Shown: piece by piece, positions 1 to 64,000 of the stretch
How positions within the stretch are numbered: position 1 is the stretch's first letter
Layout of the letters: every line of letters begins with the position of its first letter
Assembly (NCBI GenBank): GCA_963969345.1
Contig: OZ017769.1
Location: 4,402,816-4,466,815, forward strand
Direction: 5' to 3'
Source of the DNA: Turbatrix aceti
Lineage: Eukaryota; Nematoda; Chromadorea; Rhabditida; Panagrolaimidae
DNA length: 64,000 nt
Notes under the pieces: generated by a model
Databases searched by the model: none
What the model saw: the letters and a program-made list of their open reading frames with translations, nothing else
Told to the model about the DNA's origin: nothing
Program-made: the position numbers and the translations under genes

Positions 1-48
1 GGGGGCGTGCTTTGCGGGTGGAGGGGTGTTGACGAGTCTGGTAGAGAC

Positions 49-56
49 TTTATAAG
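49..56 (+). promoter_or_regulatory. TATA-like box upstream of the orcokinin gene
   Basis: The sequence TTTATAAG lies about 40 bases before the ATG at 91, a plausible distance for a core promoter with a very short leader. A CTTTCAG at 66-72 could instead be a 3' splice or trans-splice acceptor, so the true transcript start is uncertain. Confidence 0.35.
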
Positions 57-90
57 CCCACCGGCTTTCAGAGGTCGTCACATTATCAAC

Positions 91-1536
91 ATGCCAGTCA
101 TTGCTTCATCTTCTTCGTCCATGATTTCCCTGGAACGTCTACCAATATTTCTGCTTGCTCTCGTCGTTCTCTGCATCAGCATTGATTTGGTGGGTTTTTG
201 ACTGACGATATTCAATTAAGGACCAACATTTTTTTTTTGGGTGGGATGACCGTTAACGAGCTTGCACACACTACACATTCCGAGTTTTTTTTGTTATTCA
301 ATTTTACACGCGTAATCATCGGAACGAACTTTATCCCTCCCAATAAGTTTTCTTCCGTTCTTTGCTCTTTTTTTCCCACCGAACACTGTTCTAAATATTA
401 TTCTATTCGATTTGACGTCAGCATCCGAGTTTAATAGTTTTTGGCGCAAGTATGAAGTGCATGCTCGTTTGAGGGTCATTATTGGCACCGATCGGGCAAG
501 TGCCTCATTTTCCACCGAACCTATGAATTCCGGATGACCCGAGTTGGCATTTGCCTCCTGGAATCCACTTTATCGCCTTTTACGATGTACTATTTACATC
601 CCCACCTTCTTCCCAAGTTTTAGGAGTCTTAGTACCTTTTTTGATAGTTTTCAAGAACCAATAAAAAATTCAAACTCTTCGAACGTCACAAAAGTCCTTC
701 GAAACAACAAAACAGAAATTTAGAGACGTTTGCGTTTTTTCTGAAGGATGTTGACTTTTTTTTGTGACTTTTGCCCTGGCATTTCTTCCTGCGCGCGCTT
801 CTCCCCACCTAGCCCGACGACAGGCTGACACTTTGACTACGTGAAACATCTCCTGTCACTTCAGAGGGGTATGCAATTGATTTCAAAAAGTGGCCTGTAA
901 GTGGCTGTCGGGGATCGTGTCAAGTGCCCAATGACGTCTGCCGCTTTTGACAGCCCTAGAAGCGTGCATCTATCGCTTCCGAGTCCATCGGCAGCGTTCA
1001 CGTGAAGTCGGAGGTGCTTAAGAATTTCTGGGAATTTCAAAAAATGGAACTTTTAAAAAAAACATGCGGAAGAAAAAAAATAAAAAAATAATGACGTGTG
1101 ATTGGTTTTGCAGACTTCGGCGGCGCCCAGGACACTCAAACGGGCCTTTGACTCCTTCGACAGCGACGGATTCACTGGATTCGACAAGAGAGCTTTTGAC
1201 TCCCTCACCAGTGGCGGATTTACCGGATTTGACAAACGCGCGTTTGATACGATCGCTTCGGATGGTTTTACCGGTTTTGACAGACGTCGGCGTGCTTTTG
1301 ATTCTCTGGTTCGTGTTTTTTGACTTCGTTTGAACCCCAGAAAATGTCGTTTCATCAAAAATTGTTTTCGAAAACCCTTTAAACCCCTCTGATTTCAGAT
1401 TGGCCACGGTTTTACCGGTTTTGACCGACGACGACGAGCCTTCGATGCCCTGACATCCGGTGGCTTTACCGGATTTGACAAGCGAGCCTTCGACTCACTG
1501 GACGTCGATGGTTTCACTGGTTTCGACAAGAAGTAA
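91..1536 (+). CDS. nlp-15: Orcokinin-type neuropeptide precursor (NLP-15-like)
   Basis: Three exons, 91-189, 1114-1308 and 1399-1536, join in phase 0 to give 143 residues. The first exon encodes a signal peptide with a hydrophobic core, LPIFLLALVVLCISI. The rest is six 14-residue peptides of pattern AFD(S/T/A)-x5-GFTGFD, separated by KR or RRRR and ending KK-stop. The first is AFDSFDSDGFTGFD. No glycine precedes the cleavage sites, so the peptides should have free C-termini. Known nematode NLP-15 peptides begin AFDSLAGSGF, which is the basis for the name; an NLP-14 relation is less likely. The second intron falls inside the fourth peptide, after AFDSL, so correct splicing is needed to make it. 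Processing by dibasic convertases is inferred from family knowledge. Confidence 0.9.
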
Positions 1537-4264
1537 CCCCGTGGACTACCGTAGTAGTTGGGACAAGACAACCGACCTCTCCCCCATGTTTCTTCTTCAT
1601 CTCTCTTTCCTGTGTATCCTCTTCATCGTCGTCAATGCCTCTTATCTGCCTGCGCGTGTATGACAAAGCCAAGAAAAAAAAAAACCACTGACAAACAACA
1701 ACAGACCACCCCCCGCCTCACATCCTCGTCGTCATCGTCGTCAATACACAGAATATCTCCAGTCGACGACCACTGGACACAGAGTGCCGGAGACAATGGT
1801 TTCCGTGCAAACTATTTTTTTTTTAAATTTGAAATGTTTTCGTATATTATATTCATCTTCGAAATAATTTCTAATTTCTGTGAGCGTTAAAAATTGACTT
1901 GCTTTTGTGCACAAAGACCGTGTCAAGATGTCGATAATCATAAATTTTACGACACTGTTGTTCAATTCACGCATCGCCTACGACTTCGTTAGAGTTGCCT
2001 AATTGGGCACCGAAAGGACAAAACATTGTTGTTGCCATTGTCTGGTTTAAAATTCATCGAAAACTAAAAAATTTGTACACTTCTGGCACGGAGGCGGGCG
2101 AAGGGGCGAATTTTTGAATCAGATAAGACGCAAAAGACGCAGAATAGTCTATGGTCTGAGGAGTCTGACACGGCCATGTGCTGGCTGTCCTTTTGTGATA
2201 AGTCGACCCATTGGATGTGCATCATTAATTTTTTTAACCGAACAAAAGAATTTCAAATAAATACAAAAAGAAAACCAGTCACGTGTTTTTTTCGTTCGAA
2301 AAACCTATAAAAAACAAAAGAGTCGCTTACAGTATCGAAAAAATGCATCGCATTAGATTTTATCTAATAGCACTTGATCAGATGAAAAACAGCTGAGAAC
2401 CGAAAAATGAAATGAACTTGCATAAGGAGCACTAAAAGAGCAAAACGGGAGTGAAAGACTTTTCTCCCCTTATTTTTATTCAAATTCCAGCTGAAAAAAG
2501 TCTTTTCTTCCCGTTGCGCTCCTTTTGTGTTCCTCATTTGAGGTTTAGGTGCTTCGAATGTCTAACAAGTCCGAAAGTAGAGAATGAACTCCGTCCGACC
2601 GTTTTCCTGGAATTCTGTACTCCCAGCGCAAAAACATTTCACAGGAGTATAAAAAGACGACCATCGCAAGCGAACAGTCATACCTGTTCTTGGCCTGGTT
2701 GTCGTTCCTGTTGACGAATCGAGTCGGCCGGGTTGTCCCTTGGTATTGTACCTGAATAAACCCTGACTCTAACCCCGACTCTTGACAACCAGTGGACAAC
2801 TGTCTCCACATTTCGAATGCTGCCGCTCCCGGATCTTCTTCGACTTTCCGCCAACTGGTCAGTGGGTCCCCTGATCTTCACGATTTTTCGTTCACAACCT
2901 GCCGCCTCTCCTGTGCAGGCTTCGACGCGTCGTCCAAGCCCAGACCTCGACCTGCAGGAACCCCATCCTTATTGAGGTATTTAGATTGATTGTGTGTCTT
3001 ATATTGTTGTGACGTATCGATTATAGGTCTTACTTTGTGACCCGATAAACCAAGTCTGTACGACTGAGACGGTTACGGTTACCAGCCCGCCGACGACGGG
3101 CAGCCCGGGCCCTCGGGAGTTTCGGGACCCTGAACCGCCGATACCACCCCCAACCGCCATTGATTCTGTTTGTCTCTTTTTTATGCTGATGATAAATAGT
3201 GACTAGAAACTACGTGATGGGGAGGGGCGGCGTTTAATTACCGTAACTAGTTGGGCCAATCTTGCAAAATTGAGGCCCGGCCTATCTTTATAGTACATAG
3301 TTTTGTAAATAAATTTTATCGTCGAAAAACCGTTAAAAAACAACAACAAACCCGAAGGAGGCAGAAGCACTTCCTCGTCGTTGCACAGATTCATTTTCCG
3401 CTCAATTACCAGTGCTCTTATGAACTGACGACAAAATTACGGTGCCCGCCATTTACCTTTTAGACCAAAAGAGCGGTGATAGGTCCGCAGTCTGCGCGCA
3501 TTTCTTTGCATTCTTCGTGGTTTTTACTTCTTCATAAATTTTTTTTCTTAGAAAAGTGCGATGTTTTTTTATTAGTTTTATTACGGCCCGTTTTGGCCCG
3601 GGCCGGCCCACAAAGCCCACAAAACCAATCGGCACGGCCCGGGCAGTGGAAAACACCGTCCTGGCTCGTTGAGAACCCCGTTTGGCACATATTGGTTTGT
3701 CTTCTCGATCCCGATGTGCACGCCCAACTGAAAGCTTTCAAGCTTCATTCATCGTTGCCAAATTCATTCATCGTTGCCAAATTTAGTTCTGGATTTCTAG
3801 TTGTAATTGTTGTGCAAAAATGATGATTTTCCAAGGTTGGTATCTCAGCACGAAATGAGGTATAGACTCCCATTTTGCGTAAAAATGCATATAATAGCGG
3901 TGCGGCGCAGTGCGTTCGTGGCTTGGGGGTGATATATATTGATATATCGGCCTCCACAATTTTAGGCTTTGTAGATAAACTAAAAAAATGTTACCGTAGT
4001 ATTTTTTTCTGATACAACCATTTTTTTTGATTTGGTTAGCCTAAAATTGGGGGAGTCGGTGGTATTTTAGGCTACAATAGAAAAAAATGTTTTTGTCTAA
4101 ACCAAATTAATTACGATAACACCTTTTTTATTTTACTAACGTGTTACTTATCTTTTATTTACTTAGCCTAAAATTTTGGGGGTTAGGCTAATTACTATCG
4201 CGAACCCTCATTTTTGTGGGTGTCTGTGACAGAATTCCTACTTCTCGCGGATTCCTTTTTTCAG
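1537..4264. other. Gene-poor spacer between orcokinin gene and NAP1
   Basis: I see no supported gene. It holds T-rich runs, a possible LTR-like segment (listed separately), a GC-rich patch of GGCCCGGGCC-type sequence at about 3586-3650, and at 3957-4205 several copies of the word TTTAGGCTA or AGCCTAAAAT in both orientations, which suggests a decayed inverted-repeat element just upstream of NAP1. An upstream NAP1 exon may lie here but I could not find one. Confidence 0.5.
2640..2990 (+). mobile_element. Possible solo LTR or LTR-like promoter fragment
   Basis: A GTATAAAAAG box at about 2646 is followed about 110 bases later by AATAAA at 2755-2760 inside otherwise moderately GC-rich, gene-free DNA. 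This close TATA to polyadenylation-signal order is typical of retrotransposon LTRs. I found no matching second copy, no coding region and no clear target duplication, so this is weak. A promoter of an unrecognised short transcript is the alternative. Confidence 0.2.
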
Positions 4265-5184
4265 ATGACCATGCAGCAAGCTCTCTGCGTTCGCGCCGCC
4301 ATGAAGATCGAGAAGGAATACACAAACATCGAGGCCGAGTTCTTCGAGCGTTTTCACCTCCTCGAAATCGAGTTTCAGTCTCTTTTTGCCGAAGTTTTCG
4401 AAAAGGTTGGTTTTTTATTGAATTTTACGCTGAAGTACCCTCGATTTTCTTTCCAGAGAAAGAAGATCATCGATGGCTTGATCCCTGTCACCGAGGCCGA
4501 CGTTAAGGATGTTCCGCTCATCTACACCGCTGTTGAGGTTTGTTTTTATTAAAAAAGCTTTTTTTGCTGTACAAAAATCGTCATTTTCAGCAGATCGAGA
4601 GCAAGCTCAAGGACGACGCCGTTTCCAAGGGTATTCCCAATTTCTGGCTCACCGTGCTCCTGAACTGTCCCCACACCAACGATCTCATCAAGAAGCACGA
4701 CATTCGCGTTCTCAAACACCTCGTCAACATCGAACGCGATGTGATCCCCGACGGATTCGAGCTCATTTTCACGTTCGCGCGTAATAAATACTTCTCGAAC
4801 ACGACACTCAGGAAGTCGTATGCCGTCGACTACCAAATCATCACCGACGATCCCTACATCTTTGTATCGGATACCATTCAGTGGGTTGAAGGCAAGAATG
4901 TCACGCTGAAGACGGTCAAGAAGAAGCATAAGAAGAAGGGAGGTGAAAATCGTATCACCAGGACGCAGGTCCCTCGGGAATCCTTCTTCAACCTCTTCAG
5001 CGACATGCATGACGGCGGACCGGGGTGCAACTACGAGCTGGGAGCCATCTTGCGCGAGCACATCATTCCCCACGCTACCATAATCTACACCGGTGAATAC
5101 GTTGACGACGATGACGACTACGAAGACGGTGTGGATTTTGACGAGGGTGAATTTTACGACGACGGAAGTGAGGTGGAATACTGA
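4265..5184 (+). CDS. nap-1: Nucleosome assembly protein 1 (NAP1 family)
   Basis: Exons 4265-4405, 4457-4537 and 4591-5184 give at least 271 residues. NAP1 is a histone H2A-H2B chaperone acting in nucleus and cytoplasm. Diagnostic features are the long helix with IEAEFFERFHLLE, the EKRKKIIDG turn, GIPNFWLTVLLN, the LKHLVNIE segment, a basic KKKHKKKGG stretch, ESFFNLFSD, and a very acidic tail (DDDDDYEDG to the end). The 3' acceptor of exon 3 is CAGCAG, so one Gln may be alternatively included. The ATG at 4265 directly follows a splice acceptor (TTTTTTTCAG). An upstream coding exon is likely because family members usually begin 50 or more residues earlier. AATAAA near 5405 may be the poly(A) signal. 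Confidence 0.92.
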
Positions 5185-5918
5185 ATACGGTCAACGGTGA
5201 TTTTTTTTGGTTATGAACCCTTTTTTTTTCAATTATCTTTCTGAGTGCTTGCGTTCGGGTTGGATTCAAAAGTATTGATCGTGACGTCGTTATTTTTGTT
5301 GCCGCATCGTTATTGTTTGACGTCTTTCTTTTCTTTTTTTACTGTTTTCCATGGATTATACTGTCAATTATTTATTTCAGTTTATACAATGTTTTTGCTG
5401 CAACAAAATAAAAAACAATCAATGTAAAGAAGAGATTTTCTGATCTTTGACCAAGCATAACAACAAAAAAGTTGTGCATATGAGCACGCCTACCAAACTG
5501 TGCTAGCTGCTGCACGGACAATAGTGCCGCCCACTCCGATTCAAAATTCCATGGCACCACTGCAGAAAATTGCATACAAGTGCGTATATGCATATATGCA
5601 GCATTTGACAAAGAAGTTGGCAGTTTTGTGTGTGAATGCAGAGTTGGATGGCTGCGTTTGCTGCAGCGGTAAAATAAATATATGTTGTACCTACATATTT
5701 TAATGAATAAATATTTATAAAATACTATATATTAATGATGATAATGAATTCAGGTGAGTATCAAAAATTCGGTTGTTGTTGATATTCTTCGATTATCGCT
5801 CGGCACAAAGTCAGTCAGATATGTGCGAGTTCTGATCATCTCTCAATCACAAACAGTATTCTTTTCTTACTTTTTTTTTGCAGCAGACGCGTTTTTCTGG
5901 TGACGGTGCTCTCACAGT
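5185..5918. other. Spacer downstream of NAP1 with a possible 5' leader exon
   Basis: AT-rich 3' UTR sequence followed by a strong donor (CAG|GTGAGT at 5754) and a TTTTTTTTTGCAG acceptor ending at 5883. These could bound a leader intron of the secreted-protein gene at 5919. No other coding potential is seen. Confidence 0.4.
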
Positions 5919-6382
5919 ATGGCAATTTTCGAATGGACACAACGTTGGATCACAGCGTTCATATTTGTGTCCATCTGTTGTGCCGCCTGTTGTGCCCAAA
6001 TCGCCGGTTCCTTTGTCGTAAGCTTAACGACTTTTACTTCCCAGTAGGAGACGTTAACTCGGAACAGCTGAAAAGGACGGTCCGCAGCGCGATCCGATTG
6101 CCAACACAAGAACTTCGCCTCGTGCTCGCCTTCACGAAACGTGTTCGACATGTCCTCGGGACGAAGGACAAGATTTCGTTCGCGAGGTTTAAGTCAACGA
6201 TGTTTGGCCTCGGTTTGCCCCAAGATCCGAACGAGTTCTCATCCCTCGGTCTACAGGGAGCACTGCGCCTCTTCGCGCCCGACATCCGTCTGCTATTTCT
6301 GGCATCCGACGTTCCACCTGACAACACACGTCCCCGCTACATCCTCTCAGTCGTGAATCCACCACATTACCATGATGCTTGA
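5919..6382 (+). CDS. Small secreted protein of unknown function
   Basis: I do not recognise the family. The ATG at 5919 opens a convincing signal peptide: WITAFIFVSICCAACC, then AQIAG as a likely cleavage region. The proposed model joins 5919-6017 to 6068-6382 through a 50-base intron (donor GTAAGC, acceptor GGAACAG), giving about 137 residues. The second exon's frame is open from much further upstream, so an unspliced 160-codon reading exists too, but it lacks a signal peptide and its only start is a GTG. Two KR pairs flank a 20-residue stretch (TVRSAIRLPTQELRLVLAFT), so a peptide-hormone-like precursor is conceivable. AATAAA at 6389-6394, just after the stop, supports a real 3' end. Confidence 0.5.
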
Positions 6383-6570
6383 TGAGACAATAAACTGTTG
6401 ACTGCTTTGCTCTGTTCATTGAATGTTTGTATGACGGATCGCGCCTTGGTGCAATTCTGGAGGGTAGTTTGTACGAAAAAATACAGTTTACCAGGATTTG
6501 TCATGTACCATGAACTTTTGGTTCCCAACTCGGATCCGGTAACTGGACTTGCAAATACGGTACCCGACAC

Positions 6571-6860
6571 CAGAGATGGCAGATCAGATCACTTTTCGGA
6601 TCAGATCAGATCAGATCACAGATAATCCAGATTAGAGCACTCGGAATTCAGATCAGATCACTAGAAATTTTCGCTTGTTTTTCGAAGAATACGATAGTTC
6701 TCAACAAAAAAATTTATATTTCACTTTTCGCGTTGAAACCAGTGTTCTCGGGAACCTGAACCCTAAATTCCGAGATTTTGGGCTGGGTCGAGTCAGATCA
6801 GATCAGATCGCAGATAATCTAGATCAGGTCATGAGCAAATGATCTGATCTGCCATCTCTG
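6571..6860. mobile_element. hAT-type MITE, copy 1
   Basis: A 290-base element bounded by inverted repeats CAGAGATGGCAGATCAGATC and its complement, the CAG-rGrTGG type typical of hAT transposons. Flanking 8-mers are CCCGACAC and CCTGACAC (7 of 8 match), fitting the 8-bp target duplication of hAT. It is rich in GATCAGATCA and has no coding capacity. A second copy with closely similar interior lies at 18038-18336. Confidence 0.85.
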
Positions 6861-6985
6861 CCTGACACCCGACAACACTGCATTGAAACCACAACTTGCG
6901 CAATGAATAACTTATTTATCGGATACAACCCCGCTCCCAGCCCAGAAAGCACGTGCGTGTTGTCGTCGTGCCCGGCCGTCGGCCA

Positions 6986-7584
6986 TCATCGCTTCTTCTT
7001 CTTTCCGCCACCGCCGCCTCCGGGTGCGGCGCCGCTGCTCGAAGCCGCCGACTGCTGCTGACCTCCGCCACCTGGCTGTCGGCTCTTCAGCTTGGGGATC
7101 AGGGTAGCCGCGTGGAGCATGAGTGACTTTCCTGCATAAAAACAAACGCTAGAAGAGATAAATTTTATAAAAACTTACGGGTCGGAAATTTGACATTACA
7201 AAGCTCGCCGTCATCGTTTTTGAGCTGAACTCGGACTCGACCGACGAAAACTGGATTCCGCTCCGGATCACGTGGATGCATTTTGCCTTTCTGGAAAAAA
7301 TGAAGCGTGTGAAAGTGAAAAACAAGGAAAAAAAGGTAAACTAACCTCGATTCTGACTTTCAAGCCTTCAAAATTGAGAATCTCAAAGATTTCTTGCGGT
7401 GTTGGGTTGTCCACCCCCTAAAGCATTCCATAAAGTCATTATGCAATGAAAAAATCAAAAAACCAACCTTCGAGGACGGAATCCGTCTTCCCTGTTCCTT
7501 CGTCCGCTTGCTGTTAATAAAAGCCGGATAAATCGTAACCCATCGATTTTCATCCGAGTACGGTCTCGTTTTGACCGACGTCAT
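6986..7584 (-). CDS. SRP19: Signal recognition particle 19 kDa protein (SRP19)
   Basis: Four exons on the minus strand (7584-7468, 7417-7346, 7290-7179, 7131-6986) give 148 residues, close to the human length of 144. SRP19 binds SRP RNA and allows SRP54 to join, for protein targeting to the ER. Conserved blocks are RWVTIYPAFINSKRTKEQGRR, with IP just after, then the GVDNPTPQEIFEIL helix, a central HPRDPE turn followed by GRVRVQLKNDDGE, and a basic tail ending GGGGKKKKR, as in other SRP19 proteins. Intron donors here are GTTGGT, GTTAGT and GTAAGT. The gene is divergent from the RNB-protein gene, about 400 bases away. Confidence 0.95.
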
Positions 7585-7990
7585 GCTAGCTCACAACTGG
7601 CACAAAAAATCGGCAGAATACAGCGACAAAAACCACTTCAAAACAATCAGCAACGTTTCAAGAAAAGAAGACAAAATTTTATTCGCGCAGAATCAAACTG
7701 CAAAAATTATCGTGTCGAGACGCGCTACGTGCGCATTGTGAACTATTTGTTGGTACGAATGAAATTCAAATTATTTCATGCAAAATTTGTTAAATTTTTG
7801 AATATTTGCCAACCATGCTAATGCGCTTTTGTTATTATGTGGATTCATCATTGAGTATTCGTCAGTGTTTCAAGAAGTTTGGTCGACTGCTGATCGGTAA
7901 GTGTGATTGTGCGGTGGGGTCGTTTTTCTTCCTGCCTTCCTTCCCTCCCCCGTCAACTCGGCACATTTTTTTCTTTGCAGAAACGAACAA
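7585..7990. promoter_or_regulatory. Divergent spacer between SRP19 and the RNB gene
   Basis: About 400 bases between the two opposed start codons, probably holding both promoters. A TTTCTTTGCAG acceptor ends at 7980, ten bases before the RNB-gene ATG, so that gene probably has a 5' UTR intron or is trans-spliced. No TATA box is evident. Confidence 0.45.
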
Positions 7991-10900
7991 ATGTCGCAAT
8001 TCGGCTCTGATAACAGCGAGCACGAACCGGAGCCTCCTGAGCCGGTCGTCGACAAGCGAGGCACTCAGCCTCAATCCGTCGCAAATTCAGACGACGAAGA
8101 CAAAAACAGCTCTGATGGCGGCGGATGGCAGGTTGTCCGAAAGAAGGTTGGTTATTTTTTTTTGGATGTAGCTGACCGACTCGATTTTCGGGTTCGGGTA
8201 ACCGTAAACCCCAAAAATGGTTATAAAAGTAATAAAAGTTACCCGAAATCTTCTACTGTTTATTTTCGCTTCAGGAACCTTGACCATATTTTCGCTTCAG
8301 GAACCTTGATCATATTTTCGCTTCTGGAACCTTGTTTTCGCTTCAGCAATCTTGTTTTCGCTGCAGGAACCTTTCAATTGACTTTTTGATTTTTTTTGGG
8401 ACTCAGAACTTCAAAATTCGAAAATAGCTTTTCCAAAAATTTCGAGCGAAAACGTCATTTTACGCTTCAATCGTTGCAGGACAAATACCGCCACAACGAA
8501 GACCGTGTCTATCGGCGCGCCCTGACCCACGGCCTCATCCCGAACGATGGTTCCGCCGACCGTCGACAGTACCCCATGCAGCCGGCTTCCTGCCAGCCCC
8601 AGCAACACATGAACGATTCGATCGCGTGCCGGAGTTACGGCGTCCGGGATGCCAAGGATCTCGATGAGTGTCGTCGTCAGTTTGCAAATATCGTCGCTTC
8701 GACGCGTACTTTCCGTCACGTGGCCACGGAAAATCCCCGACCGTCATGGGACCCCAACGACGTCCAATCCACGCAGTCCAGCGCGATGAGCGCGGCTCGT
8801 ATGAGCTCGACGGGCGGTGGCGGCTTCGGACGAGCTGTCAATGTAGAATGCCGGCCTTCGGTGATTGCAAAAACCGCGACGCTCGACAATGATACTCGGA
8901 ACCCCTTTGCGAGGGTGTCCTCTGCTGGATCGACTCCTGCGACGCCTGGCAAGTTTGGTGATCGTATCACGAGTGAGTTTCCTTATTTTTAGGGGTAGGG
9001 CGAACGTTCGGGCTTGTTCGCGAACAAAATTGATATTATTTATGGTTTTTTTCGTTGTTCGCGAACAAAAAATATTTTTTTCTGTTTATGTTCGTTCGCG
9101 AACAGATAAAAAAAAATTTTTTGTTCGCGTTCGTTCGCGATATTTTTTTTTTAGATTTTTCAAACAGATAAAACGTACAAAAAATTGGGTAAAATTAGGA
9201 TCACAGTGTCAAAATTGATGCTATTTGACAAAAAATGGAAAACTACGTTTATCAATTTTTTGTCTGGAAAAAAAGTCGAAAAGCATGGACTAATCCATTT
9301 TTTTGTTTTTTTTTATCGAGGAACAAAATTTCACACAATTGATAAAAAAAATCTGTTTTATGTTTGTTCGCGAACACGGTCAAAAACGTTCGCGTTCGTT
9401 CGATTCTTAGAACAAAATTTTTAATTTTGCGAACAAAAAAAATCGATTTTTTTTCAGTAACAGATTTCCGTCCGTCGTTCATCGACCAGACAACCCCAGC
9501 CTTCGAACAGCCAACCCGAGGCGGTTTTGCTCGGTCGGCCGCTCCTTCCGACGACTCCACCCCGACGGGCCACACCCGAGGCGGCTTTTCCCGGCGTGCG
9601 ACGCCTGCTGAAGGCGATCAGCCCCGGCGAGGCGCTTTTGGAAACTCCCAATCGGTCGATATCGACCACCATGAAATTTTCAAGGCCTCTGGTTCTTCTG
9701 GAAGGACCCGAGGCAGCAACGGGCGCATGAACAGGATCGACGAGGACAACGAAGAGGATCTCGACGGATTTCGACCCAATCCGAGTTTTCTCATGCAGAG
9801 TGGCAACGTTGGGCCTTCCTACGCCGAAATTTGGCAGAATGTCGTCGATTATTACGATACCCGTGGGTTTTACCAATTTTGGGGGTGGTTAGGATCCTGG
9901 AAATATTTCAGACAGCGTTTACGAAATCGACAGGTCAAGTGACAAGCCGTGTCGACTTTTTGACGCCCGTCATGCTCAGCTCCGGGTGGTCAAGGATCCG
10001 ATGCTGGTCATGAAAGCTGCCCACATGCACGCAAGACGCATGCCGCCTGGCTCGCTCATTGCTCGTGAGTTTTTGTACTTTTCTGGAGTGTCTTTTGATT
10101 TTTAGGGAATATCGACGGTTTTGACGAATTTTTTGGAAATGTTGAAAAATTCGGCGTTTTTTAGGGTTTTGAACTTTTGACAACTTTTTTGGGTTTTTTT
10201 TAAATAATTTTAGAGAATTTGAACAGTTTTTGCTAATTTTTTGGGCTAATTTTCGAATTTTTGAGAATTTCGGCGGTTAAAGCGGATTTTTTGAAATTGT
10301 GGAAAAATTTGGCCGTTTGAGCGGTTTTTTTTGGGTAAATGAATTTTTTTTGACAAAATCGATGGTTGTTGCGAATTTTTTTGGCAGGTTTTCGATTATT
10401 TTTCTAATTTCAACAGTTAGGTATTTTTGTGGAATTTTTGGGGGTGTTTTTGGACTGTTGGAAAATTCAACGGTTTCTGCGAATTTTTTGGCAGGGGTTT
10501 TCGAATTTCTCGATTTTCGACAGTTTTAGTGAAATTTTTTGGACTTTTTAAAATTTTTGAGAATGTTTTAAAATTAAAACGAGTTCTGCGATTTTTTGGG
10601 AACGTTTTTTGAATTTTTTGAGAATTTCTACGATTTTTGAGAAATTTTAGGGGTGTTTTTCTTGATTTTTGGCAAAATCGATAATTACTGCGAATTTTTG
10701 AGGTGTTTTTTTGATTTGATTTATTCGGTGATTTTAGCGCAATTCCGACTCCAACAATGCATGTACAACGAGAACCTCCACTTTTCGATGCACATCCACG
10801 GCGCCCGTGCCCTGCTCGAGCGATTTGCCCGCGGCCTGGCCGAGGCGCAGATCGGCACCCGGCTTGCCCCCCTCGGACACGACAACACGAAAATCAAGCC

Positions 10901-13900
10901 CCTGAACTACTACCACAAATGCGATCCCATCAATTTTGACGACCTCCCTTCCCATGTACGCACCCGACTCATCCACGAACTGAACTTTTCCAAGCGCTAT
11001 AACAACCAGAAGAATCTCCGCTCCATGGAATACGACGCCGAGATGAGCATGTTTGTCAACGAACTCGACGATACGGTTTCCAAAGAGTCGTTTAACGGAA
11101 AAATGCTCAGAACCGAGGAATTTGTCGCTGACAAGGATCTGGCCTATTTCAAGGGCATGCTTGATGTCATGAATTCGAGAGTCGAGGAAATTGAGGACTA
11201 TCAGGTTGGTTTTTTGGTCTTTTGGGGCATGTTGGGGTGTATTCGATCCAAAAATCCGAAATCCTGGTTTTTAGGCACCGAAAACCGTAAAAAATAAACT
11301 TTTTACCAAAATTAAATTTTTTTTTGAAAAACCGAGAAAAAATGCTTTATTTTTGTATTTAAAATAGCAAAATATCAAAATCGGACGTTTGTAATGAAAT
11401 TTTTTTATAAGTTTAAAAAATACGTGTTTTTTTGATTGCGTACCTGAAATTTTGGATTTTATGGTTGAGTTACCTGAATCTTTGAAGCACATTTTCGAGG
11501 GGGTACTCAGATTTTTGGGGTTCAAAAACCCAAAAAAAAACACTTTCTACCGTTCAAAAACCTAAAAAAACTTTTAAAAATGCTTCTAAAAATTTTAATT
11601 TTCTTTCAAAAAACAAAAAATATGTTTTAATTCTGCTCAAACACCAAAAAAGTTTGTGAATTGTTATAACATCTATTTTTTTTATGCCCAAAACAATACT
11701 TTTTTTTTGAGTTCGAAAAACCTAAAATTTGGGTTTTTAAGTCGGGTTCCTGGAAATTTGGGCTTCTTGGACGATTTTGAGGTCAAATTTTAGCAGTCCT
11801 TCGTGACCCCACTCCCGATCGAGTCCCCCATCGGCCTGACCTCCTCCCGGCTCTGTCGCATCACGAATGCCACCAAACGACGCCGTGCCATGCTCTTCCT
11901 CCCGTCCAACAGCCTCTCCCTCACGACGAGTCCCGCGGGCATCAAACTCTTCTGCGAGGCCCGAGCATCCGTCGATCTGCCCAAATCTCCCGTCACGTAC
12001 CCCCAGGCCCGTCAGCTGGACGTCTCCGAACTCGAGAAAGTCGAAAACCCCGCTCCTAGTTCCCGGAAACGATCCCGAGCTGTCCTGAAAATCGTCGACG
12101 ACGACGAAGAAGACGCTCAGCGTGTGCGTAAGCCCGTGGCGCTCCAGGTGACCCGTCCAGGTAATCGTCATGACCGTCTCATGCTTCCGAAGAAGGTCAG
12201 CCGTGAACTGCACGATCGAATCGTCGCACAACGCCGGCTGATGGTCGAGACTGAAGCCAAAAAACCGGAAGACAAGGTGATTGTTGCTGCAGGCGATGAA
12301 CAACCCGAGCAGGAAGACGAGGACGAGGACGTCGATGACGAACGCTACTGCCAGCAGATGGTGCAGCGCGTGATCGACTACAGATCGACCAATGGGCTGC
12401 CCCCCGTGGACGAAGGACTCGTGAGAAAGATCGTCGAGAGGGCTTTCTACGAAGATCAAAATGGTCAGGACACGTCCACGCAGCGAACCGACAGCGAAAA
12501 TGAAAATGATAACTGTAGCAACAACGAAAGCGTCGTCGAAGAGGACGAAAAACAACGCGATTTTGACCCGCTAGTCGGGGGCATCGATCCTGCTGCTGGC
12601 GATCAGGTGAGTCAAATTTTCCGGAGCGCGAGCGGAGCTAGCGTAAAATTTTGAAAGAACGAACGCGGATCTGTTTGAAAAAAAATTATGACAATTACCT
12701 TTTTTCATATTTGTTCACTTCCGAACAGATTTATGCCTAAAAATTTGTTTGAAGAGCAGAAAAACTTTCGCGTTTCGGTTTTTACCCCAAATTCGGTGAA
12801 AAATTTTGAAATTTTTTTTGGAGCATTTGCGATTTTCATGCGCGCGTTTTTTATATTTAGAAACGAATTTAATTTTTTTTTTAATTTAAAATTATTTTTT
12901 TATAAATAATTTTTTTTTTAATTTGAAAAAAACTTTTTTTAATAACAAAAAAATTAATTATTAATAAAATTTTAAAAATTTGAGCTCAAAAATTTGCAAA
13001 TAAAAGGACCTTGAAATCCCTGCTTAAAAAATAAAAAAAATATTTTAATAAAAAAATCTAATTATTTAGAAGAAAACCGCAAAAAATTTCAAAAAAAAAA
13101 TTTTATTAGAAAATCCTGCCTGAAATTATTTTTACCCTGCGATAAATGCATTTCCAGGCGAAACCCATGCCTCCAGGCACCAACGAAGCATTCCACGACC
13201 CATTGAAGCCTTCTGAACCCCAGCTGAACGACAGTGAATCCGAAGCCCCGCCTGCACCCTCCATCCCAAAACTGGAACCCGTCGTCTGCGGCCTGAACGT
13301 CAAAAACCTCTACTACGTCGTCGAGAAGTGCAAATCCGACGGCATAGTGCCGTTCATCGACCTCTCCGCTCTCCTCCCCCAGGTCGTCTACCGGCCCTTC
13401 GACGCGTTCGACGGCGTCGCAAATCGTCTGACGACCTCGCAGTCTCTGAACAAACTCGAGTGCGCGGCAGATTTTCTGCCCTCCTGCAACGACGACGAAA
13501 ACGCCAACGTCGATCTCCCGGCTCACCCACTCCGACGCGTCCAGTCCCACATCCAGCTGACGGCGCACAACTGGAACGAAATCGAGAACGCCACAAGAAG
13601 GTACCGGTACTCAGCGAAGGGTGCCCCACCCTACTTTGACGTCATCCAGAAGCTGTACAACTCGTTCAGGTTTTCGTCGTTTTCGTATCGACAGTGCGCA
13701 AAGCGGGAGCACAGGTCGTATCGGCAATGCGTGAAACGGGAACATCGGCCGAATTTCTTCCCCTTCCTGTCGCCGATTTTGGCAATGAGGGGCGTCAACG
13801 AGCGGAAGTTTGTTACGGTTGGTTTTTTTAATTTCTTGATTAACTATTTTAATTTAAAATAAAAATTTTTTTACTAAATAAATTTTTTTTAATAATTTTT

Positions 13901-16900
13901 TTTTTGTAATTTTTTTTTTGAATTTAAATTTCATTTTTTTTGTTAAAATTTTTTTGTTTGTTGAAAAATGCTAATTTTTTTTCATTTTTTTGTGTAAAAA
14001 AAATTTATAATAAAAATTTGTATTACATTTTTTTTTACTTTTTTTTAATACAAAAAAAGATTTTTATTTTTTTTTATTTTCTGAAAAAATGCTTTGTTTT
14101 AATTAATTTAATTTTTTTGTTAAAAAAATTTATAATAAAACTTTTTTAGTGTTTTTTTAATTAAAAAAAAATTTTTTAATGAAAATGCATTTTTTCAGGG
14201 CATCTTGCGCATCAACCCGCGCAACATGGAAGAAGCCTTCGTCATCGACGACAAAACCGGCGCCGAGTACGATTTCGTCGTCTACGGCTCCCGATTCCGT
14301 AACCGCGCCCTCGACGGCGATTTTGTCGTCGTCCGTCTCCGGGACAAACTCGACTGGATGATCAACGAGAACGTCTACCAGGTCTGGCGGACCGGTCGGC
14401 GTCGAGGCGCCACCGACGAATCCCTGACCGCGGCGTTCAACAAGGCACGCGAGATCGTCCTCGATCGAAACGATCCCCTCGCCTTCATCCGGGACGACGA
14501 TATCCGCAAAGACATTCGCCGCAACATTCGCAAGGTGATCCCTGTCTTCGTCAAGAACGACGGCCTCCTGGAGCGCTACACCCGCCGCGAAATGTACCAC
14601 ATCGGCGCGCAGTGTATGCACTTTTGCCAGCAGCTCAATGATGCTCTCGCCACCGCCGAGGACCGGGTCGTGCTTCCGCCCTACGAACGACGCCTGCTCA
14701 ATCCCATCGATCAGCCGGACATGTTCCGGGCCATGGGAGTGTACTGCGACGACGGAAGCCTGGTCTCGCCACGATCGGGTAACCGGGATTACATCCCGCT
14801 TCGACCAATCTCCCAGCAGTGCCGTTTCAAACAGGTCAAGCGAATGATGTATCCCCGATATTTCCGAGGCATGCATCGCGCCGAGGATATTCCCGACTGC
14901 TGTCTGCGCAAGACCGCCGAGGTCATCCTCATCGCTGAGCATTTTAACAGCGGTCTAGGCGTCGGTCGCTGCGAAGCCTTCAACCGACGGCCTCAGCCTA
15001 ACGGCATCTTCAAGCCTTTGGATGTTCGTGTTCCCAGGCAGATTCTGCTGTCCAGCCAGCTTCCTGCTGATTTCAAGTATCGCGAGAACGAATTCAAGAA
15101 TATTCTTCTGCTCGTCAAGCTCAATCGTTGGCATGTTCAGTCAAGATTTCCGCGAGGTGACGTCATCAAGCAAATTGGGCCTTCCGGACTGCTCCGATCC
15201 GAAGTGCTGGGTCTCGTCGAGATGCTCGGCATTGACAGCGGACCGTTTTCTACCGTTACAGTATCCGATGCTAATGCTATCGTGACGAGAGACTACATGG
15301 TGAGTTTTTTAGGCTATAATCTTGTTTTGGCACGAAAAGTGATTCATTTTGTTTTCTTAGCACGAAAACTAGTTCATTTTGTTGTCTCGACACGAAAAAG
15401 GGTCGTGACGTTGTCTCAACACGAAAAGTGCTCAATAACGTTGTTTTTTTTGTTCCTAACACGAATTTTCAAATTTCAGAATCTCCTCAACGGTCAGCGC
15501 TTCGATCTCCGCAGTCTACCTACTTTTGCCGTCGACAACGGCGACGATGAGCACAGCCTAGCGCTGAGTGTTGTCAAAACGCACGTCCAAGGAGTCGCCC
15601 GTTTCAAGGTCTACGTTCACGTGCCCGATGTCGCGTTCTACGTCGATGCCGGCTCGACAATCAATGCCGAAGCCCAGGAACGATGCTGCGCAGTCAACGC
15701 TCAGGATCTTGTAAGTCGGCACTTTTGGACCATTTTTAGGCCTTTTTTTGCAGGTTTTCCCCATGCTGCCTTCCGAGCTGACGCAAGACGTCCTCTCCTT
15801 CACCCCCGAACAAGACCGGCCTACTGTCACGATGAGCTACACCCTGGATGGCGACGGAAATATCGTCGAGTACCACATTCACCGCTCCGTGATCCGGACG
15901 ACGGCCGCAGTCTCGCTGAACGTGCTTGCGGCTTTGGTCTCGCAATCCGTGCTTCCGCCCCACATGTGTCCTCCGAATGTGGACTACTCGCTGGTCGAAT
16001 CGCTCCGGGGACAGGTCACGCTGCTTTTCAACCTCGCACGCACTCTCCGGCGCCGTCGAATATCCTCCAAGCCTTCGTTTATCGTCGGGCGCTCGCGAGT
16101 CATCTTCAAGGGCGCAACCACGGTTGGCGACTCCAAACGCGATTCTCAGAGCAAGCTGGAGCTCAATCCGAAGGTCGTCTCCGCTGGATTCGTCAATTTC
16201 AACGTTTTGGACATGATCGACGAGCTCCAGTTCACGGCGAATTCTGTTGCGGCCCAGACGGTCAAGGACGAGCACGAGCATCTTTTAATCCTCCGTAGAT
16301 CGTGTGCGCCGCATCCGAGGGCCGTCTTCGAGCTCAACGCTGTTCTCCAGTCTCTTGGCTTGCCCGCTTTTGACCCGGCAACTGACTCCGCTGCTGCCTA
16401 CGTCGAGGAACACGCCAGCAAGACCCGGGCCGTGGCCCTGCCGGTGGCGGTCCTCCTCAACTACCTGCTCTCCAAGATCCAGACCCCCAACCGGTACATT
16501 ACGACGAACGACATCAAGGATGACATTGACTACGAGCATTTTAACCTCGGCGAGAAGGTGTAAGTTTGATTTTTGGATTTACAAGGAATTTTGCAAATTT
16601 TTCATGGAATTTTGCCAAAAAAAATTGCTGTTACCATGAAAAGTTTTTTCCGTAAAATTTACGTGTTTGAGACATGATCTGACAGAGTTACGGTAGCCTA
16701 AAATCCTAAAACCGATTTTTTTTGTATTTTTTGATGATTTTTGGCGCGTTGTAACAAAAAAATTACGGCATTGTCAAAGCTAGGGTACATCTTGTTCTGC
16801 CAATCTAGAAAAATTCGGAAAATTGCATTTAAAAAAACACTTAAAATAACAACCCTTGTTTCGGTATTTTTCAAAGTGGCACACCTATATTTTTATATTT

Positions 16901-17890
16901 TTATCGGATTCTCCATCAAAAATAACGTCATTCAATATGCACCCTGGTTTTGGAAATACCGTAGTTTTATTAGCTACAACGTGCCAAAAATAGTCAAAAA
17001 TGTCAAAAAAGCGATTTTCGGCAGACGTAACTCTGTCAGATCATGCCTCTGGCGGATGAATTTTACGGCAAAACTTTTCATTGCGAAACCTACCTTTTTG
17101 AAAAATTTCTCGTTACCCTTCCCTGGTTGCAGGTACATGCGCTTCACCGCCCCCACACGGCGGTACGCGGACCTCTTTGCTCAGCGGATTCTGCTCGCTG
17201 CAACTGGCTACTCGGATTTTATCGAGATGGACCCCGAAGAAGTCTCGACCATCGCCTCCAAGTGCTGGAAGCGCGAGGAGGAGGTTTCTCGCTTCAGCGA
17301 CGAGCTGACGCAGCTCTACTTCCTCTACTTCGTCCGCACCCGGGGCTCCTTCGACGCCGCCGCAGTGGTCGTGAACATCGGCGAAGCGTGGATGGACGTC
17401 TTCCTGCTCAAGTACAACGTCGTCGAGCGCTGCTACCTGACCGTGGCTGAGCTGTCGACGGCCCGCACGCCGACCATTATCCTGCAACCGGTGCGCGCGG
17501 CCGTCATTCACTGGGACGCGGGCGGCGTCAATCGCTGCCGCCGTATTCGACTTCGTGGCAATCGTTTTGTCACGGAAACTGACTCGCCGTCCAGCGGGAC
17601 GGCTTCTGAGCAGTCGGCGTCCAATGCCAAGGTGAACGACGTCACCCAGCTCATCCACATCGGCTCTGTCGTTCGCGTTTTTGTCGAGACCGAACTCGCC
17701 TGTACAAAAGTACGCGTGAGTCGTTTTTTGAGGGGGGCAAGGATTCTGAGTGGCTTTGTTGTTGCAGGTGCGACTGATGGCTTCGACAGCTATGGACGAA
17801 CCGGCGTTCAAGGAGCTCGAGGCCGCGTTCAAGGCCGGGGACATCGGAAACACGCTCTGCAACCTCGACTGCACTTTTTCGATTGACTGA
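7991..17890 (+). CDS. Large DIS3L2-related RNB-domain protein, predicted catalytically inactive
   Basis: Twelve exons: 7991-8146, 8480-8972, 9458-9862, 9912-10064, 10738-11204, 11794-12606, 13158-13817, 14199-15299, 15480-15710, 15754-16559, 17133-17715, 17768-17890. All phases agree, giving 1996 residues. The first roughly 1000 are low-complexity and charged and not recognised. From about 1050 it follows DIS3L2: a cold-shock-type segment (ILRINPRNMEEAF, RNRALDGDFVVVRL), then the RNB fold from about 1417 (RFDLRSLPTFAVD, VHVPDVAFYVDAGS, MRFTAPTRRYADL) and an S1-like tail. DIS3-family enzymes degrade RNA 3' to 5' using an aspartate cluster, D-x-D-D-A after the FTID motif. Here the matching stretch reads VDNGDDEHSLALS, so most of that cluster is absent. 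Yeast Ssd1 is a known dead, RNA-binding member of this group. Human DIS3L2 is 885 residues, so this protein is over twice the usual size. Fusion of two genes is an alternative for the N-terminal half. Confidence 0.82.
8261..8374 (+). repeat. Short tandem repeat in RNB-gene intron 1
   Basis: Five degenerate copies of TTTTCGCTTCAGGAACCTTG, 20 to 28 bases apart. Each contains a TTCAG, so each resembles a weak splice acceptor, but the true exon begins at 8480. Confidence 0.75.
8999..9447 (+). mobile_element. GTTCGCGAAC-rich interspersed repeat, copy 1
   Basis: Lies inside RNB-gene intron 2. It has several GTTCGCGAAC palindromes and blocks such as TTTTCAAACAGATAAAAC, GAACACGGTCAAAAACGTTCG and GATAAAAAAAATCTGTTTTA. 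The same blocks recur, inverted, at 58787-59403 in the lpd-3 intron, and in parts at 40650-40890 and 51520-51835. No coding capacity. Confidence 0.75.
10065..10737 (+). repeat. Long T-rich intron of degenerate 40-60 base repeats
   Basis: RNB-gene intron 4 consists mainly of variants of GAATTTTTTGG, AATTTTTGAGAATTTC and GGCGGTT arranged in loose tandem. There is no coding potential beyond chance. Confidence 0.5.
15330..15472 (+). repeat. About 31-base tandem repeat in RNB-gene intron 8
   Basis: Four to five degenerate copies built on CACGAAAA followed by CATTTTGTTGT, within the 15300-15479 intron. Confidence 0.7.
16634..17083. mobile_element. Foldback (palindromic) MITE in RNB-gene intron 10
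   Basis: The intron 16560-17132 is nearly filled by an inverted repeat. The left arm holds CATGATCTGACAGAGTTACGG and the right arm holds CGTAACTCTGTCAGATCATG, while the outer ends pair CATGAAAAG with CTTTTCATTG. The interior shares TTTTTGGCGCGTTGTA-like and TTCTCCATCAAAAAT blocks with the element at 26788-27225, so the two belong to one family. The transcript strand could form a hairpin of over 200 bases per arm. Confidence 0.8.
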
Positions 17891-18037
17891 AATCTGATTT
17901 TTCTGTTGACTTTATTGTTTTTATTTTATTTTGTCTGGCAAAAAAGAGCTTTGATTTTAAATACCTGATTTTTTGACGCGTTGTTAACCAGGTATGAGAA
18001 AATAACGTTTTTTTGTTTGCGAACGAACGGCGTTGAT

Positions 18038-18336
18038 CAGAGATGGCAGATCAGATCACTCGGAATTCAGATCAGATCACAGATAATTCAGATCAGATCA
18101 CTAGAAATTTAAAATTTTACAACTTCAAACACGTCCGCATTGCTTGTTTTTTTGATGAATACGATAGTTCTCAACAAAAAAAATTTATATTTCACTTTTC
18201 GCGTCGAAACCAGTGTTTTCGGGAACCTGAACCCTAAATTCCGAGATTTTGAGCTGGGTCGAGTCAGATCAGATCAAATCAGATCGCAGATAATCCGGAT
18301 CAGATCATGAGCAAATGATCTGATCTGCCATCTCTG
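18038..18336. mobile_element. hAT-type MITE, copy 2
   Basis: A 299-base element with the same CAGAGATGGCAGATCAGATC inverted ends as copy 1. Flanking 8-mers are GCGTTGAT and CCGTTGAT (7 of 8 identical). The interiors share AACACTGG-type, CGCGTCGAAACCAGTG and GGGAACCTGAACCC blocks. It sits about 150 bases after the RNB gene stop. Confidence 0.88.
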
Positions 18337-18869
18337 CCGTTGATCAGAATAGCCAAAAACAGACAAGCACGCAGGGGCCATGGAAAAATTGGAAAAACCC
18401 GAGTTTTGAGAAAGTTTATTTTTTTCGAAAAAAGTAGGTTTATTTGACGTTTTTGTGCTTCATTCGTCTTTTTTTTTATTATTATTCATTTTCCATAGCA
18501 TTAGGTTGTTTCAAATTTTTTTTTTCGAATTTGGACAAATTTTGCGAAAATAACCCTAAAATAAAGCACGAAATTTTTTTTCAAACTTTTATCGGTATAT
18601 TTTGATGCAGATGTTGAAATAAACTTTTTTCTAATGTAAGAATAGTCCAAACAAAATGATGTGAGTCAAAGTCGAAATCAGAGTCTTGTAAATGATAAAA
18701 ATTCGAGCGTTTGCATTTTTTGTACTTTTTCTTGTTGTTTTTGTCCGAAAATTACCAATTTTGAACAAAAAAAAAGTAAGTTTTTTTAATCGTTTTTCTT
18801 CGATTTTTTTCATTCAATTGATAAAAATCACGAAGAAAATCCGCCCGAGCACCGGCCCCCAATTTTGAA

Positions 18870-18986
18870 CGTTCTGCAACATCTACTGCTCTTTTTCGAT
18901 TGACTGGGATCTGCTTTTGCTGTTTACTTTTTTTGTTTTTGTTTTAAATATTTTTACTTGGCAACAAGGTGCATCGATTTTACCTG
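18870..18986 (+). pseudogene. Duplicated 3' end of the RNB gene
   Basis: This stretch resembles 17853-17975, the last codons and 3' UTR of the RNB gene. Shared blocks include CTTTTTCGATTGACTG and ATCTG followed by T-rich sequence, then GGCAA and GATTTTACCTGAT. In the copy the stop TGA is changed to TGG. It is a partial duplicate with no function proposed. Confidence 0.65.
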
Positions 18987-19499
18987 ATCCCCCTGAGGCG
19001 ACGGGACCTGTCCACTCGTCCTTTCCGCACCTGTTATCATGTGCCTGCATGACCGACCACGACCACGAGCCGCGATGATCTGCGTGCAGATCATGCCGGC
19101 TGCGTGATTGATCTTGCTTGTTGTCTTGTTCGATGGGGACTGATCGCGATCGACTATTTAGATATGTATTTTTAATTCCCTCTGGCAGCAATCAACAAAG
19201 AACTCTCCGGAAGCGCCCGGTGAAAGACAATTGGCGGGTGCAGATGTTTTGTTGGGTACAGATCATCTCCAAGCGTCGGATAATGCAATGCAGCCGGTGG
19301 GGAAAATAAATGAATTAGTGAACGACCTCGAAGATTGCTAGCGGGGTTGCTAATTGATCGCGGGTGTACAAGGAACACAAAGGGCACTAAATTTGACATT
19401 TTGGAGCAGTTTCGGCAGTTTTGTGGCACACAGCCGTTTGCGAGCAAATTCAGACAAATGGAACGTTTTGAAGGGAAACGAAATCAAATGTCGTGATTT

Positions 19500-20230
19500 A
19501 TGTTCGTTTTGTCATTCGAAAATATCAAAAACTTGGTAAATCGCGTCATAAATAACGGAAAAAAGTTGTTTTAAAGTACGTTTAAAGTTTTTTGCAAGTT
19601 TGGATTTTTTTAAATTTTGCAGTTTTTAATGTCCAATTATTTTTTATTTAAAACTCACGGTTTCGAAAGCCATCTGCCGATGCCGTTTGCAGCTGCGTCA
19701 GCCAGACAAACTTCGGGAGCATGAGTCACGCCATCTGCGACGCAATCAACGATAAACTCATCACCCAGGCATGATTTATGCTTTTACGCCATCGAAAAAT
19801 ATTAAAACTTGGTAAATCGGGTCAGAAATAAATAACAATAAAAAGTTGTTTGAAATGCACTATTAAAAAAATTTTGGTAATTTTTAGACCACAAAATAGA
19901 TTTTTTTAATTTTGGACCAAAAAAGGTTTTTTTGGTAATTTTTAACCACAAAATAGATTTTTTTAAATTTTAGAGCAAAAAATGTGTTTTTTGAAAATTT
20001 TTAACCACAAAATAAAGTTTCTTTAAAATGTTGAACCGAAAAATGTTTTTTTTTTGAAAAATTATAACCACAAAATATAATTTTTCAAAATTCTGCAGTT
20101 TTTAACGTTCAATTAATTTTTACTTGAAAAACCCGATTTCAAAAGTCATCTATCAAAGATGTTCGCAGGTGCATCAGTCAGCCGAGGCCCCCGGAAGCAT
20201 GAGTCATGCCATCCAACGATGAGTTTTCAT
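19500..20230 (+). repeat. Duplicated module upstream of the calponin gene, with TGAGTCA sites
   Basis: Two diverged direct copies start near 19520 and 19797. Each has AACTTGGTAAATCG, ATAAATAACnnnAAAAAGTTGTT, then GCAGTTTTTAAyGTyCAATTA, and ends in GGrAGCATGAGTCA. The second copy is stretched by four tandem units of about 58 bases at 19860-20090 (ACCACAAAATA core). TGAGTCA at 19722-19728 and 20200-20206 is a perfect AP-1-type bZIP site kept in both copies. A role as an enhancer is inference. Confidence 0.65.
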
Positions 20231-20596
20231 TTCATCGTCGTCGTTTTGATATTTACTTCCGAACATTGTTTATTCCCGTTTTTCCACCCTCGCAGATGTG
20301 ATGTCGTCATTGTCCCGACCGACTCTTCTAGAATGCCCGGTGCCGTCGCCACCAGGCATCCATCCATCCAACAGGTGCCAGTGCAGCAGTGCGTACCTTT
20401 CTGCGCCCCCGTATCCGTGGGGGCGGATCGGTGGATCAGGGCTGCGATCATCGGCGCTGGCTAGCAGGGCAGGAGCAGCACCAGCATCATCGATGCAGCT
20501 GTTTGTCCCGCAATTTTTTGCTTTTTGCATCCCCTCTTGTTTTTGTTGTTTTGAGGGGGGAGGGGAGGAGGCTATCCGACGAAAGACCGGCCGGGA

Positions 20597-20602
20597 TATA
20601 AG
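20597..20602 (+). promoter_or_regulatory. TATA box of the calponin gene
   Basis: GGGATATAAGG is followed by a GC-rich leader of about 95 bases before the ATG at 20695. Spacing and context fit a strong muscle-type core promoter. Confidence 0.5.
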
Positions 20603-20694
20603 GCCTCTCCGCCGGGGGATACAGCTAATCACTTCACCCGAGCCTCTTTGCTCCACACAACACTCCTCCTCAGTCAGTCCAACTAAGCAGCATC

Positions 20695-21188
20695 ATGTCA
20701 GCCCGAACGACCGCTGGTGGCATCGGCTTCGCCGTCATGGCCAAGGTTTGTTTCATTTTTTCTCGCTCGATCCTTCCTGGAACCCTTCTAACCCAATTTT
20801 CTTCCAGCAAGCCTCAAAATTCAACGAAGACGAGGCAAAACTCCTTCTTGAGTGGATCAAGAAACTCTCCGGCGAGAACATTTCCACCGCCGGCGACCGC
20901 GAGAACTTCCTCAAACTCCTCAAAGACGGCACGCTCCTCTGCAAGCTCGCCAACGGCATCGTGCCCGGCTCCGTGAAGAAGATCCAGAAGCCCATCTCCA
21001 ACTTTGCGTGCATGGAGAACATAAACGCTTTTGTCGAGTTCGCCAAAAAGCAGGGCGTGCCAACCGAAGAGACCTTCCAGTCAGTCGACCTCTTCGAAGC
21101 CCGCGACCTGTTCTCCGTCATCGTGACGCTCCTCTCCCTCGGCAGAAAGCTCGAGAAGGCCGGCAAGTCCAACCCCTTCTCCGGCTAA
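20695..21188 (+). CDS. Calponin-homology (transgelin/calponin-like) protein
   Basis: Two exons, 20695-20745 and 20808-21188, give 143 residues that are almost entirely one CH domain. The CH domain binds actin in muscle calponins and transgelins. Landmarks are [10 protein letters not shown] at the domain start, [20 protein letters not shown], the [20 protein letters not shown] block, and [20 protein letters not shown]. It ends in KSNPFSG without a visible full calponin repeat. Nematode relatives are the cpn genes; which one cannot be told. A TATA box, a GC-rich leader and a cytosine-ending codon bias suggest high expression. Confidence 0.9.
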
Positions 21189-21377
21189 TAACAACTACGC
21201 TCCTCTGTTGACTGTTTTGATTGTTGACAAAAACAACCGCTACTTATTTTTTTTCCACCCTGTCGAGCACGGTTTCCCTTTTTTTTTCCCGTTGGTCTGA
21301 CTAACGTTTATCCCTTTTGAAAGCCACGCTGATCAATGTCCATAAATGCTGAGCATATATACACTCCGGGGCCGGGG

Positions 21378-23677
21378 TTAGGCCTGGAAGATGGTCTGGG
21401 GCAGTGGGAAGTCGTCCATGTTGCAGCGGGTGAAGAAATCTTTTCTCAGGGCCTGGTACTTATCCCGGGTGGATTGTTCGATGTCGTCGAGGAGTTTCTA
21501 AAAAACATCTGGCATAAACTCGTTCACTGACAAAAAAAATGCTCACAGAGGCCAAAATGATTCAAAAAAAGGTAGAAACATGCAAATCGTATTTTTTGTA
21601 GGCTATTTTCGAATTTTCATAAAATTTAGCAAAAAATAGAAAAATTTCAAAAAATTAGTCAAAAAACTTTGAAAGCCTTGGTCCGAATGAACTCACCTTA
21701 TTAGCAAAAATGTGGTCAATAAGAGCGAGAAAGACGAACTTGTACTGCCAAACAGTCTGAACCGCGTGCAATCGCCCGTCTCGGACCCGATAAAAGTGGT
21801 CATCCACCTTGAAATTTCTAGTCTTGCCCGCGTGAAGCGCAGAATGAGCCAATTCGAGGAAGGCAAGCGTGCCAGCTCTTCCGGCCCCTGCCTGGCTGAC
21901 GAAGGCGACAGGCCGTTTCTTGTTTTTCAGAAGCGAGATGACCTGCATGACGGATTCGGTGTTGGTCGGGACTTTGCCTTCCGGCCAGTTGAGCAGGCTG
22001 ATCCAGAGCACAGATCGGCACTCGTCTTCCTTGACGAGACTGTAGATCGTCACGCGGTAGTCTCCGTTGGCGCCGGACACTTCGCGTTGCCAGGCGAGGG
22101 AAAAGTTGGGTGGTAGGCGGCAGCACCGTCCGGATTCGGGTAGCATGTCCAGAGGCTTGCCGACCTCTTCCCACTCTTGGGGTGTCATGACGCAGACCAC
22201 GGCGGGCACGACCTCCTGCCAAATCATCTGCCAGAAGTCGAGAACGGTGGATTTTAGCGGCAGTTGAGACACTATGAACTGAAAAAAATACCGTAAAAAA
22301 ACCTTAAAAAATGTTTTTGCGCGAAAAACCATAAAAAATACGGTTAAAAAAAACGAGTTCGGTCCCGAAGCGAAAAAAACAACCGATTTGGTCCTAAAGT
22401 GAAAAAAACGTCCAGCTCCCTCCAAATGCGAAAAAAATGACCGTTTAGGTCTTGAAGCGAAAAAAACAACAGGCTCGGTCCCGAAGCGAAAGAAGATCTA
22501 CCGATCCAGTCCTAAAGCGAAAAAAACAACCAACTCGGTCCCGAAGCGAAAAAAAACGACTGATTTGGTCCTATAGCGAAAAAACGATCAGCTCGGTCCT
22601 GAAGCGAAAAAACCGACCGGCTCGGTCTCGAAGCGAAACAAGCGACCACCTAGGTCTCGAAGCGAAAAAACCAACCGAGTTTCCGTCCCTCGACGAGTAG
22701 TTCACCCAATTTGCGTGAATAAAGGCGGTCGCCGAGTCCTCCAACATCACCCTCGACTGATCCATGCACACAATATCCGCGTACCTCGCTTTGCCGTAAT
22801 TATCGTCAAAAAGATGCCTCGTAAACGACTTTGGCACGTAACCCCTGATACGGTCGAACCTCGCGTCGAGCTCCTCGAATTCCTTTTCAATGGTGTTCTT
22901 CGCAAAAAAACGCATGCGATCGGCTTCGAGCTGCTTCGCCTTGGCGGTCGGGGTATCGGCGACTGTCGGAGTCGTTTGTCCTTCACTGGCGGGTTCTGCC
23001 TTTTGGGGTTTCTCGCTCTGCGGAGGGGTTACCGCGTTGGGGATGAGCACCAAACTGCCCGGGACCACAGGAGATTTTGTCGGAGAGGTCGAAGAGGCCT
23101 TGGGCGCCTGCGGGGTTGGAGTCGTCGTCTTCGAATTACCCAGCGTCGTTGGCGGAGCATCTTTTGAACCCCCACTCTTTGCCAGGGTCTCCCGACTCCT
23201 GGGCTTCGGTGGTGGAGGGGGATTGGCAGTCGTCGGGGGCGTGCTGACATCATTCATTGGTTCTCGGGATGCCGGTTTTGGTTTTTCCTTGGAGTGGGGA
23301 AGGGCTCTGCTCAGAAATGCCCTGGGGTTAAACTTGTTGCCGATATCGCCGGTTGGATTCGGCGGGGTCTTGGCATCTCCGCTCGGGCCGCCCGAACCCT
23401 GGCCCGGTACCTGGCCCGGAACCTGGCCTGGACCCCGGACCGGAAACTGGCCCGGCATCTGACCTGGCACCCGACTCGGTACCTGGCCCGGCACCTGACC
23501 CGGCACCTGACCCGGGACCTGACCCGGAACCTGGCCCTGGCCATGGTGCTTATGCTTTCCGTGGCGATGACGGTGATGACGCCGATGGCCGTGAGGCGAA
23601 TTTTTTGACTCTTTCTTCCGGAACAGTCCGAAGAATCCCATGACGGTTGATGGTTTATAAAGTGTCGAAAATGCCAT
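21378..23677 (-). CDS. PTP-fold protein with substituted catalytic cysteine (pseudophosphatase)
   Basis: Exons 23677-22676, 22278-21697 and 21497-21378 on the minus strand give 567 residues, or 555 if the ATG at 23641 (MGFFGLF) is used. The N-terminal third is disordered: His/Lys-rich, then about 13 PGQV-like tetrapeptides, then Pro/Ser/Thr-rich. The tyrosine-phosphatase domain runs from about residue 250: RIRGYVPKSF, FIHANWVNY, FIVSQLPL, FWQMIWQE, and the P-loop region near 462. Active PTPs carry HCSAGxGRTG; here it reads VSQAGAGRAG, with Cys to Ser. The WPD loop reads WPE. Both changes predict no catalysis but possible phosphotyrosine binding. Intron 1 holds a 29-base tandem repeat. The gene is convergent with the calponin gene and divergent from bystin. 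Confidence 0.88.
22361..22676 (+). repeat. 29-30 base tandem repeat in PTP-like gene intron 1
   Basis: About 11 copies of GGTCCyGAAGCGAAAAAA plus a variable 11-base spacer. The final copy abuts the donor site of exon 1, so the repeat begins immediately inside the intron. Confidence 0.85.
23394..23556 (-). repeat. 12-base coding minisatellite (PGQV tetrapeptides)
   Basis: A tandem 12-base repeat reading GTGCCGGGTCAG-like on the minus strand, about 13 units, inside the disordered N-terminal region of the PTP-like protein. A few units vary (SRVP, GQMP, RGPG). Confidence 0.85.
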
Positions 23678-23901
23678 TGCGAGTCAAGTCATCGTGCCAA
23701 AGGTTGGAGTATTCTAATTTTACGACCAAGAGAAAATCGTAAAATCGTCGATACAAGTTTTTCAAATAAAACCCTAACTTTAAAAAACCTTGGCAAAGTG
23801 TCCTCAACAAACCTACTTTTTTCGTGCGTTTTTCTTTGCGCCCAAGTTTCTGCCTTTCTGCGTATTTTTCTCTGTTTTTGGTTACCTTATCTTTTCTAGC
23901 C
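23678..23901. promoter_or_regulatory. Divergent promoter region of PTP-like gene and bystin
   Basis: Only 224 bases separate the opposed start codons. TTTCTAGC immediately precedes the bystin ATG and looks like a 3' splice or trans-splice acceptor. A TTTATAA on the minus strand at about 23654 lies between the two candidate PTP-like start codons, which would favour the shorter form if it is a TATA box. Confidence 0.4.
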
Positions 23902-25853
23902 ATGGGAAGAGCTCGTAAACGTCAGCTGGCAAAGGCCGGCGACAAGGTCGAAAAGCCTAAAGAGGCGATCGATGCCCAGATCCTCGGTGATTACGTCGTC
24001 AAGCCGAAAACCGTTCGTTTTGCCGACGATGATGAGTCTGACGATGAAAAAGTCGCTCCGGTGAGTTTTTCCTGTTTTTACCTGTGTTCAGCTTGAATTG
24101 GATATTTTTTAGATCGATCCGAAGCGTCTCGAAAAAATCATGCAGCACGCGCGGCAGCAGGAACTCGAAGAGCGTGACGAGGACTCTGACAACGACGAAT
24201 CCGAACCCGCTGCAAAGAGGCCTTCTCCCGGAGTCAAGCTGGGCGAAAAGGCTGACAAAGAAGATCACGAAGAAGACGATGACTTAGGCGAGACAGTGCC
24301 GTACGATCCGGCAGAAATTGAAGTCGACTCCAAAGATGCCGAAGATCTCGCCCGCTTTTTGACTCCTGCCGGAACGGGTGGCACGCTTCACGACCTGATC
24401 CGACAGAGACTCGACGAACGGAGTAATCCGAATTTGATGCCGTTGGGCGGGGACCGAAAGGTTGGTTGATTTTTAATTTTTCTTTCTTTGACAGTCATTT
24501 TTTTGTTTTTTTTTTGTTCCAGCTGCCTTCAAGCATCCCTCCAGAAGCCGTTCAGCTCTACAAGCAGGTTGGCAACATTCTGTCTCGCTACCGCCACGGC
24601 AAGGTGCCGCTCGCGTTCAAACACCTGGGAACCCTGCCCAACTGGGAGGACTTTATCGATTACACCGCTCCGGAGAATTGGTCGTCGGCTGCGATGCTCT
24701 ACGCCACAAAGATGTTCATGAGCAACCAGAAGAAAGACAAGTGCCAGCGTTTTTTGAACACGATTCTGCTGCCTCGCATTCGGGACGAGATTGTGCATAA
24801 CCGGGCTCTGAACTTTCATCTTTATCAGGCGCTGTTCAAGGCTTGCTTCCAGCCTCAGGCTTTCTTCAAGGGCATCATTATTCCTCTTGCTGAGGTAAGT
24901 CCATGCATTTTAGAATTTTGAACAGTGTTGTCGGGTATCTTACACGAAATTTCGGGTTTTCGGATCGATATCCAAAAAAAACCTAAAAAATAGTCACTAA
25001 AACAAATTATTTTCCTAAAACTTTCTGTAAAATCAATTTTTTTTTTGATTTTGGCCTTTTTTTGTATTCAAGAATCTTGAATCAAGATTTAGAAATTCCG
25101 GGATAAGTTTCCTGAAAATTTCGGTTTTTTGAGCGCCGTTTATTTTTTATAAAAAAAATTTTTAGTGTTATTTAAAATTTTTTTTCCGTATTTTGCACAA
25201 ATTTTTTGTTCAAAACAAAATAATGCTATGTAAAAATACGAAATAATTACTCATTTTTACTGAAAGCTAAAAAACTGGAAAAATGACCTTTTTATTTTTT
25301 TTACTGCTTTTGAGCATTTTTTGACCGTATATTTTTTTCAGTCCGGGAACTGCAGCCTAAACGAAGCCTCCATCATCGGATCCGCTCTCCTAAAGTCCAA
25401 GATTCCCCAAATGCACTCTTGTGCTGCTCTTTTCAAGCTCGCAGGAATCCGCGGAACATCCTTTGCATCCGGACTGTACTTCATCCTCGTTCTGCTCCGA
25501 AAGCGCTACGCATTGCCCTACCAGGTCGTCGACCGGCTCGTTGAATACTTTGTTGAGTATGTTTTTTTATTTACAAATATTTAGTTCCATGAACCGTATT
25601 TTTTTTTTTCAGGACATCGTCGGCAAACGCATCACTCCCGCTTCTCTGGCAACAGACTTTTCTCAAGTTTGTCGATCTCTACGCCGACGACCTTTCGGAC
25701 GATCAAATCACGCTGCTCCAAGTCGTCACGAAGGAAAAACACCACCATCCGAAAATCACTCCCGAGATTCTTGGTCGCCTGAACGAGGCCGTCGAAAAGA
25801 GTACCGCAGAGGCTGCCGGCAATGTCGAACCTGCGAAGATGGAAGTTGCGTGA
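23902..25853 (+). CDS. byn-1: Bystin (ENP1/BYSL, 40S ribosome biogenesis)
   Basis: Exons 23902-24060, 24113-24460, 24523-24894, 25342-25556 and 25613-25853 give 444 residues (human 437). Bystin/Enp1 is a nucleolar factor needed for 18S rRNA processing and pre-40S export. Features are a basic N-terminus (MGRARKRQ), an acidic middle, and the bystin domain: KVPLAFKHLGTLPNWEDF, HLYQALFKACFQPQAFFKGI, SGNCSLNEASIIGS, KKxIPxxHS-like KSKIPQMHSCAALFKLA, RKRYALPYQVVD and LPLLWQQTFLKFV. The exon 4 to 5 join uses donor GTATGT after TTGA; only this join restores the LPLLWQQ frame. The last intron is 56 bases. Confidence 0.95.
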
Positions 25854-26365
25854 AGAAAAAAAACGACGGAAAGTAAGTGTTTGATGTGTTTTTCTTTTGT
25901 TGAATTTGAAATGACCAAAAACGATGTCGGAAAGTTAATGAAGTTAATTTTTACTTAGGGGGTCAGTGTTTTTGGAATTGGGTCAAAATCAAGGCATAAA
26001 ATTCGGCCGTAAAAGCCGCAAAAAAATTCGAAGGTTATTTTTTGAAAAAAATTATGATTTTCAAATATTTTTGTTTTTTTTTTCATTTTTTTTTACAAAA
26101 ATTTTAAAATGCGCAGTAATTATTATAATAATTATTGCGCATTTACGGTAGCATTTAAAAAAAATGACGAAAACAAAAAGTTTGTCAGCGGCTTGATTTC
26201 AAAGCTGGTTTTATAAAAACTAGAAAATTTGATAAATTATTTATTGATTCATTCGTGAGCATGGCAAAAGTGTGTATGGCTTCCCGTAAGCAGGCGATCG
26301 GATCGATGAGGGGGTAGGGGTGGGGGTTATGGCACGGGGTGAGCGTACGTGGCAGGCAGCGATGG
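25854..26365. mobile_element. Intergenic spacer with degenerate MITE and a 38-base palindrome
   Basis: Between convergent bystin and the four-pass protein gene. GCATAAAATTCGGCCGTAAA at about 25991 matches the ends of the CGGCC MITE family at 39886 and 41645. A near-perfect 38-base palindrome at 26107-26144 (AAATGCGCAGTAATTATTAT arm, two mismatches) may be its centre. Confidence 0.5.
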
Positions 26366-27604
26366 TCACATCTTGGTCGAAGCGGCCTTGGAGGATTCGC
26401 CGTTGTCGATGGCGAGCATCGGCTTGTCCAGCGCCAGACGGTGTAGGTAGGCGTAGCACCGGCGCACGACGTTGAGGAACCACACCTGACAAGCCAGGCT
26501 GCAGGTCGTCCAGATGAGCAGCGTGAGCAGGATGTGCTTGAGGCCCCGCAGACGGCCTCCGAACTGCATGGGCTCGTACTCGACGGCCTGGGAGTACCCG
26601 AGCTCGCCCCGGGGCGAGTCCTCGTAGATGATCGTGTCTACGTCGACGGAAGTACCTCCGAAGAGGAGCAGGAATAGGTAGGACGCTAGGAGGCCGAGCG
26701 AGACGACGGATGCGTACTGAAATGGGAAGTTGAGATTTGTTGTTGATATTCATTTGCAAATTAATGAAATTACGATAAAAGCTTTTACTATGAAAAGTTT
26801 TTATTGCAAAATTTAGGAGCATGATCTTGACAGACTTACGGTTGCCCCAAATCGCGTTTTTGCAATATTTGACGATTTTTGGCACGTTTTAGGTAAAAAA
26901 CTACGAAATTTCAAAATCCAGGATACATTTTTATCGAAATGATTTTCTATGGAGAATCCAAGAAAAAAAATTGAAATATAGGATTATCACCTTGAAAAAT
27001 GCCGAAAATTGTATTTTAAACGTTTGTTTGGCATTTTTCAAGGTGATAATCCTATTTATATTTCAATTTTTTTCTCGAATTCTCTATCAAAAATCATGCC
27101 GATCAAAATGTATTCTGGCTTTGGAAATGACGTAGTTTTTTAGCTGCACCATGCCAAAAATTATCAAAAAGGGCAAAAACGCTATTTGAAGAATTTCCAG
27201 AACGTCCCCTGAAAATTTCCTTGTAAATAACCCAATCTTACCTGCATGAAGATGTGCGGGACAAGGAAATAGGGGGTTTTCCTTCGAATGCCGATGACCA
27301 GGAGAACGACGGCCACGAGAGCCAGGAAGTAACTCGACAGGATCAGGGAGATGGCCAGGATGTAGCTGTCCTCGTTTTTGTCAAAAAACCAGATGGTCGT
27401 TGAGATCTAAAAAATGCCTGGCTGGTAATTTTGACTTCAAAAAACATGAGCAAAGCTTACCTGATAAACCAGAAAGACAAATTCGACGATAGCGATGGCG
27501 AGACAGGCTACCTGGACGCTGAACAGGTTGCACAGGCAACGATCGGGGTCACTGTGCCTCTGGGGCCCTTTTTGGCACATGGTGGTCGAGTCGTTGCTCG
27601 CCAT
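26366..27604 (-). CDS. Four-pass transmembrane protein, unknown family (LAPTM/MARVEL-like topology)
   Basis: Exons 27604-27461, 27406-27242 and 26716-26366 on the minus strand give 219 residues. Four hydrophobic segments lie at about 26-47, 67-91, 104-124 and 164-187, with short cytoplasmic ends predicted on both sides. The first loop has WFFDKNEDS and the second is about 38 residues with acidic and Tyr-rich sequence (TIIYEDSPRGELGYSQAVEY). The N-terminal tail carries CDRCLCNLF-like cysteines (DPDRCLCNLF). This size and layout resemble LAPTM4/5 or MARVEL proteins, but I see no decisive motif. A TTTCAG acceptor lies just before the ATG, indicating a leader intron or trans-splicing. Intron 2 holds a foldback MITE. 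Confidence 0.78.
26788..27225. mobile_element. Foldback MITE in intron 2 of the four-pass gene
   Basis: A palindrome centred near 27020: TTGAAATATAGGATTATCACC pairs with GGTGATAATCCTATTTATATT, and the AAATTTAGGAGCATGATC and TTTTTGGCACG blocks match the element in RNB-gene intron 10. Same family, same intronic setting. Confidence 0.8.
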
Positions 27605-29685
27605 CGAGTACTGAAAGGTGTGAGGGGTCAGTCACGGTGAGTCAAGGATAGAAAATGGGATTGAAGGCGCAGAAGTGAAAGGCAGCGCGGTGGTGGTTGT
27701 CTGGTCGGACCGGTTGGCTACGCGACGGTGGCTGGCAGGAAGAAGAGTGCTCCTGCTCCTGCGCGGACATGCAACGCAACAAGAACGCTACGCTCCGTCT
27801 TGTCTGTCAATTGTCGCGCATCCAATTGACTGCGCAGAGGAGATGAGAAATAAATGTGAGGAGGATGGATGCCGGTGGAAGAATTGGGACGACCATCCTC
27901 CGTTCGAAGCGGAGGAAGCTCATAAAATACAAATAAGAAGCAATCTAACGATGCCGACGTCCTTTGCCGAAAAAAAAATGTTTGTTTGTATCTTTTGAAA
28001 CAATCTAACGCAGAAAAATATTATACAAGGAAAAATGAACCTATGATAAATACAAAAAATGGCCGTTGTTGGTTGTATGGACCAAGAACACCCGCTGCCC
28101 ATGACGCGAGGCACAGACACGCCGAAACCTGTCTTGGCAGCACAGCCCCGCGGCCGGTGCAACAGTCAGTCACGATCATCCCCAACAGCCTGGCCAACCA
28201 ACAACGTTGCCGCCGCCGCCGCCGATGATGACAAGCACCATGGTTTGCAAACACGCAACGTCAAGTCAAATCCGCGCCTCAAACCGGTCAGAGTGGACCG
28301 GCAACGACGTCAAACTTATTACCATTATTATTCAACTCCAAACTCACTCGCAGCCGTAAAAGTTGATCGACAGGTTTTTTTAGCGATCCAGAAAATGAAA
28401 AAAAAGTGGATTTCAAGGTTTTTTTTTGTTTGGAGGGGCGGACTTGTAGTGACTTGCAGGCGGCTCTTGAATTCAATTTTGGGTGCAGGCGGGGAAGAAT
28501 GGGTCTGACAATGGATTCTGCCATGTGCAAGTCGGTGCAAGTAATCCAATTAAAAGTTGGGGTAAAAAAAAAGACTTCAAAAATCAAGCTTGAAAAAAAA
28601 AAAGCTTGATCGCCGCGACCAAAGCCAAGGGCTTGATTTTTCGGCTGGATGTTGCAAAAAGCAGTTAAAATAATCTGTGGGGTGGTTGATGGATGCAGTG
28701 ACACATTCCCCGGCTCGGCTGGCAGCCAGGTGTGCGTGCACACGATCTAAATCAAAATTTCACTGCCAGAGGGCGCGTTTTTTTGGGAGCAGGCAAAAAT
28801 TTTTATTTGAAATAAAAAAAAATCAACTGGCTGTTTTTTGAAAGTATGGAAAGTCAACACGGAAAAAAAACAGAATCAAAAAAGAAAGGTCATTAATTCG
28901 ACAGGTGCGCGAGCCCACCAGGGCCACGAGGAATCAAAAAAGCAAATGGCAGTCAGTTCAGTCCAGAAGAGAACAAAACAGTCAGTAGCTGGCGTAAATA
29001 TATTTACCCGCACAAACGGAACATGCAACGGGCATAAATAGAAGACGGGGCGATGCGGATGATGCGCAAGAGTTTGACAGGTGAACAAGACGAGACAAGA
29101 TAGGACAAAACAACGGGGTGTATAATTCCAGGTGATGTGCGCGGCGGCGGACCTCACCTGCGGGGCGCTGCCGACATCCTCTCCGGCTCTCCGGACTAAA
29201 GACAAAGACAACAGACAACAACGTCATCGTCTTCTTCTTCTTCTTCTCGCGATCGGTCGGTGAAGAAGACGATGGTGGAGCCCATAAAACACGTAAAATC
29301 AAGTAAGGAACACGAAAAACGACCATTTCTGCACTCGAGGCTGCCATTGATGGGCTGAACCGGGCGCTGGGTGTCTGTCTTGCGCGAGGCGATTTGCAGC
29401 CGAGATAGCAACGAGCAGGTGATGGAATCAACCGGGAGCGCAGACCGGAGAGAGATTTACCGGTGATATTTGTTGTACGCAAAGCAAAGCGTGAAACTGT
29501 GTCACGTACCGGTTTGCTTTAATCTCTGACGAGGATTTTTGATAGATGACCACGTCGGTTAGCGGTAAACTGTTCGCCTACGCAAAAAAAAATTAATTTA
29601 CGATCATCAGATCCCCCAAAAAAAGAAAATATTTATCATCAACGCCGTGCAGTTTATAAAGAGAACTTTTTCACCAATTTTTCCA
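27605..29685. other. Gene-free spacer upstream of the four-pass gene
   Basis: Mixed-composition DNA with polypurine runs. I see no open frame with codon bias or recognisable motif. It probably holds the promoter and leader exons of the four-pass gene. Confidence 0.5.
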
Positions 29686-29767
29686 GCAGCTATGGCCGAG
29701 TGGTTAAGGCGACAGACTCGAAATCTGTTGGGCATTGCCCGCGCAGGTTCAAATCCTGCTGGCTGCG
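29686..29767 (+). tRNA. tRNA-Ser (CGA)
   Basis: An 82-base gene with full cloverleaf. Acceptor stem GCAGCTA pairs with TGGCTGC, with G as discriminator. The A box is TGGCCGAGTGG and the B box GGTTCAAATCC. Anticodon arm ACAGA-CTCGAAA-TCTGT gives anticodon CGA at 29719-29721. The long variable arm (TGGGCATTGCCCGC) is typical of serine tRNAs. A T-run at 29771-29775 serves as the Pol III terminator. No intron. Confidence 0.96.
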
Positions 29768-32700
29768 AATCTTTTTTCTTTTGTCCCTTGAAATATTGGG
29801 CCTATCAATGGAGTCTATAATTTTCCCCCAATTTGAAAGCGGATATTCATTCAAATCTGAATTTTTTTAGACAGCGCAATATGAGCGAAGAATGCGAATG
29901 CGAATGAATGATGGATGCGTTGCATAAACAATATCTGTCGACAGATGCAATTGATCATGAAAAAAAGAAAAATATTTATATAGAACCCACCTGTCGGCTA
30001 TCATTAACGCTCTGGTTTTCACAGTGCTTGTCGATAAGCGGACGCTTCTGAGCAGCGGTGTCGGACATGGTCGTCGTCGGCGGTAGCGGTGGCGAGGCCA
30101 AGAATGCGCAAAGAAGGGTCGGTCGTCGATCGGCGTTGATAGCCGAGACACGGCGTCGTTTATTCTTTTTTTCTTATTTCGCCTTTCTTGGGCGGAAGAA
30201 GAAGAAGAACCGTTGTCCGTTGTCTCTCCCGTCCGCTTTGCTCAGGGAGACAGACGTGTGCTATCGATCACGAGCGATCATCTACTACCGGTGCCGGTGG
30301 TAGGCGCACTTTCACCCCGGGTCGGTTGCGAATTAGACAAATCAGGTCGATTCTAACTAATGTAAGGGCTGAGGGCTCTTTTCTTGCTTCCAATTGCCCA
30401 CGGCGGCGCAGAACGTCAATTCGCATCATTTACGCTTCGTGCGCGGGTGGAATGGATGCCATTGTTTTTCAAGGAGTTCGTTCCCGCCTCTCGCTTACTA
30501 ATAAATATTTTTTTTCTAAGCTGTCACGTGAACACTACATTGTTTGTGCCTCCTTCTTTCATGGGCACCAGCGGGGCATCGTCGACTGTGGTGGGGGTTG
30601 GTTGGTGCGCCATTACCCTCTCTTTGTTCCCTTTCCCCAAAAGGACAAAAAAAGAAGGTTAATGGGAAACGAACCTCTGAATTTGATTTTTTTTCTTTTT
30701 TTTTCTACAGTTTAACCGCTGCCTGGTTACACTCGATTGACAGCGAACGATTTTGTCTTCGTTAGGGCTGTTACTAATCAAATCATGGTTTTTTGGTTTT
30801 TATCAGACCGTAAACCCAGCAAAATCACGCGTTTTCGATTGATCCACAATTTTGAAAAAAAGCTTTTTTTTCATCAAAAATGTAGGATTTTGTTTATTTG
30901 TTTCTGTAAACTTTCTGAACGCAAAAAAATCAAAAACTTTTTTTTGTTCAAAAAAATTGTAATTTCGAATTTAAAAAAAATGGATTTGAAATTTCGAAAA
31001 TTTAAAAATCAAATCAAAAATCTTTGGCTCGATTTTAGCCACACGAAAGCTCAACTGGACAACTCTGTTTTGCAGTACTGATTGCTCATTCATTTTTTTT
31101 ACTCAAAAGCATAGATTACTGAATATTTGTCGGTCAGCAAAGCAATTTGCCAGAGAATGACGATGTTGAACGACGCTGAACATCTTGCAACGTTCGAATC
31201 AATCACGGAAAGGACAACCACCGACGACGACCGCCAGGGGGACGGCATAAATCACGGCAATCCATTCCTTCATCAAGTCATGTCGTTTGTCGCTGTTAAT
31301 TGGCTCTGGTGAGAAGGCTATAACATGATGACAGCGGTTGCGTTGCGTTGCGCCTCTCCCAGACCGCTTTGTGGCGTTGTGTCTCCCCTCGGACTGACCA
31401 CATCCCACATCCATGCTCGCTTGCGGCGCCATTTCATCGTTCATTGCTGGTTGGTATCACAGCAGCGCTGCGGGAGCTTTGGCGTGACTCCGCCGGCATC
31501 GCAGATTTCTTCGTTCCGTCCGTCTTAATTGCCAGTTGCCAGCTTACGAATTCGTCGTCCGGGGCAATCCCATCAAAAACCGTGTTATTAATAATTCGTG
31601 ATGATTGGTGGCAGCGGCGATGGCAGTTGTTGTCTTGTCCAACCTGTCAAACCGGGTTTTTTTCATCTTTTTTTTTCTTCTGATGACCGGGAAAAAAAGT
31701 TGACGACCAGCTCGTCTGCTTGGCTGACTGCCGCGTGAAAACCGAAGAGCAATGCTTGCTTGCTTCGTGGACAGTCGTCGTCGTCGTCGGCAGAGTAATT
31801 TATAATTTGCGGAGTTGTTTGCCCTATGGCAAATGAAATGAACATGCCTGTGCCGCTGTTTTATACATACATACGTACGTACTCATCTTTCATAGGTGTT
31901 TGACGTCCCGAAACAAACGAAAAGTCAATGCTTGGGCAGTTATCTATGTAATTTTTTTTGACGATGGATAATCCCGCCGAGTCAGTCAGCGTCGAGCGGG
32001 CAGCTTTTTGCTTCCTGCCCGTCAAAATAAAAAAGCTGACAACTTCTTCCATTGTGACCAAATCTTTTTTTGCACTACTATCTATTTATTTTGAGTTGTA
32101 CTCTCACTTTTTTTCCTTTCGGTATAAAAAAATGCAAAAATAAAAACATATTGGTGCAGCTTATCCCCAAATATCCGGGATTTGAGGTGCGAGATACATA
32201 TGTATGTTTTTATTTATAATACATGGACCTCACCGCACGTGCACCTGTTTTGTCCCCTGGGCAGCTGTATAATCCCCTGGATCTGCTCTGTTCTATGCAG
32301 CTCGAAAAAAACAATCGTTATCAGCCAGAGTTACGAATTTGCGATTCTCCGCAAAATTTTCCGGAAATCTTCTAAAAAATTTTTAAATTTTTAAAATTTC
32401 TTAAAAAAAAGTAAAAAAATTCATTTTTTTAAGAAAGTAAAAAAAATTAATTATTTTTTATTAATAAAATTAGGTTGAAATTTAAAAGCTGGTTAATAAA
32501 AACATCGTTTTTGGCATGATTTCATATTTTTGAGACGTATGGTGTGCGGGGAATTTTAAAAAAGTTTAAAAAAGAATTTCCCGGGAGTATTTTGTTCCCC
32601 GGTGAATTTTGCAACCCCGTTATCAGCCCTGCCAAATCGTCTTTCAATTATTTTCGAAATTCGTCCAACTGCGTGTGGGGCAACATGTCACCCTCCCCCC

Positions 32701-35667
32701 CCTCCCACGATGAGTGGTTGGATGGATGGTTGGGTATCGTATCGATTTAGCCGTGCTTGCTGGGTTGGGTAGAAAGGCACTTGACCAGTTGCGCGACACT
32801 CTCCTCTCTCCTCCTCCGCCTGGTGTTCGTTCTCCCGAGAATTTTCATTGCCAAGTTCTTTTTCTTGCTTCCTCGTAGTTTTCACGCCCTTGAACAACAC
32901 CCAAAAAAAATTGTTTTCACATACAATTAAAATTGCGTGTCTGCGCGCAACTGTGACCCGGATGGGAGGAAGGGATGGTTGGATGGCAGGGCGGCCGGCT
33001 GTCTCGGGGAAAGCGATTGGATTGGATTGTTGCTGTCCGTTGCCCGTTGCCCGCTGCCTGTTGCCTCTCGATGATCCCAGCCACAGCCATCGATCGGTCT
33101 GCAACAAAGCCCAGCACCCACCCCGGTCACACCTTGTTGTCGTGTCTCGTCTTGTCTCCGCATTACCGCGAGCTATCGAATGAATCAATGTCCATTTATT
33201 TCATTTCCGACGGTTTCAAACCGGCAGATGTTGCGTTGCTTGCTTCTTTTCTGTTTGTTTGCCTACCAATTTTTTTTTGATTCCTCTCGAAAAAACAGAT
33301 GTTCCGGCCCGGGTGTTTGATTATTTTCGTGACAAGCTGTCCAGGCGAGGTGACTCATTTCGGACAGAAACTGCAACTTCTTCTTTTTTTCTAACCGTAA
33401 CCATCCCCCCGCACTAACTAACTAACTAAATACAACAATTTTTGTCAGTTAAACACTGACTAATCACCACCGACACAGTTCGTCTTGTTCCGTCCCTTCC
33501 CGGCCGGGCCGGGCGTTGACGTCGTTTTTGATCACGCCTGGCCTGCGTGTGCGTTTGTTTTCCTTCGTCTTCCTTCACCTCACTGGTTTCACGCTCGCTC
33601 GTTCACCAAGCACATCAGCAGCCGCGTTTGTTTCATTTCGATTTCGAGCTGTTGCCTCGCGGCACAAATTCACAAATTGACCCCCCCTAGTTTTTGCTTG
33701 CGTAATTTTTTATTGGCCGTCGTCGTGAAAATCAAATCAGGCATGTACATATTTTTCAATCTGGGCTGCAGATTGTTTAAAAAAAAATAGTCTCTGAATC
33801 AATTCATTTTTGGCCCGAAGATGCACGCTTGCGTTCTGTTTTCTTGGTCCCTGGCCATTAATTGTAATGCACGTAATTGCAACCCAGAGTCGTGGCTGGC
33901 GGCCGTCCGGTTGCCTTTGCTTCCATGAAGCCGACCAGCTGAGGAGGGAACGCGTGCGCATTCGCCACGGGCAGTCGCGGTGCGAAGGTCTTTCTTCTCC
34001 CGACCTGCAAATGGGCAATTTGGCCAGGACAAAAGTCGAGAGACAAGCAAATTTGCTCGTTTTTCGTTGCCAGGACCGGTCCGGTGACGGCAACCGAATA
34101 TTTAGCAACGGTGTTCCTTTGCTCCGACCAACCGGGTCGGGCTTATCACGTGCAGGCGTGCGCGCGGCCGCTCCCGGAGATGTTTGTCGATCTCCGATCT
34201 TGACTCGTTTTCATCTACCCGCGCGCAGCCAATCCAATCGAATCCCCCCCTTCCTTTTTTGGTGGTGCATTGCAAATACCGACTTTGCCTGATTTTTGTG
34301 GTTCCAGTTGACTTCTTTTTTTTTCTTCGTGTTATTATACACTCCTGATAAGGCAAGGAAAGCGCTGGCCGACCATTCAGGTGAGGTGGCAAGGTGTTTA
34401 TCGATTCCCCACCAGGTTCGCCACCCCACCACCACTACCACAGCCCGCCACGCTCCATCATCCACTCAATACGCATGTTGTGGTGAGAATTGAATTGGAA
34501 CTAAACGATGTGACGCCTATCCCAGCCGTCAACTGTCGACCGTCGACCATCAAACTTCGATGGGTTGCATGCACGCCTCTCTGCAGGACGCATCAGGGCG
34601 CGGTTCAATCGAGATAGATTTCACGCAGGAGAGAGAACGTTTTCAGCCTTCTTGCCTGGCGGCATGAGACTGACTTTTTGGTCTGTGGAACGAACAAAAC
34701 TCATCAGTTGCGTGTTATTTTCTGTTTTTAGTTTTTAGTTTTCCCGGCTGGTATTACATTAGTCGCTCAGGTGAGTGGAGGGAAGCTTGAGGCTTGCTGC
34801 GCCTGTTGCTCGCAGGTGTGAGACGAGACCACGCGTTCTGACTCGGTAAGCGCTTTGTAAACCGCTTGAACGTGACCGGGCGTGGTTTGGAACAACGCCG
34901 CGAACGTGTGTGACGTTGTTTGTTGGCTGGTTGCCTGGCTGAGCGGTCGGGGGTTGGTTCAAGATTCAAAGTTAACTTTACTTATGATTTTTTGTTCAAA
35001 ATACATATTTCGATCGTTGTCGATTGCGTCAAAAGTTATCGAAATGCACTTGGGTAGGTAAAATGGATGGAAAAAGTCGGTGTCAAGCACTCTTGAGCTC
35101 TTTCGCAATTGTTACCGTTGCTGTTGTCTCGTTTGAATCGGATTCCCCGGGAACGGTCTGGTCATAAGGACCCGACCTGACCCGTGAAAGTTGTTTTTTT
35201 CACATTTGCATTCGCCTTTGATTGGGTTGCCTCGACCGGGGTTGGGTTTCAGTCTCGATCTTATATATTTTCTTGTCGATTAAAAATCACATTTTTCTAC
35301 TATTCCGTTTTTTTGATGTTCTGATTTTTGTTGTACATCAAAAATTCCAACCAAAAAAAATTTATGTAGCACTCAGCCGGTGTGTTGCGTCCATTGTGCC
35401 CTCAGTTCTAATCTTTTGTGTACCAACGAGTCTTCTTCTTCTTTGCTTCCAATCCAATCCGTGTTTGGATAAGGCAAACGAAACGAAACCGCGGCTCGTG
35501 TCTTCTTCCTGTCTTTTTTCATCGTTTTTGCGTTTTTTCGCGCTGCAACCGGTCCATCCTGTTCACTTGTGGTTTCAGTCCTTCGATGCCTGCGATGCTC
35601 GTCTCCAGCATCTGACACCGGTCACGACGTGTACACCTGCCTACCTACCCTCCCAGCCAGGTCAGAT
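29768..35667. other. Large gene-free spacer before the ACK-family kinase
   Basis: About 5.9 kb with no supported gene. Open frames here lack consistent codon bias and overlap on both strands. It contains T-rich runs, a CATACATACGTACGTA microsatellite near 31865, and many CG-containing words. Leader exons or enhancers of the kinase gene are the most likely content, but I cannot point to one. Confidence 0.5.
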
Positions 35668-38600
35668 ATGAAGACGGGCGACGCGGTCGTTCCCCTCCAC
35701 ACTGTCCTCAAGGATGCTGAACTGCTTGAGTGCGTTTTTTTCTTGGTTTTAAAAAAAATAATTATTTTTTGACCCCCTCGAAGCTCTGTTAGAGGGCCCC
35801 CTGCCCGGCCCCTGCATAACAAGTCACTTTGACACCTTTTGGAATCCCCAATTCAGTCCCGCGTACAATTTATTTATAAACGAGGTCTTACAGGTACCAC
35901 GACAAGATGAAATCGGTGCTCAAGCTGAGGCACGCCGGTGACCTGGAATTCACCGAGGAGAAGGATCTCCTGGCCATCGGCATGAGCAGACCGGAGCAGA
36001 AACGACTCCGCAAGGAGTACGCCAAACACTTTCCACAGTCTGGCATGTTTGTCAAGCTGCGCAAGGTCTTTGGCCGAACCGATGGCCGCAATAGTGACTA
36101 CGTCAATCCGACATCCACCGCCCAGGACGACGAGCAGAAACACGTTATCCCGGCTAACCATATACAGCTGTGAGTTTTTTTGTTTTTTTTGTGTACGTTG
36201 CTGATTTGTAAGCGCACGTGCACACTGAACTGTTTGCATAGTAGTTATCTAACAAGCCGGGAACGAACAAAGTTTTTACGTTTTGTTTCGTTCGGCGAAT
36301 GTAAAAGCCGCTTACCTCCCTTTTTTCCGTCTTTTTGTCTTATCAGTTGTCATTTGATCGAACCGCTCTATCACCTGTGACAAATACATAAGTTGCCCGC
36401 ATTTCTTTCTTTTTGAAAACATGCGTGCGCGCGCCGGAAGAATCAGACAGGGGGTTAATTCACTTCCGGAATTCACATTTTTTTTGTTTTTGTTTTTACG
36501 AATTTTGCCGGCGGCTGATGTGAGCAGTGCAATCGATCTCGAATTCAAATTGTATTGTCGGTCGCCGATGATGCACAAAAGCCGCAGTTGTTTGTCACCA
36601 AAGCGCTTGTCCTTGGCTTTTGTTCCAACTAAATAACTTCCAACCTAAAATTCAAATGGAATCCCCAATTATCCCCGCCTCAACAATTTGCAGGCAAAAA
36701 GAGCTTGGCGTCGGTGAATTCGGCCATGTCTACCTCGCCGCCTGGACCCAATCAACCTCCGGGGAGATCCTCCAGGTCGCCGTCAAGCGAGTTCTCCCGG
36801 AGAAACTCATCACCAACCCCTCGAGTTTCCTCCAGGAAGCCGCGATCATGACCAAGATGCGGCACGAGAACGTGGTGCGTCTCTTTGGCGTCGTGCTGGA
36901 CACGAAGTCGGTTATGTTGGTTTCCGAGCTCGCGCCTTGTGGCTCCCTGCTCGAGTGCTGTCAGAACCCGGCCCTGCGAAATTCCTTCCCCGTCGACGTC
37001 CTCTGTTCCTTTGGGCTACAAATCGCAAAAGGCATGCAATACCTCGCAGCCGAGCGCCTGATCCACCGGGATTTGGCTGCGAGAAACGTGCTCGTCTTTT
37101 CCGCTGAAAAAGTCAAGATCAGCGATTTTGGCCTCTCTCGATCGCTCGGCGTCGGCGAGGATTACTATCGCTCGGAATTCAGTCCGACGATGAAGCTGCC
37201 CATCGCGTGGTGCGCTCCAGAGTCTATCAACTTTCTCAGATTCACGGAGAAGAGCGATGTCTGGTCGTTTGGCGTCACGCTCTGGGAGATGTTTTCGTAC
37301 GGCGAAATGCCGTGGCTCGGCTATACCGGCGCTCAGATTCTGACTGCTGTTGACCGGAAAAACGAACGTCTCGCTTGTCCCAGGGCCTGTCCAGCCGAGT
37401 TCTACGGTGTCATGACCAGGTGCTGGGAGCACGACGCAGAGGAGCGGCCTTGCTTTGATCAGCTCGTGTCTATTATCCCGGATGTCATGCCACAGCTGCT
37501 GGTTGCCGTTTCTGACGTGGATCCTGTCGATGAGGGACATCTGTGCTACAAGAGGAACGACATTATCATTCTCATCAACAGAAAGTGAGTTTTTTCGTAC
37601 CAAACTGAAAAAAAGTAATAAAAAAACAACAACAAAAATAGAAAAAAAAGTGAAAGAAAAAAAAAAGTAACACATGCATTTTTACATTTTTTTTGTAAGA
37701 AATTTTTACATTTTTCTAAGAAATTAAAATTTTCTAAGAATTTTATTTTTTGCTAAAATTTTTGTCTTTTTGTAAAAAAAAAGTTTTACATTTTGGAAAA
37801 ATTCTTACGTTTTTGTAAAAAAAATTACATTGAAATTCTTACGTTTTTGTTAGAAATTTTCACGTTTTCGTAATTTTTTTTTACCAAAAATGTAAGTATA
37901 CTTTAAAAAAAGAAAAAAATAAGTTAAAAAAAAATTTTTTTTCAAAATTAAAAAAAATTTTTTTTATTTTTTTTCAAAATTAAAAAAAATTTTTTTTTAT
38001 ATTTTTTTCAAAATTTTTCAATTTTTTTTCAAAAACCAATATCTTGTATTTTCAGTCCAACCGGGAGCAAGACCCAAAGCGACCTCTGGCTAGGCGGCAC
38101 CCGCAACGGCCAAATCGGTCTCTTCAACCCCTCCGACACCGTCGCCTACCTGGGAGCCGAGCTGCCCTCATCGAACGCCGTCCTACCGGCCACAAAACAC
38201 GCAGTGAGCGTCAAAAAGAAGGATCTCAAGAAGGAAAAGGGCTCATCCGAGAAGAAGAAACTACTCATCAGCGAGCCCCAGGGCGAGGTCGTGCACACGT
38301 GCCACGTCGGCATCGACGGTACTTCTTTCGGTTTGCTGCAGGTAGACAAAAACGAACTCGGCAGGGCATTTTCCACCTTTTCTGTGCATTCTGACGTCGC
38401 TGCCGCCCCTCCGAGACCCGCGCCGAGAAAAGTTGTCGCCAATGGGGTTCGGCACATTTCCAGTGAAAAAGCAGTGTCCATAGATGAGTTGCATCCATCG
38501 CATCCATCTTCACCGTCGGCAGAAGGCAGTTTGTCGCCACACTCACCGGCTGGGTCGACGACTTCCGGGACGACGCCTCCGGTTTTGTTGCCAAGAAAAA

Positions 38601-39661
38601 AGAACGATGTTAGTCCGGTGCCGCCTCCGGCACTCCCGCCGAAGCCGCATCGCACAACTTCGGCTTTGGTTATTGAAAATCCTCGCGCGCAGATTTGTCT
38701 GACGTCTGCTAATTCACTCAATCGACGAACTGTCGGGGAAAATGTCCTTGCTGATTTTCACAAACGTCGGGAACAGCTCGCGAAACTTGGCCAGGACCTC
38801 AACGCCGGGGGCAGCACGATGACGACTTCCACAACGATGTCATCGGTATCTTCCTCCCCAGAATCCGTACTAGACCAGGTGCTCCACGAACTCCAGGCTG
38901 ACATATCCCACAACTTTTCCGTTCAGACGACCAGCACGACGCTTGATTCTCTGGATTTCAGCGACACGAGGCCTCTGATCCCGGATTCTCCGTCGTCGAA
39001 CGGAGTCGCTTTTCCCCAGTCGCCTCCGAAGAAGGCCAACGGCAGCGTGGCTTACATGGATGAATCGCAGTTCACCAATTTTAGAAAACGGGCGGATGAA
39101 GAGCACAAAAAAGCGGAGAAACAGCTGGAACGCCAGCGGACGCTTGACAGGAAGGCAAGTGAAAAACAGCTTTCCAAATCCATGATCGAAGGGTCTCACC
39201 TGGATAAAGAAAAGGACAAGCCCCTATCCAACGGTGCAGCTTCCATCCTGAGCGTCCTGACCAACAGATCACAGTCTACGGACGGCCCCGCCCTCTCCCC
39301 CAGGGCACAAGCTGCCTACGACACCCTGGTGCAGTGCGGGAACCGTCTGAAATCCACAACATCCCCTACACCGCCTGAAGACCACCGTGCATCGTCCGAA
39401 GAGTCCCAGCAGAGCTCAGCGTCCGCGTCATCGACCGCGACAGCACTAACCGTCATCGCGGGCTCGTATTACTCGCGGGCATCGGCGCCTCCTCTCTCGC
39501 CGGCGGGCACGCTCAGGCCAAAGTCACCGCCCCCGCCGCCGCCTAAGCCCAAACTTCGGACCACGATCCAGGCGCACAGGATCGCCATCGACGACTACAT
39601 GAACACGAGCTCACTCCCTGCCACCGGTCTCGCCGCCGCCCAGCGCACCCCCTCTTCATGA
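35668..39661 (+). CDS. sid-3: ACK-family non-receptor tyrosine kinase (SAM-like, kinase, SH3, CRIB)
   Basis: Exons 35668-35729, 35894-36169, 36694-37584 and 38056-39661 give 944 residues. ACK kinases act downstream of Cdc42 and in endocytosis; worm SID-3 promotes import of double-stranded RNA. Residues about 1-85 match the ACK N-terminal SAM-like region. The kinase (about 115-375) has GVGEFG, VAVKRV, HRDLAARN, DFGLSR and SDVWSFGVTLWE, so it should be active. An SH3 follows (YKRNDIIILI, GLFNPSDTVAYLG), then a CRIB-like motif ISEPQGEVVHTCHVG at about 481. The C-terminal 400 residues are Ser/Pro-rich with PPPPPPKPK. The CRIB favours SID-3 over ARK-1, which I recall as lacking it. The start ATG at 35668 precedes ACK-like sequence; an upstream exon cannot be excluded. 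Intron 3 is a low-complexity A/T stretch. Confidence 0.9.
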
Positions 39662-39885
39662 TGAAAAAACGCGTCTTGCATCGAATCACGGTTCTGACTT
39701 ACATAACATACTTGCCCTCGCCACTTGCACACACACACAACACACCTGCATCTATCGTAATTCTTGAGCCCTGCCGGGCTTGAGGCTGTTTTATACTCAC
39801 ATGTTTTCACAGATTTATTGTCGTTGATTTTTCACTCAACGCAAAGTACTATAAAAAAATATGACATTATTGATGGGAAATGCAT

Positions 39886-40623
39886 AAAATTCGGCCGGAT
39901 GGCCGCAAAAGCCGCGAACCGGCCTGAGTTTTTTTAGGCCGGCCGGAAAAAAATTTTCAGGTCATTTTTTCGACCAAAAGCATGATTTTCGGACATTTTT
40001 GGGTTGCATTCATCAAGATTTTTTACTTTTTACCATCAGTAAATGACTGGTCAGACATGAAAACGGGCCTAATTTTTAGGCCCAGGCCCGGCCCGGCCCG
40101 GCCCGGCCCGTCGAAAGCCCGGCCCAGGCCCGGGCCGGGCCTGGCCGGCCCGAAATTATCCCCTCTGTTTTTTTTCGAATTTTTATCCAAAAAAATAGCA
40201 GCCAATCGTTATATAAATGACATAAATAACTCGTTTTTATTCAAAATACCATGTTTTCTATCTGTAGAGACTAAATTTTGTTAAAAATAACCAAAATGCA
40301 GTAAATTTTTATAATTTTTTACATTATTTATTAAATAACGGGCCATAACGGGCTTTTCCGGGCCTACTGAAAAGTCACAGGCCCGCCCAAGCCCGGCCCG
40401 GGCCTGGGCCGGGCCCGGGCCGGGCCGGGCTTCGGCGGGCCATTTTCATGTCTGATGACAGGTACCCCTATTTATACAGTATTGGGTTGTTTTGAACAAA
40501 AATTTCTCCAGAATTATTTTACAGTTTCAAAAAATGGCCGCTAAAAAAATGTTCAAAATTAGACGGCCGGGTCGCGACTTGCAAATTTAGGCCGACCGGC
40601 GGCTTGATTTTGAGGCCGATTTT
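39886..40623. mobile_element. CGGCC MITE, copy 1 (interrupted by a second element)
   Basis: Sequence from GCATAAAATTCGGCCGG to TTGATTTTGAGGCCG is collinear with the intact copy at 41645-41982, apart from an insertion at 40052-40454. Inverted ends contain GGCCGGCCGG and complement. The uninterrupted homolog proves the insertion. Confidence 0.85.
40052..40454. mobile_element. Nested MITE with CAGACATGAAAA ends
   Basis: A 403-base element with inverted ends CAGACATGAAAACGGGCC and GGCCATTTTCATGTCTG. The subterminal arms are long GGCCCGGCCC arrays in opposite orientation. Flanks ATGACTGGT and ATGACAGGT form a 9-base target duplication with one mismatch. The 9-base length suggests a Mutator-like mover, while the CAG ends suggest hAT; unresolved. 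Confidence 0.85.
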
Positions 40624-40649
40624 AGTATGCCTTGGTTCGAACGGGGTAA

Positions 40650-40890
40650 TCTTGGTTCAAAATTTTCAAACAGATAAAACAAACAAAAATTGTGCAAAGT
40701 AAAATTAGAGTAATTGTGTCTGTTGTAAAAATGGCAAATTAACATTCATCACATTTTAGCGGGAAAAAATTATAGGAGAATTGTTATTCAAAACGAGAAA
40801 ACATGGACTACTCATTTTTTTATTTCTTTCAACAAAATTTTAAAAAATCGTTTCTCATTTTTTATAAATATTTCTTTCAACAAAATTTTT
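40650..40890 (+). mobile_element. GTTCGCGAAC-family repeat, partial copy 2
   Basis: TTTTCAAACAGATAAAACAAAC, AAAATTAGAGTAATTGTGTC and ACATGGACTACTCATTTTTTT match the copy at 8999-9447 in the same orientation, but the CG-palindromic ends are missing. Confidence 0.6.
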
Positions 40891-41141
40891 AAAATCGTGA
40901 AGTCCGGGTTGCAAGCGAATTTTTTGGCACGACGAATGACGCATTCTGTGAAAAAGTTGCTGAAACTGCTTCCGACGCGAGGCGAGCCAAATTTCCAGGT
41001 GGTGCCATGATAAGAGCCCAATTTCATCCATTACCGTTACCGTCACCGTGAATCGACGGAAAACTCAATGGAAAAGTCGATATCAAACCAGAACGCCGCG
41101 AATTCCAGAAAACATGAAGTTGAAGAGTTTTCAGGAATGAC

Positions 41142-44100
41142 TCACACCACAATTGCCGGACCCTCTCTTCTTTTAAAATTTTCTGTCGATGATCGAGACG
41201 GGGGATGAGGAGGAGGAGGAGAGGCAGTATCGGCTGCCGGAGGCGGCGGGGGCTCCTGGACCGGGACCTGCTCTTCGGCAGGTTTCGCAGCGTGGACATA
41301 GTCAACACCACCTAAAAAATGTGATTCAAAAGAAGAAATAAGAAAAAAATAAAAAAACCTACGTCCAACAGGGAGATGAAGCATGACTTTGTCGACGACC
41401 TCTGGCAAAAAGGTTTGGAGCACCTCGACGGTCTGCTCGTAAAGGGAAGGGAAATTTACAAAAACACCGGCGTTGTCGACGACCAGAAGCATGTTTTTGA
41501 CAGATTCAGGAATGGTTTCCCTGACGAGATCGTTGTTGAGACCGCAATTCCAGTAGCGCCGCATGTAGTTCATCAGGTGGACCAGGAGATCGCCAAAATC
41601 AGGCAGCGCAGTGAGTTTTCTAAAAAAAGCGTATTATGAGCAAGGAATAAAATCCGGCCGGCTGGCCGCAAAAGCCGCGCGGCCTGAGTATTTTTAGGCC
41701 GGCCGGAAAAAAGTTTCAGGTCATTTTTTTAACCAAAAGCATGATTTTCAGACATTTTTGTGTTGCATTTATCAAGATTTTTTACTTTTTACCATTAGTA
41801 AATGATTAGTACCCCTATTTATACAGTATTTGGTTGTTTTGAACATAAATTTTTCCAGAATTTGATTACAATTTCAAAAAATGGCCGCTAAAAAAAATGT
41901 TCGAAATTAGGCGGCCGGAGCCGCGGTCTAAAAATTTAGACCGGCAGAAAGCTGGCCGGCGGCCTGATTTTGAGGCCGGTAAAAAAACGACAAAAACAAA
42001 CCTTAAGTGTTGGAGGAAAGTCTTGACGACGAGCTGAATGACGCGAACGCGGATTTCATCGATTTCCTGGTCATTGATGACGATTTTTTCCAGAAGCTTC
42101 GTAAACAGAGGAAAAAGCACGTCGACGAAGCAGCTGTGCCACTGCTCAGGATTGAGATTGTCGAATTCAGGGAGCTGAATGGCACGCTGCAAAAAAAATT
42201 AATTCAAAAGTTTAAAAAACACATTCAAAAAAAATTCAAAAAAAATTTTTCTGGCTTCCAAAATTATTTTTAAAGGTCAGTTTTCCCCAAAAACGAACCG
42301 GAAGAGTCGTCAAAGCGTGGATGCGAACATCACGTCGTTGGTCAGAGCAGAGACGCGCGATGGCCTGGATAAGCGGAAGCCAGCAGTTGTCCCAGAGGTA
42401 TTCAACGCTCGTATCGACGGTCGGATCCGAAACCGCCCATTCCACGTAGTTCTTGTAAACTTTGGCATGAAGGTCGAATGCGAGGTCTATGAATGCCTGG
42501 GCAGCCTGCTGATAGCGCAGCTCGAATTCCTTGGCGTTTCGAGCTGCACGAGTGGATTCGCTGAGTTTCTCGTTGTCATCGCCATCCTCGCCAGTGTCCA
42601 GTGAGTGGATTACAGCATGCCTAAATATTTATGGTAAGCTCAAAAAAGCCTAGAGTTTTGATAAAAACAAAGCGAACCGTCCGCCATCGACGACGGCCTC
42701 CATCATCGAGCGCAGGCACTGAATTGCTCTCTCAAAGTTCTTTGGAGTTATGTGGGGAGGAAGGAGGAAGACCAAAGCATCGGCGACCTTGATGAAGGCT
42801 TGCGCATTGTGAGACGAAATATTGGGCGCCAAAACGATTGTTACGGTTTCAGCGGTGGAACGCGGCTTCCCCGAAAAGCTGGAGTTTAGCTCGCGGTTGC
42901 TGAGATGAATCAAGTCTCCGCCCACCGACTGAGAGCTCGACGCATGCTCAGGTCTCTTCTGACGCAGCAGAAGAGACTCCGTAGTGTCGCCACTGAACTT
43001 GGGTTTGTTGATGATTTTTCCGTAATTGTCAACAACGTTGTCCAGAGCGGCGTTTGAATGACGATCTCGAAAAACAATCTCGTCGGAGTAAACAGCAGCA
43101 CCGACGGCTTCCAGCAGGGAAAAAATAATATTCCAGTGCTTACGTTCGTGGATATTAGAAGCATTGGAACGAAGTAGACTGTACAGACCAAAAGCGATGT
43201 CACGCGAAAAAAGATATAGACCTGACGGACCAAGCTTCTGAAAATATTCCAACGGATCAAAATTTTGCAGAATCAAAAAATGAATAAAACATACAAAAAG
43301 AAGTGAAAGACAATTCATGACCTCGTTGGATTCCGAAATTTCATCGCCCACACGGAATAGATTACGATTGGCAATGCGAATCAGGCCGACGGTAGCCCGC
43401 CGAGCAACAACGCCCGTAGTGCATCCAAACCCGGTGATTAGGTACTCAAAATGTGAGCGTACAAGTTCCCAGATGCGATTGAGTCGATCTTTGTTTTCAA
43501 TAACAACGCGGACGACAACTTCGGTCAAGAAGATGACAATTTCTTCGTATTGATTGTGAGAAGACAACTCGCCTGATACTTGCAAAGCACAGCCCCGAGC
43601 AATCCGTGTAGCCCTGATCAACTGATCGAGGAGTTCGACGAGAGAGGAAAGCGCGATGTAAGTGCTGTCGGAGAAGAGATTCTCCGGATGAAGCTCAGCG
43701 ATAAACGCCGCACGTTCTTTGTGGACAGAATTCATGAGTTCAGCTGTTTTCATTGGGTCCTCGTTGGAAGTCAATCCGAACCAGGAGAGAATACCGCCTT
43801 CGGCACGGTGCGCGTTGTCTTTGCTAAAAAATCCTGAATATTTACAAAGGCATTTTGATTTCACAGCACTAGCTATCGTCCTGAAATTTTGCGCACAGGT
43901 AGCCTTTGCCATAATGAATTTTTGTGAAAAAAGGATTTTGCGGAAATCAATTATTGGCATTTTGGTGTGTGCATTTTTGGGGGTTTTGAGGCGGTATGGC
44001 ACAAAAACGGCATTTTTCTGGGCCACCCATAATAAAAAATATAAAAACAGAAAGTCTGACCTCAAAAAATTTCAAAATCAAAATAACTTTTTTAATCAAT

Positions 44101-47100
44101 TTTAAATCTAATTTTTGACAGATTTTGCCGTAGAATTATGAATTTTGGACAAAAAATACTCAAAATTGATAAAAACAGTGAATTTTACTTGAGCGTTTAA
44201 ATTTATTGATATTTTATAGTTAATTAACTTTAATAAGACCTTTTATGATCAAAAAACGCTATGGTTTGACGGTAAAAACGTTTGAAAAAAAAATGAAAAA
44301 GTCTATTTTTGGCACATTAGAACCAAAGTCATCCAAATTAAATAAAAAATGGACTTACTCAGGATAGACAGGACTAATATCCTTGTAGCCCTTCTGGTCA
44401 ACAAAATCGTCGACATGCATCAATCCTACAGGAAGCAGCTGCGCGCGATAGAGCTGGACATAAATGTCAATGACATTCTTCCAGGCGTTGCGAATGTGAT
44501 CGCCGTGCAGATGGACGACATCCAGCGTCGTGCGAATAGCCAGAGAACATTTCTCGTTGTTGCTCAGGTCGTAGACGGCGGTTTCGACGTTTTTCCAGGT
44601 GAGAATCTGCCTCGGTGTCTTGGTGCCCTTTTCTTGCGCCGAATCGACCCCCGGGATGAAAGATGCGTATTTGCAGAGACGGATGACCACGTTGTCACAG
44701 ACGTCACTCATACCGTACCTGGCAGCCAGGTCGACGCAGTGGGCGTAGCCGGTGAAGATGCCACGCAAAATCGACTCGTGGGTGATATCACACTTGTCGG
44801 CAGCGAAGAACAACGCGGACGACAGAGGACCCCAGGATGCCTTGAAGAGTTCGTAATCGCTCCATTCGACTGGACCGTCGAAGAAGAAATTCAAATCAGG
44901 ATCAGAGCTCTTCCGCATGAGCACCTCCCATTCGTGAGAATCCCGAATATCTCCGTCGTGCTCGGTGGGAATGATGATTTCGTTTTCTTTGATATCCTTG
45001 AAGATAGCGTCGAGCATGGCTTCGTCGTGGTTGGAGCCACCGTTCGTGCCGGAGAGATTGGCCTTGAAAGCGGCCCCATCCATGACAGACTGATTGCGAC
45101 GAACCTGAGGGTTGTGTTGGTCGGTGTTCAGCATAATGACGGCGTAGGCAAGCGTGTATGCGGCATCTGAGTTCACAAATGGGGCATTGTTGGAGTCGAA
45201 CCAGTGATCCGCAAAGACCGTCAGGATCTTGCCGATTTCAGCCGCTTCACCTGGCAGCCGGTAGGCTTCGAGCATTTTGCGAAGAGCCTGGTCGACGCGA
45301 AGTCCTTCAAAGTTGAACTTCTTGATGTACGCCGGCAGGATCTCGGGATTGGCACGACTGAAAAAGAAGTTAAATTGTGAAATGATCTTTTTTCACCATA
45401 AACAGTGCTGTTTGATACCCGCCTGAAATCCCAACCCGATTTTCGAGTGAATACACTATAGTACGACTCCCGACACGAAAGTTGTGCGGGCTTTTTTGCG
45501 TTTTTTTGAAAGTGATGTCTGTTTGACGACATTTTTAGTGTATTCATAGTTGTTTCTTATTTTTGGCCCTTCCCAATGTTATTAAGCTCAGTCTCAAAAG
45601 CTCAAAATGACGTATTTTTGTCAAAGAAATCAGAGCAAAAGTATTATACAAATTTTTGTTAAAAAAACGATGTATGCATCAATTTTTTTTAAATTCTTCA
45701 ATTTTTTTTACCTGGATTTTTGGGTCTGTTTTTCGGGTCGGGTACTCGAAAATTTGGGTTTCGGGTCGGGTATATGGGTCGGATATCCGAACGGTCGGAT
45801 AAATATATGATTGAAAAAAATGACTTACTCGCAAATATAGTTGCCAATCTGTCTCTTATCCAGGTACGGTGTCGCCATCAAAAAATCCGCAATGTCATTG
45901 GGTGTCGGTGGATCGTGGGCAAACATTTTCATGTTGATCAGGTATTCGATGCCCTCTTTCGGCTTCTTGTTAAATGCCCTCGAAGCATAAATAATGTTTT
46001 CCTTACGCTTCAGCCGAATGCTGGGCGAACAATCCAGGACCGAGCTCAGAGATCCCGGAATGTGGTCATCCTGCTGGGGATAAGCCTTCGAGGATTCCAC
46101 AAAGGTTTCCAAGATTATGAGAAGGCAGTCAAGCGCCACAACGTTGCGAGGCTCCAGCACGCCCGTGGATGAGAATACGCTGTCGTGGAGAAGGTTGACA
46201 AGATCCTTGAAGACATCACAGGTGTAATAGCCGAGGTCGTAGTTGACAAAGAGCTGCGACGGGAGAAAGCGAACGGTCAGGAGTTGTTGAAGGCTTTCAA
46301 GAGCGATATCTTTGATTTGGGGGACAATTGCGGCCGAATCGGAGGAAATGACGGCTATAATGCTGATGAAGTACTTTTCGATCTGGAATTTCAGCGAGCG
46401 GCGCATGAAGCGAATGAGCATGTGCCAAGAGTGGTTCGCAGCTGAGAAGATGCCAATGTCGGGCGAAGTCACCAGCTGAAAAAAATACAATCAAAAAATT
46501 TTAATTTTAAAAATATTCAAAAACGTACGCGAAGAAGATTGCGAGAAATATCATTCTGAATGATGGCCATCAGAGCAGGACAATCGGCAATGTCCCGAGC
46601 CCCAAAGTCCAAAGATGTGTTCAAAAGTCGCAGACCCAATAGGACATAGGGCGGAGCGTATTTGTCATCGATGAGGTTGGCAATGAAGCGGAAGATCTCG
46701 TGAATAGAAGCCAGTCCGCGGCGATTGCCCTCTTTTTCTGGGGTTTCATTGCTGTCCGTAGCTTTCTCAGGCAGAGCTTCCTCTTCTTCTTCTTCTTCTT
46801 CTTCAAAAGGAGCTTCAACAGCCTCCAGCAACTTTCCTGTGTTCTCCTCAAAAGTCTCGGCTTCTTCAACACTTTCAGATACCCCTTCATTCTCAGAAGA
46901 AGACTGATTCTCATCGATGACGGGAATTTCTCGGATATGACAGGTGTTGATCTGAGACGAAATCTCGCCCCGAAGCTGTCCAAGATCGGCAAAAACAACC
47001 GTGACCATAGCGCGAAGCATGGTCTCCGCAAGCGTGTGCAGGAGCGCCGAGTATTCTGAGTCGAATATCACTTTGAAGCCAAAGTCGAAGACATCAATGA

Positions 47101-47629
47101 CATCCTTGTCCGTCATTTTCGTGGACCATTCTGAATTGAAGAGCGACGTCAGAACCTGGAATTTCATAAAAAAATCTGAACAAATTCAAAAATAATAAAA
47201 ACTCACGTTGAAAGACTTGAAAATCAATTCTTCGGTACGCGACGAATCAGCCGTCAATCCACTGTTGTTGACAACACTCGCGACAACGCAACTCAAGTCA
47301 CCGACTTTTGCAGAGTTTTTGTCAAACTTGATAATGCCAAGATCGATGGCATTCTGCATTGCATCAAGCGCACGACAGGCCGCACCGATGTTGGGTCTCC
47401 TGAGTTTGAGAACACTGAGAAAGGGCATCACGAAGAATACAGGGGCACGTTCGACATCGGCGACTTTCTTGTAGGGATTGAAACTGCTACGAAAATCCAA
47501 AAAACGAGATACGAGCACATCGTTTTCTTTGTCATCTGAATACGCGCTCCACTGTGATTTGGGAGGAGTCTTGAGCATGGCGATGATGGCCTTCGCATCG
47601 TCCAACAAAATCTGGACGCGATCAGCCAT
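41142..47629 (-). CDS. gbf-1: GBF1, large Sec7-domain ARF guanine nucleotide exchange factor
   Basis: Ten exons on the minus strand: 47629-47207, 47155-46529, 46475-45829, 45357-44359, 43823-43295, 43237-42678, 42620-42299, 42186-42002, 41619-41363 and 41311-41142. Phases agree, giving 1572 residues (human 1859). GBF1 activates Arf1 at the cis-Golgi for COPI recruitment. The order is the DCB/HUS N-terminal region with an acidic insert (nine Glu in a row at about 46779-46806), Sec7 from about residue 510 with the catalytic Glu in RLPGEAAEIGKI (about 603), then HDS repeats (LRSNASNIHERKHW, DNCWLPLIQAIARLC, SVKNMLLVVDNAG) and a proline-rich tail. The Sec7 motif NSDAAYTLAYAVIMLNTDQHN is intact. 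Intron 3 and intron 8 hold MITEs. The final codons resemble sequence at 52.4 kb. Confidence 0.95.
41645..41982. mobile_element. CGGCC MITE, copy 2 (intact, in GBF1 intron 8)
   Basis: Collinear with the interrupted copy at 39886-40623: AATCCGGCCGGCTGGCCGC, CAAAAGCATGATTTTCAGAC, GTACCCCTATTTATACAGTA and AAAAATGGCCGCTAAAAAA. Ends pair through GGCCGGC. Confidence 0.88.
45413..45790. mobile_element. MITE-like inverted repeat in GBF1 intron 3
   Basis: GATACCCGCCTGAAATCCCA and CCCGATTTTCGAGTG at the left are the imperfect complement of TACTCGAAAATTTGGGTTTC and GGGTCGGGTA at 45739-45775. No coding capacity. Confidence 0.6.
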
Positions 47630-48548
47630 GGCGGGATAAGTTGTGCACAACAACGCGACAAAGAAGTGGAAGAATACTAACTACACGGAATACTAACTAC
47701 TTTTGACTGTTGGTTCATGAGCTGCCGAATCTGCATGCGGTCGTGGATGTGAGAATGATGTTGTTGATTCGCGTTCGCAATAGCCACAACCACTTGAAAA
47801 ATGTACTCGAAAACAAAAAAAGTAGCCAAACGTTCAAAAACGTTTGATTGATTCAAAATTTTAATTTTGAGTTAAAACACGTGTAATAACGTGAAGTGCA
47901 CCAAATTTTCAAGCCAGAGCAATTTCAGCGCGCGCTCTTTTCTTGTTACAAGCTCTAACGCGCGAACGTCAATTTTCAAAAAAAAATAACATATTGTAAA
48001 AATACATACGTCAAGACTCGTAAATCAAACAAACGATTATGTACGTAAAATTAAAAACATGGATAAAACCTTGTGCCAGAATGGACACAAAAGTTCGGTA
48101 AAACCATCTGTAGTATTCATCACAAAACTAGCAAAATGATGAATACTACAGGTGGTTCTATCAAGCTTTTGCGTACGCACACAACTGTAAGCGTCCGGAT
48201 ATTCGAGTTACAGACACTTCGTCAACAGGAACCACTGGAAACAAAAACGATGCGGACATCGTCATTTTCAGAAGCGGACCAACCATGTGCCGGAATGGAC
48301 GCTCGGTAGAGTCACAAAACTAGCAAAATGATGAGGATACTACCCTGCCCTAACCTTTTTTTTACGCGCCTTTCAACAACAAAGTGCCCGATCGTCAAAA
48401 CTTCCGCTGACCTTAGCCATCGACTCCTGCCTACAACGCAACGGAGAGAAGTGTATCTTCTGTGTCACCAACCCCCACTGTATCAAAATCCTATAGGTTG
48501 GCAAAAAAATGTCACCATTTTGTGAATTTTTTAACTGATAAAAAAACC
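47630..48548. other. GBF1 upstream region with a hairpin and a direct repeat
   Basis: Contains the GBF1 promoter. Two diverged copies of TGTGCCrGAATGGAC and CACAAAACTAGCAAAATGATGA occur at 48071-48143 and 48282-48333. The first copy contains a hairpin, listed separately. Confidence 0.5.
48103..48156. repeat. 20-bp hairpin with 14-base loop
   Basis: ACCATCTGTAGTATTCATCA pairs with TGATGAATACTACAGGTGGT, one G-T wobble and no bulge, loop CAAAACTAGCAAAA. This could be a MITE remnant or a short structured RNA; there is no evidence of transcription. Confidence 0.6.
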
Positions 48549-49108
48549 AGCGCGCTAAAGCGCGCTGGCACGGCCACGTCCGCTCGGTCGCCGCTCCGCG
48601 GGCGCTTCGCGCCCGCTTCGCTGGCTCCCTCGCTCCAACTGGTTCTTGCCACGCCCGCTCGGTCGCCGCTCCGCGGGCGCTTCGCGCCCTCTTCGCAGGC
48701 TCCCTCGCTCCAACTGGTTCTTGCCACGCCCGCTCGGTCGCCGCTCCGCGGGCGCTTCGCGCCCGCTTCGCAGGCTCCCTCGCTCCAACTGGTTCTTGCC
48801 ACGCCCGCTCGGTCGCCGCTCCGCGGGCGCTTCGCGCCCGCTTCGCTGGCTCCCTCGCTCCAACTGGTTCTTGCCACGTCCGCTCGCTCGCTTCGCTCGC
48901 TCGCTCCAACTGGTTCTTGCCACGTCCGCTCGGTCGCCGCTCCGCGGGCGCTTCGCGCCCGCTTCGCAGGCTCCCTCGCTCCAACTGGTTCTTGCCACGC
49001 CCGCTCGGTCGCCGCTCCGCGGGCGCTTCGCGCCCGCTTCGCTGGCTCCCTCGCTCCAACTGGTTCTTGCCACGTCCGCTCGCTCGCTTCGCTCGCTCGC
49101 TCAACCTG
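48549..49108. repeat. GC-rich satellite block A, 75-base unit
   Basis: About seven units repeat at exactly 75 bases (for example ACGCCCGCTCGGTCGCC at 48651, 48726 and 48801). A shorter variant of about 46 bases, with CGCTCGCTTCGCTCGCTCGC, is interspersed near 48877 and 49072, giving a higher-order pattern. Each full unit contains the hairpin GGGCGCTTCGCGCCC. Because 75 is a multiple of 3 and the unit lacks stops, several long open frames appear on both strands; I do not consider them genes. Confidence 0.92.
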
Positions 49109-49179
49109 ATTCGTTCCCCAATGTAACGGGAGAAGTGTTGTATGTTAAAGTGCAACAGGTCAAAGGGTCGCTCACTTCG

Positions 49180-50620
49180 CTCCGCTACTGTCGCTCACTT
49201 CGTTCCACTAATGATTCTTTCGCCTCGTAGGCAAAGGAATTACTGTGAAAGAGTGGCTCATTCGCTTCGCAACGGGTAAAAGGGTCGCTCGTTTACTCGC
49301 TCGCCTGCGGCTCGCTCGCTCACTTCGCTCCGCAACGGGTGAAAGAGTCGCTCGTTCGCTCGCTCGCCTGCGGCTCGCTCACTCACTTCGCTCCGCAACT
49401 GGTTCGTTCTCCCCGTGGGCTCAGGGTTGTACGGTGAAAGAGTCGCTCGTTCGTTCGCTCGCCTGCGGCTCGCTCACTCACTTCGCTCCGCAACGGGTTT
49501 GTTCTCTCACGGGGGCACAGGGTTGTACCGTGAAAGAGTCGCTCGTTCGTTCTCTCCGCAATGGGTAAAAGGGTCGCTCGTTCGTTCGCTCGCCTGCAGC
49601 TCGCTCACTCACTTCGCTCCGCAATGGGTAAAAGGGTCGCTCGTTCGTTCGCTCGCCTGCGGCTCGCTCACTCACTACGCTCCGCAACGGGTGAAAGGGT
49701 CGCTCGTTTACTCGCTCGCCTGCGGCTCGCTCACTCACTTCGCTCCGCAACGGGTTCGTTCTCAACGTAGGCACAGGGTTGTACCGTATAAGGGTCACTC
49801 GTTGACTCGCTCGCCTGCGGCTCGCGAGCTCTCTTCGCTCCGCAACTGGTTCGTTCTTCACGTAGGCACAGGGTTGTACCGTATAAGGGTCACTCGTTCA
49901 CTCGCTCGCCTGCGGCTCGCGAGCTCACTTCGCTCCGCAACTGGTGATGGAGTCGCTCGTTCGCTCGCTCGCCTGCGGCTCGCGAGCTCTCTTCGCTCCG
50001 TAACTGGTTCGTTCTCCCCGTGGGCTCAGGGTTGTACGGTGAAAGAGTCGCTCGTTCGTTCGCTCCGCAACGGGTTTGTTCTCCACGGGGGCACAAGGTT
50101 GTACCGTGAAAGAGTCGCTCGTTCGTTCTCTCCGCAATGGGTAAAAGGGTCGCTCGTTCGTTCGCTCGCCTGCGGCTCGCTCACTCACTTCGCTCCGCAA
50201 CGGGTGACAGGGTCGCTCGTTCACTCGCTCGCCTGCGGCTCGCGCGCTCACTTCGCTCCGCAACGGGTTCGTTCTTCACGTAGGCGCAGGGTTGTACCGT
50301 GGAAAAGTCGCTTGTTCGTTCGCTCGCCTGCGGCTCGCTCACTCACTTCGCTCCGCAACGGGTGAAAGGGTCGCTCGTTCACTCGCTCGCCTGCGGCTCG
50401 CTCGCTCACTTCGCTCCGCAACGGGTTCGTTCTTCACGTAGGCGCAGGGTTGTACCGTGGAAAAGTCGCTTGTTCGTTCGCTCGCCTGCGGCTCGCTCAC
50501 TCACTTCGCTCCGCAACGGGGAAAGAGTTGCTCGTTCGCTAAGCAACGGGTTCGTTCTTTACGCAGGCACAGGGTTGTATCGTGGAATAGTCGCTCGTTT
50601 GTTCGCTCGCCTATTTTTTT
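49180..50620. repeat. Satellite block B, about 60-base unit
   Basis: Tandem units built on GTCGCTCGTTCGCTCGC, CTGCGGCTCGCTCACTCAC and TTCGCTCCGCAACGGGT. About 20 units alternate with a second module containing GGGCACAGGGTTGTACCGTG. Unit spacing varies more than in block A. Long open frames here are repeat artefacts. Confidence 0.9.
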
Positions 50621-50967
50621 AATTTTCTCGTTCGCTCTGCTCCTGCTCCTTATTTTTTCAGTATTTTACCGCTCGCTCACGTTCCCGCTCAAGAGCGGAG
50701 CGAGTTCAGAAAACGCAGATTTTGGGTAAAAAAATGTGAAAAAATGGTGAAAAAATAAACATTTTGCCCCGCGGCATTTTTATTTTTGACTTTCAACCCT
50801 AAGTATTATTAAATTCGGATTCCCCACGCTTTTCCGGTTCGAATGATACCACATACCTTTTTTGTTCATTTTCACACTTTATGCCCCGTATTTACCCCGC
50901 GCGACCCCGGAGCGACCCCCAATATTTATAATTCATTAATTATTAGCTTTACCAATTAGGTAAAGAA

Positions 50968-51042
50968 GCTTGCACCCATCCGGGATTGAACCCGCACCCC
51001 TCCGGTTATATTCCCGACCCGGATCTATTACGCCACACATGC
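50968..51042 (-). repeat. tRNA-derived fragment 1 (SINE-like)
   Basis: On the minus strand, TGGCGTAATAGATC approximates a Pol III A box and GCGGGTTCAATCCCGG a B box, about 50 bases apart. The T loop is one base short and no proper acceptor stem forms, so it is a tRNA relic or SINE head rather than a working tRNA. Confidence 0.4.
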
Positions 51043-51519
51043 ACAGCTTATAACCGAAGTCGGGTGTTGTGAATTTTTTCACTGGCCGATTCGTCGAATT
51101 TCCTTTCTCTGACCGAGCTACAATCTCTGCGCTCTCCACAACATTCTGGCCCTGCACGCTGACTCTCACACTAATCCCGAGATAAAGTGAATTTTTCTGA
51201 GCCCGAGGTGAAAGATCCGCAGAACATTGTTATATAGATCGAAAGCTTACATCAAGGCGCAACTTTTAGGCGAGCGGATTTTTGAATTTCGAAAATTTTT
51301 GTAGAAAATTTTTGGAATGAAAAAATCGAACTGCAAATTTTCACCTTGTTTTTTGGTTATCCGGATATAACATCCGGGAGAGGGAAAATTTTAGAATTTT
51401 CGTTTTGTAGAAGATGTTTATTTTTGCCCAACTTGATATCCTGAAATTTTGAGAAAAAAATTTAGTGTAGTTTTCTCAAACTTTCGTTTACCCCTAATGG
51501 ATATACTGGTTATAATCTG

Positions 51520-51835
51520 TTCCATGTTTGTTTGCGAACACGGTCAAAAATGTTCGTGTTCGTTCCATTTTTTAAACAAAATTTTAAAATTTTTCGTGTT
51601 TGCTCGTTTGCAGGGTTGTATGCGAGTTCGTTTTAACTGGCATAAATCACGCATTCTGTGTTTCTGCAATCTGTGAGAAAGTTGCACACGAGTGTGCATC
51701 AAGGGCCCTCAAGTATGCGGCACTCTTTTTCAAGCGGCGTTCGTTCGATGCCCTCCAGAGTTATCTATTGAGCGAACGAACGCTCGTTTTTACTTGCGAA
51801 TAAATTTGATTTTTTCTTGTTCGTTTGCGAGCAGA
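51520..51835 (+). mobile_element. GTTCGCGAAC-family repeat, partial copy 3
   Basis: TTTGTTTGCGAACACGGTCA and AATGTTCGTGTTCGTTCCAT match the repeat at 8999-9447. ACGCATTCTGTG and GAAAGTTGCAC at 51649-51686 also match sequence at 40931-40962 beside the GBF1 3' end. Confidence 0.6.
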
Positions 51836-52397
51836 TTTTTCTTATCCACAAAGCACTCCTTGCTTGGATGTGCTTCCGAGTTTTTTTTCAACCACGTCGA
51901 GCACGTCGTATTCGTCCATGATCTGAAAGGCTAACAAAATTTAGGCATGAACATACGGAAGTTGATAGTAAACGCAAAAAAACGGGTTTTCATCGCAAAA
52001 ATCATAAATTTTGGTTAATAATTCACGTATTTCTAATGCGATCCTTCACAGTATCAGTAATCTTGTTAAAAAAGAGATCATTACAGTTTTTTTTGTCAAT
52101 AAAACGTTAACCGAAAAAAAACATAGAATTTGTCCATAGTATCATGTACCTCGTCTCTTAGTTCCAAAATGACCCCTCAGGGTACCTAGTAAGATCGTAA
52201 GAAGAAAAAAACAAAGAAAAAGCAAAAAACCGATGTTTTAGCAACAAATTTGATTTATTCACTTTTCGCATGCATGCATGCTGGTTCGCGGCGGAAACTG
52301 CTTCCGGCGGTCCTTCCAGGAGATGAATTTTTATAGTTAGTGAAAAAAAGTGGATCTTGAAACACGAGACATGAGCAGCCTGCCCTGCTCTGAAGCG

Positions 52398-52590
52398 CGT
52401 GGTGCCACGATAAGAGCCCAATCTCATCCATCACCGTCCCCGTCACCGTGACGCGAAGGAAGAGAAAAAGTCGATATCAAAACCAGAGCGCGGCTCATTC
52501 CAGAGAACATGGAGATGAAGAGTTTTCTGGAATGACTCACCCCACAATTGTCTGTCCCCTTCTCTTTCAAATTTTCTGTCGATAAACGCT
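52398..52590 (-). pseudogene. Duplicated 3' end of GBF1
   Basis: On the minus strand this reads like 41192-40992, the last GBF1 codons plus 3' UTR. Shared blocks are TCGACAGAAAATTT, ACAATTGTGGnGTGAGTCATTCC, AAACTCTTCAnCTnCATGTT, ATCGACTTTT, ACGGTGACGG and GGGCTCTTATC. The reading frame of the copy is open upstream (an 88-codon frame starting MSHRDGVAVWW) but that extra part does not resemble GBF1. Confidence 0.75.
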
Positions 52591-53060
52591 TTTTTTGATT
52601 AACGACCGCGCCCTTGAAGAAAGAAGCGGATTTTTCTCCGGACGCCTTCTGCGATGACCACCACACCGCAACACCGTCGCGGTGTGACATTTTTGCTCTC
52701 CCTTTAAACTTGTCGGCGCCGTCAATTTTGACTTTTGGGATGTGTTTGTTTGTTCGTTTTTAAAATAAGAGTAAACGAGTTATTTTTGTGGCGGGACCCG
52801 GCAAAAAGGGCGGATAGACATCCCAGATCCCATTTCGATTTCAAATTCGCCGAGTCATCACTTTTAACCTCGCCGAAGGCGGTGGGCAGTTGACAGCTGC
52901 TGTCCCCTGCCCGCCCGGTGGGCCAGGTAAGAAAGGTGCCAGGCTGGGCCCCGTCCCAGTGACCACGGCGGACTGACTGACTACTCAGGTTGCTGGCTGG
53001 CTGCCCGCGTCCTTGAGCGTTTTCGATTATGAATTATTACGCGCCGGATCATCCTAGCCC

Positions 53061-53092
53061 CCTACCTACTTACCTGCCTACCTACCTACCTC
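53061..53092 (+). repeat. CCTA microsatellite
   Basis: About eight CCTA or CCTG tetranucleotides with one interruption. Confidence 0.8.
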
Positions 53093-53244
53093 ACGGGCCA
53101 GACCGGGAGGCTGGTGTGGTGCGTGCTCTAACGTTTGTTTGTCCGGGAACAAATCACCGGCAAATTGAGTCTCAGGTGCGTGTGTGTGTTCACGCTCGCG
53201 CACCCGGAACGAACGAAGAAGAAACAAACTGTTCAGGTGAACCG

Positions 53245-53330
53245 AGCCAAGACCTGGACTCGAACCCGTCTCGCGCAGCCGTGGACGCGCGGTACTCTAA
53301 CCCCCCTTCGTCTTGCGCGTGGGGAGAGTC
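53245..53330 (-). repeat. tRNA-derived fragment 2 (SINE-like)
   Basis: On the minus strand GGGGTTAGAGTACCGCG resembles a tRNA D arm and GACGGGTTCGAGTCC a T arm with a perfect B box, 34 bases apart. The acceptor stem is not convincing. Probably a SINE head or a tRNA pseudogene. Confidence 0.4.
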
Positions 53331-54485
53331 CAGACAACGCGCTGGCTCGGCTAACGCGTGTGCAGTCAGTCGCTGTCGTCGATAGACGCTGCGCTGCCAC
53401 CACCGCACCGCCGACAACTGTGCAGCTGCGCGCAGCACGAACCACGCGTCCGCGGACATCTTCAGTTTTTCTTCGCCGCTGCCGGTTCTCTTCTTCTCCC
53501 TCGAGCGCTTTGCTTTCTATCTTTTGTACAGACAGACAATTTGATTTTTTTTGTTTCTCGCATTTGTATTCGTTTATCTTTTACCTCGGAAAAATGCGGG
53601 AGAAAACAAAGCACCCGGTAGGCAGAACGAACACCGACACCGGTGCTGACATGAGTCCCGAAAATAACGCTGCGTGATATTTATTGCGTGTGCTCTCTGG
53701 GTTGTAACTGGTAAAACTGTATGCATTTCCTGAATTTTGAGTATTTTTTTGTTTCTTTTCCTTTCCTTTCCTTCACGCAAACAAAAGTAGCGTGTTAACT
53801 CACCGGGAAAAGAAAAAAAATAGGCAGAACAAATTGCGGGTGGAAAGAAAAAAGAAAGAGTACACCCCCGCTTTATTCTTTCTATCACAAAATTTTTTGA
53901 TATTTGTGATTCGTGTTATTTTGTGATTGTATTTGTGTTCGTATTTACTTTTGGGGCTGGCCACTGATTTCACCCTCTAATCAATGCCTTCCTCGCGCAT
54001 GCCTCTCGAATGAAAATGACCTTTGTGGAGCGCTCTCGCTAATTGTCGGTTTTTATATCGGAAGTCCGCGTGGTAAATATAACACCGTGACCTCGAGATG
54101 ACACAGAATTCGTAAAATGTGTGTGATTTGATGCCCGTGATCGAATGGATCGTAAAGTGAGTGATCAAAGAAGTTTTGTCTACCACGTTTCCATCTTTTT
54201 TTCCCACTGTTACGTTTGTTCGTGAAAAATGGCAGTAGGGGTACAAAATTCCCCGATTGACGCGCCGACCAGTTTTACACCGTCTATTTCCAGACCTTGA
54301 CAATTGAATGGGAGAAGAGATTAGATTGTTTTTTTAATTTTTGCCTGGCCTGGCCAGGCCTGCGTTTCAAATAGGCCAGGCACATGTACCTTTGATTTCA
54401 CGCGCTACTATTTTTTTACGACCCGCGGCTATGAATAAGTAGCACACTCTAAAGCGATTTTAAACTGATGGGTTTGGTTTTCCAG

Positions 54486-56609
54486 AAGATATCACACCGC
54501 ATGTGCCACAAATCAACCCAATGACGATGATTGCAACGTCCAACTCGCTGCTCGCATCTTCGTCATCGGGTGGAAGCAGCAGCACGGGTGGAGGAGGCAT
54601 GCTATCGTCATCTCCCAAACCACTTATCCTTGACGACACCCAAATGCCATTTTTTCATGCGGGTATTACACGCGATAAAACTGAAAAGTAAGTTTTTCCC
54701 GTCCAAGTTCCTATTATTTTCTTACAAGCCAAATTTCGTTTTTTAGACTGCTCAAAAACAGATCAGACGGTACATTCCTCATCCGACCCAGCCTAAATTA
54801 CCCGGGAGACTACACTCTTTGTATCTCGTACAACGGAAAAGTCGAGCATTACAGGTTTGTGATAAAACTGAAAAAAAACACTGTAAAATGAATGGCGCAC
54901 ATACATATCAAAATCAATGATGTTGTTTGGTTCTTTGATAGCACAATTCAAACGGGCCCAGCGCGCTCGAGGGTGCAAGCAAGCGTTTAGCAAAAAAAAT
55001 GAGGCTCACTCAACGCAACTAACGTAAAAAATTGCAAGACTGCAAAAAAAACAGCAGCACTGTTAGTGTGAAAAATTGTTGTTTACTCGTAAAACTGTTT
55101 TGGTAATGTCGCTTCAAAACACACGCGAGATTGCGTGCGCTCACTTTTAGAATACTTTTTTTACCGTTATTGCGTTTACGGTTTACGTTATTCTTCAGCG
55201 TCATAGTTTAGTGTTACGTTCTTACTTGTTTTACGGTACTTTGAAAAAAAACGTTACACTCATTTGACAACTTGTTTCTGCTTTCATTGATTTTTTATCT
55301 TTCCGTGCAACTTTTTGACGACTTTTTTTCAGAATATATCTCGTCAACGGTCAATTCAGCTGTGATAAGGAAGAACTCTTCGACAACCTTACTCAGCTCG
55401 TATCTGTACGTTTGTCTCGGGTTTTTGGGGTTGTGAATCGACTGACGCTGACGTCGCTTAATTTTAGCACTACAAACGTGATGCAGACGGTCTGTGTCAT
55501 CGACTCGTCACTCCGCTCGTCTCGGAGGCTTTCAAATTCTCCTGCGAGTCTGCTTCGTGGGAAGAACGGCAAATCGAGTTCAGGAGATCCAAAGTTCTGC
55601 TCCCGAAGGCGGATCTCCGTCTGGGCGACGTAATCGGTCATGGCGAATTCGGAGATGTCCTTCTCGGACACTTTGCTGGTCGGCGAGTTGCGTGCAAAGT
55701 GCTCAAGAATGGTATGTCGACTGATTTGCTCAATGAAGCCCGTTTTATGGTGTAAGTTTTTTTTCACATTGAAAAAAATTTTATTTGAACGTTTTTTTTT
55801 GCAGCGACCTGCACCACCCTCACCTGGTCGGTCTCATTGGTGTGATTATGGACGAATCGTCGCGGGACGTTTACATGCTCACAGAATACCTGGCTAACGG
55901 TAACCTGGTCGATTTTCTGCGCTCTCGAGGCAGACATCAGGTCGAGCGAGCCCAGCTCATTCGATTTGCCATGAATGTCGCCGATGGCATGTCCTACATG
56001 GAGGCTAAACAACTGGTTCACCGGGATTTGGCCGCGCGGAACATCCTCCTCGACGATAGCTACAACGCCAAGGTTTCCGACTTTGGACTTGCTCAGTCGG
56101 CGACCCAGCCTGTTAGCGACAGCGTCAGGGGCAAGTTTCCCATCAAATGGACCGCTCCGGAGGCTTTGAGGCACAGCGTGGGTTTTTTTTACTGGTTTTT
56201 ACATTTTTTTGAATTTTTATTATTTTTTTTAGAATTTTTATTATTTTTGATTTTTTTATGATTTCAAACTAATTTCTTCGATTTTCAGACATTCACGAGC
56301 AAAAGTGACGTCTGGTCCTTCGGCGTCTTTCTCTGGGAGCTTTTTTCGTTCGGACGAGTTCCATATCCTCGAATTGTGAGTTTTTTGAATTTTTCGCGCT
56401 GTGAATTTTCTGAACCGTTTTTTCGTTTTTTTCAGCCCATTCAAGACGTCGTGAGACACATCGAGCAGGGCTACCGCATGGAACCGCCCGAAGGCTGTCC
56501 CACGCAGGTCTCAGACCTCATGGCGGAGACGTGGTCTCTCGATCCAGGCATCAGGCCGACTTTTTCCGAAATCGTGCTGAAGCTTCGAAGGATTAGCTGC
56601 ATGATCTGA
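54486..56609 (+). CDS. csk-1: C-terminal Src kinase (CSK), 5' end unresolved
   Basis: Visible exons: 54486-54687, 54747-54854, 55333-55405, 55468-55751, 55805-56177, 56289-56375 and 56436-56609. CSK phosphorylates the inhibitory C-terminal tyrosine of Src kinases. The SH2 reads MPFFHAGITRDKTEKLL, FLIRPSLNYPGDYTLCISY, KVEHYRIYL, nearly as in vertebrate CSK. The linker is HYKRDADGLCHRLVTP. Kinase motifs are GHGEFGDV, VACKVLK, HRDLAARN, DFGLAQ and FGRVPYPRIPIQDVV; no regulatory tail Tyr, as expected for CSK. Upstream of the SH2 is a Ser/Gly-rich stretch. The first visible exon follows a splice acceptor in phase 1, so a 5' exon is missing; the first in-frame ATG is 54521. No SH3 was found, though vertebrate CSK has one. 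Confidence 0.93.
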
Positions 56610-58477
56610 ACTGAACGCCATTTCTGTGCTCGTCCATCATCCGGCAAATATTACATTGCGTTGCGATCATTTATACGGGTTTCACTGATTTTTTTGCAAC
56701 AACTCCAATTTGCCTCCTAAACCGCCGTGTTTTATTCAGGTATGTGTTTTTCGAACTTTTTTTTGGGGGGAAGTTATTTTGGATTCTAAAACTGATCGGG
56801 GTCACAAAGACGCTTTGCATAATCGGATCAATATTTTTATAATTTTTTTCCGATTTTGACAACAATAATTCCATTTTTTCGATTGAATGCAACAATGAAT
56901 GCATACAATTTTTTTTCAGCCATTGATCCGTGCTACGATTTTTCTCCACTCACCTCGTAACAAATATGATACGTTCAAATTTCTACCGGCTCCACTACTT
57001 TGTCTACAAATCACAGATTTTTCTTTCCCTGTCAACTTTCCCCCCATCATTGGTCAGGTCATTGAGACATTGATTGCCGCATCCAGCCAGCAGCCAACCC
57101 CCACGCCCAGCGGGCTTCCGGAAGTTTTCCGCATCGATTGTGTACTAAAAATTATTTAGTTGTTGTTGGTTGACGCGTGCGTGACTCATCTCCCACCGAT
57201 GTGGCTTCTCTTGACGATGCGTGCTTGATTCTTTGTGAAAAAGAAACAAAAAATGAATTAATTATTTCGTGTATTATTCAGTGATTGATTAATTTTTTTT
57301 GGCGGTCGGTGGTTGATTGTTTGCTCTCGTTGAATCATCGATTTCATATTTATCTGCCGGCTGCGGGGGAAGGGGGAACGGGACTGGCCGAGCATGCGAG
57401 CCGGGAATGGACAACTATTGATCCGTCCTGGCTGCGGCCATGGCCGTGGCCGGGGATGCATCCATGAAAGGACTGGACTGTGCATCGATCCTCCCGTCGA
57501 CTCGAGCTGCGGACAGAGTTGTCATCCTAGCCAAAATAGCCGAGCCGAACATTTCGAGGTGTTCGGATCGGAAAAAAATTCGAGTCTAGGGTAGAATATT
57601 TTTTACGCCAATTTTTTGCAATAGCAAAAAAATTTCATAGCTTCAGGAAAAAAATTTGTAACACAAAATATTTTTGAAATTTGAGAATTTTGCTTTTTAG
57701 CAAATACGCTTTGTTTGCAAAAAACTGTAAAATAAATTCACAGTTTTTTGCTGGTTTTTTAAAATTCGTTGTTGAACAATTTTAAAAATGTGTAAAAAAA
57801 ATTTTTCTGCCACTTTTTTCTATTCTTTGGGTAATTTTTACGGTTTTACGAAACGGGAAATTTTTTTTTTCAAAAATTTGTAAAAAATTTGCCTTGTTTT
57901 TCATTTTAAAACAAATTCAAATTGACATTATTTTTTACATGTTTTAGGAAAAAAACAGTCAATTTGTTTTAAAATGAAAAAAGAAGGCAAATTTTTTACG
58001 CATTTTTCATTTTTTCGTCGTTTTTTGCCTATTTGAGCATTTTTAGGCGATTTTACGTGTTTCTTGACAAATTTTGTTCAATGTTGGGGACGGGGAATTT
58101 TTTTTTTCAGACGGGGGCGTAAAGTACCCCGGGGAATCTCCTGAAGTTTGATCCCCTGAACCGAGCCAAAAAAGGATTGTCGATCCGGGCTGACCGCGGT
58201 CGCGGATGTATTCATGAAAGAACGTGTTGCGCTTGCTTGGTTGATTGACATCGCATCGTGGAGTGAGAATGAAACAAAGCGCAACAAAAAAAAACAACTT
58301 TTGCAGATATTAGAGTTATGATCTACGTCACCGAATGAATACGCGTTAACTTGCCCCATTCAACCACAGCCACGGGTATCGCTTTGGTAGGACTTGTCGT
58401 TAATTTATTCACCTTCATCCCTCCTTTCTCCTCTCTCCCAACCAACAACCTTCACCTGGCCTCATTGGGGACAAAAA
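56610..58477. other. Spacer between CSK and lpd-3
   Basis: CSK 3' UTR, then AT-rich DNA with a foldback sequence at 57880-57999 and a GC-richer stretch at 58090-58260. No gene is supported. Confidence 0.55.
57880..57999. repeat. Foldback sequence with about 37-base arms
   Basis: GTAAAAAATTTGCCTTGTTT and CATTTTAAAACAAATT at the left are the near-complement of AATTTGTTTTAAAATG and GAAGGCAAATTTTTTAC at the right, with a loop of about 45 bases. Confidence 0.75.
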
Positions 58478-61400
58478 ATGTCGACGGCAGAACGCCTCAA
58501 GAACGACACGCTCCAGCTCTTTGCTGACTTTGAGAATGATCTCAAATCCGAGTGGCAGGGCGACGAGCCAGGCATCAATTTTTTTCTCCTACTCATGGCA
58601 CTCGGCGTCTTCATCTCCTACGTCGTCTTTTCGACCTTTTTCTTCTCCCGGGTCATCGGAGCCGTCCTTTCCGTCGTTCTGACGCGATTTCTGAGATGGC
58701 GATCGGGTTCTTCGGCCGGCGTCGTTTCCATTGGATCGTTTTCGGTCTCTGTCTTAGCAGGTGAGTTCTCCATAGTCGGGGATGAGTGAACGAACAGCCG
58801 TTTGTTTGTTCGTGGGCGAATAAAAAATAAAAAAAAACGCGCGAACAACAGTTTTTTATTCGTGGACGAACACGAACAATTTTTTAATTTTGTTCGAAGA
58901 ATCAAACGAACGCATATATTTTTGACCGTGTTCGCGAACGAACACTGAACAGATTTTTTTTATCAATTGTGCAAAATTTTGTTCCCACGGGTAAAAAAGG
59001 CAAAAAAATGGGTATTCCACGTTTTCTCGTTTTGTATACCAGTAATTTTATTTTTTTTCGGTCAAAATTTGAAAAATGTATTTCGCCATTTTTTGTCAAA
59101 TGACATCAATTTTGACGCAGTTTTTCTAATTTTATCTGTTGGAACAAAAAAAACTTGGAAAAAAAATTTAACGCGAAAAAATACTTAAATTTAAAAAAAT
59201 ATGTTCGCAAACGAACACAAAAATTTTTGCCAATTTTTTTGGTTCGGAATATTAATTTTGACACAGTTACCCAAATTTTACCCATTTTTTTTCGGAAAAT
59301 TAAACTTTGTTTGCGAACGATTGCGAACAAATAAATTAAAAAAAAATATGTTCGCGAACAAACACGAACAGAAAAAATCAAATTTGTTTGCGAACGTTCG
59401 CCCAAGTACTCCAACCTTCTCTTCTAGGCAAAATCATGTTCCGCAACGTGACGTACACCTGCGATGACTACAGCCTCCACGCGAACGATGGCTGGATCAT
59501 TTTCTCGTACTGGAAACAGGTGCCCAAAAAAGCGCCCCTCCCAAGGACGATGACCTCTTCGAGACTCCATATCTCGCTGAATGGCGCGAAATGGCACGTC
59601 TACAATCGCCTGGAAAACTACCAGCAGCTCCTGAAGACAGCGGGGATGACGACGGCCGCTTCTGCCGCTGCCGAAGTCTTTGGCGAGGACGTCGCTGCCC
59701 GACTCCGCGCTGCCAAGCACCAGCCACCTCCAGACAAACTCGACGAGTGGTGGAACAACTTCTGGCGCCTCTCCGGTACGATAAAGCTCGACATCAGCAG
59801 CGGACGTTTTATCGCGTCAAACCACCTTTTGCCAACCGCTTTTGCGCTCGTTTTTGAGAATCTTCAATGTAGGTGGCTTTTTACGATCATTTGCAATTTA
59901 TTTTATTTTTTTTGGGAAATTTCAGCGACGATCTACCTGACGGACCCATCCAACGCGCAGGACAGGTACATGCTGCGTGGATCGACGACGATGGAGAACG
60001 TACGGGCGTCGCTGGTCAAGGCGACTGACTACCGCGGATCAAAGTATGAAGATCCGCCCCGGACGATGGGCGACGGCTTTGCTGTGCTCCAGAGCGCCAT
60101 GATCGAGCTATACTACCATCAGGATCTTCTAGGTTGGTCAGAAGCGGATTTTAGGGTTTTTTTTTTGGATTTTAACCGCTCTGGAAATCGTCCACTCTCA
60201 AGCGCAAATTTTTAGAAATTGAAGGACAGCAAAAAGTAAAAAAACTAAGTTTTGCCTTTTTCGTATTTTTTTTCGAGCATTTTTTTCGAAAATTTGAGCA
60301 GTTCAATAAAAATACAGTCAGTCTAAACTTATAAAATGGAATCTAAGGATGAAATCAAAAAATATTTTTTTTGCAGATGCGTTCGAAAATTTTGTCTCCG
60401 CTCCGGAGCGGTGGAGCGGGCGAAACAAAAAAAGCAAAAAAACAGGAGTGGAGGAAGGGCAAAATTTTTAGAACTTGATAGGACGGGAATTTTTAGAAGT
60501 TGAAAGACAACAGAAAAACAAAAAAAAATTTTTTGGCTTTTTGGCCCCTTTTTACGAACATTTTTTCCTAAAAAATGAAAAAAAATGGGTTTTTAAATTT
60601 TTTTATGATTTTTTGGGAAGCGCCCCAGAATTTTTCTGCCGCTGCAACAAAATTAAAAAAAAACACAGGGGCGTGGCAAGCGAATTTTTTTTCAAAAATG
60701 CCGGAATAAACGGAAAAACAACTCGGATCCAATCAATTTTTCTTTTTTTTCAGGCGTGGTCCAAACAGACGTGCAATCCCTCCTCGAAGACGTCCCTGTC
60801 TGGGAGATGAGTGTCCGCCTCGACAGCAACACGGTCATCTCGTACGGCCCATGGGCAGACAAGCAGCGTAGCATGCTGTACTCCTTCTTCTACCCCAGCG
60901 ACTACGGCACGGCCCCGGTCACCGAGATGCCGATCAGGGGACAGCGTCGGGTTTATTTCAAATTCTGCATGAGATTTATCATGCTGAAGGAGGCGGCAAT
61001 CGATATCTGGTTCATGCGGGCAGACGAGCTCAACTCGCTCCGGACTTCCGTCAAACCGGGATCATCGTTTGAGGCCACGATTCCCTGGATCACGGTCGAG
61101 AGTGGATTTACGTCGGTCGTGAAGGGTTGTCTGCTGGGCGCGGAAAGCACGACTTCCCTCGCTTTACGGTCGTTTATTGACTGCGAAATTGTCAGATTCA
61201 ATATCACGTGCCACTACCCGCGAACGTTCAACGCCCATCAAACTTGGAATATCAATTTTGACTTTCAGAAAATCAATGTCTGGATTGCCTGGGATCATAA
61301 AAGATTCCTCGTCGACATGATAGACGAATGGAATTCAGATTCAACCACCGATCTCTGCTCTTTTGTTCCCTACACCGTGAATTACAATTTCAAAGTCGTC

Positions 61401-63081
61401 GACAACTTTGAAGTCCTCCTTCTTCTAAACGAGAAAAACTGGCTCAGCGCAGATTCGCCTTCGTCGGCCGAGAACGTGCTGGCGGCAATCGTGGGAAGAC
61501 ACTTCGACGCGTCCTTCAGCCTGCCGTTCAACGATTTTGCGCCCGAGACGATTTCCATGACATTTACCCTCAAAGCCGCCGAGGAAATGGCACTGCGGGT
61601 CAAGCTGCCCTCCCAGTTTGCCACCGAGCCTGTGTTTGTCGCTCTGATGAAGAACGCAAAGTACCGCTCTTATAGGTTGGTTTTTCGGGGGATCCAAACA
61701 ATGCATAAAATCCGGCTGAAAAAAATAATTTTAAGCCGGTTAGGAAAAGCTGAAAAAAATTTTTCCGAACCGACCTAAATTTTTTCAAAAAATGCATTTT
61801 TTAAAATTTATTTTCGTTTTCAAATAAAAAAATTATTTTTTTTTCTAAATAAATTTTTTCACCGTTTATAAAATATTTTTTTTAAATTTTATATAAAAAA
61901 AGTTTATGAAAAACATTTTGTAAAAATTTATAAAAATTTTAAAATTCGAAAAAAATTTTTTTTACATTTTTTTGTTTTTAAAAATTGTAAATTTTTTTGT
62001 CGAACTAAAGAAAATTTTTTTAAATTTTTTTTTGAGTTTTAGATTTTTTTTAAATGTAGAACTTGGAAAAACTGAACCCGAAACGATTTTTTTGGATAAA
62101 ATCCAACCGTTATCCTAATTTTATATTTTTTATTAAATTTAAAAAACAATTTTTTTTTTACATTTTTTTTCGACTTTTAATCAAAAATTTTTTTTTGATG
62201 CTGAAGCCGCGGCCTTAAATTTTAGACAATTCGGACACTGATTTTTTGATTGCTTTTACAATTCGAGCCGATCCAACGCGAACCTAAAAATTCAGGATTT
62301 TTTCCAGCACTTTTGAACAAGTTTTGATCGTTTTAGGACCCCGTCGTCAATCAAAGTCGGCCGCAGCGACGACTGGATCGAGCTCTGGCGCACCGAAACC
62401 GTCGGCCTCAAGATCGACTACACGTACCACCCGGTGGCTTCCCAAGTGCTGAGCGACCTGCCAGAACGCGTACTCGCCCAATGGCTGCCAAAGAAGATTT
62501 CATCCCCGGCGCAGCTGAAACCTGATCGCCTCCGGGTCACCGTCGAGGTCGGCAATAGCGACGCTCTTCTTTCGGGCATCGTCGTCAAGCTCATCTTTGA
62601 CCTTATCCAAAACTACTTTTCGTCGTATGACCAAATCTCGGACGTCAACAACAAACCGATGCACTCGGCTCGCACGAAAACCCGGGACACGCTGCCTTTC
62701 GAGTATTACCGATCCATGAACTGCGATTTTCGACTGGAAATTGGCAATGTTGTGGGCCATTGCATGACGTATTCGCAGGCGAGTGGCGACCGGTATGACC
62801 AATGCCCGACTGTTTCTACCGAACAGCTCGTCGTTGAACTCAGAAAGTGCCACACGGAATGCGTCATCCAGGTGCTCCTCGGACCGGTAGTCGTCTTCTT
62901 CCCGCCTTCGCCGGTGTTTTCCGGCGTCGGCGACGGCTGGCTGGCACTCTCGGCCTTCCAGTTCCGGGCCCACGGCCTTTATAGCGACGTCGACGTGCCC
63001 CTGGAAGTCGAGATGGTCGAGTACGCTTGGCTCATGGAATTTGTCCTTGGCGACTTGACTGGAAGGGTGCATCCTGGACAC
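58478..63081 (+). CDS. lpd-3: Bridge-like lipid transfer protein 1 (BLTP1/Tweek/LPD-3), N-terminal part
   Basis: Exons 58478-58760, 59428-59868, 59926-60132, 60754-61675 and 62337-63081 encode the first 866 residues; the gene continues past the window through a donor at 63082. The family forms a several-thousand-residue lipid-conducting bridge between ER and plasma membrane. Near the N-terminus is one transmembrane anchor (INFFLLLMALGVFISYVVF, about 33-52). Conserved pieces are IGSFSVSVLAGKIMFRNVTY, DGWIIFSYWK, KWHVYNRLENY, DPPRTMGDGFAVLQSA, YGPWADKQRSMLYSFFYP, RTFNAHQTWNINFDFQK, LCSFVPYTVNYNFKV and SLPFNDFAPETI. These follow human KIAA1109 in order. The start ATG at 58478 gives the expected short N-terminal tail. 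Confidence 0.94.
58787..59403 (-). mobile_element. GTTCGCGAAC-family repeat, copy 4 (lpd-3 intron 1)
   Basis: The reverse complement matches 8999-9447 closely: GTTCGAAGAATCAAACGAAC, TTTTTGACCGTGTTCGCGAA and ACAGATTTTTTTTATCAATT. It is longer than copy 1, with extra GTTCGCGAAC palindromes at 59205-59400, and it fills nearly the whole intron. Confidence 0.78.
61690..62250. mobile_element. Degenerate CGGCC-type MITE in lpd-3 intron 4
   Basis: GCATAAAATCCGGCTGAAAA near 61701 and GAAGCCGCGGCCTTAAATTT near 62202 recall the ends of the family at 39886 and 41645. The interior is A/T low complexity. Confidence 0.5.
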
Positions 63082-64000
63082 GTGGGTTTTTGATTTTTTT
63101 TGAACGCACGAATCTTGAAAAAGTTTTATTTTATTTTTTTTATCAAAAAATATATTTTTTTAGATCAAAGTTATTTTCAATTTTTTTTCAAATTCAATAA
63201 AAAAATTAAATTATTTAAAAAAAATTTATTAATTAAAAAAAAATTTTGGTATTTAAAAAAATGTTAAAAGACACTCTGTGAGCCGATTTAGTATCGACGA
63301 CCCCGTGTTTTTACAACCCCCAAATATTTTGTGCCAAAGTTGTAGGCCACCGGGGGGGAGGTACAGAAAACAATATAAAAAAAATTCCAGAAGCCGGATT
63401 CTGAAGCTATAGCTTCTGAAGGATTCCGACGTCAAATTTTCAACATGTTTCAAAAAATCTGATTTTTGGTTTACAGGGGTATCTTGGCACGAGAAATCGA
63501 TTGGGGTACTCAGATTTTTTTAAAAACTTCAGATTTTTTTGGAATTTTTGATTTTTGCATTTTTCTGGGTTTTTACCGTCTCTTTTTGCCTATAGCTTCC
63601 GTATTTCTACTAGGAGCTCAGCGAGAGTGGTTACATCTTGAAGCCCATTCATTTCTGAATCAGAGATAAAAAATGCAGAAAAATGTGGTGACTATTCGGT
63701 GACCATCCCCGGGCATTTATCGCGCGCACTTGACCAAAAAACGGTGTAAACAGCCTCAACTGACAAAAAGTAGTGCGCGCGCGCGTAAAAGGAGTCATGT
63801 TTAAAAAAATGCCCTGAAGCCAATTTTTGTTTTTTTTGTCAGCGGTCACCTGGAGAGGTTTGGGCATGTCCCAAAGATTGCTTTCAGCCACTTATGCCTT
63901 ATATTGTATTATCTTGCTATGAGTTACGGCATTCTAAAGTTTCATGTTTTTTAAATGCCTATGGCAATGCGTAATATAGTCGGATTAAACAGCCAAATAG
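63082..64000 (+). other. lpd-3 intron 5, incomplete at the window edge
   Basis: Begins with donor GTGGGT. It contains A/T runs, a small palindrome TGAAGCTATAGCTTC near 63403, and GCGCGCGCGC near 63775. No further lpd-3 exon was recognised before the window ends. Confidence 0.55.

Follow-up and report, generated by a model that had tools for sequence, protein, structure and literature searches.

Loss of the catalytic signature of DIS3L2 is described for fungi, with at least four losses, in a 2020 survey, which gives the signature as intact in every metazoan DIS3L2 that it examined (PMC8097288). The survey further reports that Mucoromycota such as Rhizopus have active copies as well as inactive ones (PMC8097288). 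Cold shock domains that are better kept than the RNB domain are a trend described for fungal pseudonucleases. Fungal Ssd1 (PDB 7am1) is the precedent for a DIS3L2 becoming a non-catalytic RNA regulator; its residues equivalent to the metal ligands (Ser704, Val709, Glu711 and Phe712) are stated to be incapable of cation coordination. In nematodes, DIS3L2 serves defined roles in the surveillance of rRNA and the inheritance of RNAi, and the Caenorhabditis elegans enzyme DISL-2/SUSI-1 is described as an exonuclease of oligouridylated rRNA (PMC7472701, PMC8450093). A natural animal case lets one ask which DIS3L2 functions require catalysis, and here we describe a candidate from Turbatrix aceti.

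Results

Coordinates are positions in the window, a stretch of 64,000 nucleotides of Turbatrix aceti contig OZ017769.1 (GCA_963969345.1), forward strand. The nematode spliced leader SL1 is present in this assembly.

The spliced model has 12 exons, all junctions are GT-AG, and the frame is stop-free over 1,996 codons; GC at third positions of the exons is 0.61–0.78, as against a GC content of 0.10–0.50 in the introns. A DIS3L2-type protein, with cold shock domains CSD1 and CSD2, an RNB domain and an S1-like tail, is encoded by the exons within 14199-17890. The segment 15480-17715, in which a sequence-only reading had picked out the motifs of a degenerate RNB protein, corresponds to exons 9-11, and every one of those motifs is present and in frame. 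The exons are as follows, 1-7 and 12 being given from the GT-AG model:

7991-8146, + strand: exon 1
8480-8972, + strand: exon 2
9458-9862, + strand: exon 3
9912-10064, + strand: exon 4
10738-11204, + strand: exon 5
11794-12606, + strand: exon 6
13158-13817, + strand: exon 7, with CSD1 starting in its final codons
14199-15299, + strand: exon 8, CSD1, CSD1 insertion and CSD2 (DIS3L2 alignment, Pfam OB_Dis3, AF2)
15480-15710, + strand: exon 9, start of RNB (from residue 1423) with the degenerate metal site
15754-16559, + strand: exon 10, central part of RNB (within the Pfam RNB match)
17133-17715, + strand: exon 11, RNB end (TAPTRRYAD...AQR) followed by the S1-like C-terminal part
17768-17890, + strand: exon 12, with the TGA stop codon

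Exons 1-7 encode the N-terminal ~1,050 residues, of which residues 1-1039 gave no Pfam match up to an E value of 1, and thus no PIN domain; a 310-residue N-terminal stretch had no PDB match up to E 10, and exon 5 folded alone was uninformative (pLDDT 37). Exons 1-6 may represent a separate upstream gene, to which residues 1-832 would then belong. Candidate starts of such a shorter protein are an in-frame ATG at 13146 and Met833 at 13167, and the AT-rich intron 12607-13157 carries four AATAAA.

The RNB fold matches Pfam RNB at 173.5 bits (cut-off 29.3) over residues 1423-1785, and OB_Dis3 matches at 56.4 bits; the match to Dis3l2_C_term is weak (21.1 bits, below the cut-off of 31.6). CSD1 can be aligned to DIS3L2 (GILRINPRN...RNRALDGDFVVV). 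The closest solved relatives are mouse and human DIS3L2 (4pmw, 8e27-8e2a; E about 1e-55), with which the protein shares its domain order and the CSD1 motifs LRINP and RNRAL. Mouse DIS3L2 scores 192.6 bits, Ssd1 94.6, Trypanosoma brucei RRP44 92.5 and DIS3L1 78.3. Other DIS3L2 entries score low (active Schizosaccharomyces pombe DIS3L2 9cy7, 91.3; 4ro1, 90.1), the first of these falling slightly below Ssd1 and RRP44. Two trees separate DIS3 and the bacterial proteins from the DIS3L2 side at 99/97 and 99/99; both lack Ssd1 and leave the position of the gene inside DIS3L2 unfixed. Its end branch is very long (4.1 and 8.07, versus 0.76 and 0.92 for the DIS3 of the same genome), and no active protein in the tree is more than 25% identical to it. 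Similarity and domain order thus point to the DIS3L2 lineage, and the affinity proposed in the sequence-only reading is borne out by scores and trees alike.

The metal cluster D....D-x-D-D, the four Asp by which a DIS3L2 nuclease is recognized, is replaced by FAVD-NGDDE-HSLALS. As had been claimed, the first Asp is retained and DxDDA is missing (FAVDNGDDEHSLALS), and TAPTRR stands in place of TSPIRR, with Ala1768 at the Ser position. The relevant features are:

15525-15569, + strand: FAVDNGDDEHSLALS, residues 1432-1446
15534-15536, 15549-15551, 15555-15557 and 15558-15560, + strand: former metal positions in the Ssd1 register, Asp1435, Glu1440, Ser1442 and Leu1443
within 15534-15560, + strand: former metal positions in the MAFFT register, Asp1435, Asp1438, Glu1440 and His1441
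15615-15656, + strand: VHVPDVAFYVDAGS, residues 1462-1475
15696-15698, + strand: Asn1489, where at least 95% of the 45 active rows carry the conserved TSVYL Tyr
17137-17175, + strand: MRFTAPTRRYADL, residues 1764-1776

Neither register restores DxDD, and the cluster is missing in each alignment tried, so that intact acidic residues at the four metal positions, the finding that would have overturned the original claim, were not obtained. The MAFFT register requires a three-residue deletion and the Ssd1 register only one, with no gap against Ssd1. Elsewhere in the RNB domain, a conserved His has become Gln1779, while Arg1771 and Arg1772 are retained. This Gln is common to our protein and three other pseudonuclease-like proteins (P0001, P0003 and P0002); His is found in 41 of 42 active proteins and in Ssd1. 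Among relatives of a tick DIS3L2, the cluster was intact in all 120 best-listed of 7,350 matches, a biased count because the search protein was itself active and only the best-scoring part of the list was used. In a scan of the three forward frames of 7901-18000 that also covered the introns, the core D-[LIVMF]-D-[DEN]-[AVG] did not occur, and thus no alternative exon supplying the cluster was found; the pattern D-x(4-7)-D-x-D-[DEN] occurred only in a low-complexity acidic stretch at 12295.

Conservation differs sharply by domain. CSD1 retains 13 of 14 conserved positions and the RNB domain 51 of 110 (23/54 + 16/33 + 12/23; Fisher p 0.001), with 14/24 retained in the CSD1 insert/linker and CSD2; the contrast between cold shock and RNB domains therefore lies mainly in CSD1 and is based on 14 columns. 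Compared with 45 active proteins, our protein has a mean identity of 0.40 in CSD1 and 0.24 in RNB, where the tick protein compared with six diverse active proteins gives 0.48 and 0.52, respectively. An AF2 fold of the contiguous stretch 14199-15710 has block pLDDT of 82-97 across both cold shock barrels; because it includes 60 residues of translated intron, the model does not settle the register of the metal site. Foldseek returned DIS3L2 as the best match, with low TM-scores (4pmw, 0.35).

Profile searches of the assembly with RNB and CSD2 found two genes only, the present one and one on contig C4, which carries DPVGCTDIDDALH, the DIS3 signature, with DIDD intact and is a separate DIS3/Rrp44 gene of the RNB family. 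The second, intact DIS3L2 whose existence the sequence-only reading had left open was not found by these searches. When the assembly was searched with P0006, a DIS3-type protein, the present gene escaped notice even at E 0.1; a single-protein search can thus overlook so divergent a copy, and the statement that there is no further copy rests on the profiles. Protein searches with our protein gave 61 and 1 matches, most without an organism name and none a named nematode, nor was any named nematode among the best 120 of the 7,350 matches to tick DIS3L2.

Discussion

Compared with DIS3L2, DIS3 and Ssd1, the protein stands on the DIS3L2 side without the metal cluster in every alignment tried, and the proposed likeness to Ssd1 has held up: in both, the motif loop is one residue shorter, the motif aligns without gaps, TAP replaces TSP and CSD1 is the better-kept domain. 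Ssd1 has an 86-residue S1 insertion, by which its inhibitory loop is locked; in our protein the C-terminal stretch with room for such an insertion measures, by alignment only, 78 residues between the anchors used, within the range of 8-80 (median 43) of 42 active proteins. A cluster lost within the DIS3L2 lineage and a CSD1 kept better than RNB would, on sequence criteria, place the protein among Ssd1-type pseudonucleases. However, Ssd1 is fungal and this protein is animal, and because it scores 192.6 bits against mouse DIS3L2 and 94.6 against Ssd1, we read the loss as parallel and independent rather than as descent from Ssd1; as judged by score only, the protein falls outside the fungal Ssd1 orthologue group.

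We thus predict, with a probability of roughly 70%, that this gene is an animal DIS3L2 whose product has become an RNA-binding protein without catalytic activity. With the RNB metal cluster lost, metal-dependent hydrolysis would not be expected, and the protein should bind RNA without degrading it, presumably in a regulatory role. By analogy with the cold shock domains of Ssd1, CSD1 would be the likely main RNA contact, and the remnant RNB funnel may still grip the RNA 3' end.

Alternatively, one could envision a rewired nuclease, in which the displaced Asp-Asp-Glu-His forms another metal site and some exo- or endonuclease activity is left. Acidic residues (Asp1438, Asp1439 and Glu1440) do lie near the former site; MAFFT sets DDEH on DLDD, giving two acids and a His, and a second, 43-row alignment again puts Asp1438 at the second position. 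Both Arg of the PTRR motif are retained, and AF2 places DEH (model residues 450-452) in a short helical turn directly preceding the next strand. However, this register needs the longer deletion, our protein also departs from the active enzymes at their conserved Tyr, Ser and His, and around the motif the intron-containing model is only moderately confident (blocks 69-82), so we consider such rewiring unlikely. Relaxed selection on a gene without a role, on its way to loss, would account for the extreme branch length in both trees and for the 59 of 110 conserved RNB positions that are altered; yet the long spliced frame, with GC-rich third positions in all exons, speaks against it, as does a CSD1 almost as well conserved as that of the active enzymes, because uniform decay would not have spared that domain. 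Decay, too, seems improbable to us. That the motif reflects a fault in the assembly or in the gene model is scarcely credible, given that the DxDD core is absent from all forward frames and that the losses occur at separate sites in more than one exon.

The inactive DIS3L2 copies of Mucoromycota resemble our protein closely enough to raise horizontal transfer. Proteins of Parasitella (P0001) and Mucor (P0003 and P0004) have lost the cluster and have the same loop length, HVPDVAF and ERCCAV are common to our protein and P0001, and P0001 retains 11/14 positions in CSD1 versus 55/110 in RNB. In the first search with our protein, ranks 1, 3 and 4 went to Parasitella and Mucor proteins, and one tree groups our protein with them at 74/85. 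Our protein and P0001 carry the same residue at 18 of the 72 positions changed in both, and replacements shared with pseudonuclease-like proteins exceed a class-preserving shuffle for P0001 (18 vs 6.4), P0003 (20 vs 6.7) and P0002 (12 vs 3.4). However, single active proteins share 2/26, 4/36 and 5/18 such changes, and as P0001 is not clearly above these three together (11/80; p 0.10), we make no claim from the shared replacements. The tree join is weak and was flagged as long branches meeting, and the score to mouse DIS3L2 (192.6 bits) exceeds that to Parasitella (114). Transfer is accordingly a very improbable source. The gene also differs from the inactive copies reported beside active ones in Mucoromycota in being the sole DIS3L2 found in its assembly.

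If the gene is indeed a non-catalytic DIS3L2, we would tentatively suggest that the only DIS3L2 of this nematode has changed from an eraser to a reader, which could use CSD1 and the remnant of the funnel to recognize and regulate RNA, perhaps uridylated, with decay of oligoU-tailed RNA possibly passing to other nucleases or to small RNAs made by RNA-dependent RNA polymerases (RdRPs). The PAP-associated-domain class includes uridylyltransferases. The genome also encodes PAP-associated-domain proteins and several RdRPs, so the neighbouring pathway is open to examination.

Loss of the metal site

Active RNB enzymes carry FTIDPSTARDLDDALS at the metal cluster, and D....DxDDA is present in all 120 relatives of tick DIS3L2 among the matches listed (of 7,350; all the named ones are animals) and likewise in the diatom protein P0005. 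The Turbatrix aceti protein has FAVDNGDDEHSLALS instead. The sequence-only reading, which held that the first Asp is retained and DxDDA lost, is borne out: Asp1435 occupies the first metal position, and alignment with DIS3L2, DIS3 and Ssd1, the yeast DIS3L2-type pseudonuclease (PDB 7am1), gave no intact four-acid cluster. Gap placement varies, with one residue at the cluster in the phmmer alignment and three in the MAFFT alignment, where D1438, E1440 and H1441 fall on the last three metal positions; in a second MAFFT alignment (43 rows) D1438 again falls on a nearly invariant Asp column. Ssd1 reads IFAISELGWVSEFALHV here, a sequence taken from the phmmer alignment between Ssd1 and P0001 (a pseudonuclease-like DIS3L2 protein of Parasitella), and the paper on its structure gives Ser704, Val709, Glu711 and Phe712 as the four-acid equivalents, describing them as unable to coordinate a cation (PMC8934651). 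Because our motif fits this part of Ssd1 gaplessly, we assign the four positions to Asp1435, Glu1440, Ser1442 and Leu1443. The cluster is incomplete in both the Ssd1 and the MAFFT registers.

Outside the cluster, Asn1489 replaces the Tyr of TSVYL and Gln1779 the His of VHR, while Ala1768 replaces the Ser of TSP, as had been read from the sequence and as in Ssd1. Both Arg of PTRR are preserved, and by our reading of the solved-structure comparison R1682 and N1729 align to human DIS3L2 R616 and N663, discussed in the structural account as facing incoming RNA (PMC10023572).

Family placement

The 957-residue core matched mouse and human DIS3L2 best among solved structures (192.6-191.6 bits), followed by Ssd1 (94.6), T. 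brucei RRP44 (92.5), S. pombe DIS3L2 9cy7 (91.3), 4ro1 (90.1), DIS3L1 (78.3) and human RRP44 (about 77). With CSD2-RNB-S1 alone (CSD, cold shock domain), the scores were 166.6 for DIS3L2, 92.5 for 9cy7 and 92.2 for RRP44, with Ssd1 lower at 72.5; the short CSD1 also aligns to DIS3L2 (GILRINP...RNRALDGDFVVV). Foldseek on a partial AF2 model ranked mouse DIS3L2 first (E 2e-11, TM 0.35) and Ssd1 fourth. Two maximum-likelihood trees separated DIS3 and the bacterial enzymes at 99/97 and 99/99, with our protein on the DIS3L2 side; its position within DIS3L2 is not fixed because its end branch is extreme (4.1, and 8.07 in the tree lacking two fungal proteins and P0002, as compared to 0.76 and 0.92 for DIS3 of the same genome).

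In the assembly, the RNB and OB_Dis3 profiles matched two genes: the present one and another, on contig C4, that has the DIS3 signature DPVGCTDIDD. A search with P0001 retrieved the same two and no others, so no second DIS3L2 was found in the assembly; one with P0006, which itself has the DIS3 signature, retrieved only the C4 gene.

Uneven conservation

We aligned the protein with 44 DIS3L2s (120 thinned by shared words), P0005, P0001, P0002 and P0003 (a Mucor counterpart of P0001), and scored positions with at least 95% identity across the 45 active proteins, ignoring gaps and requiring at least 35 rows. Retention was 13/14 in CSD1, 14/24 in the CSD1 insert and CSD2, 23/54, 16/33 and 12/23 along RNB, and 5/12 in the tail; three more conserved columns are gaps in our protein. 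CSD1 and RNB differ (Fisher p 0.001), and counting gaps as rows gave 11/12, 13/23 and 31/74 (p 0.001). The identity of our protein to the 45 active sequences averaged 0.40 in CSD1 and 0.24 in RNB, as against 0.48 and 0.52 for a tick protein compared with six diverse active ones. P0001 shows a similar trend (CSD1 11/14; RNB 28/54, 14/33, 13/23), whereas P0002 does not (8/14; 33/54, 22/33, 17/23). P0002 (1,419 aa) is itself DIS3L2-type, with a damaged cluster (ITIDSSDANDIESGF), a loop of normal length and a better preserved RNB. Upstream of its CSD1 lies another cold-shock-like stretch (RNRSLDGD), the second in this protein; it is possibly a further pseudonuclease.

Proposed role

With its metal site lost, the protein would be expected to bind RNA rather than cut it. 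In C. elegans, DISL-2 removes oligouridylated rRNA together with the uridylyltransferase CDE-1, and risiRNA rises on its loss (PMC7472701, PMC8450093). The T. aceti genome has four PAP_assoc matches (three or four places) and sixteen RdRP matches (six places); we therefore infer as likeliest a nematode that keeps its RNA-tailing and small-RNA machinery but whose DIS3L2 binds RNA and does not degrade it. We found no report of an animal DIS3L2 pseudonuclease in the titles and abstract openings of the open-licence papers listed. A 2020 survey records an intact signature for every metazoan homologue that it examined, and describes a sampling of 76 species with "some animals" (PMC8097288).

Gene model and surroundings

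The conserved core of this DIS3L2-type protein comes from the exons at 14199-17890 (+), within a spliced model (7991-17890) of 12 exons with GT-AG junctions and 1,996 codons without a stop. Exon GC3 is 0.61-0.78, versus an intron GC of 0.10-0.50. Pfam matches are RNB (173.5 bits), OB_Dis3 (56.4) and Dis3l2_C_term (21.1, below the 31.6 threshold); residues 1-1039 have no Pfam match. The start codon is uncertain, and exons 7-12 could form a separate gene from in-frame ATG 13146 or 13167; four AATAAA lie in the AT-rich intron just before exon 7. The 180-base intron at 15300-15479, upstream of the catalytic exon, is in frame and stop-free; if retained, it would insert 60 residues between CSD2 and RNB.

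SL1 is a hallmark of chromadorean nematodes; the 22-base leader plus GT occurs 177 times in the assembly (59.9 Mb, 28 contigs; at most two mismatches), and the reversed pattern 0 times, on which ground we read the host as a chromadorean nematode.

Other features of the window
4187-5181, +, NAP
7363-7590, -, SRP19-like start (23.9 bits, below the cut-off of 25)
within 20250-21185, +, calponin-homology protein
21658-23683, -, tyrosine phosphatase
24427-24918, +, bystin
29686-29767, +, tRNA-Ser(CGA)
36572-37585 and 55773-56258, +, tyrosine kinases
44358-46490, -, Sec7 protein
59340-63090, +, BLTP1-like (one of three pieces above cut-off)

A palindromic MITE-like element with ends AGAGATGGCAGATCAGATC / GATCTGATCTGCCATCTCT lies on each side of the gene (6571-6860 and 18039-18337; matching blocks 83-96% alike). 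An open frame at 49343-50362 is a tandem repeat (SGRGKNQLERGSLRSGREAPAERRP and variants) with no Pfam match, and 1102-1536 encodes a peptide precursor whose repeats end in GFTGFDKR or GFTGFDRR (AFDSL..GGFTGFDKR), which we take to be reminiscent of orcokinin-like neuropeptides.
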